Origin: Rhodospirillales bacterium
GTDB taxonomy: Bacteria > Pseudomonadota > Alphaproteobacteria > BOG-932 > Roseiterribacteraceae
Direction: 5' to 3'
Length of the DNA stretch: 43,377 nt
Assembly: GCA_028291365.1 (NCBI GenBank)
Contig: JAQGIE010000072.1
Location: 1 to 43,377 of the forward strand
A program made the translations under genes and the position numbers. A model generated the notes under the pieces. That model had not been told where the DNA came from. It did not search any database and worked only from the letters and a program-made list of their open reading frames with translations. Shown piece after piece: positions 1 to 43,377 of the stretch (position 1 is its first letter; each line of letters begins with the position of its first letter).

Positions 1-1264
1 GCTTGATGGGAGTGCCGGGAAGCTGCTTTGCGATGGCAGTTGCCTGACGCACGTAATCCTGTGCGCCGCCGCGGCGGCCGAAGCCGCCGCCGAGAAGAAG
101 TTTGTAGACGTCGCATTTGGCCGGCGGCAGACCCGCCGTCTCGGCTGCGGCGGCAAGCGCCGCTTCGCCGTTCTGCGTCGGCGTCCACACTTCCAGCCTG
201 TCCGGCGTGTAGAGCGCCGTGGCGTTCATCGGCTCCATGGTGGCGTGATTTTGATGCGGGTAGCTGTAGACCGCTTCGACCCGCTTGGCCGCCGACGCGA
301 TGGCGGCCTTGGCGTCGCCGACCTGGTTGCCGACGAACGCGTCCGGCGCGTCGAGTCCCGCCTTCATCACCTCGGCGAAGCCCGCGCTCGACGCGGTCGC
401 GTTCGGTCCTTCGTCCCAGACCACCGGCAGCGCATCGAGGGCCTTCTTCGCCTGCCACCACGTCGCCGCAACCACCGCGACGGCGCTGTCGCCGACCTGC
501 ACGACGCGTTTCACGCCCGGCATGGACTGAATCTTCGCGGCGTCGAAGCTCTTCACCTTGCCGCCGAACACCGGGCAATCCTTGATCGCCGCGTTGAGCA
601 TGTTGGGCAGTTTGAGGTCGATGCCGTAGACCTGCTTGCCGGTGAGCTTGTCGGCGGTGTCGAGCCGCTTCAACGGTTGACCGGCGATGGTCCAGGTCTT
701 GGGATCTTTGAGCGTCACCTCGGTGGGCGGCGTCAGCTTGGCGGCGGCCGCTGCGACTTTGCCGTAGCTCGTCTTGCGGCCCGACCCGGCGTGCGTGATG
801 ACGCCTTTGGCGACGGTGCATTCGGCAACCGGCACCTTCCAGCCGTCGGCCGCCGCCTGGATCAGCATCATGCGCGCGGCCGCACCGCCCTGGCGCACAT
901 ACTCGTTGGATCCGCGGATGCCGCGGCTGCCACCGGTCGAGAAATCCTTCCACACGCGGTTGCGCGCCAGGTTCTGGCCCGGCGTCGGATATTCGGTCGT
1001 CACCTTCGACCAGTCGCATTCGAGTTCTTCAGCGACGAGCTGGGCCAGGCCCGTGAGCGTGCCCTGCCCCATCTCGGAACGCGCGATGCGGATGACGACC
1101 GTGTCGTCGGGTTTCACGACGACCCAGGCGTTGACTTCCGGGGTGGGCGAAGCGGCGGCAGCGGCCGCCTGACTCAGCGGAATGTGGAAGCCGAAGGTGA
1201 AGCCGGCCGCGGTCGCGGCAGAGCCGGCGATGAAATTGCGGCGCGAGGAGCGGAGTTCGGTCAT
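1..1264 (-). CDS. Molybdopterin-binding subunit of an IorB-type aldehyde/N-heterocycle hydroxylase, 3' end outside window
   Basis: I translated the minus strand from the ATG at 1264-1262. The frame stays open to base 1, so about 421 residues are seen and the C-terminus lies outside; family members usually have 700 or more residues. The start MTELRSSRRNFIAGSAAT is a twin-arginine-type signal, as expected for an IorB-like subunit exported folded with its cofactor. Further in, VVIRIARSEMGQGTLTGLAQ is the typical MoCo-binding strand, followed by HQNHATMEPMNATA and the Gly-rich LLLGGGFGRRGG stretch. The ferredoxin-like partner ends 17 bases upstream, so the two form one operon. In this family the large subunit holds Mo-cytosine dinucleotide and hydroxylates aldehydes or N-heterocycles. 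The substrate here cannot be read from sequence. The family call is firm; the isoquinoline specificity implied by the name IorB is not. Confidence 0.9.
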   Translation of the reverse strand, partial: MTELRSSRRNFIAGSAATAAGFTFGFHIPLSQAAAAAASPTPEVNAWVVVKPDDTVVIRIARSEMGQGTLTGLAQLVAEELECDWSKVTTEYPTPGQNLARNRVWKDFSTGGSRGIRGSNEYVRQGGAAARMMLIQAAADGWKVPVAECTVAKGVITHAGSGRKTSYGKVAAAAAKLTPPTEVTLKDPKTWTIAGQPLKRLDTADKLTGKQVYGIDLKLPNMLNAAIKDCPVFGGKVKSFDAAKIQSMPGVKRVVQVGDSAVAVVAATWWQAKKALDALPVVWDEGPNATASSAGFAEVMKAGLDAPDAFVGNQVGDAKAAIASAAKRVEAVYSYPHQNHATMEPMNATALYTPDRLEVWTPTQNGEAALAAAAETAGLPPAKCDVYKLLLGGGFGRRGGAQDYVRQATAIAKQLPGTPIK

Positions 1265-1281
1265 GGTCTGGTTCTCCGTTC

Positions 1282-1782
1282 TCAGGCGCGGTTCTTGGCG
1301 GGCGTTTTGGCCGGCGCTTTGTCGGGCGTCGCCTGCGCGGCCAGCTTGATGCCCGCGCGCACGCGATTGTAGGTGCCGCAGCGGCAGATATTGGTGATCG
1401 CGCTGTCGATGTCGTCGTCGGTCGCTTTGGGGTTCTGATCGAGCAGCGCCACCGTCGCCATGATCATCCCGGTCTGGCAGTAGCCGCATTGCGGCACGTC
1501 GAGTTCGAGCCAGGCTTTTTGCACCGGGTGCAACTCGCCGTTCTTCTTCGCCAGCCCTTCGATCGTCGTGATCTTGGCGTTGGCCGGCAGACCCGCGACC
1601 GGCAGGGAGCAGGAGCGGGTCGCCTGCCCGTCGATATGCACGGTGCAGGCACCGCATTGGGCGATGCCGCAGCCATATTTCGTGCCGGTCAGCCCGACCT
1701 GCTCGCGCAGCACCCAAAGCAGCGGCGTCTCGGGGTCGACCTCGACATTGTGGACGGTGCCGTTGACGGTCAGACGAACCAT
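1282..1782 (-). CDS. [2Fe-2S] ferredoxin-like small subunit of the molybdenum hydroxylase (IorA type)
   Basis: A 166-residue protein that carries electrons from the molybdenum subunit to an outside acceptor. All eight cluster ligands are visible: C38, C43, C46 and C58 form the plant-type [2Fe-2S] site ([12 protein letters not shown]), and C99, C102, C133 and C135 form the second site (CGYC and CRC). The length is normal for the two-domain small subunit. The start at 1782 is chosen over longer in-frame extensions because it gives the family N-terminus MVRLTVNG and has AAAGGAAG just upstream. There is no FAD subunit next to it, which fits the IorAB/cytochrome-linked form rather than xanthine dehydrogenase. 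The 229 bases between this start and the stop of the upstream propeller gene should hold the promoter; I recognise no clear operator there. Confidence 0.92.
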
Positions 1783-2011
1783 GGAACTTCCTTTCGTGCG
1801 GTGCGGCCGGGACGGCGCTGGGGTCTCGAACCCGAACGTAAATCTCGTTGCCCGCCGCAAGCGGCCGATCGCCGCTGGGACGAAGCGGGCGGGGCCAGAG
1901 GGCATCACGTGCTCGTGAAATTGCCAAGCCCCGTCCTCGCTCCTTGAGCGCACTCCACCTCGCGCCTTTTCAGCGCAGCATGCCGCGCCTGCCCGGCGCG
2001 TGGTGGCGCGA

Positions 2012-3088
2012 TCAGGCCCTTGGCCGCAGAATCCTGAGTACCGCGTTGCCGCCGACGTCGCGCAGCGGAAGGAACACGCGATGGGTTTGCGGATCGACCG
2101 CGACCGTGTGCGCACCGTCGCCCGCGGCGAGGGTCGCGATCAGCTTTGGCGCCGCCGCGTTTTCGATGTCCAGAATGGAGAGTTCACCCGACTCGCCGGC
2201 GACATAGAGACGGTGGCTCGCCGCATCGAGCGCGAGAACGTCCGGGTCGTGGGCGATGGAAAGCCGGCTTTGGATGCGCCCGGTATCGAGCGCGACGGCC
2301 AGCAGCCGATCATCCTCGTCGCAGGCGACGAACCCGACCGCGGCGCCGGGCGCGATCGCAAGCCCGTGCGGATGCTTGCCGCCGGTCAATTTGTAGCGCG
2401 CGACGACCTGGTAGGACGCAGGATCGACGGCCACGAGTTCGTCGGTCGATTGCACCGGCGCGTAGACCCGCTTGGTCGCCTCGTCATACTGAACGTTGCC
2501 GACCTGCCCACCTACATCGATACGTGCGACCGTCTGGTCGGTCACGCCGTCGATCACCGTGAGCGATTTGCCGAATTCGTCGGTGACGAAGATTTTTCGA
2601 TGGTCGGGATCGTAGGCGAGTCCGTCCGGGAACACGCCGGCCGGAAGCCGCGCGAGTTCACGCAAACTCCGGCTGTCGAGAATGGCGACCTGTCCGTCAC
2701 CCTTCCCGATCCCGACCATGCCCAGCGCGACTGAGAGCGACGGTCTGATGCCGCTGCCGGGGACGCTGACATAGACCTTCCGCAGCTCCGGAACGGCAAG
2801 CACGCCGGTGATCTTGGGGAATCCGTCCAGCTCGGCCGCGATGGTGTGGTTGTTGGTGTCGAACACCAGCAGTTTCCCGACGCTCATCTCGGCGACGAAC
2901 AGCCGCCCGGTGCTCGCGTCGAAGCTTTGATAATCGAACCGGTCGATCTTCGGTCCGATCAACACGTCGCGCTCGCGCGTGAACAAGGTCTCCACGGAAG
3001 GCCGTTCGGCAGCGACCGCCGGGCCAGCCACCAGTGCGCTCACGACGATCCAGGCTGCAGCGACGAACTGCGAGGCTCGTGCGGGCAT
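2012..3088 (-). CDS. Exported YVTN/YncE-type beta-propeller protein
   Basis: A 358-residue protein with a Sec signal peptide ([20 protein letters not shown], then AGPAVAAE, cleavage likely near residue 27). Repeated blades follow, seen as [85 protein letters not shown] and HRVFLPLRD: about 40 residues each, hydrophobic-D ending, as in the YncE/40-residue YVTN family. Such propellers bind partners or ligands in the periplasm; several sit beside redox enzymes, but no enzymatic role can be assigned. The ATG at 3088 has GAGGGAG upstream. It lies on the same strand as the molybdenum hydroxylase genes, 229 bases away, so co-transcription is possible but not shown. Confidence 0.82.
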
Positions 3089-3108
3089 CGATCTGGCTCC
3101 CTCTCAAT

Positions 3109-3208
3109 CGTCATCCCTGCGAAAGCAGGGATCCAGAAGTCGACGCGCTGGAAACGCTGATAATTCCAATGCGGATGCTCCTGGATCCCCGCGTACGCGG
3201 GGATGACG
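3109..3208. repeat. Pair of head-to-head intergenic palindromes (REP-like)
   Basis: CGTCATCCCTGC-GAAA-GCAGGGATCCAG opens the element and CTGGATCCCCGCGTACGCGGGGATGACG closes it. Each half holds its own hairpin (CCCTGC/GCAGGG and CCCCGCG/CGCGGGG), and the outer ends are inverted copies of each other (CGTCATCCC...GGGATGACG, with ATCCAG/CTGGAT inside). About 45 bases lie between. This dimeric layout is a very common dispersed element of alphaproteobacterial intergenic DNA. It sits upstream of the propeller gene and downstream of the nickel exporter gene, where it could also end transcription. Confidence 0.85.
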
Positions 3209-3231
3209 GTGGGAGTGGCAAGGAATGACGA

Positions 3232-4380
3232 TCAGATCACCCCAGCGACCGCCAGCGTGTGGAAACCCTGATAACCGACATACAGGCCGACCAGCACGAT
3301 CAGCGCGCCCGAAAAGTACGGCGCGCGCCGCGCCAAGGTGCCGAAGCCGGACCAGCGTTGCGACACGTGGCGCACGCTGAGCGCCGCGATCACGCCGGCC
3401 GTGACCATCGTCAGCGCCAGCCCGATGCTGAAGCACAGCACGAGCGCCACGCCGAGCGTGAACTGCTTCAGCTGCAGGCACAGCAACAGAACCGTGATCG
3501 CGGCCGGACACGGGATCAGCCCGCCGGTCAGGCCGAACACCACGATCTGCGCGGTCGTGACGTTGCGGTCGGCAAAACGGCGGCGGATGTCGTTCGCGTG
3601 CGCGCGCTCGTGCGCGTCCTGGAAGTCGGCTCCCGACACGTCGAGGCCAGCATGGTCGTGGCCGGCATGCGCATGTTCGACGAAGCGCGCCTCGAATGTG
3701 TGGCCGTGGCCGTCATGCTCGATCTCGACGCGAGCGGTGAATTCGTGCGGCTCCGGAATCGCCGAGGTCGATTCGAGGTACATGCCGCGATCCTCGAAGT
3801 CGAAGACCTGCCGCTCGCCGTGGGCGCGCACCGTCTCGACGCGAAAACGCCCGCCCTGGAGCGGCGCGGCGGGCTTTCCATGCTGCTCGAAACACAGCCA
3901 GAAGCGCGGCGGCATGCCGTCTTCCTGGATCGAAAGCTCGATGACGCCGTGAGCGGTGTCGATGCGGTGCGCCTCGGCAGCGTGATGATGATGGTGGTCA
4001 TGATCGTGCGCGTGTCCGTGCGACGCGCCGCGCCGCTGCTCGCGCCAGGTGCGCCAGATCATCCAAGACGCGATGGCCAGGATCAGCGCCGCCGAGATCA
4101 CCTGGAAATACGGTTCGGAGGTCTCGATGTCGAAGCTGCTGCCGAGCCGCATCCCGATCAGCGCGACGCCCCACACGACGAGCGTATGCGACGCGGTCGC
4201 GGCGAGGCCCAGCAGGATCGCCTGCCGCACCGAGCCGCGGATCGCGATGATGAAGGCCGCCATCATCGTCTTCGAATGGCCTGGCTCGAGACCGTGCAGC
4301 GCACCCAGCAAAATGGCGCTGGGCACGAACAGCCAGGCGTGCGCCGTGCCCTGCTGCAGCAGTTCGGAAAGCGGAGTCAT
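3232..4380 (-). CDS. rcnA: Nickel/cobalt efflux permease, RcnA family
   Basis: A 382-residue membrane protein that should export Ni(II)/Co(II) across the inner membrane. The family signature GALHGLEPGHSKTMMAAF is near residues 26-43. A very His-rich cytoplasmic loop follows TM3 (HGHAHDHDHHHHH, near residue 127), and a second His/Asp-rich stretch (HAHAGHDHAGLD) lies further on. The C-terminal half has the helices GGLIPCPAAITVLLLCLQL and GVALVLCFSIGLALTMV. The start at 4380 gives the usual short N-terminus and is preceded by the stop of the sensor gene 10 bases upstream, so both are one transcript. The insert between the His loop and TM4 is long compared with E. coli RcnA (about 130 residues, some resembling a beta domain), which is common in alphaproteobacterial members. 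Metal preference is inferred from the family. Confidence 0.88.
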   Translation of the reverse strand: MTPLSELLQQGTAHAWLFVPSAILLGALHGLEPGHSKTMMAAFIIAIRGSVRQAILLGLAATASHTLVVWGVALIGMRLGSSFDIETSEPYFQVISAALILAIASWMIWRTWREQRRGASHGHAHDHDHHHHHAAEAHRIDTAHGVIELSIQEDGMPPRFWLCFEQHGKPAAPLQGGRFRVETVRAHGERQVFDFEDRGMYLESTSAIPEPHEFTARVEIEHDGHGHTFEARFVEHAHAGHDHAGLDVSGADFQDAHERAHANDIRRRFADRNVTTAQIVVFGLTGGLIPCPAAITVLLLCLQLKQFTLGVALVLCFSIGLALTMVTAGVIAALSVRHVSQRWSGFGTLARRAPYFSGALIVLVGLYVGYQGFHTLAVAGVI

Positions 4381-4390
4381 CAGCGCGGCC

Positions 4391-4663
4391 TCAGAGGAAT
4401 TTTGTGATCGTCTTGAACTCTTCGAGCGCGGCCGCCTGCGGCTTGGCTTCGATCGCATGTTCGAGACAATGGTCGATATGGTCCTGGATGAAGGTCTTCT
4501 TCGCCTGGGCGATCGCCTTTTCGACAGCATGGAGCTGCTGGGCGACGTCGACGCAGGGCCGGCCGTCTTCGATCATCGACGCGATGCTGCGGAGATGCCC
4601 TTCGGCGCGGCGCAGCCGCTTCACGATGGCCGGGTGCGTCTCGTGGACGTGATCCTCGCTCAT
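4391..4663 (-). CDS. CsoR/RcnR/InrS-family metal-sensing repressor
   Basis: A 90-residue all-helical DUF156 repressor. The candidate metal ligands are C37 (GRPCVDV), H62 and C66 (DHIDHCLEH), i.e. the Cys-His-Cys set of CsoR and the nickel sensor InrS, not the Cys-His-His set of E. coli RcnR. The N-terminus is His-rich (H5, H7, H10, H23), which could supply a further nickel ligand as in InrS. It is co-transcribed with the exporter 10 bases downstream, so it most likely represses the exporter until nickel or cobalt binds. A Cu(I) or formaldehyde sensor is less likely given the partner gene. A near-perfect 19-base inverted repeat lies 11 bases upstream of the start, between plausible -35 and -10 boxes. 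Confidence 0.88.
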   Translation of the reverse strand: MSEDHVHETHPAIVKRLRRAEGHLRSIASMIEDGRPCVDVAQQLHAVEKAIAQAKKTFIQDHIDHCLEHAIEAKPQAAALEEFKTITKFL

Positions 4664-4673
4664 GCCGCCTGCA

Positions 4674-4692
4674 TATCCTCCCCGGGAGGATA
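4674..4692 (-). promoter_or_regulatory. Candidate operator in the csoR-like/rcnA promoter
   Basis: TATCCTCCCCGGGAGGATA is an inverted repeat of two 9-base arms around one central base: AT-rich ends and a G/C core, the general shape of CsoR/RcnR-class operators. On the minus strand it directly follows TTGACT (4697-4692, sharing one base) and runs into TATGCA about 16 bases later, so it fills the space between -35 and -10. The whole divergent spacer to chrB is only 94 bases, so binding here could also affect the chromate operon. Confidence 0.6.
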
Positions 4693-4757
4693 GTCAAGCC
4701 GAGCGAACCAGGCGCTTGCATCGCACGCCGCCGAAGCGCATCGTTGATGCAACTGCT

Positions 4758-5774
4758 ATGAACGACCTATCACAACTGAATCATCAAACGGCCGACGCGA
4801 GTGCGCCTTGGCTGCTGCTGATCCACCAGGTGCCGCCAAAGCCCGACTATCTGCGCGTGAAGGTCGGCCGTGCGCTCCAGGCGGCGGGCGCGATCGCCAT
4901 CAAGAACTCGGTCTACGCGCTGCCCAACCGGTCCGATGCGCGGCGTGCGTTCCAGCTGCTGCGGCACGAGATCGTTGTCGCGGGCGGCGACGCGACCATC
5001 GCCGCGGCGAGCTGGCTCGACGGGCTCGACGACCGCGCGCTGCGCGACATGTTCCGCGCCAGCGCCGATGCCGGCTATGCCGAATTGCGCAAGCGCGTCG
5101 ACGAGCTCGCGCGCGACCTGCCGCAACCGGACCAGCCCCAACCCGCCGCAACGAAACGCATCGCGACCGCGCTGGCGCGCGCGCGCGTCCAGGCGGCGGC
5201 GCTGGCGGCCACCGACTTCTTCAATTCGCCGGGCGGGGCCGCGCTCGAAGCGGCGATCGCGCATGCCGAGGCGAGCATCCGCGCGCCCGCCGGCACGGCC
5301 CGTCTCGCGCCCGCACCCCGGCGCGGCACGGTGTGGGTGACGCGCGCCGACGTGCATGTCGATCGCATCGCGAGCGCCTGGCTGATCCGCCGCTTCGCCG
5401 ATCAGGAGGCGCGCTTCAAATTCGTGCCGCCGCGCGGATATCGCCCGCAGCCGGGCGAGATCCGCTTCGACATGTTCGAAGCCGAGTACGGCCATGAAGG
5501 CGACCGCTGCACCTTCGAGGTGCTGGCGCGGCGCTTCGCGCCCGAGGACCCGGCGGTCGGCGCGATTGCCGAGATGGTGCACGACCTGGACATCGAGGAC
5601 GCCCGCTACCGGCGCGCCGAAACGCCGGGCGTCGCCGCGCTGCTCGCAGGCATCGTCGCCGGCACCGGCGACGACGACGAGCGCATCGCGCGCGGCCACG
5701 GCCTGTTCGACGGGCTGCACGCCGCGCTCGGCACCGCGACCGCCACGCAACCGAAGCAACGGAGGACGAAATGA
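4758..5774 (+). CDS. chrB: Chromate resistance protein ChrB (two-domain)
   Basis: A 338-residue cytoplasmic protein. Residues 1-150 match the ChrB N-terminal domain (WLLLIHQVPPKPDYLRVKVG, then IKNSVYALP) and residues about 190-325 the ChrB C-terminal 'chromate resistance' domain (WVTRADVHVDRIASAWLIRR, FDMFEAEYGHEGDRCTFEVL, VHDLDIEDARY). In Ochrobactrum and Cupriavidus, ChrB acts as a chromate-responsive regulator of the chr operon. The start at 4758 (MNDLSQLNHQ) gives the usual N-terminus; longer in-frame extensions would run into the divergent operator. It is the first gene of a tight operon, overlapping the next by 4 bases (ATGA). Confidence 0.9.
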   Translation: MNDLSQLNHQTADASAPWLLLIHQVPPKPDYLRVKVGRALQAAGAIAIKNSVYALPNRSDARRAFQLLRHEIVVAGGDATIAAASWLDGLDDRALRDMFRASADAGYAELRKRVDELARDLPQPDQPQPAATKRIATALARARVQAAALAATDFFNSPGGAALEAAIAHAEASIRAPAGTARLAPAPRRGTVWVTRADVHVDRIASAWLIRRFADQEARFKFVPPRGYRPQPGEIRFDMFEAEYGHEGDRCTFEVLARRFAPEDPAVGAIAEMVHDLDIEDARYRRAETPGVAALLAGIVAGTGDDDERIARGHGLFDGLHAALGTATATQPKQRRTK

Positions 5775-6583
5775 GCGCACCGATCAGCAGCGAAACCGTT
5801 CGAGCGTTGCAATACGGCCCCTCCGCGCCGCTGCTGCTCGACGTGCGTCGCGCCGAAGCCTACGCCTCGGCGGGCACCACCATCGCCGGCGCACTGCGGC
5901 GCGACCCGGCCGCGCTCGATTCCTGGCAGCACGAGCTGCCGCGCGGACGCATGATCGTCGTCGCCTGCGCGCACGGACATGAAATGAGCCAGCAGACCGC
6001 CGCCGCGTTGCGCGCCGAAGGCTTTGACGCGCGCTACCTGACCGGCGGCATCCAGGGCTGGCAGGACCAGGGCGAGCCGATGCTGCGCCAGCGGCCGGAT
6101 CTCGGCGTGCCGGGCGACGTGCCGTCGCGCTGGGTGACGCGCGCGCGACCGAAGATCGATCGCATCGCGTGCCCGTGGCTGCTCCGCCGCTTCATCGACC
6201 CGCTGGCGGAAATCATCTTCGTGCCGGCGGACGAAGTGCGCCTCTATGCGCACGAGACCGGTGCGATCCCGTTCGACGTGCCCGACGTTGCCTTCAGCCA
6301 TGTCGGCGAGCAATGCAGCTTCGACGCGTTCCTCGCCGCGTTCGAATTGGATGCGGCCGGTCTCGTGCAGCTTGGCCGGATCGTGCGCGGCGCCGACACG
6401 GCGCGGCCCGAACTCGCGCCCCAGGCGGCAGGTCTGCTGGCAATCTCGCTCGGCTATTCCGTGCTGCTCGAAGACGACCAGCGATGGCTCGCGAAGGGCA
6501 TTGAACTCTATGACGCGCTCTGGGCCTGGATCAGCCGAGCGCAGGACGAGGTACATACATGGCGTCCGGTTCAGGCAGCGTGA
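5771..6583 (+). CDS. Rhodanese domain fused to a ChrB C-terminal domain
   Basis: A 270-residue two-domain protein. Residues 8-110 form a rhodanese fold (LLLDVRRAEAYASAG; active loop ACAHGHEMSQ with C66 as sulfur-accepting cysteine; LTGGIQGWQDQG). Residues 120-260 repeat the ChrB C-terminal domain (WVTRARPKIDRIACPWLLRR, FDVPDVAFSHVGEQCSFDAF), so the operon carries this domain twice. It starts on the ATGA that ends chrB and overlaps chrA by 25 bases, so the three are probably translationally coupled. Possible roles are redox or sulfur chemistry linked to chromate stress, or an auxiliary sensor. No function beyond the operon association can be claimed. Confidence 0.85.
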   Translation: MSAPISSETVRALQYGPSAPLLLDVRRAEAYASAGTTIAGALRRDPAALDSWQHELPRGRMIVVACAHGHEMSQQTAAALRAEGFDARYLTGGIQGWQDQGEPMLRQRPDLGVPGDVPSRWVTRARPKIDRIACPWLLRRFIDPLAEIIFVPADEVRLYAHETGAIPFDVPDVAFSHVGEQCSFDAFLAAFELDAAGLVQLGRIVRGADTARPELAPQAAGLLAISLGYSVLLEDDQRWLAKGIELYDALWAWISRAQDEVHTWRPVQAA

Positions 6584-7932
6584 CGGCAACCGCGCTCGGT
6601 CTTTCCGCCGCGCCCGCCGCGCCGCCGTCCTTCGGCGAGGCGGCGCGGACATGGGCCAGGATCGGCCTGACAAATTTCGGCGGGCCGGCCGGCCAGATCG
6701 CGCAGATGCATCGCGTGCTGGTCGACGAGAAGCGCTGGATCGACGAGACGTCGTTCCTGCACGCGCTGAATCTTTGCATGCTGCTGCCCGGTCCCGAGGC
6801 GCAGCAGCTTGCGACCTATGTCGGCTGGCGGCTGCATGGCGTGCGCGGCGGACTCGTCGCCGGCTGGTTGTTCGTGGTGCCCGGCTTCCTGGTGATCCTG
6901 GCGCTCAGCGCCGCCTATCTCGCGTTCGCCGGCACGCGCACGCTGGAGACGTTGTTCGTCGGGCTGAAAGCGGCGGTGCTCGCGATCCTGCTGGAGGCCG
7001 TGCTGCGCATCGGCCGGCGGGTGCTCAAAAACGGAACGATGCTCGCCATCGCGGCCGCTTCGTTCGTCGCGATCTTTGCTTTCAAGGCGCCATTCCCGTT
7101 GATCGTCTTCGCCGCCGCCTTGCTCGGACTGGTCGGCGGCAGGTTGGCGCCGAAACGCTTCGCCGTGCTCGGCGCAAACGACAATGGAAGCACCGACGAA
7201 GAAATCCCGTCGCGATCGGCGCGTGTCGCTTCGACCGCGCGCATGGTCGGCATCTGGATGTTGCTCTGGTTCGCGCCGCTCGGCGTGCTGGCGCTGCTGT
7301 TGGGCCCCGATCACCTGTTCGTCACGCTCGGCCTGTACTTCGCCAAGATGGCGGTGGTGACGTTCGGCGGCGCCTATGCGGTGCTTGCCTACGTGGCGCA
7401 GGCTGCGGTCGAGACCTATCACTGGCTGGTGCCCGGCGAGATGCTCGACGGGCTGGCGCTGGCCGAGACCACGCCCGGCCCGCTGATCATCGTGCTGTGC
7501 TTCGTCGGCTTCCTGGCCGGCGCGCGCAACAGCGGCTTCGATCCGATGCTGGGCGGTGCGATCGGCGCGCTCGTCACCGTCTGGATGACCTTCGCACCGT
7601 GCTTCCTGTTCATCTTCGCCGCGGCGCCCTGGGTCGAGTCGCTGCGCCGTCAGCGCGTGCTCGCCGCGGCGCTCTCCGCGATCACCGCGGCGGTGGTCGG
7701 CGTGATCCTGAATCTCGGCATGTGGTTCGCGCTGCACGCGCTGTTCGGCCAGGTCGACATGCTGCGCCTCGGGCCGGCGACGCTGCCGGTTCCGTTCCTG
7801 GCGAGCTTCAGCCCCACGACGGCGCTGCTCGCCCTTGCTGCCGGCGTGGCGCTGCTGCGCTTTCACATCGGCATGATTCCCACGCTCGCAGGCTGCGCCC
7901 TCGCCGGCGTGGCGCTGCGCGCCGCGTTCTGA
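6559..7932 (+). CDS. chrA: Chromate efflux transporter ChrA (long-chain, two CHR domains)
   Basis: A 457-residue inner-membrane protein that exports chromate. Two inverted CHR domains are visible. The N-terminal one begins ARIGLTNFGGPAGQIAQMHR (about residue 34), with LNLCMLLPGPEAQQLATYVG. The C-terminal one has YFAKMAVVTFGGAYAVLAYV (about residue 259) and LAETTPGPLIIVLCFVGFLA. The FGGP and PGPEAQQ motifs are conserved ChrA features. The length matches the long-chain family. The start at 6559 overlaps the previous gene by 25 bases; MASGSGSVTATALG is a plausible soluble leader. The C-terminal half ends with two further hydrophobic helices. Confidence 0.95.
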   Translation: MASGSGSVTATALGLSAAPAAPPSFGEAARTWARIGLTNFGGPAGQIAQMHRVLVDEKRWIDETSFLHALNLCMLLPGPEAQQLATYVGWRLHGVRGGLVAGWLFVVPGFLVILALSAAYLAFAGTRTLETLFVGLKAAVLAILLEAVLRIGRRVLKNGTMLAIAAASFVAIFAFKAPFPLIVFAAALLGLVGGRLAPKRFAVLGANDNGSTDEEIPSRSARVASTARMVGIWMLLWFAPLGVLALLLGPDHLFVTLGLYFAKMAVVTFGGAYAVLAYVAQAAVETYHWLVPGEMLDGLALAETTPGPLIIVLCFVGFLAGARNSGFDPMLGGAIGALVTVWMTFAPCFLFIFAAAPWVESLRRQRVLAAALSAITAAVVGVILNLGMWFALHALFGQVDMLRLGPATLPVPFLASFSPTTALLALAAGVALLRFHIGMIPTLAGCALAGVALRAAF

Positions 7933-7960
7933 ACAGCCCACCACCAGAGGAGAATGCACC

Positions 7961-8845
7961 ATGCGAACGTTTCTTGGTGCCGTCGCGATTGCGGCGACGA
8001 TGTCGATGCCGCTCGTTGCCCGTGCCGCCGATCCCGATTGGCGCGCGGTCGGCGAAGCGATCGGACGCGAAGGCGCGATGCAGCCCGGCGGCGTGTACAA
8101 GATCGGCCTGCCGCGAACCGACCTGCATGTCGTGCTCGACGGCGTCGAGGTAAAGCCGGCCCTGGCGCTCGGATCCTGGCTCGCTTTCGAGCCGATGGGC
8201 AAAGAGGCGATGGTGATGGGCGACCTGGTGCTGACCGAGCAGGAAGTCGCGCCGGTGATGTCGACCCTTCTCGCCGGCGGCCTCACCGTCACCGCCTTGC
8301 ACAATCACGTGCTGCGCGGGCAACCGGCGACGCTGTACCTCCATGTCGGCGGTCATGGTGACGCCGTGTCGCTCGCTCGTGCGCTGCACGCGGCACTCGC
8401 GAAGAGCGCGACGCCGCTGGCGCCGAGCGCGCCGTCCCCCGATGCACCGCTCGGCTTCGACACCGCTTCGTTCGACCAGGCGATCGGCGCAAAGGGCAAG
8501 GCGGCCGGCGGCGTGTGGCAGGTGTCCGTGCCGCGCGCCGAGCCGATCCGCGACAACGGCATGGAGGTGCCCGTCGCGATGGGCGTCGCGACTGCGATCA
8601 ACGTGCAGCCGCTCGCCGATGGACGCGCCGCGACGACCGGCGATTTCGTGCTGCGCACGACCGAGGTCGACGGGGTGGTGCGCGCGTTGCGTGCGGCCAA
8701 CATCGAAGTGACGGCGATCCACAGCCACATGCTCGACGAGGAGCCCCGGCTGATCTTCCTGCATTTCTGGGGCGTCGATCGGCCCGAAGCGTTGTCGCGC
8801 GGCCTCAAGGCGGCGCTCGACGCGACCAAATCGGCGCGCGGTTGA
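7961..8845 (+). CDS. Periplasmic DUF1259 (LppY/LpqO-like) protein, duplicated domain
   Basis: A 294-residue protein with a Sec signal peptide (MRTFLGAVAIAATMSMPLVA, RAAD). The DUF1259 pattern occurs twice: first VYKIGLPRTDLHVVLDGVEV, MVMGDLVLTEQEVAPVMSTL, VTALHNHVL, LYLHVGGHGD (residues 45-140), then VWQVSVPRAEPIRDNGMEVP, TGDFVLRTTEVDGVVRALRA, VTAIHSHMLDEEPRLIFLHF (residues 175-290). The paired His (LHNH, IHSH) and the terminal LHxxG/LHFWG motifs suggest metal sites, but this is inference. It lies 28 bases after chrA with AGAGGAGA before the ATG, so it is the last gene of the chr operon, an association seen elsewhere. Its biochemical role is not known. Confidence 0.85.
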   Translation: MRTFLGAVAIAATMSMPLVARAADPDWRAVGEAIGREGAMQPGGVYKIGLPRTDLHVVLDGVEVKPALALGSWLAFEPMGKEAMVMGDLVLTEQEVAPVMSTLLAGGLTVTALHNHVLRGQPATLYLHVGGHGDAVSLARALHAALAKSATPLAPSAPSPDAPLGFDTASFDQAIGAKGKAAGGVWQVSVPRAEPIRDNGMEVPVAMGVATAINVQPLADGRAATTGDFVLRTTEVDGVVRALRAANIEVTAIHSHMLDEEPRLIFLHFWGVDRPEALSRGLKAALDATKSARG

Positions 8846-8943
8846 TCGCGTCGCATGGGCCGGGAGATCCGAACGATGTCGTCGATGTAAGCGAGCCGAA
8901 AATCGAACCCGCGCAAGAGCGGATTGTCGGACCTGGAACCAAT

Positions 8944-8980
8944 GGGCGGGCGGCGAATTGGCTGGCGTGAACGCCCGCCC
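8944..8980. other. Inverted repeat downstream of the chr operon
   Basis: GGGCGGGCG (8944-8952) and CGCCCGCCC (8972-8980) are perfect complements around a 19-base spacer. There is no T-run, so it is not a standard intrinsic terminator, but it may slow or stabilise the chr transcript end. Confidence 0.4.
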
Positions 8981-9055
8981 TGCATGCGCCGGATTGCGCG
9001 TCGGCCCCGGTAGAACCGGCGGCGGGCTCTTCCGATTTGAAGCAAGGAACGCCGC

Positions 9056-9508
9056 ATGAGCGCCACCGGACTCGACGTCTTCGACAAGACGCTGCACACG
9101 ACCAATCTCTGGCTCGACGACATCATGGCGCGACTGGGGCCCGACCGGCGCGTCGCCTGGAAGGTACTTTCGGTGGTGCTGCGCACCGTGCGCGATCGGG
9201 TGCCGGTCGAGGTCGCGGCCCATCTCGGCGCCGAGCTGCCGCTCCTGGTACGCGGCGCCTATTATGACCAGTTCGCACCGGCAAAACGGGCGCCGAAATA
9301 CGATCTCGACGGCTTCGTCGAACGGGTCGCCGCCCAGCTTTCGGATACGCGTCCGGTCGATCCGGTCCTGGCGATGCAGGCCGTGTTCGTCACGCTCGGG
9401 CGCCACATCGAACACGGCCAGGTCGCGAAGCTGCAGGAGGTCCTGCCGCACGATCTGCGCGAATTCTGGCAGGCGGCCGAACTGGCGGCCGAGCCGCTGC
9501 CGGCCTGA
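9056..9508 (+). CDS. DUF2267 family protein
   Basis: A 150-residue soluble helical protein. The DUF2267 pattern is clear: FDKTLHTTNLWLDDIMARLG, AWKVLSVVLRTVRDRVPVEV, AHLGAELPLLVRGAYYDQF, and a second helical unit FVERVAAQLSDTRPVDPVLA followed by LQEVLPHDLREFW. The family has two related helical units and no established enzyme activity; members are often found with stress genes. AAGGAACGCC precedes the ATG. It stands alone, ending 2 bases before the stop of the convergent GntR gene. No link with the chr or mdc genes can be shown. Confidence 0.8.
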   Translation: MSATGLDVFDKTLHTTNLWLDDIMARLGPDRRVAWKVLSVVLRTVRDRVPVEVAAHLGAELPLLVRGAYYDQFAPAKRAPKYDLDGFVERVAAQLSDTRPVDPVLAMQAVFVTLGRHIEHGQVAKLQEVLPHDLREFWQAAELAAEPLPA

Positions 9509-9510
9509 AA

Positions 9511-10197
9511 TCAGCCCTCGGTGGCGTGGGCCGCGATGTAGCGGTCGAGCGCGCTCGCCGCATTCAGCATATGCGCGCGCATCCGGCGCGCAGCCTCCTC
9601 GCCGTCGCCCTGCGAGATGGCCTGCATCACGCCGTCATGCTCATCCCGCGAGCGGACGATACGATCATCCTGCCGCAGTTGAGTCCGGCGGAATGCCGTG
9701 AGCCTCGTGCGAATGGCGATTGCCTGTTCGGCGAGGAAGCTGTTGTGGGTGGCGCGGTAGATGCTTTCGTGGAACTCGCGATTGAACGTGTCATACGCGT
9801 CATAGTCGCCGGCCTCGACCATCGCTTTCGAGGCGTCGTGCAGTTGCAGGAGATGGCTGCGCTCGAGCGGCGTCATGCGGTAGGTCGCGAGCCGTACGCA
9901 CAAGGCTTCGATCTCGGCCATCGTCTCGAACATATCCATGATCCGCGCAGCCGTGATGCGCGTGACGACGACTCCGCGGCGCGGCCGCATCTCGACCAGG
10001 CCGCTCACCGCGAGCTGACGCAGCGCCTCGCGAACCGGTGTGCGCGAGGCGCCGAAACGATCGGCGAGTTGCTGTTCGTCGAGGGCGGCGCCGGCCGGCA
10101 GCACGCCGGCGGCGATCTCGTCGGTCAGCGCATTGCGGATACGGTCGGACAGCAGCGCCCGTTCTTCGCCCATCTCCTCGTCAATCGCCGTCAACAT
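9511..10197 (-). CDS. GntR-family (FCD) regulator, probably of the mdc operon
   Basis: A 228-residue repressor-type protein. Residues 15-75 form the winged helix-turn-helix (LSDRIRNALTDEIAAGVLPA, EQQLADRFGASRTPVREALR, LVEMRPRRGVVV). Residues 85-220 form an all-helical FCD ligand/metal domain (FETMAEIEALCVRLA; YDTFNREFHESIYRATHN; RDEHDGVMQAISQGDGEEAA), including the acidic and His residues that usually hold a metal and a carboxylate ligand. It is transcribed divergently from mdcA across a 203-base spacer containing a perfect 14-base palindrome, so it most likely controls malonate decarboxylase, perhaps with malonate as effector. Well-studied mdc operons use a LysR-type MdcR or other GntR proteins; the effector here is inferred. 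Confidence 0.88.
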   Translation of the reverse strand: MLTAIDEEMGEERALLSDRIRNALTDEIAAGVLPAGAALDEQQLADRFGASRTPVREALRQLAVSGLVEMRPRRGVVVTRITAARIMDMFETMAEIEALCVRLATYRMTPLERSHLLQLHDASKAMVEAGDYDAYDTFNREFHESIYRATHNSFLAEQAIAIRTRLTAFRRTQLRQDDRIVRSRDEHDGVMQAISQGDGEEAARRMRAHMLNAASALDRYIAAHATEG

Positions 10198-10269
10198 TGC
10201 CCCGCCTCAGCCTCCCGGTACGCGACCAAAAATAGCGCTTCGCGCGTTCCAGGGAACAGCCAGGCGTTG

Positions 10270-10283
10270 CATGCCGCGGCATG
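10270..10283. promoter_or_regulatory. Perfect palindrome in the gntR-mdcA spacer, candidate operator
   Basis: CATGCCGCGGCATG is identical on both strands. It lies 73 bases upstream of the GntR start and 118 bases upstream of mdcA. Two related AT-richer words, GTATGCAC (10331-10338) and GTATACATG (10362-10370), lie nearer mdcA and are weaker alternatives. Confidence 0.45.
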
Positions 10284-10400
10284 AAAATACCCGACCTATG
10301 TTTCCTTGACGCTGCCGTAGTTGCCAGAGTGTATGCACAGAGTTGACTTCTAGCCAATCACGTATACATGGCCCGGGGACGGACCCCTGCGGAGAAGCCA

Positions 10401-12047
10401 ATGAAAGCGTGGGCAACACAGAAGGCGACCCGGGCGGCCCGCATCGAGGCCGGATCGCGCTACGCACGCGGAAAAGCGGTCGCCGCCGCGGATCTGCCCC
10501 GCTTCCTCGACGCGGTGCTTCGGCCGGGCGACCGGGTCTGTCTCGAAGGCGATAATCAGAAGCAGGCCGATCTTCTCGCCACGGCGCTTGCCGATGTCGA
10601 TCCGGCGAAGATCCACGACCTGCACATGGTGCAGTCGGGCGTGGTGCTGCCCGCGCATCTCGACATTTTCGAAAAGGGAATCGCGCGCCGGCTCGACTAT
10701 TCCTATTCCGGTCCGCAAGCGGCGCGGATCGCGCGCATGTTGTTCAGCGGCCAGATCGAGCTCGGCGCGGTTCACACCTATCTCGAACTCTTTGCCCGCT
10801 ACTTCGTCGACCTCACCCCCAACGTCGCGCTGATCGCGGCGGTGAGCGCCGACGTGGCGGGCAATCTCTATACCGGGCCCAACACCGAGGACACGCCGAC
10901 CATTGTCGAGGCGACGAGTTTCAAAGGCGGTCTCGTCATCGCGCAGGTGAAGGAGATCGTCGACCAGGTGCCGCGCGTCGACATCCCCGGCGACCAGGTT
11001 CATTTCGTCGTCGAGGCGGGCAAGCCCTTCTACGTCGAACCGCTTTTCACCCGCGACCCCGCTGCCATCACCGAGACCCAGATCCTGACCGCGATGCTCG
11101 CGATCAAGGGCCTCTACGCGCCGTACGGCGTGCGCCGGCTCAATCACGGCATCGGCTTCAACACCGCCGCAATCGAACTCCTGTTGCCCACCTACGGCGA
11201 GACGCTGGGTCTCAAGGGCAAGGTTTGCACCCATTGGGCGCTCAATCCGCATCCGACGCTGATCCCCGCGATCGAGGCCGGCTGGGTCGAGCAGATCCAC
11301 TGCTTCGGCTCGGAGGTGGGGATGGAGGATTACATCGCCGCCCGCTCGGACATTTTCTTCACCGGACTCGACGGGTCGCTGCGCTCGAACCGCGCCTTCT
11401 GTCAGACCGCCGGACTCTATGCGTGCGACATGTTCATCGGCTCGACGCTGCAGATCGATCTCGCGGGCCACAGCTCGACGGTAACGGCGAGCCGCATGGC
11501 CGGCTTTGGCGGCGCGCCCAACATGGGATCCGACCCGCGCGGGCGACGACATTCGAGCGAACCCTGGCTGAAAGCCGGCGCCGAGGCGGACCCCGATACG
11601 CACCCTCACCTGCGACGCGGCCGCAAGCTCGTCGTCCAGATCGGCGAGACGTTCGGCGACCAGAACGTGCCGTTGTTCGTCGAGCGGCTGGAGGCGCTGA
11701 CGCTGGCCGAGAAACTCGACCTCGATCTCGCGCCCGTCATGATCTACGGCGACGACGTCACCCACATCGTCACCGAGGAAGGGATCGCCAACCTTCTTCT
11801 TTGCCGCGACCGCGACGAGCGCGAGCAGGCGATCCGGGGCATCGCCGGCTACACCGACATCGGTCGCGGCCGCGACCGCAAGATGGTGGAGCGGCTGCGC
11901 GAGCGCGGCGTCATCCGCCGCCCGGAGGATCTCGGCATCGATCCGTTGGATGCGGACCGAAGGCTGCTCGCGGCGCGTTCGATCAAGGATCTGATGCTCG
12001 CCTCGGGCGGGCTCTACCGGCCGCCGAGCCGGTTCCGGAATTGGTGA
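10401..12047 (+). CDS. mdcA: Malonate decarboxylase alpha subunit (acetyl-S-ACP:malonate ACP transferase)
   Basis: A 548-residue CoA-transferase-like subunit that moves the acyl carrier protein from acetate to malonate, releasing acetate. The family runs through the whole length: DRVCLEGDNQKQADLLA, HDLHMVQSGVVLPAHLDIF, ARYFVDLTPNVALIAAVSAD, ATSFKGGLVIAQV, YGVRRLNHGIGFNTAAIELL, THWALNPHPTLIPAIEAGWV, CFGSEVGMEDYIAARSDIFF, MAGFGGAPNMGSDPRGRRH. The ATG at 10401 is preferred over 10368 because GGAG lies 6-10 bases before it and MKAWATQKATRAARI resembles the family start. It is the first gene of mdcACDEGB; the next gene starts 14 bases later. Confidence 0.95.
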   Translation: MKAWATQKATRAARIEAGSRYARGKAVAAADLPRFLDAVLRPGDRVCLEGDNQKQADLLATALADVDPAKIHDLHMVQSGVVLPAHLDIFEKGIARRLDYSYSGPQAARIARMLFSGQIELGAVHTYLELFARYFVDLTPNVALIAAVSADVAGNLYTGPNTEDTPTIVEATSFKGGLVIAQVKEIVDQVPRVDIPGDQVHFVVEAGKPFYVEPLFTRDPAAITETQILTAMLAIKGLYAPYGVRRLNHGIGFNTAAIELLLPTYGETLGLKGKVCTHWALNPHPTLIPAIEAGWVEQIHCFGSEVGMEDYIAARSDIFFTGLDGSLRSNRAFCQTAGLYACDMFIGSTLQIDLAGHSSTVTASRMAGFGGAPNMGSDPRGRRHSSEPWLKAGAEADPDTHPHLRRGRKLVVQIGETFGDQNVPLFVERLEALTLAEKLDLDLAPVMIYGDDVTHIVTEEGIANLLLCRDRDEREQAIRGIAGYTDIGRGRDRKMVERLRERGVIRRPEDLGIDPLDADRRLLAARSIKDLMLASGGLYRPPSRFRNW

Positions 12048-12061
12048 GCGGAGGACAAACC

Positions 12062-12379
12062 ATGGAGAGGCTGACTTTCACGCTCGCCGCCGCCAAGCAG
12101 GCGGGCGGCCTCCGGCAGCAGGCGATCATCGGCGTCGTCGCGTCGGGCAATCTCGAGGTGATGCTGGAACGAAGCGCGCCGTCCGGGACGTGCACGTTCG
12201 AGATCGAAACTGCGGCGCACGGGTTCGGCGCGGTGTGGGAAGCGGTGCTCAACGACTTTGTCGCACGCCGCGCCGCGGGCGGCCTGCGCATCACGATCAA
12301 TGACGGCGGTGCGCGTCCCGACACGGTCGCGCTGCGTCTCGCCCAAGGCGTTCGCCTGATCGAGGGAGACGAGGCATGA
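12062..12379 (+). CDS. mdcC: Malonate decarboxylase acyl carrier protein (delta subunit)
   Basis: A 105-residue carrier protein. In this family a serine near residue 25-31 carries the 2'-(5''-phosphoribosyl)-3'-dephospho-CoA arm; S28 in GVVASGNLEVM fits. The rest (FEIETAAHGFGAVWEAVLND, LRITINDGGARPDTVALRLA) is the usual MdcC fold. The ATG at 12062 follows GGAGG by seven bases. It overlaps mdcD by 4 bases (ATGA). The length is normal. Confidence 0.93.
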   Translation: MERLTFTLAAAKQAGGLRQQAIIGVVASGNLEVMLERSAPSGTCTFEIETAAHGFGAVWEAVLNDFVARRAAGGLRITINDGGARPDTVALRLAQGVRLIEGDEA

Positions 12380-13296
12380 GCGTCATCTCCGCGCTCCGCA
12401 ATGAAACGACGAGCTGGTACGAGGCGAGCGCGCGGCAGCGCATCGACGCGCTGGTCGATCGCGGCAGTCTCACCGAATTCGTCGGACCCGCCGCACGCGA
12501 GACCAGCCCGCATCTCGCGATCTTTGGCCTGCCGACGCAGCTCGACGACGGCATCGTCGTCGGTGAAGCGGCGCTCGACGGGCGTGCCGTGCTGGTGGCG
12601 GCGCAGGAAGGCCGCTTCATGGGCGGCGCGTTCGGCGAAGTGCACGGCGCCAAACTCGTCGGCCTGCTGCGCGCCGCCCGCGCCACGCGCCGCGACGTGC
12701 TGATCTGCTTCGACACGGGCGGCGTGCGGCTGCAGGAAGCCAATGCGGGCGAGCTCGCCATCGCCGAGATCATCCGCGCGCTGGTGCTGGCCCGGCTCGC
12801 CGGCGTGCAGGTCGTCGGGCTGATCGGGGGTCGCGCCGGCTGTTACGGCGGTGGCGGTCTCATCGCGGCCTGCTGCTCCACCTTGATCGTCACCGAACAG
12901 GGGCGGATCAGCGTCACTGGCCCGGAAGTGATCGAAACCAACAAGGGCGTCGAAGAGTTCGACTCCAAGGACCGCGCCTTCGTCTGGCGCACGATGGGCG
13001 GCAAGCATCGCTATCTGATCGGCGGCGCCGATCGCCTCGTCGCGGACAGCGCGGCCGCGTTTCGTGCGGCGGCAATCGGTGCGCTGTCGTCACCGACGGT
13101 GCTCGATGCCGGCACGCTCGACGCCGAGCAGGCGCGTCTGGAACGGCGCCTGGCGCGCTTCGGTACGGCGGAAGACGCGACCGAGATCTGGTCGGCGCTC
13201 GGCATCGATCCGGTCGACGACCTGCCGGCGCTCGACGAGTCGTCGTTCCTGGCGCGCGCCGGCGGCAAACGGGAGAGCGCCGATGGAGCTCGATGA
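12376..13296 (+). CDS. mdcD: Malonate decarboxylase beta subunit (biotin-independent)
   Basis: A 306-residue carboxyltransferase-like subunit. With MdcE it decarboxylates malonyl-S-ACP to acetyl-S-ACP and CO2. Crotonase-type features are visible: YEASARQRIDALVDRGSLTE, AALDGRAVLVAAQEGRFMGG, CFDTGGVRLQEANAGELAIA, and the oxyanion-hole loop GGRAGCYGGGGLIAACCSTL followed by GRISVTGPEVIETNKGVEEF. It is slightly longer than some homologues because of a C-terminal tail. Its end overlaps the mdcE start by 14 bases, consistent with coupled synthesis of the two subunits. Confidence 0.94.
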   Translation: MSVISALRNETTSWYEASARQRIDALVDRGSLTEFVGPAARETSPHLAIFGLPTQLDDGIVVGEAALDGRAVLVAAQEGRFMGGAFGEVHGAKLVGLLRAARATRRDVLICFDTGGVRLQEANAGELAIAEIIRALVLARLAGVQVVGLIGGRAGCYGGGGLIAACCSTLIVTEQGRISVTGPEVIETNKGVEEFDSKDRAFVWRTMGGKHRYLIGGADRLVADSAAAFRAAAIGALSSPTVLDAGTLDAEQARLERRLARFGTAEDATEIWSALGIDPVDDLPALDESSFLARAGGKRESADGAR

Positions 13297-14005
13297 CATT
13301 CTCGCCTCGCTGTTTCCGGCGGGGCACGAGGTGCGCGTCGCGCACGGGCGGATCGCCGGTCACGGCGTGCTGCGCGACGGGCGACGCATCCACGTGGTCG
13401 GCCTGGCGGACGGCATCGCGCTCGGCGTCGAAGATGCCGCTTCGCTGGCGGCGCAGGTGCTGGCGATCGCACGACAGACCGACGCTGCGCCGATCCTGAT
13501 GCCGATCGACTCGTCGAGCCAGCGCATGAGCCGGCGCGACGAGCTGCTCGGCCTCAACGAGTATCTCGCGCATCTCGCCAAATCGCTGCTGCTCGCCGAG
13601 CAGGCGGGCCATCGCACCATCGGGCTTCTGTATGGCGGCAGCGCCGCGGGCGCCTTCATCGCGACCGCGCTCGCGACCGGCACGCTCGTCGCACTGCCGG
13701 GCGCGCATCCCGAAGTGATGGACCTGCCGTCGATGGCGCGCGTCACCAAGCTCTCGCTCGACGTGCTGCGCGAAAAGGCGAAGGCCACGCCCGTGTTCGC
13801 GCCGGGGCTCGACAATCTCGCGCGCACCGGCGCGGTGCATGCGACCTGGGATCCGGCGCAGCCGTTGACGGCTCAACTCGAAGCGCTGCTCGCGGAACCG
13901 GCAGGTGACGACGCGCGCGACCTGTTGGGACAGCAGCGGCAGGGCCGCCCCAAAGCAGCGGCCATTGCCGCGCGCGTCGTGCACGAGGCGACCCGCGGTG
14001 GCTGA
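13283..14005 (+). CDS. mdcE: Malonate decarboxylase gamma subunit
   Basis: A 240-residue partner of MdcD. Visible features are VHAR-like catalytic core segments: HGRIAGHGVLRDGRRIHVVG, DGIALGVEDAASLAAQVLAI, PILMPIDSSSQRMSRRDELL, GLNEYLAHLAKSLLLAEQAG, GLLYGGSAAGAFIATALATG and ALPGAHPEVMDLPSMARVTK. The GGSAAGA loop should form the oxyanion hole facing MdcD. The ATG at 13283 has GGGAGAG upstream, inside the end of mdcD. The next gene (mdcG) starts inside its 3' end. Confidence 0.93.
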   Translation: MELDDILASLFPAGHEVRVAHGRIAGHGVLRDGRRIHVVGLADGIALGVEDAASLAAQVLAIARQTDAAPILMPIDSSSQRMSRRDELLGLNEYLAHLAKSLLLAEQAGHRTIGLLYGGSAAGAFIATALATGTLVALPGAHPEVMDLPSMARVTKLSLDVLREKAKATPVFAPGLDNLARTGAVHATWDPAQPLTAQLEALLAEPAGDDARDLLGQQRQGRPKAAAIAARVVHEATRGG

Positions 14006-14636
14006 GAAGCTGCGACGGCACGATCTCGTCTGGATCGAGCCGTCGGTTTGGGCCGCGGCGATTGCCGGTGCGGACGAACCGTTGCTGCGCGATTGGGCGC
14101 GCCGCGACTGGCCGCTGGTGGTGCGGCGTCCGACCTGTGCCGATGAGCCGGGCCTCGTGCCGGTCGGGCTGCCGTTGCCGCCAGACGCCGGCAAGAAACG
14201 GCTGGCGTTTTCGTTTGCTGCCGGCGCCATCGGCCGCGTCGCGCCGCCGCCATTTCTCGCCGATGCGGCTTGGTCGGCGCCGGCAAGCTGGCGCACATGC
14301 AGCGATCGTCTGCTGCGCGCCGATGCACAGGTGCGGGTCTATGGCAGTCTCGCCTGGCAGCATCTGACCGGACTTCCTTATCTCGCCGCCGGTTCGGATC
14401 TCGATCTTCTGTGGCGGTGGCGCGACGCGGCGACGACGCAGGCGCTGCTGGCCGAGCTGCGCGCGATCGAGCGCGTCGCACCGATGCGCATCGACGGCGA
14501 GCTGATCGCGGCCGACGACACCGCTGTTCACTGGCGCGAATTGCTGTCCGGCGCCGACGACGTGCTTGGCAAGCGCTCGGACAGGATTGTCAGCGTGCGT
14601 CGCGATGCCTTCCTTGCCGGGTGTATCGACGCATGA
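13998..14636 (+). CDS. mdcG: Phosphoribosyl-dephospho-CoA transferase (malonate decarboxylase holo-ACP synthase)
   Basis: A 212-residue nucleotidyltransferase-like enzyme that attaches the prosthetic arm to MdcC. Characteristic segments are LRRHDLVWIEPSVW near the N-terminus, ARRDWPLVVRRP, the nucleotidyltransferase motif VRVYGSLAWQHLTGLPYLAA-GSDLDLLW with its Asp pair, and IDGELIAADDTAVHWRELL. No ATG fits: the GTG at 13998 overlaps the mdcE stop by 8 bases and gives the expected N-terminus (VAEKLRRHDLVW), so I take it as the start. The ATG ending the gene region starts mdcB with a 4-base overlap. Confidence 0.9.
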   Translation: MAEKLRRHDLVWIEPSVWAAAIAGADEPLLRDWARRDWPLVVRRPTCADEPGLVPVGLPLPPDAGKKRLAFSFAAGAIGRVAPPPFLADAAWSAPASWRTCSDRLLRADAQVRVYGSLAWQHLTGLPYLAAGSDLDLLWRWRDAATTQALLAELRAIERVAPMRIDGELIAADDTAVHWRELLSGADDVLGKRSDRIVSVRRDAFLAGCIDA

Positions 14637-15490
14637 ACACGCTGCGCCAGCAATCGCGGCACCGCGCGCCTGGCGTTGCAGCGGAAATCATCGGCGCGTG
14701 CGCGGTTCGCGCGCTCCATCTCGAACTCGACACCTATCCGAAGCCGGGCCTCGTCAGTCCCGTCGATGCCGGCGCGCATGCCGACATGGATGCGGCGCTG
14801 CTTCGCCGCAGCGCCGACGTGCTCGGCCCGTTCTTCGTCGAACTCGCCGTCGCCGGCGCGGCGGGCGCCGAGATGGATCGGCTGCGCGTCATCGGCCTCG
14901 ACGCCGAGCGCGCGATGCTGCACGCGACCGGCGGCATCAACACGCATCGCGGCGCGATCTTCGGCCTCGGCCTGCTGACCGCTGCGGCAGGATTCCGGAG
15001 CCGCTATGGCGGCCCTGCCCGGCTCGGCCGGATTGTCGCCGACCGCTGGGGCGACGCCATTCTCGACGGGCCGGTCCTGCTGCGCAGCCATGGCGCAGAG
15101 GTCGGACGACGCTATGGCGCCGGCGGTGCCCGCATGGAAGCGGCGGCTGGATTTCCCTCGGTCTATCGCATTGCCCTGCCCGCGCTCGCGGACGGCGAAC
15201 GGCTGCATGCGGCCGACCCCGAGATCGCCCGGATCCAGGCGTGCTTCGCGCTCATCGCCACCGTCGAAGACACCAATCTTCTGCATCGCGGCGGTCGCGA
15301 CGGGCTCGTCTTTGCGCGCCGCGAAGCCGAAGCCTTCCTCGCTGCCGGCGGTGTCGGCGACGCTGGATGGCGAAGCCGTGCCATCGCAACGCACGCCGCC
15401 TTCGTTGCGCGCAATCTCAGCCCGGGCGGTGCAGCGGACCTGCTGGCGATGGCGCTGTTCGTGCGCGCCGTGGATCCGCCCAGCCGCTAA
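14633..15490 (+). CDS. mdcB: Triphosphoribosyl-dephospho-CoA synthase
   Basis: A 285-residue CitG/MdcB-family enzyme making the prosthetic group precursor 2'-(5''-triphosphoribosyl)-3'-dephospho-CoA from ATP and dephospho-CoA. The family motifs are LHLELDTYPKPGLVSPVDAG, HADMDAALLRRSADVLGPFF, ATGGINTHRGAIFGLGLLTA, AGGARMEAAAGFPSVYRIAL and ATVEDTNLLHRGGRDGLVFA. It starts inside the mdcG stop (ATGA) and is the last gene of the run. Its stop codon overlaps that of the convergent oxidoreductase gene, so no room is left for mdcH or transporter genes. Confidence 0.93.
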   Translation: MNTLRQQSRHRAPGVAAEIIGACAVRALHLELDTYPKPGLVSPVDAGAHADMDAALLRRSADVLGPFFVELAVAGAAGAEMDRLRVIGLDAERAMLHATGGINTHRGAIFGLGLLTAAAGFRSRYGGPARLGRIVADRWGDAILDGPVLLRSHGAEVGRRYGAGGARMEAAAGFPSVYRIALPALADGERLHAADPEIARIQACFALIATVEDTNLLHRGGRDGLVFARREAEAFLAAGGVGDAGWRSRAIATHAAFVARNLSPGGAADLLAMALFVRAVDPPSR

Positions 15491-16434
15491 CGCGCGCGTA
15501 GCACGATCTTGCCAAGCACATGCCCGGCGGCGAGGCGTTCATGCGCCTTGGCAGCCTCGGCAAGCAGATACGAAGCGGCGATCACAATTTCGAGCTTCGA
15601 CGCCTGGATGGCTTGATCGAGGCGCTCGAACTCGGCGACTCCGGCAACCGCGTCGTAGGGTGTGATGGTGATGCCGTGCCGGGGCTTCGGCTCGGGCTCG
15701 ACCCCGTTGGGATAGGCGAGCCGGCCGCCCTCGCGCACCGCATCGAGGCAGCGCTCGAGCGCATCGCCGCCCGCGAACGCCAGCACCGCATCGACACCGG
15801 TGCGGGCGAAGCGGCGTGCCACTGCCGCGATGTCGTCGCGCCGCCCGTCAACGGCAACGTCGGCGCCGAGCCGGCGGACCAGCGCCACACCGTCCTCGCC
15901 GGTCGCGGTGGCGAGCACGCGGGCTTCTCGCAGCTTGGCGAACTGCACGGCGACGGTACCGACGCCGCCGGCGGCGCCGTGGATGATCACAGACTCGCCT
16001 CGCCTCAGAAGCAGGTGGTCGTCGATCCCTTGCAGCGCCGTGAGGCCGCTGACCGGCACCGCGCCGGCATGCGCCAGGTCGAGCGGTTCGGGCACGCGCG
16101 CGACGGTGGATGACGGGACCGCGACATACTCGGCGTAGAAGCCGCCCTTTGGATTGTCCCACGCGAAGGCATAGACCTCGTCGCCGAGCTTGAACCGGCC
16201 GACGTTGGCGCCGAGCGCGGCGATGTTGCCGGAGCCGTCGGAGCCGAGCACGAGCGGGAACTGCACCTCCCGGTCACCAGGCTGCCAACCCTCGCGCATA
16301 TCGGCATCCCACACCCCGACACCGGCAGTATGCACCGCGATCAAAACCTCGTCGGCGTCGGGGATCGGTACGGGCACGGTGTGCAGCGTCAGCACCTCCG
16401 GTCCGCCGAAGCGATCGAGCGCCGCCGCGCGCAT
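15487..16434 (-). CDS. NADPH:quinone oxidoreductase-like MDR family protein
   Basis: A 315-residue zinc-free medium-chain reductase. The start MRAAALDRFGGPEVLTLHTV is the classical quinone-oxidoreductase N-terminus, which fixes the start at 16434. The catalytic-domain helix is AVPVSGLTALQGIDDHLLL, and the Rossmann motif is IIHGAAGGVGTVAVQFAKL (about residue 145). It likely reduces quinones, enones or other electrophiles with NADPH. It is convergent with mdcB (stops overlap by 4 bases) and divergent from the aldo/keto reductase across 418 bases that hold two FNR/FixK-like boxes. Confidence 0.88.
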   Translation of the reverse strand: MRAAALDRFGGPEVLTLHTVPVPIPDADEVLIAVHTAGVGVWDADMREGWQPGDREVQFPLVLGSDGSGNIAALGANVGRFKLGDEVYAFAWDNPKGGFYAEYVAVPSSTVARVPEPLDLAHAGAVPVSGLTALQGIDDHLLLRRGESVIIHGAAGGVGTVAVQFAKLREARVLATATGEDGVALVRRLGADVAVDGRRDDIAAVARRFARTGVDAVLAFAGGDALERCLDAVREGGRLAYPNGVEPEPKPRHGITITPYDAVAGVAEFERLDQAIQASKLEIVIAASYLLAEAAKAHERLAAGHVLGKIVLRAR

Positions 16435-16528
16435 CGTCCTATGGCTTGTCGGCACCCTGCTCCCTCCGGCGCAATCAGCCGCCTCGTGACGAGTGACCGA
16501 GACGCTACGACGCGAGGCGCAGGACGCC

Positions 16529-16542
16529 TTGATGGCGGTCAA
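16529..16542. promoter_or_regulatory. FNR/FixK-like box 1 in the oxidoreductase/aldo-keto reductase spacer
   Basis: TTGATGGCGGTCAA fits TTGA-N6-TCAA, the core of FNR, Anr and FixK sites. It lies 95 bases upstream of the oxidoreductase ATG on the minus strand. The remaining spacer shows no gene. Confidence 0.45.
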
Positions 16543-16681
16543 GTTCTGCCCATCGACCTCGCCCGCTCGCCTTTCTCGGGCGCGCCTGTGCACGCTTGCA
16601 TCGTGGCGAGCACAGGCCGCAGCGAACCGTCGTCGCGATTCCGTGTCGCGGCGCTCCAGCGACGACATCGGCCGGTCCCTT

Positions 16682-16699
16682 CATTGATGGCCGTCAATG
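16682..16699. promoter_or_regulatory. FNR/FixK-like box 2, extended inverted repeat
   Basis: CATTGATGGCCGTCAATG is an 18-base inverted repeat with one mismatched pair, containing TTGA-N6-TCAA (16684-16697). It is almost the same word as the box at 16529. It lies about 154 bases upstream of the aldo/keto reductase ATG. Confidence 0.5.
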
Positions 16700-16852
16700 A
16701 CCGTTCGGCGGCCGGCGCGGATAAGGGATTCGTCTCGACCGCGCCCCCGACAAACCCGCACGCCGATGAAAATTCACCCCCGAGGTCGGGATGGCGCACG
16801 TCAACGATCCATCGATCGTCGATCTGCGCGGCAGTCGAAGCAGGAACATGTC

Positions 16853-17704
16853 ATGACCGTACGCACCGCCGTCAAAACAATCAGTTTTCCATCCGGTGAA
16901 GCCGTTCCCGTGCTCGGGCAGGGCACGTGGCACTTCGCGGAGGACCCGCTCCGTCGGGTCGATGAGATCGCCGCGCTGCGCCTCGGCATCGAGCTCGGCA
17001 TGCGTTTGATCGACACCGCCGAAATGTACGCCGATGGCGGCGCCGAAGCCCTCGTCGGAGAAGCGATCGCGGGACGCCGCGACCAGGTTTTCCTGGTCAG
17101 CAAGGTCCTCCCCCATCATGCGACGCTGCACGGAACGATCGGCGCCTGCGAGCGCAGCCTGGTGAGGCTTGGTGTTGAAGAAATCGACCTCTATTTGCTG
17201 CATTGGCGCGGCACCATTCCCCTCGAGGAAACGCTCGAAGCGTTTGAGAGGCTCATGCGCGCAGGCAGGATTCGCAACTGGGGCGTCAGCAACTTCGATG
17301 TCGACGATATGGAAGACCTCATCGCTCTTCGTGGCGGCGACCAGGTATGCACCGACCAGGTGCTCTACAATCTGCAACATCGCGGCATCGAATTCGACCT
17401 GCTGCCGTGGTGCAGACGAAGCAGCGTGGCGGTCATGGCCTACTCGCCGATCGAGCAGGGCCGGATTTTGATTCATCCGGTGATCAGGTCGGTGGCCGCG
17501 CGGCATCGGGTCACGCCGAGCCAGGTGGCGCTCGCCTGGGTGCTGCGGAGCGATGACGTCTGCGCGATCCCGCGCGCGAGCAATCCTGCACATGTTCGGG
17601 AGAATCTCGGGGCGCTCGACCTTCGCCTGTCGGCGGCTGATTTCACCGAATTGGACCACGCCTTTCCGCCACCCAAGCACAAGCAGCCGCTGGCCGTGGA
17701 GTGA
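16853..17704 (+). CDS. Aldo/keto reductase
   Basis: A 283-residue TIM-barrel NADPH-dependent reductase. The catalytic tetrad is complete: D54 and Y59 (LIDTAEMYADGG), K84 (VFLVSKVLP) and H117 (LYLLHWRG). Further family marks are RNWGVSNFDVDDMEDL, the DQVLYNLQHRGIEFDLLPWC strand, VMAYSPIEQG, and the cofactor loop AIPRASNPAHVRENLGA. ATG 16853 follows CAGGAAC. The 26-base gap to the next gene on the same strand suggests a two-gene operon with the thioredoxin-reductase-like fusion, pointing to a redox or aldehyde stress role. The substrate is not known. Confidence 0.9.
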   Translation: MTVRTAVKTISFPSGEAVPVLGQGTWHFAEDPLRRVDEIAALRLGIELGMRLIDTAEMYADGGAEALVGEAIAGRRDQVFLVSKVLPHHATLHGTIGACERSLVRLGVEEIDLYLLHWRGTIPLEETLEAFERLMRAGRIRNWGVSNFDVDDMEDLIALRGGDQVCTDQVLYNLQHRGIEFDLLPWCRRSSVAVMAYSPIEQGRILIHPVIRSVAARHRVTPSQVALAWVLRSDDVCAIPRASNPAHVRENLGALDLRLSAADFTELDHAFPPPKHKQPLAVE

Positions 17705-17730
17705 CGCTGCTGAACGCGTGAGGATGCGCC

Positions 17731-19434
17731 ATGGCGACGATCGATTCGCGCGATGCGGCGATGTTTCCAAAACTCACGGCTGCAGAAATCGATCGGCTCC
17801 GCCGCTTTGGCCAGGACAAGCGTTACGGCAAGGATCAGCCGCTTTTCGTGACCGGCGAGGTCGCGCCAGGCATGTTCGTGCTCGCAAGCGGCCGCGTGAA
17901 GGTGGTGCGCAGCGATCCGTTCGGGCATCTCGCTCCGGTCCTCGAGCAAGGCCCTGGTGATTTCGTCGCCGAAGTGGGGCAGCTCTCGGGCCGGCCGGCG
18001 TTGGTCAACGTTCACGCGATCGAAGACGTACAGGCGCTTCTCATTTCGCCTGACAATCTGCGAAGCGTGATGATCGCGGAGCCCGAACTCGGCGACCGCA
18101 TTCTGCGCGCGTTGATCTTGCGCCGCATCGCGCTGATCGAAACCGGTGCCGGCGGCCCCGTCCTGATCGGACCTGAGGACGCGCCCGATGTCGTGCGCCT
18201 GCAGGGCTTTCTCACGCGCAATGCCTATCCGTATCAGGTGCTCGATCCCGCCAAGGATCGTGATGCCGCCGATCTGGTCGAGAAATATGCCCTCAATCCG
18301 ACCGACCTGCCGCTTGCGGTATGTCCCAAGGGCACGATTCTCAAGAACCCGAGCGAAGCGGATCTCGCGCGTGCACTCGGGATGGTTCGGATCGATCAAC
18401 CGGACCGCACCTACGATGTCGCCATCGTGGGCGCCGGGCCGGCGGGACTCGCGACCGCAGTCTATGCGGCGTCGGAGGGACTTTCGGTTGTGGTGTTCGA
18501 CGCACGAGCGTTCGGCGGACAAGCCGGCGCCAGTGCCCGCATCGAGAATTATCTGGGATTTCCGACCGGCATATCGGGCCAGACGCTCACCGGGCGGGCC
18601 TATGTTCAGGCACAAAAATTCGGCGCCGAGATGGTGATTCCGACCGAGGTCTCGGGCATGGACTGCAGTCAAAATCCCCGTACGCTGGAACTTGCTGACG
18701 GAGTCCGCGTCAAAGCTGCGGCGGTGGTGATTGCGTCAGGCGCGCGCTACCGGCGGCTCGACCTACCCAACCTGCGTGAATTCGAGGGGCGCGGCGTCTG
18801 GTACTGGGCCTCTCCGATCGAGGCGCGGCTGTGTCGGCACGAAGAGATCGTCCTGGTCGGCGGCGGCAACTCGGCCGGCCAGGCCGCCGTGTTCTTGCGC
18901 GACTACGCCGCGAAGATCTGGCTTCTGGTACGTGGGTCGAGCCTTGCCGAAAGCATGTCGCAATATCTGATCGATCGGATCGCGGCCGCACCGAACATCG
19001 AAGTCCTGACGAATACGGAAGTCGTGGCGCTCTCAGGCTCGCCGCACGGCCAGCTCGAGCGTATCCGATGGCGCCACCGACCATCGGGAGAGGAAACCGA
19101 AAAACCTCTCCGTCATCTTTTCCTTTTTATCGGCGCCGACCCGGCGACGGATTGGCTGCAAGGCTGCGTTTCGCTCGACGCCAAAGGCTTCGTTCAAACC
19201 GGTGCAAGCGTACCGGCGCAGGATTTCCGCTCGCACGACGCCGCCGCCCCGCCGCTGTTTCTGCAATCCAGCGTCGCCGGCGTTTTCGCCGTGGGCGATG
19301 TACGCGCCGGCTCGGTCAAGCGCGTGGGCGCCGCAATCGGCGAAGGCGCGGTGGTGGTGGCGCAACTGCACGCCTATCTGGCTGCGACACGTACCGACTC
19401 TGCCGAGGCCCGGCCGCAGGCCCGCGCCTTGTGA
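17731..19434 (+). CDS. Cyclic-nucleotide-binding domain fused to a thioredoxin-like and a CxxC-less thioredoxin reductase-like flavoprotein
   Basis: A 567-residue three-part protein. Residues 10-135 are a Crp-type cNMP-binding jelly roll (FVTGEVAPGMFVLASGRVKV, APVLEQGPGDFVAEVGQLSG, ALLISPDNLRSVM) with no helix-turn-helix after it. Residues 145-220 look like a thioredoxin-fold linker (PVLIGPEDAPDVVRLQGFLT, PLAVCPKGTILKNPSEADLA). Residues 230-550 are a thioredoxin-reductase-like FAD/NAD(P)H module: YDVAIVGAGPAGLATAVYAA, FDARAFGGQAGASARIENYL, IVLVGGGNSAGQAAVFLRDY, VFAVGDVRAGSVKRVGAAIG. Where TrxR has its redox CxxC, this protein reads WYWASPIEARLC, so no thiol pair exists. Similar fusions are known from genome surveys but their electron acceptor is unclear. 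It follows the aldo/keto reductase by 26 bases. Confidence 0.88.
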   Translation: MATIDSRDAAMFPKLTAAEIDRLRRFGQDKRYGKDQPLFVTGEVAPGMFVLASGRVKVVRSDPFGHLAPVLEQGPGDFVAEVGQLSGRPALVNVHAIEDVQALLISPDNLRSVMIAEPELGDRILRALILRRIALIETGAGGPVLIGPEDAPDVVRLQGFLTRNAYPYQVLDPAKDRDAADLVEKYALNPTDLPLAVCPKGTILKNPSEADLARALGMVRIDQPDRTYDVAIVGAGPAGLATAVYAASEGLSVVVFDARAFGGQAGASARIENYLGFPTGISGQTLTGRAYVQAQKFGAEMVIPTEVSGMDCSQNPRTLELADGVRVKAAAVVIASGARYRRLDLPNLREFEGRGVWYWASPIEARLCRHEEIVLVGGGNSAGQAAVFLRDYAAKIWLLVRGSSLAESMSQYLIDRIAAAPNIEVLTNTEVVALSGSPHGQLERIRWRHRPSGEETEKPLRHLFLFIGADPATDWLQGCVSLDAKGFVQTGASVPAQDFRSHDAAAPPLFLQSSVAGVFAVGDVRAGSVKRVGAAIGEGAVVVAQLHAYLAATRTDSAEARPQARAL

Positions 19435-19449
19435 GTCCGACAAACGGTG

Positions 19450-20028
19450 TCACCCTCCGTCGAGGAGGGGCACCATCCCGGCATTGCCTTGTTGCCGTAC
19501 CAGATCGACGGCGGTGTTGCCTGCTGCATCCTTCAGGGCGACGTTGGCGCCATGGGCCATCAGCAGCTTGACCACGTCCGTCCGGCCGAACAGCGCGGCC
19601 ATCATGAGCGCGGTCTGTCCTGCATCGTTGGCGGCGTTGACGTCGCAATGTTCGGCGAGCAACCGATCCGCGACGTTGCTGTCCCCCTTGAAGGCGACAC
19701 CCATCAGCGCGTTGTTGCCCTTTGGATCGAGGGCGCAGGGATCGGCGCCGTGCGCGATCAGGAAATCGACCGCCTGCGCCTGACCGTTGTACGCGGCCAG
19801 GATCAGCGGCGTGAACCCGCGCGGATCGTGCTCATTGGGATTCATCCCGGATTTGATCAGGCCTTCGAGGAGATCAACCCGGCCGGTTCGCGCAGCGTCG
19901 AAATACAGCGCTTTGACACGCTCGGGAGAGAGGGGCTCGCTTTGGGCGCGTGCGCCCTGCAAGCCGACAAGGCTCGCGCCAATGACAAACGCGACGCCAA
20001 CCGCGCTCCGCTTTGCTTGAGGTGACAT
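19450..20028 (-). CDS. Exported ankyrin-repeat protein, catalase partner (AnkB-like)
   Basis: A 192-residue protein with a signal peptide (MSPQAKRSAVGVAFVIGASL, VGLQGARAQ). Four or five ankyrin repeats follow from about residue 40: FDAARTGRVDLLEGLIKSGM, GFTPLILAAYNGQAQAVDFL, GNNALMGVAFKGDSNVADRL, GQTALMMAALFGRTDVVKLL, GNTAVDLVRQQGN. The catalase stop and this ATG share one base (TGATG), so translation is coupled; a GTG one codon earlier is a less likely start. In Pseudomonas aeruginosa a periplasmic ankyrin protein (AnkB) is needed for full KatB activity, and the same pairing is found widely. A role as a periplasmic scaffold or protector of the catalase is inferred from that. Confidence 0.87.
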   Translation of the reverse strand: MSPQAKRSAVGVAFVIGASLVGLQGARAQSEPLSPERVKALYFDAARTGRVDLLEGLIKSGMNPNEHDPRGFTPLILAAYNGQAQAVDFLIAHGADPCALDPKGNNALMGVAFKGDSNVADRLLAEHCDVNAANDAGQTALMMAALFGRTDVVKLLMAHGANVALKDAAGNTAVDLVRQQGNAGMVPLLDGG

Positions 20029-21581
20029 CACGGCATCCCTCCGGCTTGGCCTGACGTCATCTTGTTGTCGATCGATTTGACGTCGACGCCAACGGCCGCG
20101 CCCAGCCGCGTGCCGTAGTCTTTGTCGGCCTGATAGAAGTGGCTGACCATCGCTTCCTTGATCTGCATGCTCTTCACCTGGCCGAGATCATTGGCCAGGT
20201 TCTTGATCAGGTCGTCCCGCTCATGCTGGCTGAGCGCGCGATAGAATTCGCCCGCTTGACGGAAATTGTCCTGCTTATCGATCGCCTTCTGCTGCGTCAT
20301 GCCGGTTACGGCATATTGGCTGTAGCTGAACTTCGACTCCTGGGCGGGATTGCCTGCGACCGTGGTCGGCTCGTAATTCACGTCGCCCTGACGCGGAGCG
20401 GACTGCATGGTGCCGTCGATATTGTTGTTGCTGACCTGCACCAGCGGGCGGTTCACGGGCAGCTGCATATAGTTCGCCCCGATACGGTAGCGTTGCGTGT
20501 CGGCATAGGCGAACAAACGCCCCTGCAGCATGCGATCGGGCGAGGCCTCGATGCCCGGCACCATCACGCAGGGGCAGAACGCCGACTCTTCGGAATAGTC
20601 GAAGTAATTTTGCGGCACATTGTTCAAGGTCATGGTGCCGACCTTCACTTCCGGAACGCCAGTCCAGACCTTCGTATCGTCAAAGCCATCGTAGCTCAGC
20701 GCCGCCACCTCCTTTGCGGTCAGCATCTGGACGGTGAGGTCCCACTTGGGGAAATTGCCGGTGCTGATGTTCTGATACAGGTCCTTGGTCGCATAGTTGG
20801 TGTCGGCAGCCTCGGTCTCCTCGAGGGTCATGCCCTTGATGCCCTGCTGACTCTTCCAGTGGAACTTGGCAAAGATCTCTTCGCCTTTGCTATTGACCAG
20901 GCGGAACGTATTGACGCCGAAGCCATCCATCGTGCGGTAGCTCGCCGGCATGCCGATGCTATCGGTGTAGAGCTGCGTCAGCATGTGCGTTGATTCAGGA
21001 ACCTGTGAAAAGAAGTCGAACGCGCGGTTCGGGTCCTGGACATCGGTGACCGGTGACGGCTTGTTCGCATGGACGAAGTCGGGGAACTTGATGGCATCGC
21101 GGATGAAGAAGATCGGCTCATTGATGCCGACCAGATCCCAGTTGCCCTGATCCGTATAGAATTTGACGGCAAAGCCGCGCGGATCGCGGGCCGCCTCGGG
21201 CGAGCCGCGGAAATTCATCACCGTCGAGAAACGCACGAAGACGGGCGTCTCCTTGCCCGGCGCGCCGAAAAGCGACGCCTTCGAATGTTGCGAGAAATCC
21301 GTGCTCGCGACAAAGACGCCTTGAGCGCCGGTGCCGCGTGCGTGAACGACGCGTTCTGGAATCCGCTCACGATCGAAACGGGCGAGCTTCTCGATCAGGT
21401 TGAAGTCTTCGAGGAGCACGGGACCTTCTGGACCGGCCACTTTCGAGTTCTGGTTGTCACCCACCGGAACGCCCGTGTCTCGCGTCATCGGCATTTGCGG
21501 CGGCGTTTGCCCCGCCGGATCGGCGGCCAACACAGGCGTCGCCAGCAGACTGGCCACGCTCACAGCAAGAATCATACGCAT
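20028..21581 (-). CDS. katB: Exported monofunctional haem catalase (KatB-like)
   Basis: A 517-residue catalase with a Sec signal peptide (MRMILAVSVASLLATPVLAA), so it should work in the periplasm on H2O2. The active site is complete: distal H80 (RVVHARGTGAQGVF), N154 (GNWDLVGINEPIFF) and proximal haem ligand Y359 (GRLFAYADTQRYR). Other marks are VRFSTVMNFRGSPEAARDPR and YSEESAFCPCVMVPGIEASP. The length fits small-subunit clade 3 enzymes. The ATG at 21581 is preferred over the longer 21629 start because GAAGGAGAG lies just upstream and it opens the signal peptide. The loop VGINEP differs from the common GNNTP. It is transcribed before the ankyrin gene and divergent from an AraC regulator. Confidence 0.94.
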   Translation of the reverse strand: MRMILAVSVASLLATPVLAADPAGQTPPQMPMTRDTGVPVGDNQNSKVAGPEGPVLLEDFNLIEKLARFDRERIPERVVHARGTGAQGVFVASTDFSQHSKASLFGAPGKETPVFVRFSTVMNFRGSPEAARDPRGFAVKFYTDQGNWDLVGINEPIFFIRDAIKFPDFVHANKPSPVTDVQDPNRAFDFFSQVPESTHMLTQLYTDSIGMPASYRTMDGFGVNTFRLVNSKGEEIFAKFHWKSQQGIKGMTLEETEAADTNYATKDLYQNISTGNFPKWDLTVQMLTAKEVAALSYDGFDDTKVWTGVPEVKVGTMTLNNVPQNYFDYSEESAFCPCVMVPGIEASPDRMLQGRLFAYADTQRYRIGANYMQLPVNRPLVQVSNNNIDGTMQSAPRQGDVNYEPTTVAGNPAQESKFSYSQYAVTGMTQQKAIDKQDNFRQAGEFYRALSQHERDDLIKNLANDLGQVKSMQIKEAMVSHFYQADKDYGTRLGAAVGVDVKSIDNKMTSGQAGGMP

Positions 21582-21850
21582 CAGGCTCTCCTTCTCGAAC
21601 GCACCGGCTTCGTGCGGAACAGGTGTCATCTAGGAGAGCAAGCGGCGCTTTCTTTGCCGCGCTTACGGAGATTTCGGCGCGATTAGCACAATGCTGGCAA
21701 GAAGCCGCAGTTGAAGCGCTGAGCGGTCGTCCCAGCTGATCGTTCGCTTGATGTGATTTCATTCCATGTCGTGCGATTTCGATAGCGGAGGTCACAAGAT
21801 GCTCGACCGGCATTCGCATTCCGGGCGCGCGACAGGTTGGCGCAAATTCG

Positions 21851-22732
21851 ATGCGTGAGGTGGCCCAGCCTCGAGTCGAAGTCTGCCCCGGCGATGGTGT
21901 CACGCGGATTGCGGCGAATTGGAACGGTGTATCGGCCGAGATTGCACAATTCGTCGGCACTGGCCCCTTCGATTATAAATTCTGCGCGCCCGTCCATCTC
22001 CTGATCGCATGCGAACGAGCCGTGCGCAGCGCCGGAGAGTGCAGAATCGGCCACTCGCTCAAGTCGAGCCGACGCGACTTCGGTGGAACGCTCTCGCTGG
22101 TGCCGGCCGGCGATGAATTCTGCGGCACATTCGTTCCTCGCGTGTGGCCGCGCACGGCCTACATCTATCTCGACTCCAAGACCCTGTCGGCGGACTCCGA
22201 GATCGATTTCGCAAAACTCAACCTGACCCCGCGCCTCTTCTTTGATAACGCGGCGTTGTGGGCGACGGCGAAAAAGCTGTCAGCGCTGGTCGAGAATCCC
22301 GGAACGGTCAGCCGCCTCTACGCCGAGACGCTCACCAGCGTGCTGCTGCTCGAGCTCCTGCGTCTCGAGCAGGGAAGCACGGCGATGCCGCAGGCGACTT
22401 GCGGTGGGCTCGCAGCGTGGCAGGTGCGGCGAGCCTGCGATTTCATCGAGGATCATCTCGCTGAGCAGGTCTCGCTTGCCGAACTCGCCCGCCAGACGCG
22501 CCTCAGCCCGACGCATTTCTGCCGCGCCTTCAAGCGCTCGATCGGGCTCCCGCCGCACCAGTATCAATTGCGCCGACGCATCGAGCGGGCAAAGGCGCTG
22601 CTGGCCGATCCCAACAGCTCCGTGACCGCGATCGCGTTCGCGTGCGGGTTCAGTCTTCCGGGTAGCTTCGCGACTGCGTTCCGCAAGACGACGGGAATCA
22701 CGCCGTCGGCGTTCCGACGCGCGCTGGAATAG
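21851..22732 (+). CDS. AraC-family transcriptional regulator
   Basis: A 293-residue protein. The C-terminal ~100 residues are the paired helix-turn-helix of AraC/XylS proteins: CDFIEDHLAEQVSLAELARQ, LSPTHFCRAFKRSIGLPPHQ, YQLRRRIERAKALLADPNSS, VTAIAFACGFSLPGSFATAF, RKTTGITPSAFRR. The N-terminal part is an effector or dimer domain of the type seen in stand-alone AraC regulators (FGGTLSLVPAGDEFCGTF). It is divergent from katB across 269 bases, so control of the catalase/ankyrin pair is plausible. I see no clear operator there. Convergent with the bicupin gene. Confidence 0.88.
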   Translation: MREVAQPRVEVCPGDGVTRIAANWNGVSAEIAQFVGTGPFDYKFCAPVHLLIACERAVRSAGECRIGHSLKSSRRDFGGTLSLVPAGDEFCGTFVPRVWPRTAYIYLDSKTLSADSEIDFAKLNLTPRLFFDNAALWATAKKLSALVENPGTVSRLYAETLTSVLLLELLRLEQGSTAMPQATCGGLAAWQVRRACDFIEDHLAEQVSLAELARQTRLSPTHFCRAFKRSIGLPPHQYQLRRRIERAKALLADPNSSVTAIAFACGFSLPGSFATAFRKTTGITPSAFRRALE

Positions 22733-22774
22733 CCCATTCGCTGACGGTACGCGGCCCGTGTCGTTCGAGCCGAT

Positions 22775-22821
22775 CATGCACGGCAAAGCGCGGCCCCTGT
22801 TTCCGCGCCTTGCCGTGCATG
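22775..22821. terminator. Strong stem-loop between convergent genes
   Basis: CATGCACGGCAAAGCGCGG (22775-22793) pairs with CCGCGCCTTGCCGTGCATG (22803-22821): 18 of 19 positions complementary, 9-base loop. There is no long T-run on either side, so it may be a Rho-aided, processing or repeat-derived structure rather than a textbook intrinsic terminator. It serves both the AraC and the bicupin genes by position. Confidence 0.6.
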
Positions 22822-22858
22822 CGGCTTCGCCTGTCGATGCTCCGAGCCGTTCGGCCGA

Positions 22859-24091
22859 TCAGGCCGGCACGACCGGCACCTTCTGCTTCCGCAGCGCGCG
22901 CATCACGTTCTGGTCAAGCGTGATATGCGCCTGCAGCAGGTCGGGCGGCGTCAGCGCCATCCATTGGTCGAGCGACAGGTCGGCGTAGTAGTCGCTCTTG
23001 AACATCTCGAGAAACCGCAGCGTCGTCTTGCCGGTATTCTCGACATAGTGCCCCATCGCGAACGGAACGTAGCCGACATCGCCGGCGCGGAAATCGAAGG
23101 TCCGCGCCTGGCCGCTGGAGGCGAAGACACCCATGCGTGCTTCACCTTCGATGTAGAACTGCCATTCGTCGGCATTGGGATGCCAGTGCAGTTCGCGCAG
23201 GCCGCCGGGCTCGACTTCGACCAGCGCCGCCGCGATCGTCTTGGAGACGGGGAAGACGCTGGAATCGGTGATCCGGACCGTCCCGCTTTTCGTCTTGATC
23301 GGCTTCTGCGCCAGCATTTTGTGGCTGAAGCTTTGCGGTACCGGCGGGGCGCCCAGCAACGAGTCGGGGCCAAGCGGTCCCGGAGCGGACGCCTTGAAAA
23401 TATAGCGCTCCTTCGGATCTGGCAGATGCGAAAAGTCCGCGTTCTGAACGCCGAAGTTCTTCGCCAGCACGTCCTCGGGAACATGCTTGAACCAGTCGCT
23501 CAACAAGAACGTGCTGTCCTCGTCGAAGCCGCCACTGTCGAACACCAGCAGGAATTCGCATCCGTCCGGGTTCAGCCCTTGAATCGAATGGGGAATGCCC
23601 GACGGGAAGTACCAGAGATCACCGACGCCGACATCGTCGACGAAATTCCGGCCCTGTGCATCGATCGCGGTGATCCGCGCCTGGCCGTAGAGCATGTACG
23701 CCCATTCGGCTTCCTTGTGCCAATGCAGCTCGCGGATACCGCCGGCATTGAGGCGCATGTTGACGCCCGCAATGGACTTGGACACGCCCAGCTCGCGCTC
23801 GGTGATCTGCCGCGTCCAGCCACCACTTTCCTGGCGTACATGCGCGTCGGCGAACGAGAAGCGAAGATTGGGCAAGGTGCCGCTGTCGGTCTTCGGCGGA
23901 TTCAGAATGTCCGGGTTTTGTCGGGAGCGGATCGGGTCCTGTGGACCGGGATCGGTGCCGCCAGTACCGGGCACTCGACTGGGTTGGAGCGCGGTGTCGC
24001 TGCTGGTCTGCGCGGATGCGCCGGAAACCATGCCTAGCAGGCCGGCGCCGGCGGCACCGACAAGGACCGAGCGGCGTGATGTGTCATACAT
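22859..24091 (-). CDS. Oxalate decarboxylase-family bicupin, Tat-exported
   Basis: A 410-residue two-cupin protein. [20 protein letters not shown] is a twin-arginine signal. Both Mn sites are intact: H123, H125, E129, H168 ([18 protein letters not shown]) and H302, H304, E309, H348 ([21 protein letters not shown]). By alignment with Bacillus OxdC, the lid loop is [12 protein letters not shown], so E191 takes the place of the proton-donor Glu162, and E362 (FLEMFK) that of Glu333. This favours oxalate to formate plus CO2 over oxalate oxidase. ATG 24091 follows GGAGG. It stands alone on its strand. The family is certain; the substrate is highly likely but other bicupin substrates are possible. 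Confidence 0.9.
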
Positions 24092-24179
24092 GAGAACCTC
24101 CGTGGCTAGGCACTCATGAATAGTCCGCGGTTCGGCGTTGCCGAGGGACACGGCCGCATATTCCGCCATGCAATGATCA

Positions 24180-24191
24180 CATGACGTCATG
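24180..24191. promoter_or_regulatory. Perfect 12-base palindrome upstream of the bicupin gene
   Basis: CATGACGTCATG is self-complementary and lies 89 bases upstream of the bicupin ATG, in a 556-base gene-poor stretch. A regulator site is possible; no adjacent regulator gene is intact. Confidence 0.3.
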
Positions 24192-24359
24192 AATCGATCC
24201 CACTGGGACAACGGCGCTGCGATTGTGCAGCGCTCGTGCGGTACTATTGGCTGTGCGCATTGCAATCATCACGCGCGACAATCATCGCACGCGAACGCGG
24301 ACCGGGAACGATGCGGCCCGACAACGAGCCGCTGCGTTCGCCGTCAACGTTTGCAGCGT

Positions 24360-24647
24360 TCGCCTTCATGAAGGTGGCCACCCGCCTTACTCGCACGCGG
24401 ATCTCCGCGTCGGTGCGTCGCGGCGCCAAGATCGACGAGCGCCTCAGATGATAGGCGCCGACGCATAGATCGAGAAATTGCTCGGCCGCAACGGCGCAGT
24501 CGTCGGCCGCGATCTACCCGGCTGCGCGCGCCTGCTCGAGAGAAGCCGACGATCGTTTCAAGCTGGTTGCGGGGCGCTTTGAGAGAATGTTCGATCGATC
24601 GCAGCAATGCATCGGGGCTCGACAACCGCCGCTGCACTGCGCGCGCA
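24360..24647 (-). pseudogene. Probable remnant of a TetR-family regulator gene (C-terminal part)
   Basis: On the minus strand, one frame reads AADDCAVAAEQFLDLCVGAY and then LAPRRTDAEIRVRVRRVATF, which resembles the C-terminal domain of AefR-like TetR proteins (LAAEQFL..., PTDAEI...V...F). Directly upstream in that frame is a TAG (minus strand, 24516-24514) after SLEQARAAG. Further upstream the likeness continues in another frame (RRLSSPDALLRSIEHSLKAP). No helix-turn-helix is left because the RND operon's first gene begins there. A nonsense codon, a frameshift and a missing N-terminus suggest a decayed repressor of the efflux operon. I cannot exclude chance similarity. Confidence 0.4.
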
Positions 24648-26186
24648 ATGCGCAATCCCCTCGCCCGCGTCGCCTCAGGGTCGCTGCTGGCACTCGCAAG
24701 CGCAGCCGCAGCGTTGCTCGCTGGCTGCACCGTGGGACCGGACTTCCTGCGGCCGGCCGCCCCACCGGTCGACGGCTACACCGAAGAAGCGCTGCCCGCC
24801 GAAACCAATTCGGCCAAGGTCCCTGGCGGCGAGGCACAGCATTTCGTCCGCGACTTGGACATACCGGGCCAATGGTGGACGCTGTTTCATTCAGCGGAGC
24901 TCGATCAGCTGATCGAGCGAGCGTTTGCGGCCAATCCCAATCTGGGTGCGGCGCAAGCCGCGCTTCGCCAGGCGCGGGAAAATGTGTATGCTGGCGAGGG
25001 CGCTTACTTTCCCACCGTGACGGCCAACGGCTCGGCGACGCGCGAGAAGATTTCCGGCGCCGCGTTCGGCCTTCCGGCCTCGTCGTCGTCGTCGCCGCTC
25101 GGTGTCACCACGGCCGCGCTGAACGTCTCCTACAATCTGGATGTGTTCGGCGGCACACGCCGCCAGGTCGAGTCCTTGCAGGCGCAGGAGGACTATCAGC
25201 GGTACCAGCTCGAAGCGACGTATCTCAGCCTGACTTCGAACCTGGTCGTGGCGGCGGTGAACGAAGCGTCGCTGCGCGCGCAGATCGCCGCGACGGAGGA
25301 TGTCGTCGCGCTCGAGAGCGATTCACTCCGTGTCCTGCAAAACCAGTTCGAACTCGGCGGTGCCTCGAAAGTCGCCGTCCTGGCCCAGGCGGCCACCTTG
25401 GCGCAAACAAGGGCAACCCTGCCGCCTCTCCAGAAGCAGTTGGCGCAGCAGCGCAACCAGCTCGCGGCCTTGACCGGCGGCTTCCCGAGCCAGGATCACG
25501 GCCAGCCGTTCAACCTCGCCGATCTCAAACTGCCGCAGGACCTGCCGGTCAGCCTGCCCTCGAAGCTGATCGAGCAGCGCCCGGACGTGCGCTCGGCCGA
25601 GGCGCAGCTCCACGTCGCCAGCGCGAATATCGGCGTCGCCATCGCCAACGAACTGCCCTCGTTCGACATCACGGGATCGATCGGCTCGACCGCGCTCGGC
25701 TTTGGCAAGATGTTCAGCCCGGGCACCGGCGTGTGGAGTCTCGGCGGCAGCGTCGCGCAGACGCTGTTCGACGGCGGCACGCTGCTGCATCGCAAGCGCG
25801 CCGCGGACGCGGCGTTCGATCAATCGAGCGAACAATACCGCGCGACGGTGATCTCCGCGGTGCAGGACGTCGCCAACGCGCTACGCGCGCTGCAAGCCGA
25901 CGCCGATGCCGTGAATGCGCAGGCGACGGCGGTGCAGACCGCTTCCGACAGCCTCGCGATCTCGCGCCAGCAGTTCCAGACCGGCGCCATCACCTATCTG
26001 TCGCTGCTCACCGCCCAGCAAACCTATCAGCAGGCGCGCATCAATCTCGCAGTCGCCCAGGGCAATCGCTACGCCGACACCGCTGCGTTGTTCCAGGCGC
26101 TCGGCGGCGGCTGGTGGCACCGGACCGATGTCGCCGCGAAGGTCGATGGTCCCGACCGGATCGCCCTGCCCATTCCGACCCGTTAG
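24648..26186 (+). CDS. RND efflux outer membrane factor (NodT/OprM family lipoprotein)
   Basis: A 512-residue TolC-like lipoprotein. The signal ends in a lipobox (ALLAGC, acylated C27) and continues TVGPDFLRPAAPPVDGY, the standard NodT start. Two OEP repeats follow (FAANPNLGAAQAALRQAREN; LIEQRPDVRSAEAQLHVASA, NIGVAIANELPSFDITGSIG). The ATG at 24648 gives the correct signal; the longer in-frame start would put a soluble stretch ahead of it. It is the first gene of OMF-adaptor-pump order, 16 bases before the adaptor gene. It forms the outer membrane channel of the tripartite pump. No strong ribosome-binding site is visible. Confidence 0.92.
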   Translation: MRNPLARVASGSLLALASAAAALLAGCTVGPDFLRPAAPPVDGYTEEALPAETNSAKVPGGEAQHFVRDLDIPGQWWTLFHSAELDQLIERAFAANPNLGAAQAALRQARENVYAGEGAYFPTVTANGSATREKISGAAFGLPASSSSSPLGVTTAALNVSYNLDVFGGTRRQVESLQAQEDYQRYQLEATYLSLTSNLVVAAVNEASLRAQIAATEDVVALESDSLRVLQNQFELGGASKVAVLAQAATLAQTRATLPPLQKQLAQQRNQLAALTGGFPSQDHGQPFNLADLKLPQDLPVSLPSKLIEQRPDVRSAEAQLHVASANIGVAIANELPSFDITGSIGSTALGFGKMFSPGTGVWSLGGSVAQTLFDGGTLLHRKRAADAAFDQSSEQYRATVISAVQDVANALRALQADADAVNAQATAVQTASDSLAISRQQFQTGAITYLSLLTAQQTYQQARINLAVAQGNRYADTAALFQALGGGWWHRTDVAAKVDGPDRIALPIPTR

Positions 26187-26202
26187 CAGAAAGATCAAGA
26201 CG

Positions 26203-27336
26203 ATGATCAAGCGCATGGTCCTGATGCTGGTCGTGGTCGGCCTGGTGTTCGGCGGGATCTTCGGGTTCCAGGTTTTCAAGGGCAAGATGATCAAGCAGGC
26301 CCTGGCAGCGCTCAGTGCGCCGCCACAAACCGTCTCGACGATCCAAGCGACGGAGCAGGACTGGGGATCAACGCTCGAGGCGGTCGGCAGCCTGCGAGCG
26401 GTGCGCGGAGCCGATCTCAGCCCGCAGGTCGCCGGAACGGTCTCGGCGCTCCATTTCGACTCGTCCATGGACGTCAAGGAAGGCGCCCTGCTGGTCGAAC
26501 TGGCATCAGCCGATGACGTCGCCAAGCTGCAATCCCTCAAGGAGAACGCAGCGCTGGCAAAGCTCACCTACGACCGCGATGTCCGCCAGCTGAGGGCGCA
26601 GGCAATCAGCCAGCAGACCGTCGACAACGACCTGCAGACGGTGAAGAGCGATGATGCGCTGGTCGCCCAGCAGCAGGCATTGCTCGACTACAAGATGATC
26701 CGCGCACCGTTCGCGGGGCGGCTGGGCATCCGCCAGATCGATCTCGGCCAATATCTCGCCCCCGGCACCGTGATGGTGACGCTGCAAGCCCTCGACCCGA
26801 TCTACGTCGATTTCTTCCTGCCCCAGCAGGCGCTCGGTCAGATCCGCATCGGACAGGCGGCGACGGCGAAGATCGACACCTATCCCGGCCAGGAATTCGC
26901 CGGCGAGATCTCCTCGATCAATTCGCGGGTCGATACCGCCACCCGCAACGTGCAAGTTCGTGCCGCGCTCAAGAATGCGGATCACAGGCTGTTGCCGGGC
27001 ATGTTTGCGACCGTGGTCATCGCGGTCGGCCAGCCGCAACGCATGGTCACGCTGCCGCAGACCGCGATCGCCTACAACGCTTACGGCAGCACGGTCTTCA
27101 GCGTCGACGACAAGGGCAAGGATGCGAGTGGAAAATCGCAGCTGGTCGCCCGCCAGAGCTTCGTCACGACCGGTGCTGCGCGCGGCGATCAGATTACGAT
27201 CTTGAAGGGCGTTAAGCCGGGCGAGGTCATCGTCAGTTCGGGCCAGGTAAAGCTGCATAACGGCTCGCCGCTGGTGATCAACAACTCGGTCCAGCCGAGC
27301 AACGATCCCGCCCCGAACCCCGTCGATCATCTCTGA
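26203..27336 (+). CDS. RND efflux periplasmic adaptor (membrane fusion protein)
   Basis: A 377-residue adaptor anchored by one N-terminal helix (MVLMLVVVGLVFGGIFGF). Domains in order: lipoyl half (LRAVRGADLSPQVAGTVSAL), a short alpha hairpin (about residues 110-155), second lipoyl half (MIRAPFAGRLGIRQIDLGQY), beta-barrel (VDFFLPQQALGQIRIGQAAT; SINSRVDTATRNVQVRAALK; LLPGMFATVVIAVG) and membrane-proximal domain. It bridges the pump and outer membrane factor. Both flanking genes are within 17 bases. The short hairpin is typical of MdtA/MexH-like adaptors. Confidence 0.93.
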   Translation: MIKRMVLMLVVVGLVFGGIFGFQVFKGKMIKQALAALSAPPQTVSTIQATEQDWGSTLEAVGSLRAVRGADLSPQVAGTVSALHFDSSMDVKEGALLVELASADDVAKLQSLKENAALAKLTYDRDVRQLRAQAISQQTVDNDLQTVKSDDALVAQQQALLDYKMIRAPFAGRLGIRQIDLGQYLAPGTVMVTLQALDPIYVDFFLPQQALGQIRIGQAATAKIDTYPGQEFAGEISSINSRVDTATRNVQVRAALKNADHRLLPGMFATVVIAVGQPQRMVTLPQTAIAYNAYGSTVFSVDDKGKDASGKSQLVARQSFVTTGAARGDQITILKGVKPGEVIVSSGQVKLHNGSPLVINNSVQPSNDPAPNPVDHL

Positions 27337-27348
27337 CCGCTTCACGCC

Positions 27349-30300
27349 ATGCACTTCACCGACATCTTCATTCGCCGGCCCGTTCTGGCGACCGTCGTCA
27401 GCCTGATGATCCTCGTGCTCGGCCTGCGCGCCGCCGTCTCGCTGCCGGTCCTGCAATATCCGCGCACGCAGAATGCCGTGGTGACCGTCTCGACGATCTT
27501 TTACGGCGCCGACCCGCAGGTGGTTGCCGGCTTCATCACCACGCCGCTCGAGAACGCAATCGCGCAGGCGAACGGCATCGACTACATGAGCTCGACCAGC
27601 CAAAGCGGGACGAGCACGATCACGATTAACCTGCGGCTGAACTACGACGCCGACCAGGCGCTGACCGAAATCAACACCAAGGTGAATTCGGTCCTCAACC
27701 AGCTGCCGCCGGGAACCCAGCAGCCGACCATGACGGTCAAGGTCGGCCAGACCATCGACGCGATGTATATCGGGTTCGACAGCAACGTGCTCGCCCCGAA
27801 CCAGATCACCGACTATCTCGTGCGGGTCGTGCAGCCGAAGCTGCAAGCCGTCACCGGCGTTCAGACCGCCGAACTGCTCGGCCGCAAGAACTTCGCGCTG
27901 CGCGCCTGGCTCGACCCGACCAAGCTGGCCGCCTACGGCCTCACCGCCACCGACGTCAATCAGGCGCTCTCGAGCAACGACTTCATCGCCGGCCTTGGCG
28001 CCACCAAGGGGCAGATGGTCCAGGTCAATCTCAGCGCCTCGACCAACCTGCACACCGAAGACGAGTTCGCCAATCTGGTGCTCAAGCAGGCCAACGGCGC
28101 CATCGTGCGCCTCAAGGATGTGGCGAATGTCTCGCTGGGCTCCGACGATTACGACACGCAAGTCGCGTTCGACGGCAAGCAGGCCGTCTATGTCGGCATC
28201 CAGGTCGCGCCCGCCGCCAACCTGCTCGACGTCATCAACGGGGTGAAGAAGATCCTCCCCGATATCCAAGCCCAGCTCCCGCAGGGCTTGAACGGTGCCG
28301 TCGTCTACGACTCCACCGCCTTCGTGAACAGCTCGATCAACGAGGTCGTGAGCACCTTGCTCGAGTCACTCGTGATCGTGACGCTGGTCGTGTTCGCCTT
28401 CCTCGGCTCGCTGCGCTCGGTCATGATTCCGACCGTCGCGATCCCGCTGTCGCTGATCGGCACCTTCACGCTGATGCTGGTCTTCGGCTTCTCGATCAAT
28501 CTCCTCACCTTGCTCGCGCTCGTGCTCGCGATCGGCCTGGTGGTCGACGACGCCATCATCGTGGTCGAGAACGTCAACCGACATCTCGAGGACGGCATGA
28601 AGCCGATTCCGGCGGCGATCCAGGCCGCTCGGGAGCTCGGCGGGCCGATCATCGCGATGACGGCGGTGCTGGTCGCGGTCTATGTGCCGATCGGCTTCCA
28701 GGGCGGCCTCACGGGCGCGCTGTTCACCGAGTTCGCCTTCACGCTGGTCAGTGCCGTCACGGTGTCCGCGGTGATCGCGCTGACCTTGTCGCCGATGATG
28801 TGCTCGCGCTTTCTGAAGCCGCACGCGACGGATCGCAGCGGCTTGCAGGAGCGGCTGGTCGACTTCATCGACCGCCGCTTCGACGGGCTCCGACGCGCCT
28901 ATGAGCGGCAGCTGCACGGCAGCCTGAATTACCTGCCGGTGACCGGCGTGTTCGCGCTGATCATCCTTGGCAGCATCTATTTCCTCTATACCAGCGCCCA
29001 GACCGAACTCGCGCCGCAGGAGGATCAGGGCGTCGTCATCGCGCAGGCGACCAGCGCGCCGAATGCCACCCTGCAGCAACGGCTGCTCTATGACGCGCAG
29101 GTCGAGCAGACCTTCGCCAAGCATCCGGAGACCGATCACGTGTTCCAGCTCGACGTTGCCGGTCAGGACATTGCGGGCATGGTGCTCAAGCCGTGGGACC
29201 AGCGGCGCGCGACGAGCACCCAGTTGCAGCCGGTGTTGCAGGGCCAGCTCGCCCAAATTGCCGGCCAGCGGATCGTCGCTTTTCAGCCGCCGTCGCTGCC
29301 GGGCGCTCAGGGGCTGCCTCTGCAGTTCGTCATCGACACGACCGATGCGTTCGAAAAGCTGGACGGCGTCGCGCAGGCATTCCTGCAGGAAGCGACCAAG
29401 AGCGGCCTGTTCATCTTCCTCGATACGGATCTGCGCATCGACCAGCCCCAATCGACGGTCGAGATCGATCGCGACAAGACCGCCCAGCTTGGCCTGAAGA
29501 TGAGCGACGTCGGCGGCGCGATGGCGTGGATGCTGGGCGGCGGCTTCGTAAACTATTTCAGCCTCGACCAGCGCTCCTACAAGGTGATGCCGCAAGTGCA
29601 GCAGCGCTACCGCCAGAATCTGCAACAGCTGCTCGACTTCTATATCGGTTCGGTCAACGGCACGCCGATCCCGCTCTCGACGGTGGCGCACATCACCACC
29701 CAGACCGTCCCGGAATCGCTCAACCACTTCCAGCAGCTCAACGAGGCGACGATCCAGGGCGTCGTGGCGCCCGGCGTCTCGATGGGGCAGGCCCTGACCT
29801 ATCTCAACGATCTCGCGGCGCACACGCTGCCGCGCGGCTACTCGATCGATTACGGCGGGCTGTCGCGCCAGTATGTCCAGGAATCGAGCGGCTTCGTCGC
29901 CACCTTCGGCTTCGCGTTGATCATCATCTTCCTCGCGCTGGCGGCGCTGTTCGAAAGTTTCCGCGATCCGTTCATCATCCTGGTGTCGGTACCGCTCTCG
30001 ATCGCCGGCGCGCTGGTCTTCATCTCGGTCGGGGTCGGCGGCGCGACGCTGAACATCTACACCGAAGTCGGGCTCGTCACCTTGATGGGGCTGGTGAGCA
30101 AGCATGGCATTCTGCTGGTCGAGTTCGCCAACGAGCTGCAGCAGCAAGGCAGGTCCAAGCGCGAGGCGATCGAGCAGGCCGCCGGCATTCGGCTGCGCCC
30201 GATTCTGATGACGACCGCCGCCATGGTCCTGGGCGTCTTCCCGCTGCTGGTTGCCAGCGGCGCCGGCGCGGTGTCGCGCTTCGACATGGGCCTGGTGATC

Positions 30301-30414
30301 GCCAGCGGCCTCGCGATCGGCACGCTGTTCACGCTGTTCGTCGTGCCCGCCGTCTATCTCATGCTCGCGGCCGATCACAGCGTGAAGGATCCGGTTGGCG
30401 TGAACCCGGCCTGA
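27349..30414 (+). CDS. RND multidrug efflux permease (HAE1 / AcrB-like)
   Basis: A 1021-residue proton-driven inner-membrane pump. It begins MHFTDIFIRRPVLATVVSLM, the standard RND first helix. The proton relay is present: D400 and D401 in TM4 (LAIGLVVDDAIIVVENVNRH) and K918 in TM10 (LMGLVSKHGILLVEFANEL), matching AcrB D407, D408 and K940. The porter and docking domains (residues about 40-330 and 560-860) are complete. The length and organic-compound features place it with AcrB/MexB-type pumps rather than the heavy-metal CzcA group. Substrates are not predictable. It is the last gene of the pump operon and ends 68 bases before a 25-codon ORF with a strong ribosome-binding site. Confidence 0.95.
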   Translation: MHFTDIFIRRPVLATVVSLMILVLGLRAAVSLPVLQYPRTQNAVVTVSTIFYGADPQVVAGFITTPLENAIAQANGIDYMSSTSQSGTSTITINLRLNYDADQALTEINTKVNSVLNQLPPGTQQPTMTVKVGQTIDAMYIGFDSNVLAPNQITDYLVRVVQPKLQAVTGVQTAELLGRKNFALRAWLDPTKLAAYGLTATDVNQALSSNDFIAGLGATKGQMVQVNLSASTNLHTEDEFANLVLKQANGAIVRLKDVANVSLGSDDYDTQVAFDGKQAVYVGIQVAPAANLLDVINGVKKILPDIQAQLPQGLNGAVVYDSTAFVNSSINEVVSTLLESLVIVTLVVFAFLGSLRSVMIPTVAIPLSLIGTFTLMLVFGFSINLLTLLALVLAIGLVVDDAIIVVENVNRHLEDGMKPIPAAIQAARELGGPIIAMTAVLVAVYVPIGFQGGLTGALFTEFAFTLVSAVTVSAVIALTLSPMMCSRFLKPHATDRSGLQERLVDFIDRRFDGLRRAYERQLHGSLNYLPVTGVFALIILGSIYFLYTSAQTELAPQEDQGVVIAQATSAPNATLQQRLLYDAQVEQTFAKHPETDHVFQLDVAGQDIAGMVLKPWDQRRATSTQLQPVLQGQLAQIAGQRIVAFQPPSLPGAQGLPLQFVIDTTDAFEKLDGVAQAFLQEATKSGLFIFLDTDLRIDQPQSTVEIDRDKTAQLGLKMSDVGGAMAWMLGGGFVNYFSLDQRSYKVMPQVQQRYRQNLQQLLDFYIGSVNGTPIPLSTVAHITTQTVPESLNHFQQLNEATIQGVVAPGVSMGQALTYLNDLAAHTLPRGYSIDYGGLSRQYVQESSGFVATFGFALIIIFLALAALFESFRDPFIILVSVPLSIAGALVFISVGVGGATLNIYTEVGLVTLMGLVSKHGILLVEFANELQQQGRSKREAIEQAAGIRLRPILMTTAAMVLGVFPLLVASGAGAVSRFDMGLVIASGLAIGTLFTLFVVPAVYLMLAADHSVKDPVGVNPA

Positions 30415-30481
30415 TCAACATGGCCGCCGCGGCGAGACGACTTCGCGTGGCCACCGTGCCGCGAACACCGGAGGTGTGATG

Positions 30482-30559
30482 ATGGGCGTGATCGTGATGG
30501 CAGTCGGCGCCACGTGGGGAATCGCCGCCCTGCTGCTCGCGCTGATGGAGGATTGGTGA
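30482..30559 (+). CDS. Very small single-helix membrane protein
   Basis: MGVIVMAVGATWGIAALLLA followed by LMEDW: 25 residues, almost entirely one hydrophobic helix with an acidic C-terminal tail. A strong Shine-Dalgarno sequence (GGAGGTG, 30470-30476) ends 5 bases before this ATG; a second ATG lies one codon earlier. It directly follows the RND pump gene on the same strand. Small proteins that bind RND pumps (such as AcrZ) are known, but this one has no similarity to them that I can recognise, so a pump-modulator role is only a guess. Confidence 0.45.
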   Translation: MGVIVMAVGATWGIAALLLALMEDW

Positions 30560-30647
30560 CGATGGCGTGGGCGTCGGAATCGTGGCGCCGGGTGCGCTGA
30601 CGGTTCTCTTGCTTGCGCTGCCGGAACAAAGATCCCGCGTACGAAAG

Positions 30648-30661
30648 CTGACGACCGTCAA
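30648..30661. promoter_or_regulatory. Weak FNR/FixK-like box upstream of trxC
   Basis: CTGACGACCGTCAA differs from TTGA-N6-TCAA in one position. Its centre is about 43 bases before the trxC ATG. Confidence 0.25.
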
Positions 30662-30697
30662 GGCAGCCCGGCGGCCGCCAGGCGATGCTGCGGCGCC

Positions 30698-31153
30698 ATG
30701 GCTGCCATTCTCCAGATCGTCTGTCCCCATTGCGACCAGATCAACCGCATGGCGCGCGAGCGGTTGCGCGACAGCGGCAAGTGCGGCGCCTGTCACCAGC
30801 CGCTCTTCACGGGCAAGCCGGTGGCGCTCGACGACGCCAAGCGGTTCGAGCGACACGCGAAGTACAGCGACCTGCCGCTGCTGGTCGATGTGTGGGCGCC
30901 TTGGTGCGGCCCGTGCCTGGCGATGGCGCCCACGTTCGAAGCAGCGGCTGCCGAACTCGAACCCGAATTCAGGCTGGTCAAGGTCAATGGCGACGAGGCG
31001 GCCGAACTATCGGCGCGCTTCGCGATCCGGCACATCCCGACCTTGCTGCTGATCCTGCACGACCGCGAACTGGCGCGCAGCTCGGGGGCGATGAGCCAAC
31101 AACAGCTGCTGCGCTGGGCACACGAGCACGCACCGCGCCTCGAAGCGGCGTGA
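30698..31153 (+). CDS. trxC: Thioredoxin 2 (zinc-finger thioredoxin)
   Basis: A 151-residue cytoplasmic disulfide reductase. The N-terminal zinc finger has C9, C12, C29 and C32 (IVCPHCDQ, KCGACHQ), the mark of TrxC. The thioredoxin fold follows, with the active site WCGPC (C70, C73) in LLVDVWAPWCGPCLAMAP and the cis-proline loop RHIPTLLL. The length is normal. A weak FNR-like word lies just upstream, and a bidirectional terminator lies about 100 bases downstream. It has no close operon partner; oxidative stress control is usual for the family. Confidence 0.95.
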   Translation: MAAILQIVCPHCDQINRMARERLRDSGKCGACHQPLFTGKPVALDDAKRFERHAKYSDLPLLVDVWAPWCGPCLAMAPTFEAAAAELEPEFRLVKVNGDEAAELSARFAIRHIPTLLLILHDRELARSSGAMSQQQLLRWAHEHAPRLEAA

Positions 31154-31250
31154 CCGATCGTCGAATTCGCGCCGCCTGCTGCTTCTGGCGTGGCGATTTC
31201 ATCCAGTGCACGTTCCGTGCGCGCGTTCGAGCGAGTTCAACGCAAAAGAG

Positions 31251-31270
31251 CCGACGTTCGAGAACGTCGG
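31251..31270. terminator. Bidirectional intrinsic terminator
   Basis: CCGACGTTC (31251-31259) pairs perfectly with GAACGTCGG (31262-31270). AAAAGAG precedes it and CCCTTTG follows, so both directions have a short U-rich tail. It separates convergent trxC and the PepSY-like gene. Confidence 0.75.
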
Positions 31271-31295
31271 CCCTTTGTAGCGTAGACGAATACCG

Positions 31296-32003
31296 TCACT
31301 CCCGTAGTAGCAGCGCGCTCCGGTCCCAAACCGGGCGGATCTGGCCGAGATTTGGGCCGGAGGGCCCAACCTGCTTGTCCATGAGTTCGCTCAGCGTTCG
31401 GGGATCGTAGACGACCTCAACGTCCCGCTGCCGGATCACGTTGCCGGTGACGGCATTGACCGCACCGGATTTCAGCGCACCGTTCACCCACATATCCATC
31501 TGATAGGCGACGAGATCGGTGTCTGCCACCCTCGGTTTGGTGATCGCCGCGTTGAGCACCGTGCCGTTATAATACTGCTCCCCCGCTCGGAGCGCGTCGC
31601 CGAGGGGCACCGTCGCCTTCCATGCCATGTCGGCGTTGTCGAGTGCTTTCCAGGGCAACGACGATTGCGGCAGCGCCTCGACGCGCAGCACGGTGATTCT
31701 GTCGGTGAGCGGATTCAGTCGGACGTAGATGACCGGTTCGTCCTGCCTGGGCGACACCAGCGCTTCGTAGCCGCGCCCGGGTCCGTGCAACCATCGGATC
31801 TCCATGGTGCGCCCGCCGATCCGTTCTTCGATCCTGGTGACCGCGTCCGCCAGCGACGACGCGCGCATGATGCCGGTTGGGGGATCGGCGGTGGCGTTCG
31901 GTGTCGCGGTTACAATCGGTACCGTGGGCGATGATGGATTGTTCGCGGCAACGGCGGTCGCGGCCGAGAGCGTGACGACCGCAGCGAAGAAATGTTTGTA
32001 CAT
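31296..32003 (-). CDS. Exported protein with PepSY-like segments
   Basis: A 235-residue protein with a signal peptide (MYKHFFAAVVTLSAATAVAA). The mature part has a region (residues about 50-105: LADAVTRIEERIGGRTMEIR, YEALVSPRQDEPVIYVRLNP, LTDRITVLRV) and a C-terminal strand GAVNAVTGNVI that resemble PepSY units, small periplasmic domains without enzymatic activity. I do not recognise a named family. The start at 32003 opens the signal peptide. An exact TTGACGTCCGTCAA box lies 55-68 bases upstream, a typical place for an FNR-class activator site. Confidence 0.7.
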   Translation of the reverse strand: MYKHFFAAVVTLSAATAVAANNPSSPTVPIVTATPNATADPPTGIMRASSLADAVTRIEERIGGRTMEIRWLHGPGRGYEALVSPRQDEPVIYVRLNPLTDRITVLRVEALPQSSLPWKALDNADMAWKATVPLGDALRAGEQYYNGTVLNAAITKPRVADTDLVAYQMDMWVNGALKSGAVNAVTGNVIRQRDVEVVYDPRTLSELMDKQVGPSGPNLGQIRPVWDRSALLLRE

Positions 32004-32057
32004 GGATCGATCCTCAATGTGTGGGCGGCCACCATCTACCTCCAGCGGTCGCACGCC

Positions 32058-32071
32058 TTGACGTCCGTCAA
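32058..32071. promoter_or_regulatory. FNR/FixK-like box upstream of the exported PepSY-like gene
   Basis: TTGACGTCCGTCAA is a TTGA-N6-TCAA site with TTGAC/GTCAA arms. If it acted at -41.5, transcription would start near 32023, 20 bases before the ATG. Confidence 0.5.
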
Positions 32072-32144
32072 CGCGGCTGGTTGCACGGCGTTTCGTTCGG
32101 CTGCACCAACAAGGTCGAGTTCGCTCGGATCTTTCGTCCTGTAC

Positions 32145-32173
32145 TGTCGTAGTCTGCTGATGTCGTAGTCTGC
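32145..32173. repeat. Short tandem direct repeat
   Basis: TGTCGTAGTCTGC occurs at 32145-32157 and again at 32161-32173, separated by TGA (16-base period). It lies in the 354-base spacer 32004-32357. Apart from this, the FNR-like box, and a small GGGCG/CGCCC hairpin near 32330, I see nothing in that spacer. Confidence 0.6.
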
Positions 32174-32357
32174 ATCGTGCAAATGGACTTGCGCCGTGTC
32201 CGTCGCGCCGATCGCAGCGCGATCTCATCGACGCCAAGCCCCGCCGCAAACAACGGATGCCTCACTCAGGACCAATCACAGTTCGCGCGCGCTGCTAGCG
32301 CTGTAGCTGCTTCATTACGCGCTGGGGGCGAAGCGCCCGTGCAATCCCTGCTGTGGC

Positions 32358-32969
32358 TCAACGGTTCAGTGCCTTCGGGCCGCTTACGAAGTGATCGCCG
32401 CGGACGTAGAAACGCAGGGGGCGGTCGGTTGCACGCGAGAGGCCGATCCGCACGCTCGTCCCGATTTCCGGGGCGTCGTGGTCGTCACGCGCGAGCCATA
32501 AGGGCCCCGTCCGGCAGAGGTCGATGCCGTTCAGGCGACGATTGATATCGAGCGCAGCTGTGAGACGCCCTGGTCCTCGCGTGAGGTCGCGCAACTTCTG
32601 AACGCGACGATTTCGCTGCATCGGTTGTAGGCCGACCAGCGGTTCAAGCGCCCTGATCAGGACACCGGCGCCGATGCCGGCGGTCTCGCTCGAGACGTTG
32701 AGCAAGTAAGACGTGCCATAGGCAAGATAGATGTAGGCGTGGCCACGGCAGAGGAAGAGCGCGTCATTCCGCAACGTCTCGCCCCGATAGGCGTGACCCG
32801 CGGCGTCGCCGACCGGGTAAGCTTCGGTCTCGACAATACGCCCGCTGAGAGAGCCTTCAGGCGTCTCCCGCACCACGATCTTGCCGATCAGGTGTCGGGC
32901 GAGCAGGACCGTGTCGAGCGGAAGTTCGGTCCGGGCGAGCACCTCGTAGTCATCTGTCGCCAGCCGCAC
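32358..32969 (-). CDS. 3-methyladenine DNA glycosylase (AAG/MPG family)
   Basis: A 203-residue base-excision repair enzyme that removes alkylated purines. Family marks: LARHLIGKIVVRETPEGSLS, GRIVETEAYPVGDAAGHAYR (with the catalytic Glu in VETEAY), GHAYIYLAYGTSYLLNVSSE (the intercalating Tyr loop), GAGVLIRALEPLVG, and LTRGPGRLTAALDINRRLNG. The length is typical. It begins 3 bases after the stop of the NTF2-like gene on the same strand, so the two are likely co-transcribed. Confidence 0.93.
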   Translation of the reverse strand: MRLATDDYEVLARTELPLDTVLLARHLIGKIVVRETPEGSLSGRIVETEAYPVGDAAGHAYRGETLRNDALFLCRGHAYIYLAYGTSYLLNVSSETAGIGAGVLIRALEPLVGLQPMQRNRRVQKLRDLTRGPGRLTAALDINRRLNGIDLCRTGPLWLARDDHDAPEIGTSVRIGLSRATDRPLRFYVRGDHFVSGPKALNR

Positions 32970-32972
32970 GCT

Positions 32973-33353
32973 TCAATCCATCGGTTCGGCCCACTGGGCG
33001 CGCGACGGACCCGGCTCGAACGGCTCGCCGAAATATTGCGTCTCGCGGACCACCTTGCCGCTCTCCAATTCCATGATACTCACGACGTATACGGGTTGCT
33101 CGTCATAGGTGAGGACGAATTCGCTGATCCAAAGATCGCCGCCACCCAGGATACGTCGCACGGTGAAGCGCTTCTTGCTCGGCTGCGCCATACGCGATGC
33201 CTGAATCCTGCGCCGACCGCGGATGCGCTCGCCCGATTGAGGATACTCGAGGACCGCGTGATCTTCGTAGATTTGGTGCTCCGCCGCGAAGTCGTTGGCG
33301 TCGGAAGCCGCCCAGTGAAGCTGCAAAGCGGCCCGCACGTCGTCGTCACGCAT
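32973..33353 (-). CDS. NTF2/SnoaL-like protein
   Basis: A 126-residue cone-fold protein of the SnoaL-like group: VRAALQLHWAASDANDFAAE, HQIYEDHAVLEYPQSGERIR, GRRRIQASRMAQPSKKRFTV, and strands DLWISEFVLTYDEQPVYVVS, IMELESGKVVRETQYFGEPF. The FGEPFEP ending is common in this subgroup. ATG 33353 follows GGAGGGACCCTT, so it is preferred over longer starts. Members bind or convert small hydrophobic molecules, but many have no known activity. It precedes the glycosylase by 3 bases. Confidence 0.82.
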   Translation of the reverse strand: MRDDDVRAALQLHWAASDANDFAAEHQIYEDHAVLEYPQSGERIRGRRRIQASRMAQPSKKRFTVRRILGGGDLWISEFVLTYDEQPVYVVSIMELESGKVVRETQYFGEPFEPGPSRAQWAEPMD

Positions 33354-33555
33354 AAGGGTCCCTCCACGGCAGCCGAAGCGCGTTCCATGATGGGTCTTCA
33401 GTTGCACTGAACTCGCAGCGCGCGAACTGGTGGCGACGTACCATTGCCTTGCGAACCCGCGCCGCCTGCGTCCGTTCACTTCACGCCCGACACATCTGGT
33501 GGCGGCTCCGCTGGGTTCGCAATTGTTGCCCATGAGCGACACAGCGTCTTCGCGC

Positions 33556-33915
33556 CTAGGGCGATACAGCCGCTGTGACGATGATCTCCACCAGCACATC
33601 GGGCGCGCCCATCTCGCATTGAGCCGTCGCTCGGGCGGGCGCCGCATCCGGCGCGATCCAGGCGTCCCAGATCTCGTTCATGCCGGCGAAGTCCCTTGCG
33701 ATGTCCTTTAACCAGATCTGTGCGGACAGGAGGCGACTCGTATCGGTGCCTGCGTCAGCCAGCACCTTCTCGATCTTTGCGAGGGCCTGCTTCGTCTGCC
33801 CCCGGATATCCAGGCTGCGATCATCGGCGGCCTGGCCACCGATCAAGACCATTCCGTTGTAGACCACGGCACGGCCCCGGCGCGCATTGGTCACGATCCG
33901 GACGATGTCGCTCAT
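33556..33915 (-). CDS. RidA-family enamine/imine deaminase
   Basis: A 119-residue YjgF/YER057c/UK114 protein. Seen are VVYNGMVLIGGQAADDRSLD, IRGQTKQALAKIEKVLADAG, LLSAQIWLKDIARDFAGMNE, IWDAWIAPDAAPARATAQCE, and VLVEIIVTAAV. The arginine in PARATAQ matches the RidA residue that binds the substrate carboxylate. RidA proteins hydrolyse reactive 2-enamines/2-imines formed by PLP enzymes and amino acid oxidases. It lies 105 bases after the TonB receptor stop on the same strand, so it may be co-transcribed. That puts an imine-clearing protein in a locus with an amine-oxidising flavoenzyme, which I take as meaningful. Subfamily (RidA versus Rid4-7) cannot be settled by eye. Confidence 0.88.
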   Translation of the reverse strand: MSDIVRIVTNARRGRAVVYNGMVLIGGQAADDRSLDIRGQTKQALAKIEKVLADAGTDTSRLLSAQIWLKDIARDFAGMNEIWDAWIAPDAAPARATAQCEMGAPDVLVEIIVTAAVSP

Positions 33916-34020
33916 TGTGTTTCCCTTCGTCTGGGGTGGTGCAATGGCGCGGCCGCAAAGCCACGGCGCCGCCGCGGTCCGGGGAACCAGGTCCAGCCGG
34001 AAGCGGCGGCGCGGGAGCGT

Positions 34021-36846
34021 CTACATCTTGAAGCGCAAGCCCATGCGGAAGGTGCGCCCGAGGATGTCGTAGAGGAGCGGATTCACACTGAGCGGAGCCG
34101 CGCCGACGCTGGTGCCGTAAGCCACCTGGACCGGCGACGTGTTCGCAATGTTATCGACTGCCAGGAACGCCTCGATCTGGCGCGGAAGTTTGAAGGTGAT
34201 GTTGGTGTCGAAATAGATCGCACCGGGTACGTGGTTGTTGTTGATCGTCATGTTGGCGACGGTCGAGGTCGGACAGCCCGAGGTGCACTGGATGTAGGAC
34301 GTGTTGTAGACGCCGTCGCTGATGCCCCGCGCGGTGAACATCAGCGCCAAATCCTCATTGTCCCAACCCACGGTGGCCAGGTAGCGCCAGTTCGGTAGCG
34401 AGTTTCTGGCGGTTCCGTTCGTGCCGTTGGTGCCAACCGTGTCGGTCGGGGGCGTGATCCCGTCGTTGGCGTAGTTCTTCAGATAGTGCGTCGCCAGGAC
34501 CCGCAGGGTCAGATCGCCGTCCAGGAACGGCCGGCGATAGCTGGCCTCGAAGTCAATGCCGCGGGCGATCTGCTTGGCGAGGTTGACGGGCTGCACCAAC
34601 ACCGACGAGAGGGCGCCCGATGAATTGCGCAGGATCTGCGAACAGAGCGCGGTGTTGCCGAGGAAACATTGGTTGACGAGGGTCGGCGCGTTCACCGTGG
34701 AGATCGCGTCGTTGATGCGGATGTCATAGTAGTCCGCCGAGACCGTGAAGCCCGGCAGGAAGCGCGGCCGCAGGATCGCGCCGACGCCCAGGCTGTCGGC
34801 CTCTTCCGGTTTCAGATTGAGATTGCCCTGCGTCACCTGGAAAGCCGTGGTGATGGCGTTGCCGCGGAAGGGGTCGGCGAGCGAGGTGGTCGAGGTCTGG
34901 CCGGCCTGGAAGAGCTCCGCAAGGTTCGGCGCACGAATGTCGCGCGATCGCGTAGCGCGGAAGGTGATGTCGTCAATTGGCGAATAGGTCAGGCCGATCT
35001 TCCAGGTCGTCACGTCGCCGGACGTGCTGTAGCTGGTCGCCCGCACCGCGCCGTTGAAATCCAGGCTCTTGGCGAACGACAGGTCCTTGGCCAAAGGCAC
35101 CACGGTCTCGAAGTAGCCTTCGGTGACGTGATAGGCCCCGAAGCTGGCGTGGTAGTTGCCGGCGAAGTACGAGTTCGTCGAGGACAGCGGATCGTTGCTG
35201 CCACGCACGGCCTCGCGCCGATGCTCGACGCCGGCGGCCACGGAAATGGGGCCCGCCCAATTGGAAAACGGGTTGCCGTGCAGGTTGCCGGCCAACACAT
35301 CCTCGGTCAGCAGATTGCGCCCCCACGACGTGCCCAGCACATAGTTGCGGGCTGCCTGGCTGTTCACGCCGATGCCCATGATGTTGTACGGAACGCAGCC
35401 GTTGGCCGGATTGGTCAAGGTCGACCGACAGACGATGTTGCCGCTCGAATCGCGTACCGAGTCGATCGCCGCTTGATAGTTGGCGGTGATCGAGAGAATG
35501 CCCGCGGTGTAGGTTCGGTTGACGCTCCTCTGGCCGTAGGCGTCCCAGGTCCAGTTGGATCCCAGCGCATCGAAGTCGCCGCTGGCGCCAATGAGGCCGC
35601 GCAGCGACGAACGCACGGTCGTCGCGATCGAGGGGCCTAAATCCTGGTTGAAACTGCCGAGCGTAAAGCTGGCGAGATTCAGCGCGTTCACCTGCGCGGC
35701 GACGCTGGCAGGAATGAAAGCGTTGTCGCGCCTGATGGTGATGTTGCCGAAATTGAATTGCGTGAGAGCGGCTTCTTGCGACGTGGCCCTTCCGTAGGAG
35801 CCCTGGCCGAAGATCTGCAGATGGTCGGTCAGGTCGTAGCTGACACGCGTGAAGTAATTTTGGCGCGTCTGCTTCGGGTCAAGATCGCCGGACTTCGCAA
35901 AATCGGCATATTGCCAGTCGCCGCCCTGCATGAACGGGGCGCTGACGATTGGCCCGTAGTTGAATTTCGCGGGCGTGCCTCCCGGCCCGAAATAGGTGCC
36001 CTGCAACGGCCCAGACGTAATGATGCCGCCGGGTGTGGCCGTGGCGAAGCCGGTGTTGGGGCTCACCAAAAGCTGCGGCTGGCCGTTCGTCGGCGTATAC
36101 GCCGGATTGAAGAACATTTTGTTGCCATTGTACCAACCGCGCGGCACGCCGGAGACGCCGCCGTTGTAGGCGTCTTCGAAGCTGAGCAAGACATGACCGC
36201 GATCATTCGCGAAACGCGTACCTGCGGTCAGCGATACGTTGTAGGTGCGATCATCACCGTACGTGGTGAGTCCGCCCTGTACCTGGCCCTTGACCCCAGT
36301 GAAGTCCTTGTCGAGCACGAAGTTGACGACGCCGGCGACGGCGTCCGAGCCCCAGTCCGCCGAAGCACCGCCGGTTACAACATCGACGCGCTTGATCAGT
36401 TGCTGCGGAAATTGATTGACGTCGACAAGGCCGCTCAGCGTCGATGCTGCGACGCGTTTGCCATCGAGCAAAACCAACGTTCGATTTGCACCGAGATTGC
36501 GCAGGTTGAGAGCGTTGATCCCGATCAAGCCGGTGCTGAGGGAGGCAATGTTGGCCTGCGGAGTCGTGCTTCCGGCCAAGGACGGCAACTGGTTCACGAG
36601 ATCGGCGATGTTGGCCGGCGCTTTGGCGGCGATTTCCTGCGCACCGATCACCGACGTCGGCGTCGGCGCCTGATAACCGTCGCGTATAATGCGCGTGCCG
36701 GTAACCACAATTTCAGTGCTGCCGCTTGCAACGGCGGCTTCCTGCGCAACCACGTCACCAGGCGCCAACGCGATGACGGCTGCAGCGCTGACGCCGCAAA
36801 GCAATGCAGTTTGAGATCGAAGTCGACGTGTCGCCTTTGTGACCAC
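34021..36846 (-). CDS. TonB-dependent outer membrane receptor
   Basis: A 941-residue receptor that takes a ligand across the outer membrane with TonB energy. A signal peptide (LRSQTALLCGVSAAAVIALA, PGDVVAQ) is followed by a TonB-box-like TEIVVTGTRI. The plug domain follows (TSVIGAQEIAAKAPANIADL, GANRTLVLLDGKRVAASTLS, RVDVVTGGASADWGSDAVAG, VVNFVLDK). The 22-strand barrel ends FRMGLRFKM. No STN signalling domain precedes the plug. No ATG fits: I chose GTG 36846, six bases after AGGGGAG, which opens the signal peptide; ATG-type longer ORFs run through the promoter. An element shared with the MFS and dehydrogenase promoters lies 53-93 bases upstream. The ligand is unknown; substrate uptake rather than iron is suggested by neighbours. 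Confidence 0.92.
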   Translation of the reverse strand: MVTKATRRLRSQTALLCGVSAAAVIALAPGDVVAQEAAVASGSTEIVVTGTRIIRDGYQAPTPTSVIGAQEIAAKAPANIADLVNQLPSLAGSTTPQANIASLSTGLIGINALNLRNLGANRTLVLLDGKRVAASTLSGLVDVNQFPQQLIKRVDVVTGGASADWGSDAVAGVVNFVLDKDFTGVKGQVQGGLTTYGDDRTYNVSLTAGTRFANDRGHVLLSFEDAYNGGVSGVPRGWYNGNKMFFNPAYTPTNGQPQLLVSPNTGFATATPGGIITSGPLQGTYFGPGGTPAKFNYGPIVSAPFMQGGDWQYADFAKSGDLDPKQTRQNYFTRVSYDLTDHLQIFGQGSYGRATSQEAALTQFNFGNITIRRDNAFIPASVAAQVNALNLASFTLGSFNQDLGPSIATTVRSSLRGLIGASGDFDALGSNWTWDAYGQRSVNRTYTAGILSITANYQAAIDSVRDSSGNIVCRSTLTNPANGCVPYNIMGIGVNSQAARNYVLGTSWGRNLLTEDVLAGNLHGNPFSNWAGPISVAAGVEHRREAVRGSNDPLSSTNSYFAGNYHASFGAYHVTEGYFETVVPLAKDLSFAKSLDFNGAVRATSYSTSGDVTTWKIGLTYSPIDDITFRATRSRDIRAPNLAELFQAGQTSTTSLADPFRGNAITTAFQVTQGNLNLKPEEADSLGVGAILRPRFLPGFTVSADYYDIRINDAISTVNAPTLVNQCFLGNTALCSQILRNSSGALSSVLVQPVNLAKQIARGIDFEASYRRPFLDGDLTLRVLATHYLKNYANDGITPPTDTVGTNGTNGTARNSLPNWRYLATVGWDNEDLALMFTARGISDGVYNTSYIQCTSGCPTSTVANMTINNNHVPGAIYFDTNITFKLPRQIEAFLAVDNIANTSPVQVAYGTSVGAAPLSVNPLLYDILGRTFRMGLRFKM

Positions 36847-36898
36847 CGAAAGCTCCCCTTTTTTGTTGCCCGAGTGTGAGCGGGTGGCCGGTCTTTCT

Positions 36899-36939
36899 GT
36901 CAAAGTCGAAAGTGAGCGGTGTGTATTCGCCAGGGTTAT
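36899..36939 (-). promoter_or_regulatory. Shared regulatory element, copy 1 (TonB receptor promoter)
   Basis: On the minus strand: ATAACC, 5 bases, GAATA, 11 bases, CTTTCGACTTTGAC, then A, giving TTGACA as a -35 box. The ATAACC part holds a T-N11-A word like a LysR-type box. Nearly identical to copy 2 and same spacing as copy 3. Confidence 0.7.
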
Positions 36940-37045
36940 AGGCCAGCTCGAAATTACAAGCAGTCGTTGCGCGTCACGCGCCCAAGTGCGCGGCCGGTTG
37001 GAACAGTCGCTGACCAAAAAAGCCGTCCGCGCCTGGCCAGCAACT

Positions 37046-38317
37046 TTATGCGTGAACAGCCTCTTCCTCGTGATGCTGCAATTTGGTGGGCAGCGTGCAT
37101 ACGATCGCAAACGACACCAACACGCACGTAATCAAGAGCAGGAAGGTGAGGTCGAAGTTTCCGCCGCTGGCACCGACCAGGTAACCGATGAATAATGGCG
37201 AAATGGCCGCTGCAACCTGGCCCGCCATGTTGATGACGCCGCTGGTAACGCCCATGCGCTTCGCCGGCACCGTATTCATCGGGATCGCCCAAAACGTTGC
37301 GAAAAAGATGGCCAGGCAGAAGCCGGCCAGAGTCTGACAGGTCACGAGCATCGCTGCCGATTGGGAGGCGAACGTCAGATACAGAAGCAGGGCGACCAGC
37401 AGCTGCGCTGCGGTGATCGGCACCCTGCGATTGGCGCTGAAGTATTTGTCGGAGACCCAGCCCCCAAAAATGGAACCGACCACGCCTGCGAGGTGAGGGA
37501 GCGACGCGGCAACGCCCATCTGCGTCATCGAAAAGCCCCGCGCGTTCACAAGGTATGTCGGAAGCCAGGTCGTGAAACCCCAGTAGGCGATGTCGAAAAA
37601 GAACAGCGCAGAAAAGCATTTCAGCACGTTGGGCTGCTTCAGGACGTCGAGCAGTCCGAGCTTCTCATCCGCACTCGCCGTTGCAGCGACGACGCCGTCT
37701 TCGATTTCGGCCAGTTCTTCAGGCGACACGCGCTTGCTTTCCGATGGCCGGTTCGGAATCAAGGTCCAGAATAGAACAGAGATCAGAATGCCGGGGACAA
37801 ACAGGACGTAGAAAACGCCGCGCCAATCCCACACGGATACGATCTGGACCACCGCGAGCGGAGCAAGGGCCGCGCCGAGCGGACCAGACGCAAATTTGAT
37901 GGCATTGGCTGTGGCGCGCTCCCTTTTGGGAAACCACACGGCAATGATCTTGAACGCACAGGCAGGGAACACACCTTCGCCCAAGCCGAAGGCAACTCTG
38001 GCGATGAGCATCTGCGTAAGGTTGGCCGCCGCGCCGGTAATCCCGGTGAAGACCGACCACCACAACATCGCGAGTGTGCCGACCCTGCGAATCCCGAACT
38101 TATCGGCGAGCAAGCCGCCGGGAATTTGCGACAGCGAATAGCTTGCGAAGAAAGCGCTCATCACGACGCCCATCGCCAATGGGCTGAGATCGAAGTCAGC
38201 GGCGATGTAAGGGATGGCAACCGACATGACCGCTCGATCCATGAACGAGACGATCCAGCTGATCGATAAGAGCGACAGAACCGTGTAGCGCGCTTTCCAC
38301 TTGAGCGGCTTACGCAT
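37046..38317 (-). CDS. MFS transporter (anion:cation symporter-like)
   Basis: A 423-residue permease with twelve predicted helices. The first helix pair reads SISWIVSFMDRAVMSVAIPY, IAADFDLSPLAMGVVMSAFF, with the MFS motif GGLLADKFGIRRVG after TM2. Other segments (ARVAFGLGEGVFPACAFKII, WFPKRERATANAI; WGFTTWLPTYLVNARGFSM; GVVGSIFGGWVSDKYFSANR) match the ACS family of organic acid/anion importers. ATG 38317 follows GGAGAG; the TTG one codon earlier is not needed. It sits between the TonB receptor and the LysR regulator on the same strand and has its own copy of the shared promoter element. It should move the receptor's ligand, or a product, across the inner membrane. Confidence 0.9.
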   Translation of the reverse strand: MRKPLKWKARYTVLSLLSISWIVSFMDRAVMSVAIPYIAADFDLSPLAMGVVMSAFFASYSLSQIPGGLLADKFGIRRVGTLAMLWWSVFTGITGAAANLTQMLIARVAFGLGEGVFPACAFKIIAVWFPKRERATANAIKFASGPLGAALAPLAVVQIVSVWDWRGVFYVLFVPGILISVLFWTLIPNRPSESKRVSPEELAEIEDGVVAATASADEKLGLLDVLKQPNVLKCFSALFFFDIAYWGFTTWLPTYLVNARGFSMTQMGVAASLPHLAGVVGSIFGGWVSDKYFSANRRVPITAAQLLVALLLYLTFASQSAAMLVTCQTLAGFCLAIFFATFWAIPMNTVPAKRMGVTSGVINMAGQVAAAISPLFIGYLVGASGGNFDLTFLLLITCVLVSFAIVCTLPTKLQHHEEEAVHA

Positions 38318-38421
38318 CAATCACTCTCCAGCTTGCGGAGTCATGCGCGCCGCGGCTGAACGCAGCCGACTTGGATGGTCGCGCCGACCGTGCCCTCGAC
38401 CGTAGAAGCGTGAGGTTCGCT

Positions 38422-38462
38422 GTCAAAGTCGAAAACGAACGACGTGTATTCGCCAGGGTTAT
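38422..38462 (-). promoter_or_regulatory. Shared regulatory element, copy 2 (MFS transporter promoter)
   Basis: On the minus strand: ATAACC, 5 bases, GAATA, 11 bases, TTTTCGACTTTGAC, then A (TTGACA). It ends 105 bases before the MFS ATG. The first 20 and last 16 bases are almost the same as copy 1. Confidence 0.7.
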
Positions 38463-38490
38463 GGACGATCTGTAGCGCTGCAACCCGGCC

Positions 38491-39408
38491 TCAGGACGTG
38501 CCGAGCATGGATCGGGAAATCTGCTCGGCCACGGACCGCAACTCGTGCGCGAAGGCTTCAACAAGCTGCGCGTTTCTGCTGTCGGCACTGCGGCAGAGTT
38601 GGAAATTGAATGGGATTTCGGGCTCGAACCGTCGCACGGCGAGTCGACCTTCCAGCCCGCTCGCCGTAAGCGGATGGACCAGGGACACGCCGAGTCCTGC
38701 AGCGACGAATTCGCACAATGTCGGCGTGATGTTGGCGACGAGAACGGTTTGTGCCCGCACCTTGCAAGCTTCGAACATCGCATCGACGCGGCGGGCGATA
38801 TAGCTGTCCGGATGGAAGGACACGAAGGGGATCTGATCGAGATCCTGCGGTTCGATCAGGCTTTTGGCCGCCAAAGGATGATCCGGCGGCATGATACAGA
38901 CCAGCGGATGCTCCATGAGCGGCTCGAGCGTGACGTACGGATTGTCGACACTAGAACCGACCAGGCCGACATCGAGTTTCCGCGTCACCAGCCAATCGAC
39001 AACCCACTGTGAGCTGAGCGAGTAGACCGAGCAAAAGACGTTGCTGCGATGCTTCAGGAAACCCGTGGTGGCGCGCTGGATGAATGAGCCCGCCAAAGCC
39101 GGGAACACACCAATCGAAAGTCGGCCCTGCGCCTCGCGACGGATTGCATCAACGGCATTCTCAACCTGGCGTATGCCGGCAAAGATTCGATCGATCTCGC
39201 TATAGAGCCGCATGGCGTGCTCGGTCGGTGCGAGACGCCCTTTCACGCGATCAAAGAGCTGCAGACCCGTATCCGATTCCAAATGCGCGATCAGCTTGCT
39301 CATCGCGGGCTGCGAAATGTTCAGCAGCTCGGCGGCGCGACTGACCGTTCCGTTTTCGAGCACGGCCTTGAATGCCTCGATCTGCCGAAGGTTGAGCTGC
39401 CGGGGCAT
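38491..39408 (-). CDS. LysR-family transcriptional regulator
   Basis: A 305-residue regulator. The N-terminal helix-turn-helix is clear: LNLRQIEAFKAVLENGTVSR, AAELLNISQPAMSKLIAHLE, SDTGLQLFDRVKGRLAPTEH. The effector domain (residues about 92-295) has RLSIGVFPALAGSFIQRATT, KLDVGLVGSSVDNPYVTLEP and VAAGLGVSLVHPLTASGLEG. ATG 39408 (MPRQLNLRQIEAFK) gives the normal short N-terminus. It is divergent from the dehydrogenase operon, 91 bases away. Copy 3 of the shared element ends 4 bases from its start codon, so binding should repress lysR while activating the dehydrogenase genes. Close in style to regulators of opine or amino acid catabolism; effector unknown. Confidence 0.9.
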   Translation of the reverse strand: MPRQLNLRQIEAFKAVLENGTVSRAAELLNISQPAMSKLIAHLESDTGLQLFDRVKGRLAPTEHAMRLYSEIDRIFAGIRQVENAVDAIRREAQGRLSIGVFPALAGSFIQRATTGFLKHRSNVFCSVYSLSSQWVVDWLVTRKLDVGLVGSSVDNPYVTLEPLMEHPLVCIMPPDHPLAAKSLIEPQDLDQIPFVSFHPDSYIARRVDAMFEACKVRAQTVLVANITPTLCEFVAAGLGVSLVHPLTASGLEGRLAVRRFEPEIPFNFQLCRSADSRNAQLVEAFAHELRSVAEQISRSMLGTS

Positions 39409-39411
39409 TCC

Positions 39412-39452
39412 ATAACCTGAAGGAATAGGGGGCACGGATTTTCGAGTTGGAC
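39412..39452 (+). promoter_or_regulatory. Shared regulatory element, copy 3 (lysR / dehydrogenase divergent promoter)
   Basis: On the plus strand: ATAACC, 5 bases, GAATA, 11 bases, TTTTCGAGTTGGAC. The segment spacing is the same as in copies 1 and 2, while the filler bases differ. TTGGAC would be the -35 of the dehydrogenase operon, whose ATG follows 47 bases later after AGAGGA. Confidence 0.65.
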
Positions 39453-39499
39453 GAATAAAGGATTGGTTCCTAGCGTCCGCGAACACAAGAGGAATTGCT

Positions 39500-40621
39500 A
39501 TGAGAGCCGACGTCGTTGTCATCGGAGCGGGCGTGGTCGGAGCGGCCATCGCTTATGGGCTCGCAACTCGCAACGTGCGTGTGCTCGCAATCGATGGCGG
39601 CGACAGAGACTTCCGCGCAGCGAACGCCAATTTTGGATTGGTGTGGCAGCAAGGCAAAGGCCTGGACATGCCGGCCTATCAGCAATTGACGCGTGGCTCG
39701 GTGGAGTTGTGGCCCAATTTCAGCGCGGAACTCGCGGACGCGAGTGCGATCGATGTTCACTACGATCGTAGCGGCGGGCTGTCGATCTGTCTGAGCGAAG
39801 CCGAATTCGAAACGCAACGCACGACGTTGCTGCGCCTGCACAACCAACTCGGCGGCGCCGAGGCCGATTGGGAAATGCTCGATCGAAGTGCTCTCGTCAG
39901 GCTCCTTCCGACGGTCGAATTCGGACCGGACGTGGTCGGCGCAAGCTACGGACCCGACGACGGCCAGACCAATCCGCTACGCCTGCTTTCCGCGCTTCAC
40001 GCGGGACTCCTGCGCAGAGGTGGAGCGTTGCGCGGCGGTAGCACCGTGCACGCAGTGCATTCGGATGGAAGCGGCGGCTTCACGATCGAGTTCGGGTCCG
40101 AGCGCGTATCGGCGGCGCGTGTCGTGATCGCCGCCGGCTTGGGATCGAAAGCACTTGCCGCGCAGGTTGGTCTCGATATCCCGATTCGGCCGCAACGAGG
40201 CCAGATCCTGGTCACGGAACGGCTTGCGCCGTTTCTACCAATCCCGATGCAGGGCCTGCGTCAGACGCGCGAGGGTACCGTCATGATCGGTTCGACGCGC
40301 GACGACCCCGGCTTCGACAACTCGACCACTGTCGAAGCGGGCGCTTGGTTGAGCGCGCGCGCGCTTCGACGCGTGCCGGCGCTGCGCGATACAATGCTGG
40401 TCCGCCAATGGGCGGGGCTGCGCGTGCTGACGCCCGACGAATATCCGATCTATGCGGAGTCGCAGAGCCATCCCGGCGCCTTCGTTGCCGTGTGCCATTC
40501 AGGCGTGACGCTCGCTGCAGCGCATGCCGCGCTGCTCGCCGAAGCCATCGCAGCAGGTCGGCTGCCGCCTTCCCTCGATGCTTTTCACCAAAGGCGCTTT
40601 GATGTTCCGCAAGCTGCATGA
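39500..40621 (+). CDS. FAD-dependent amino/imino acid dehydrogenase, catalytic subunit (DAO family; HcnC/OoxB-like)
   Basis: A 373-residue flavoprotein of the D-amino-acid/sarcosine oxidase fold. FAD-binding MRADVVVIGAGVVGAAIAYG starts the protein; later marks are SYGPDDGQTNPLRLLSALHA, VVIAAGLGSKALAAQVGLDI, PIRPQRGQILVTERLA, and the C-terminal GAFVAVCHSGVTLAAAHAAL. It should oxidise a secondary or alpha-amine to an imine. With the two next genes it has the three-part architecture of HcnABC (glycine to HCN), octopine/nopaline oxidase and D-hydroxyproline dehydrogenase. The next gene starts inside its 3' end (20-base overlap). The substrate is unknown; uptake genes beside it argue for catabolism rather than cyanogenesis. 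Confidence 0.88.
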   Translation: MRADVVVIGAGVVGAAIAYGLATRNVRVLAIDGGDRDFRAANANFGLVWQQGKGLDMPAYQQLTRGSVELWPNFSAELADASAIDVHYDRSGGLSICLSEAEFETQRTTLLRLHNQLGGAEADWEMLDRSALVRLLPTVEFGPDVVGASYGPDDGQTNPLRLLSALHAGLLRRGGALRGGSTVHAVHSDGSGGFTIEFGSERVSAARVVIAAGLGSKALAAQVGLDIPIRPQRGQILVTERLAPFLPIPMQGLRQTREGTVMIGSTRDDPGFDNSTTVEAGAWLSARALRRVPALRDTMLVRQWAGLRVLTPDEYPIYAESQSHPGAFVAVCHSGVTLAAAHAALLAEAIAAGRLPPSLDAFHQRRFDVPQAA

Positions 40622-40898
40622 ACCCGAGGCCGGCGCGCTGACGATCGATATCGACGGCGTACCTGCCATGGCCGAGCCCGGCGAAAGCGTAGCGGCCGTG
40701 TTGCTGCGTCAGGCTGAACCATGGTCGCGCCTGACGCCCGTCTCCCAAAGCAAGCGCGCGCCCTATTGCATGATGGGCGTCTGTTTCGATTGCCTGGCCG
40801 ACGTGGACGGCATCGCTTCGGTCCAGACCTGTCTTAGGCCGGTGTGCGATGGGATGCGCGTCGCTCGCCAGATCGGCAAACGGACGATCGGATCATGA
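40602..40898 (+). CDS. [2Fe-2S] subunit of the three-component dehydrogenase (HcnA-like)
   Basis: A 98-residue ferredoxin-like subunit. C56, C61, C64 and C77 give the plant-type C-x4-C-x2-C-x12-C pattern (YCMMGVCFDCL, QTCLRP). The rest (LTIDIDGVPAMAEPGESVAA, VLLRQAEPWSRLTPVSQSKR) matches HcnA and the gamma subunits of related dehydrogenases. I take ATG 40602 as start; an ATG 8 codons earlier is possible. It overlaps both neighbours (20 bases upstream, 4 bases ATGA downstream), so the three subunits are made together. Confidence 0.88.
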   Translation: MFRKLHEPEAGALTIDIDGVPAMAEPGESVAAVLLRQAEPWSRLTPVSQSKRAPYCMMGVCFDCLADVDGIASVQTCLRPVCDGMRVARQIGKRTIGS

Positions 40899-42280
40899 GC
40901 CGCTTGGACCTTCTCATCGTCGGCGCCGGTCCGGCTGGCATGGCGGCCGCCCTCGCGGCGCGTCGTCATGGGCTCGAGGTCATGGTCATTGACGATCAGC
41001 CGACGCCTGGCGGGCAGATATGGCGCTCGGTCGAACAGGCCGCCCGACGCGACGATATCCTCGGCCCCTCCTATGTCGAGGGTCGCGCGGTCGCCGAGGC
41101 GTTCCGCGCCAGTGGCGTGATCTACCAACCGGGCGCCCAACTCTGGCAGCTCGAACCAGGCTTCCGCGCTTTCGTGAGCCGGAACCGGCAGGCGCAAGTC
41201 ATCGAAGCCAAGGCGGTCATTCTCGCCACCGGCGCTCAGGAACGGCCCGTTCCGTTTCCCGGCTGGACATTGCCGGGCGTACTGACGGTCGGAGCAGCGC
41301 AAATCCTGCTCAAGAACGCGGGCCAGATCCCGGCCGGGCCGGTATGGATCGCGGGCAGCGGTCCCTTGCCATTGCTGTATGCCGTGCAGCTTCTCCGCGC
41401 CGGCGGACAAGTCGCCGGCTATCTGGATACGACTCCAGCTGGGCAGTGGCGCGCCGCGCTTCGTCACTTGCCCCGCGCGCTTTGCGCGTCGGGCGACCTT
41501 GCCAAGGGGCTCAGCTGGGCGGCGATGCTCCGAAGAAAGGCGCCCGTCATCAGGGGCGTCATCGAGATCGAAGCGCTCGGCGACGGACGGATCGAAACGC
41601 TGCGCTATCGGACGGCGGACCGTGCGACCGCGACCGTCGAAGCCAACACGCTGCTCGTCCATGAAGGGGTTGTGCCCAACATCCATGCGGCGTTGTCGCT
41701 GGACTGCACGGTGGCGTGGGATCCCGCTCAGGATTGCTATGCGCCCATTGTCGATCGCTGGGGCGAGAGTTCGCAGGTGGATCTGTTCGTCGCCGGTGAC
41801 GGCGCCGGTATCGCAGGGGCCAAGGCGGCGCAGCTGCGGGGGGAACTCGCCACGCTCAGGGTCGCCGTGAAGCTTGGCAGCACGAGCGAAGATGCGGCCG
41901 CGGTCGCGGCCCGTCCGATTCGTCGGAAGCTCGATCGCGAACTGGCCGTACGGCCCTTCCTCGATGCGCTGTTCAGGCCGCGCCCACAGGTCTTCGCGCC
42001 GGCCGACAAGACGATCGTGTGCCGCTGTGAGGAGATCACGGCGGGCGAAATCAGGGCGTTGGCCTCGGTCGGGCGGCCGGGGCCGAACCAGATCAAGGCC
42101 GCTACCCGCGCTGGCATGGGCCCCTGCCAGGGCCGCCAATGCGGCTATACGGTGACGCGCATTGTCGGCGCCGCCCAGAACCGTCCGCCCGCCGAGGTCG
42201 GCTTCTTTCATATCCGGCCGCCCTTGAAGCCCGTCACGCTCGGCGAGTTGGCCGCGCTCCATCAGCCGGCCGCGCCATGA
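40895..42280 (+). CDS. NAD(P)/FAD-binding subunit with BFD-like iron-sulfur domain (HcnB/OoxA-like)
   Basis: A 461-residue subunit. It begins with an FAD-binding Rossmann fold (LLIVGAGPAGMAAALAARRH), has VILATGAQERPVPFPGWTLP and a second dinucleotide fold (WIAGSGPLPLLYAVQLLRAG), and ends with a BFD-like [2Fe-2S] domain whose ligands C376, C378, C411 and C416 (CRCEEITAGEIR, GMGPCQGRQCG) are all present. It passes electrons from the catalytic subunit to the respiratory chain. Order here is catalytic - ferredoxin - this subunit, unlike hcnA-hcnB-hcnC. Its stop overlaps a short ORF by ATGA. Confidence 0.9.
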   Translation: MSRLDLLIVGAGPAGMAAALAARRHGLEVMVIDDQPTPGGQIWRSVEQAARRDDILGPSYVEGRAVAEAFRASGVIYQPGAQLWQLEPGFRAFVSRNRQAQVIEAKAVILATGAQERPVPFPGWTLPGVLTVGAAQILLKNAGQIPAGPVWIAGSGPLPLLYAVQLLRAGGQVAGYLDTTPAGQWRAALRHLPRALCASGDLAKGLSWAAMLRRKAPVIRGVIEIEALGDGRIETLRYRTADRATATVEANTLLVHEGVVPNIHAALSLDCTVAWDPAQDCYAPIVDRWGESSQVDLFVAGDGAGIAGAKAAQLRGELATLRVAVKLGSTSEDAAAVAARPIRRKLDRELAVRPFLDALFRPRPQVFAPADKTIVCRCEEITAGEIRALASVGRPGPNQIKAATRAGMGPCQGRQCGYTVTRIVGAAQNRPPAEVGFFHIRPPLKPVTLGELAALHQPAAP

Positions 42281-42381
42281 CCGACACCCCTGGCCTGTGC
42301 GTGGCCTGCGCGGCCAAATCGAGTGCCGAGGCGCTCCGATTGGGATCGGAGTTCGATGTAGGACTCAGTTGTAAGTTCTGA
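42277..42381 (+). CDS. Short ORF at the end of the dehydrogenase operon, possibly a truncated gene
   Basis: MTDTPGLCVACAAKSSAEAL followed by RLGSEFDVGLSCKF: 34 residues, starting on the ATGA of the previous stop, which is how operon genes here are joined. It ends abruptly before the terminator and the tRNA-like scar. I do not recognise it. It may be the 5' end of a fourth operon gene cut by a rearrangement, or a small Cys-containing protein. Confidence 0.4.
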   Translation: MTDTPGLCVACAAKSSAEALRLGSEFDVGLSCKF

Positions 42382-42443
42382 TCAGGTCGCCGGCGTTGCG
42401 TCGCGAACATGGACGGCCGTGCTCCAGCGGAGCTTCAAACAAC

Positions 42444-42476
42444 AAAAAAGCCGGCACCCGAAGGTGTCGGCTTTTT
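42444..42476. terminator. Strong bidirectional intrinsic terminator
   Basis: AAAAAA, GCCGGCACC (42450-42458), tetraloop CGAA, GGTGTCGGC (42463-42471), TTTTT. One G-U pair. It would end the dehydrogenase operon on the plus strand; on the minus strand it lies where a tRNA-fMet terminator would be. Confidence 0.85.
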
Positions 42477-42482
42477 GAATTT

Positions 42483-42502
42483 GGTTGCGGGGGCTCGCAA
42501 CC
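42483..42502 (-). other. tRNA-fMet 3'-end-like fragment overlapping a small hairpin
   Basis: On the minus strand GCCCCCGCAACCA (42494-42482) equals the last 13 bases of a typical bacterial tRNA-fMet gene including CCA, followed at once by AATTC and the terminator. No T-arm (GGTTCAAATCC) or tRNA body precedes it. The same bases also form GGTTGCG/CGCAACC (42483-42489 and 42496-42502), so a plain hairpin is the alternative reading. Confidence 0.4.
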
Positions 42503-42752
42503 GCCGAGAATTGCACTTCGCGATCCAAGTGTGATTTGTCGAAGGTAATAGGAACAGTCACTTAGGGTGAGCCCCTCCCAAGTACGGGTAGTCACGTCAG
42601 CTGCAACAGACGGACGCCGACCCCCGCTCCCGGCGCTCGGCCAGCAGCAACTCAAGGTCGACTGCCCGCGATGCTCACCAGCCCACGCGTGCAGGCCGTG
42701 CTGCTCAACAGCCCTCTGACCCTAAGCATCGGTTTCAAGACCGCCCGACGTG

Positions 42753-42863
42753 ATGATCGCCCCCGACCCGGCCCTTCTGTCCACGATCGACGCCTTCGGC
42801 GGCGTCGCAGACGCTACGGTCTGCAGTCAAAACGGCGCGATCGTTACCGTGGATCTGGGATAA
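42753..42863 (+). CDS. Short doubtful ORF in the right-hand spacer
   Basis: MIAPDPALLSTIDAFGGVAD followed by ATVCSQNGAIVTVDLG: 36 residues, with codon use like real genes but only a weak ribosome-binding site. The rest of 42382-43012 shows the terminator, the tRNA-like fragment, an inverted repeat GTTCC/GGAAC (near 42941-42957) and a doubled GGTTGACAG before the next gene, but no other gene. Confidence 0.25.
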   Translation: MIAPDPALLSTIDAFGGVADATVCSQNGAIVTVDLG

Positions 42864-43012
42864 GTCGGCGGCTCGGCACGGCCCCCCGGCACGGACCTGG
42901 CCGCCCCCTAGCCCGTCGGAACTGCGGGCGACCCGCTAAGGTTCCATTTCCTGGAACGGGTTAGGCCGCCTTGGGTTGACAGGTTGACAGCCACAACCTT
43001 AGGGTCGCGCCG

Positions 43013-43377
43013 ATGCACACCGCCCGCTTCTTCAACTTGCGCACCCCGCATACCGAGCCGCCCGAAAACGGCGCGCCCGGCGCGACCGCCCTCAGCCGCA
43101 CGGCCCAAGCGTTCGAGGCACTTGAACAGCTCGCCACTGCAACGCTGTCCTGGGTGGCGCCCGGGGTACAGCCAGAGATGCGGCAGCACCGACGACGCAT
43201 CGACGAGCTTCGTGAACGCGCGCTCGATGCGCTGCGGGAAGCGATGGAAGACCTCGCGACGGCAACGACCGACCTCGTCGAGGACGCCGCGATCCCGCAA
43301 AGCGAGCGCGAGCTCGCTCTTCAAACGATCCGCCGAATCACCGACAACGCCGACCGCGAGCCCGAGGGATCGGCCGA
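43013..43377 (+). CDS. Unrecognised helical protein, 3' end outside window
   Basis: The frame opens at ATG 43013 (MHTARFFNLRTPHTEPPENG) and stays open to the last base, at least 121 residues. Codon use is G/C-rich at third positions, unlike the overlapping minus-strand frame. The segment ALEQLATATLSWVAPGVQPE, MRQHRRRIDELRERALDALR, EAMEDLATATTDLVEDAAIP is strongly helical and may form a coiled coil. I do not recognise the family. TTGACA (42976-42981) and TTAGGG 17 bases later make a plausible promoter, leaving a very short leader. By position it may belong to a mobile element. Confidence 0.6.
   Translation, partial: MHTARFFNLRTPHTEPPENGAPGATALSRTAQAFEALEQLATATLSWVAPGVQPEMRQHRRRIDELRERALDALREAMEDLATATTDLVEDAAIPQSERELALQTIRRITDNADREPEGSA

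Follow-up and report, generated by a model that had tools for sequence, protein, structure and literature searches.

A thioredoxin reductase-fold protein family with sensor domains and without catalytic cysteine pairs

Introduction

Low-Mr thioredoxin reductases (TrxR; TrxB, TIGR01292) have FAD and NAD(P) Rossmann domains in a fold that they share with the flavoprotein encoded in the window (the whole 43,377-nt stretch of DNA analysed here), and TIGR01292 is the top NCBIfam match of this protein, at 209 bits and under the cut-off of 343. Compared with these enzymes, the window protein has no CxxC, has lost the HRRxxxR motif and carries additional cyclic nucleotide-binding (CNB) and glutaredoxin (Grx)-like domains. 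AhpF likewise joins an N-terminal thioredoxin-fold part to a TrxR-like module, and 4o5q is the top Foldseek match (450 columns), although the whole chains fail to superpose (TM 0.39, rmsd 19.1). AhpF has tandem thioredoxin folds, whereas the window protein has one Grx-like domain, has lost both cysteine pairs and has gained a CNB domain; its layout is thus AhpF-like minus both dithiols. To our knowledge, neither the TrxR-like ferredoxin/flavodoxin-NAD(P)+ reductases (FNRs) nor bacillithiol disulfide reductase (Bdr/YpdA) have a sensor domain. In the parts of PMC10294844 that treat them, these proteins have a TrxR fold without the CxxC, as does the window protein, whose match to TIGR04018 (YpdA) is 43.8 bits against a cut-off of 339.9.

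Sensor domains do accompany oxidoreductases in other described proteins. The Bact_Pyrredox CNB proteins, in the passages of PMC2246266 devoted to them, combine CNB with a pyridine-nucleotide oxidoreductase, as the window protein does; their oxidoreductase is amino-terminal and their CNB domains are in tandem with the cassette arginine present, whereas in the window protein a single CNB domain without this arginine is N-terminal. The TrxB-output response regulators, which have one entry in Table 5 of PMC9953108, resemble by that description four receiver-fused relatives (L211, L208, L222 and L230), and differ from the window protein in having a receiver instead of CNB. RefSeq proteins named 'cyclic nucleotide-binding domain-containing thioredoxin-disulfide reductase' or 'FAD-dependent oxidoreductase' have the same architecture and belong to the same family, with no essential difference seen.

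Results and Discussion

The gene and its family

The reading frame, with coordinates as given beforehand (Table 1), starts with ATG and encodes 567 residues. A Crp-like domain without a helix-turn-helix (HTH) comes first, followed by a Grx-like linker and then by the FAD/NAD(P)H module with the TrxR fold. The DNA-binding part was said by the sequence-only reading to be missing, and indeed no DNA-binding family is among the 18 Pfam families listed for the protein at E up to 1. Comparison with the gene of L008 (77% identical) gives a dN/dS of 0.145 (NG86) or 0.09 (YN00), so that, judged from sequence, the gene is intact and under purifying selection. A scan of 16400-19700 gave no sigma-70-like promoter.

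Table 1. Features of the flavoprotein gene and its neighbours (positions in the window).
Feature	Position	Strand	Evidence
Flavoprotein CDS (sensor-Grx-like-TrxR-like)	17731..19434	+	open frame, Pfam, dN/dS vs L008
Crp-like domain without HTH (cNMP_binding), residues 30-114	17818..18072	+	Pfam E 2.8e-13; Mtb Crp match
Phosphate-binding-cassette region, residues 80-96; Glu81 retained, Ala90 at Arg position	17968..18018	+	138 CNB-bearing rows; motif from PMC2246266 (in part)
Grx-like linker, about residues 143-217, no CxxC	18157..18381	+	2lqo profile match; AF2 model
TrxR-fold FAD/NAD(P) module (Pyr_redox_2), residues 228-539	18412..19347	+	Pfam E 5.9e-31; AF2 model
WYWASP, residues 357-362, at CxxC site	18799..18816	+	alignment with L003; 149 rows
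Cys368, only near-universal family cysteine	18832..18834	+	145/149
NAD(P) motif GGGNSAGQ of family, residues 377-384	18859..18882	+	N380, A382, G383, Q384 each 149/149
Arg401, last remnant of HRRxxxR (2'-phosphate) motif	18931..18933	+	Arg in 149/149
Lys-Arg-Val 530-532, Arg-Gln-Ala in L003 TrxR	19318..19326	+	146, 147, 146 of 149; L003 alignment
Aldo/keto reductase gene	16847..17704	+	Pfam E 1.6e-53; ends 26 nt before flavoprotein gene
Catalase gene	20028..21629	-	

By sequence, the protein belongs to a large, widespread and misleadingly named family, in which the sensor is either Crp-like or, in the four receiver-fused loci, a receiver. RefSeq gives three plasmid-borne members without CxxC the name 'thioredoxin-disulfide reductase', which is misleading because the missing CxxC argues against that activity; the mechanism of thioredoxin reductase is not available to a large family that is annotated under this name or as 'FAD-dependent oxidoreductase'. 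The size of this family, its link to zf-UBP zinc-finger genes and the heat-shock gene links of some members go beyond the sequence-only reading. In the open-licence papers searched, no title or start of an abstract named the enzyme family or paired a bacterial zf-UBP with an enzyme of this type.

The 149 relatives aligned come from 170 loci after removal of identical C-termini and of the window; some rows have internal stops, and since L093, L122 and L129 repeat L002, L200 and L204, 146 are independent. CNB-bearing rows, of which there are 138, are those whose match begins before residue 40. A separate set, also of 138 loci, consists of those flanked by 1.2 kb on either side. The window is one of them, and L093, L122, L129 and the fusion L195 were left out; Bradyrhizobium is heavily represented, and L200 and L204 were added because a zf-UBP gene adjoins them. 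Twenty plasmid regions were picked by hand from 128 records. One locus set dropped the window copy and seven loci (six with stops, and the short L003).

The thioredoxin reductase-like module

Structure prediction, one of the checks proposed by the sequence-only reading, agrees with its assignment of the module: the AF2 model (pLDDT 86.8) superposes on TrxR structures 5mh4 (Z 32.3, rmsd 2.1 over 303) and 1f6m (Z 31.0, rmsd 2.4). Both are in the flavin-reducing pose, and the flavin-oxidising structures 7aaw and 5mjk are matched only at rmsd 6.4-7.0; the pose labels come from structure titles and from a portion of PMC8564101, and the pose of the model may mirror training structures. When the full model was submitted to VIA-align, the output was filled by TrxR-fold chains.

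The sequence-only reading placed WYWASP where TrxR has its CxxC, and the alignment bears this out. Against the CATC of L003, a separate TrxR of the same genome (TIGR01292 392 bits, cut-off 343), W359 takes the place of the first cysteine; the second corresponds to I363 (gap at P362) or, with the gap moved, to P362, since the family is one residue longer here. W359 and S361 are unchanged across 44 sequences. Positions 356-367 hold no cysteine in any of the 149 relatives, and position 355 holds one in five; a CxxC at this site is absent from all 149 and from the 20 plasmid-borne regions. The window protein has no CxxC anywhere, its cysteines being 198, 312, 368 and 479. Thioredoxin could therefore not be reduced in the normal way, as had been claimed.

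A distant cysteine pair supplying that activity would have overturned the claim. Cysteine occurs in at least half of the relatives at four columns, 198 (105), 312 (110), 368 and 479 (114), and only Cys368 is near-universal, leaving no universal second pair. That the protein is a true thioredoxin reductase in which, for example, C312/C479 replaces the CxxC finds some backing in the presence of both residues in 107 of the 149, in the trxA gene adjoining five actinomycete plasmid members and in a TrxC-type gene near L086. Yet neither cysteine is universal, a CxxC elsewhere in the module is seen in two rows only (L069 and L072), and the genome already has L003, which makes this alternative highly improbable.

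The FAD and NAD(P) motifs are kept in the window protein and invariant in the 149 relatives; the window protein would be expected to load FAD. The HRRxxxR motif for the 2'-phosphate of NADPH, a TrxR motif in the section of PMC8564101 concerned, is lost: the window protein has VRGSSLA, which keeps R401, and the next position is Gly in 120 of 149. With the motif cut down to one arginine, the use of NADPH is uncertain.

A flavoprotein of this fold might also have evolved independently, from the TrxR branch, into a ferredoxin/flavodoxin-NAD(P)+ reductase; TrxR-fold FNRs lack the CxxC too, and L004 of the same genome, FNR-like by sequence, has FY against the WY of the window protein. The scores point elsewhere: the window protein gives 133 bits to L003 and 62 bits to L004 (one reference each), TIGR01292 scores 209 bits for it and 129 for L004, and the PDB matches place TrxRs above FNRs. 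Moreover, L004 would already fill the role, though NCBIfam assigned it no FNR family, and no ferredoxin or flavodoxin is named in the features of the 20 plasmid regions, the gene tables of which are incomplete. We regard this origin as unlikely.

The glutaredoxin-like linker

The segment between sensor and module, read earlier as thioredoxin-like, does have a predicted thioredoxin-type fold, glutaredoxin-like in kind, and has no cysteine pair. Its profile match is mycoredoxin-1 (2lqo, E 2.8e-4), and its AF2 model (pLDDT 87.7) reaches Z 10.6 to both 3zit and 2lqo, with an rmsd of 3.2 over 86. The catalytic CxxC is missing; segment 143-158 has a single cysteine in two of the 149 relatives and none in the others.

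The Crp-like domain as an input module

The domain matches Mtb Crp (3h3u) in phmmer at E 1.8e-8, and Ala90 faces an arginine of Mtb Crp in this alignment. The canonical phosphate-binding cassette, as set out in the motif description of PMC2246266, has an arginine at this position; it is found in none of the 138 CNB-bearing relatives. Control by cyclic nucleotides, which had been proposed for the window protein, is therefore doubtful. Since R88, two residues before, is kept as arginine in 106 of the 138 and the window genome encodes two class III cyclases, such nucleotides may still be bound in some other way.

The broader part of that proposal, input by the domain as such, has gained support from the receiver-type loci. 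In the three examined (L211, L222 and L230), the neighbouring kinases carry cNMP_binding and HATPase_c domains, and the phosphate-binding arginine is also missing from their CNB domains. The sequences thus support the Crp-like domain as a recurrent input module, placed either in the enzyme itself or in a neighbouring kinase.

zf-UBP and heat-shock genes

Genes for zf-UBP, a ubiquitin-type zinc finger, track the flavoenzyme family, and in some members, such as the Bradyrhizobium enzyme of L044, the two genes are adjacent. In the phylum of the window (299 genomes), all 14 genomes with zf-UBP also carry a family enzyme, and zf-UBP is missing in 26 of 40 family carriers; in the phylum of Anaeromyxobacter (146 genomes), 36 of 38 family carriers have zf-UBP. 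These two genome samples are less biased than the locus sets, and the counts may be low because the best four (window's phylum) and nine (Anaeromyxobacter's) candidates per genome were scored. In L195 the zinc finger is fused to the family enzyme in one gene. Enzyme and zinc finger can therefore be tested as one system. The zf-UBP domain reads ubiquitin C-termini in eukaryotes, and a function in bacteria was not found in the open-licence literature searched. A dithiol relay through its cysteines was considered; by comparison with HDAC6, most of them presumably are zinc ligands.

Heat-shock genes lie beside some relatives. The order dnaJ-cbpM-clpB-trxA-zf-UBP precedes the five actinomycete plasmid members (one Streptomyces, four Rhodococcus), and in the closest group the Microvirga loci have a Clp ATPase gene upstream in five of five cases and Hsp20 in three of five. 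Among 80 loci, Clp/Hsp20 occurs in these five only, all of one clade, and the Microvirga link may thus represent one event. Such chaperone gene runs suggest where the role of the family should be sought. Within the window itself no zf-UBP, Clp or Hsp20 neighbour of the flavoprotein gene was found; the one zf-UBP gene of the genome adjoins the paralogue, L002, instead, and the genomes of the near relatives L008, L009, L010 and L013 lack zf-UBP.

Proposed mechanism

We propose, with a probability of roughly 0.5, that the window protein is a stress-linked, sensor-gated NAD(P)H flavoenzyme that sends electrons outward without an internal dithiol. NAD(P)H would reduce the FAD, and because the dithiols of both the TrxR and the Grx parts are missing, electrons would pass from the flavin straight to an external partner or a small acceptor. 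Gating of this transfer, or docking of the partner, may fall to the Grx-like domain and the N-terminal Crp-like domain, the latter having a ligand pocket of non-canonical type. The setting would be protein, thiol or carbonyl stress, a role that the window copy may share.

A wider and more tentative proposal, doubtful as a whole, is a modular redox-stress switch. The flavoenzyme without dithiols would be driven by a Crp-like sensor of non-canonical type, located either in its own chain or in a kinase that signals to a receiver. Its dedicated partner would be zf-UBP, which, as an adaptor or by docking, would connect NAD(P)H status with protein quality control (Clp, the DnaK system, Hsp20, thioredoxin). 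In the branch to which the window protein would belong, the flavoenzyme was retained and the zinc finger was lost or is shared.

The same modular input, through CNB or receiver, and the same zf-UBP co-occurrence and fusion would also suit a redox or NAD(P)H sensor or scaffold with little turnover, whose flavin state is signalled to a partner such as zf-UBP by conformational change, all the more as zf-UBP is fused to Na+/H+ exchanger-TrkA_N proteins too. However, invariant FAD and NAD(P) motifs are what an enzyme would have, and the near relatives of the window copy do without zf-UBP; a sensor or scaffold therefore seems somewhat unlikely.

Other neighbouring genes

Downstream of the flavoprotein gene, beyond an ankyrin gene, lies the convergent catalase gene; elsewhere in the window, 30698-31150 encodes a TrxC-type thioredoxin. 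A flavin without an internal acceptor could belong to a regulated NAD(P)H oxidase whose hydrogen peroxide is cleared by this catalase; tblastn with the catalase, however, gave no match in 233 other loci (many with flanks of 1.5 kb only), and it was rejected as a partner, which leaves the oxidase decidedly improbable beside the outward-sending flavoenzyme.

Upstream, the aldo/keto reductase gene is likely co-transcribed with the flavoprotein gene. As a general partner the reductase was rejected, since tblastn over the collected loci found relatives only at L008 (50%, 4.7 kb upstream of the flavoprotein gene) and at L166 and L065 (30-33%). At L213, a different aldo/keto reductase gene lies directly upstream of the family gene.

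Domain architecture and loss of the CxxC motif

The flavoprotein encoded in the window gives Pfam matches to cNMP_binding (residues 30–114) and Pyr_redox_2 (residues 228–539) and to no DNA-binding family, which bears out the sequence-only reading of a Crp-like sensor without a DNA-binding part. Its best NCBIfam match, TIGR01292 (thioredoxin-disulfide reductase), scores 209 bits, below the cut-off of 343, whereas the CATC-type thioredoxin reductase (TrxR) of the same genome, L003, clears it with 392 bits. In the alignment with L003, the first cysteine of CxxC falls on Trp359 and the second on Ile363, with a gap at Pro362; since the window protein is one residue longer here, Pro362 is an equally good counterpart. 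Position 359 is Trp in 116, Ala in 15, Gly in 13, Ser in 3 and Thr in 2 of 149 aligned relatives (three repeats included), Tyr358 is kept in 144 and Cys368 in 145, and cysteine is absent from positions 356–367 in all of them, so the absence of CxxC from the TrxR-like module, also claimed from the sequence, holds. A TrxR working through a distant cysteine pair is a rival reading; a CxxC elsewhere in the module occurs in 2 of the 149 rows (L069 and L072), both frames with stops.

For residues 132–224 Pfam found nothing at E up to 0.1, and a profile of 34 relatives matched mycoredoxin-1 (2lqo) with E 2.8e-4. The AF2 model of this part alone (pLDDT 87.7) has small glutaredoxin-like proteins as its nearest structures, with Z 10.6 and rmsd 2.3 over 78 for 3zit, and Z 10.6 and rmsd 3.2 over 86 for 2lqo. 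The thioredoxin-like segment proposed from the sequence is glutaredoxin-like. Within positions 143–158, a single cysteine occurs in 2 of 149 relatives and a cysteine pair in none. AhpF has a similar layout and heads the Foldseek results for the full-length model; however, the whole chains do not superpose (TM 0.39, rmsd 19.1), and both cysteine pairs are gone in the window protein.

FAD and NAD(P) sites and the proposed reaction

Gly262, Gly263, Gln264, Ala265, Asn273, Gly276, Pro278, Gly377, Asn380, Ala382, Gly383 and Gln384 are invariant in all 149 relatives, and Gly522, Asp523 and Arg531 are kept in 147, the remaining two being gaps. Three features mark the family: Arg401 is kept throughout while the rest of HRRxxxR is lost; Met409-Ser410-x-Tyr412-Leu413 is found in 147, 149, 148 and 149 of 149; and Lys530-Arg531-Val532, where L003 has Arg-Gln-Ala, in 146, 147 and 146. 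The donor would be either NADH or NADPH. A sensor without real turnover is a rival to be weighed against this conservation.

The AF2 model of the whole protein (pLDDT 86.8, pTM 0.87) fits the flavin-reducing TrxR structures 5mh4 and 1f6m at 2.1–2.4 Å, against 6.4–7.0 Å for the flavin-oxidising 7aaw and 5mjk, the poses being assigned from structure titles and an excerpt of PMC8564101. The flavin-oxidising pose would be useless to an enzyme without CxxC, in line with the modelled fit, a correspondence that is suggestive only.

The reading that we consider most likely, at a probability of 0.5, is an NAD(P)H-reducible flavoenzyme in a stress setting, in which NAD(P)H would reduce the FAD, the electrons would pass directly from FAD to a small acceptor or an external partner, and the N-terminal domains would gate the transfer. 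Two rivals differ in the fate of the electrons, namely a ferredoxin/flavodoxin reductase and a peroxide-producing oxidase. TrxR-fold enzymes without CxxC, which this family resembles in that respect, are already known (excerpt of PMC10294844).

The sensor domain

The phosphate-binding cassette of PKA is GELALIYGTPRAATVVA (excerpt of PMC2246266), and its ungapped counterpart in the window protein is AEVGQLSGRPALVNVHA, in which Ala replaces Arg. Among the 138 relatives whose match reaches into the cNMP-binding domain (CNB), none has Arg at this position, Glu81 is kept in 135 and replaced by Asp in 3, and Arg88, two residues before the missing Arg, is kept in 106; it could in principle substitute for it. 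Other CNB families have non-canonical cassettes and other ligands, according to the same paper (PMC2246266). The window's genome encodes two class III cyclases.

Pfam confirms a receiver domain in L211, L208, L222 and L230; L200 showed neither receiver nor CNB. All three receiver-type loci examined (L211, L222 and L230) encode a neighbouring kinase-like protein with cNMP_binding and HATPase_c; at L211 its gene lies second downstream of the enzyme gene, on the opposite strand, after that of a CNB-less HATPase_c protein. The four such kinase CNBs that were aligned also lack the cassette Arg, so a non-canonical Crp-like input is apparently either fused to the enzyme or placed in an adjacent kinase, and in these receiver-type loci the sensor, judged by domain content, is moved to a two-component partner. 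These comparisons support input through the Crp-like domain but weaken the suggested nucleotide control, speaking against a canonical cAMP mode.

Distribution and descent

The genome-collection scan found 130 encoding stretches, of which 80 were kept. The family is present in at least 40 of the 299 genomes sampled from the window's phylum, Pseudomonadota to judge by its relatives (E <= 1e-60), at least 38 of 146 of the Anaeromyxobacter oryzae phylum (E <= 1e-55) and 128 plasmid records. In 20 plasmid regions that we chose from these records, CxxC is absent from the site, yet RefSeq names three of the members 'cyclic nucleotide-binding domain-containing thioredoxin-disulfide reductase'. A tree built with FastTree on the TrxR module (148 family members including the window protein, plus L003 and the FNR-like L004) places all 117 Trp-type sequences, L008 and L009 among them, in one clade (support 0.816). 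The match extends into the CNB in 117/117 of these and in 20 of the 31 others, but not in 11. The dN/dS of the window gene is 0.145 (NG86) and 0.09 (YN00) against L008, and 0.117 (NG86) against L009.

Databases already contain this architecture and its members, with names that are general or misleading. A census (excerpt of PMC9953108) also includes one receiver-TrxB protein, which by description matches the receiver-fused members. In the open-licence literature searched, no description was found of the two missing dithiols, of the cassette without Arg or of the links to zf-UBP and chaperone genes.

Association with zf-UBP and stress genes

A small gene recurs in 29 of 87 clustered neighbour gene sets; its L044 representative is a zf-UBP protein (Pfam) nearly identical to 2ida, whose solved structure bears the title 'Hypothetical protein'. 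In the window's phylum, PF02148 occurs in 14 of 299 genomes, all within the 40 with a detected flavoprotein (Fisher p 6e-14); per genus, 8/8 zf-UBP genera lie within 21 flavoprotein genera of 181 (p 8e-9), which removes shared descent only partly. As 26 of the 40 flavoprotein genomes lack zf-UBP, the dependence is one-sided. In twelve of the 14 genomes the zf-UBP match is no more than 500 bases from the flavoprotein match; that of G288 lies at 5.3 kb and that of G316 far off. In the Anaeromyxobacter phylum (146 genomes), zf-UBP is found in 36/38 flavoprotein genomes (all except G366 and G452) against 25/108 others (p 2e-15); in 10 pairs the two genes lie within 430 bases of each other. Across the 138 loci that include 1.2 kb of flank on each side, a biased set, zf-UBP lies within that distance in 52. 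The sole zf-UBP gene of the window's genome is divergent from the HYAATP-type paralogue L002, and none lies near the window gene. Of 14 relatives' genomes searched, three contain zf-UBP; it was not found in those of L008, L009, L010 and L013.

Features of the flavoprotein family and of associated loci
Feature	Locus	Positions	Strand	Remark
Flavoprotein CDS	window	17731-19434	+	ATG start, open frame, 567 aa
CNB + Pyr_redox_2 + zf-UBP natural fusion	L195 (G441 contig 433)	3240-5651	-	803 aa; Pfam
zf-UBP at/near C-terminus of Na+/H+ exchanger-TrkA_N protein, Anaeromyxobacter-phylum genome	L196	1328-3877	+	
Same	L197	3976-6390	-	
Same	L198	2234-4351	+	
Receiver-TrxR-like enzyme + CNB kinase-like neighbour	L211	3297-7537		
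Same	L222	3575-6711		
Same	L230	3031-7609		
dnaJ-cbpM-clpB-trxA-zf-UBP-flavoprotein run	L218, L223, L227, L228, L229			actinomycete plasmids

Five plasmid-borne flavoprotein genes, one from Streptomyces angustmyceticus and four from Rhodococcus, all come after dnaJ, cbpM, clpB and trxA, with dnaK listed in two, grpE in two, and zf-UBP annotated in four and motif-detected in L229; a DUF1931 gene follows the run in L227, L228 and L229. The Microvirga loci L009–L013, of the window's sub-branch, all have a Clp-type ATPase gene 0.6–3.3 kb upstream, and three of the five an Hsp20 gene; tblastn with the Microvirga proteins found neither in the other 75 of the 80 scan loci. In other near relatives, aldehyde dehydrogenase (L016, L088), zinc-type alcohol dehydrogenase (L008, L014) and DJ-1/PfpI (L014) genes lie close by. 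The neighbourhoods differ, yet they point to stress handling.

The flavoprotein gene of the window is preceded by an aldo/keto reductase gene that ends 26 nt upstream of it, and no sigma-70-like promoter was found at 16400–19700. A TrxC-type Thioredoxin 2 (zinc ribbon and thioredoxin; 30698–31150, +), 11 kb from the flavoprotein gene, is a candidate partner. Convergent to the flavoprotein gene, an ankyrin-repeat gene lies directly downstream of a catalase gene (19450–21629, -). Elsewhere are ChrB-like regulator and chromate transporter genes (4662–7932, +), a malonate decarboxylase alpha subunit (10368–12047, +), perhaps the start of a longer cluster, and a DAO-type oxidase gene adjoining that of a protein which combines Pyr_redox_2, BFD-like [2Fe-2S] and sarcosine-oxidase A3 domains (39500–42280, +).
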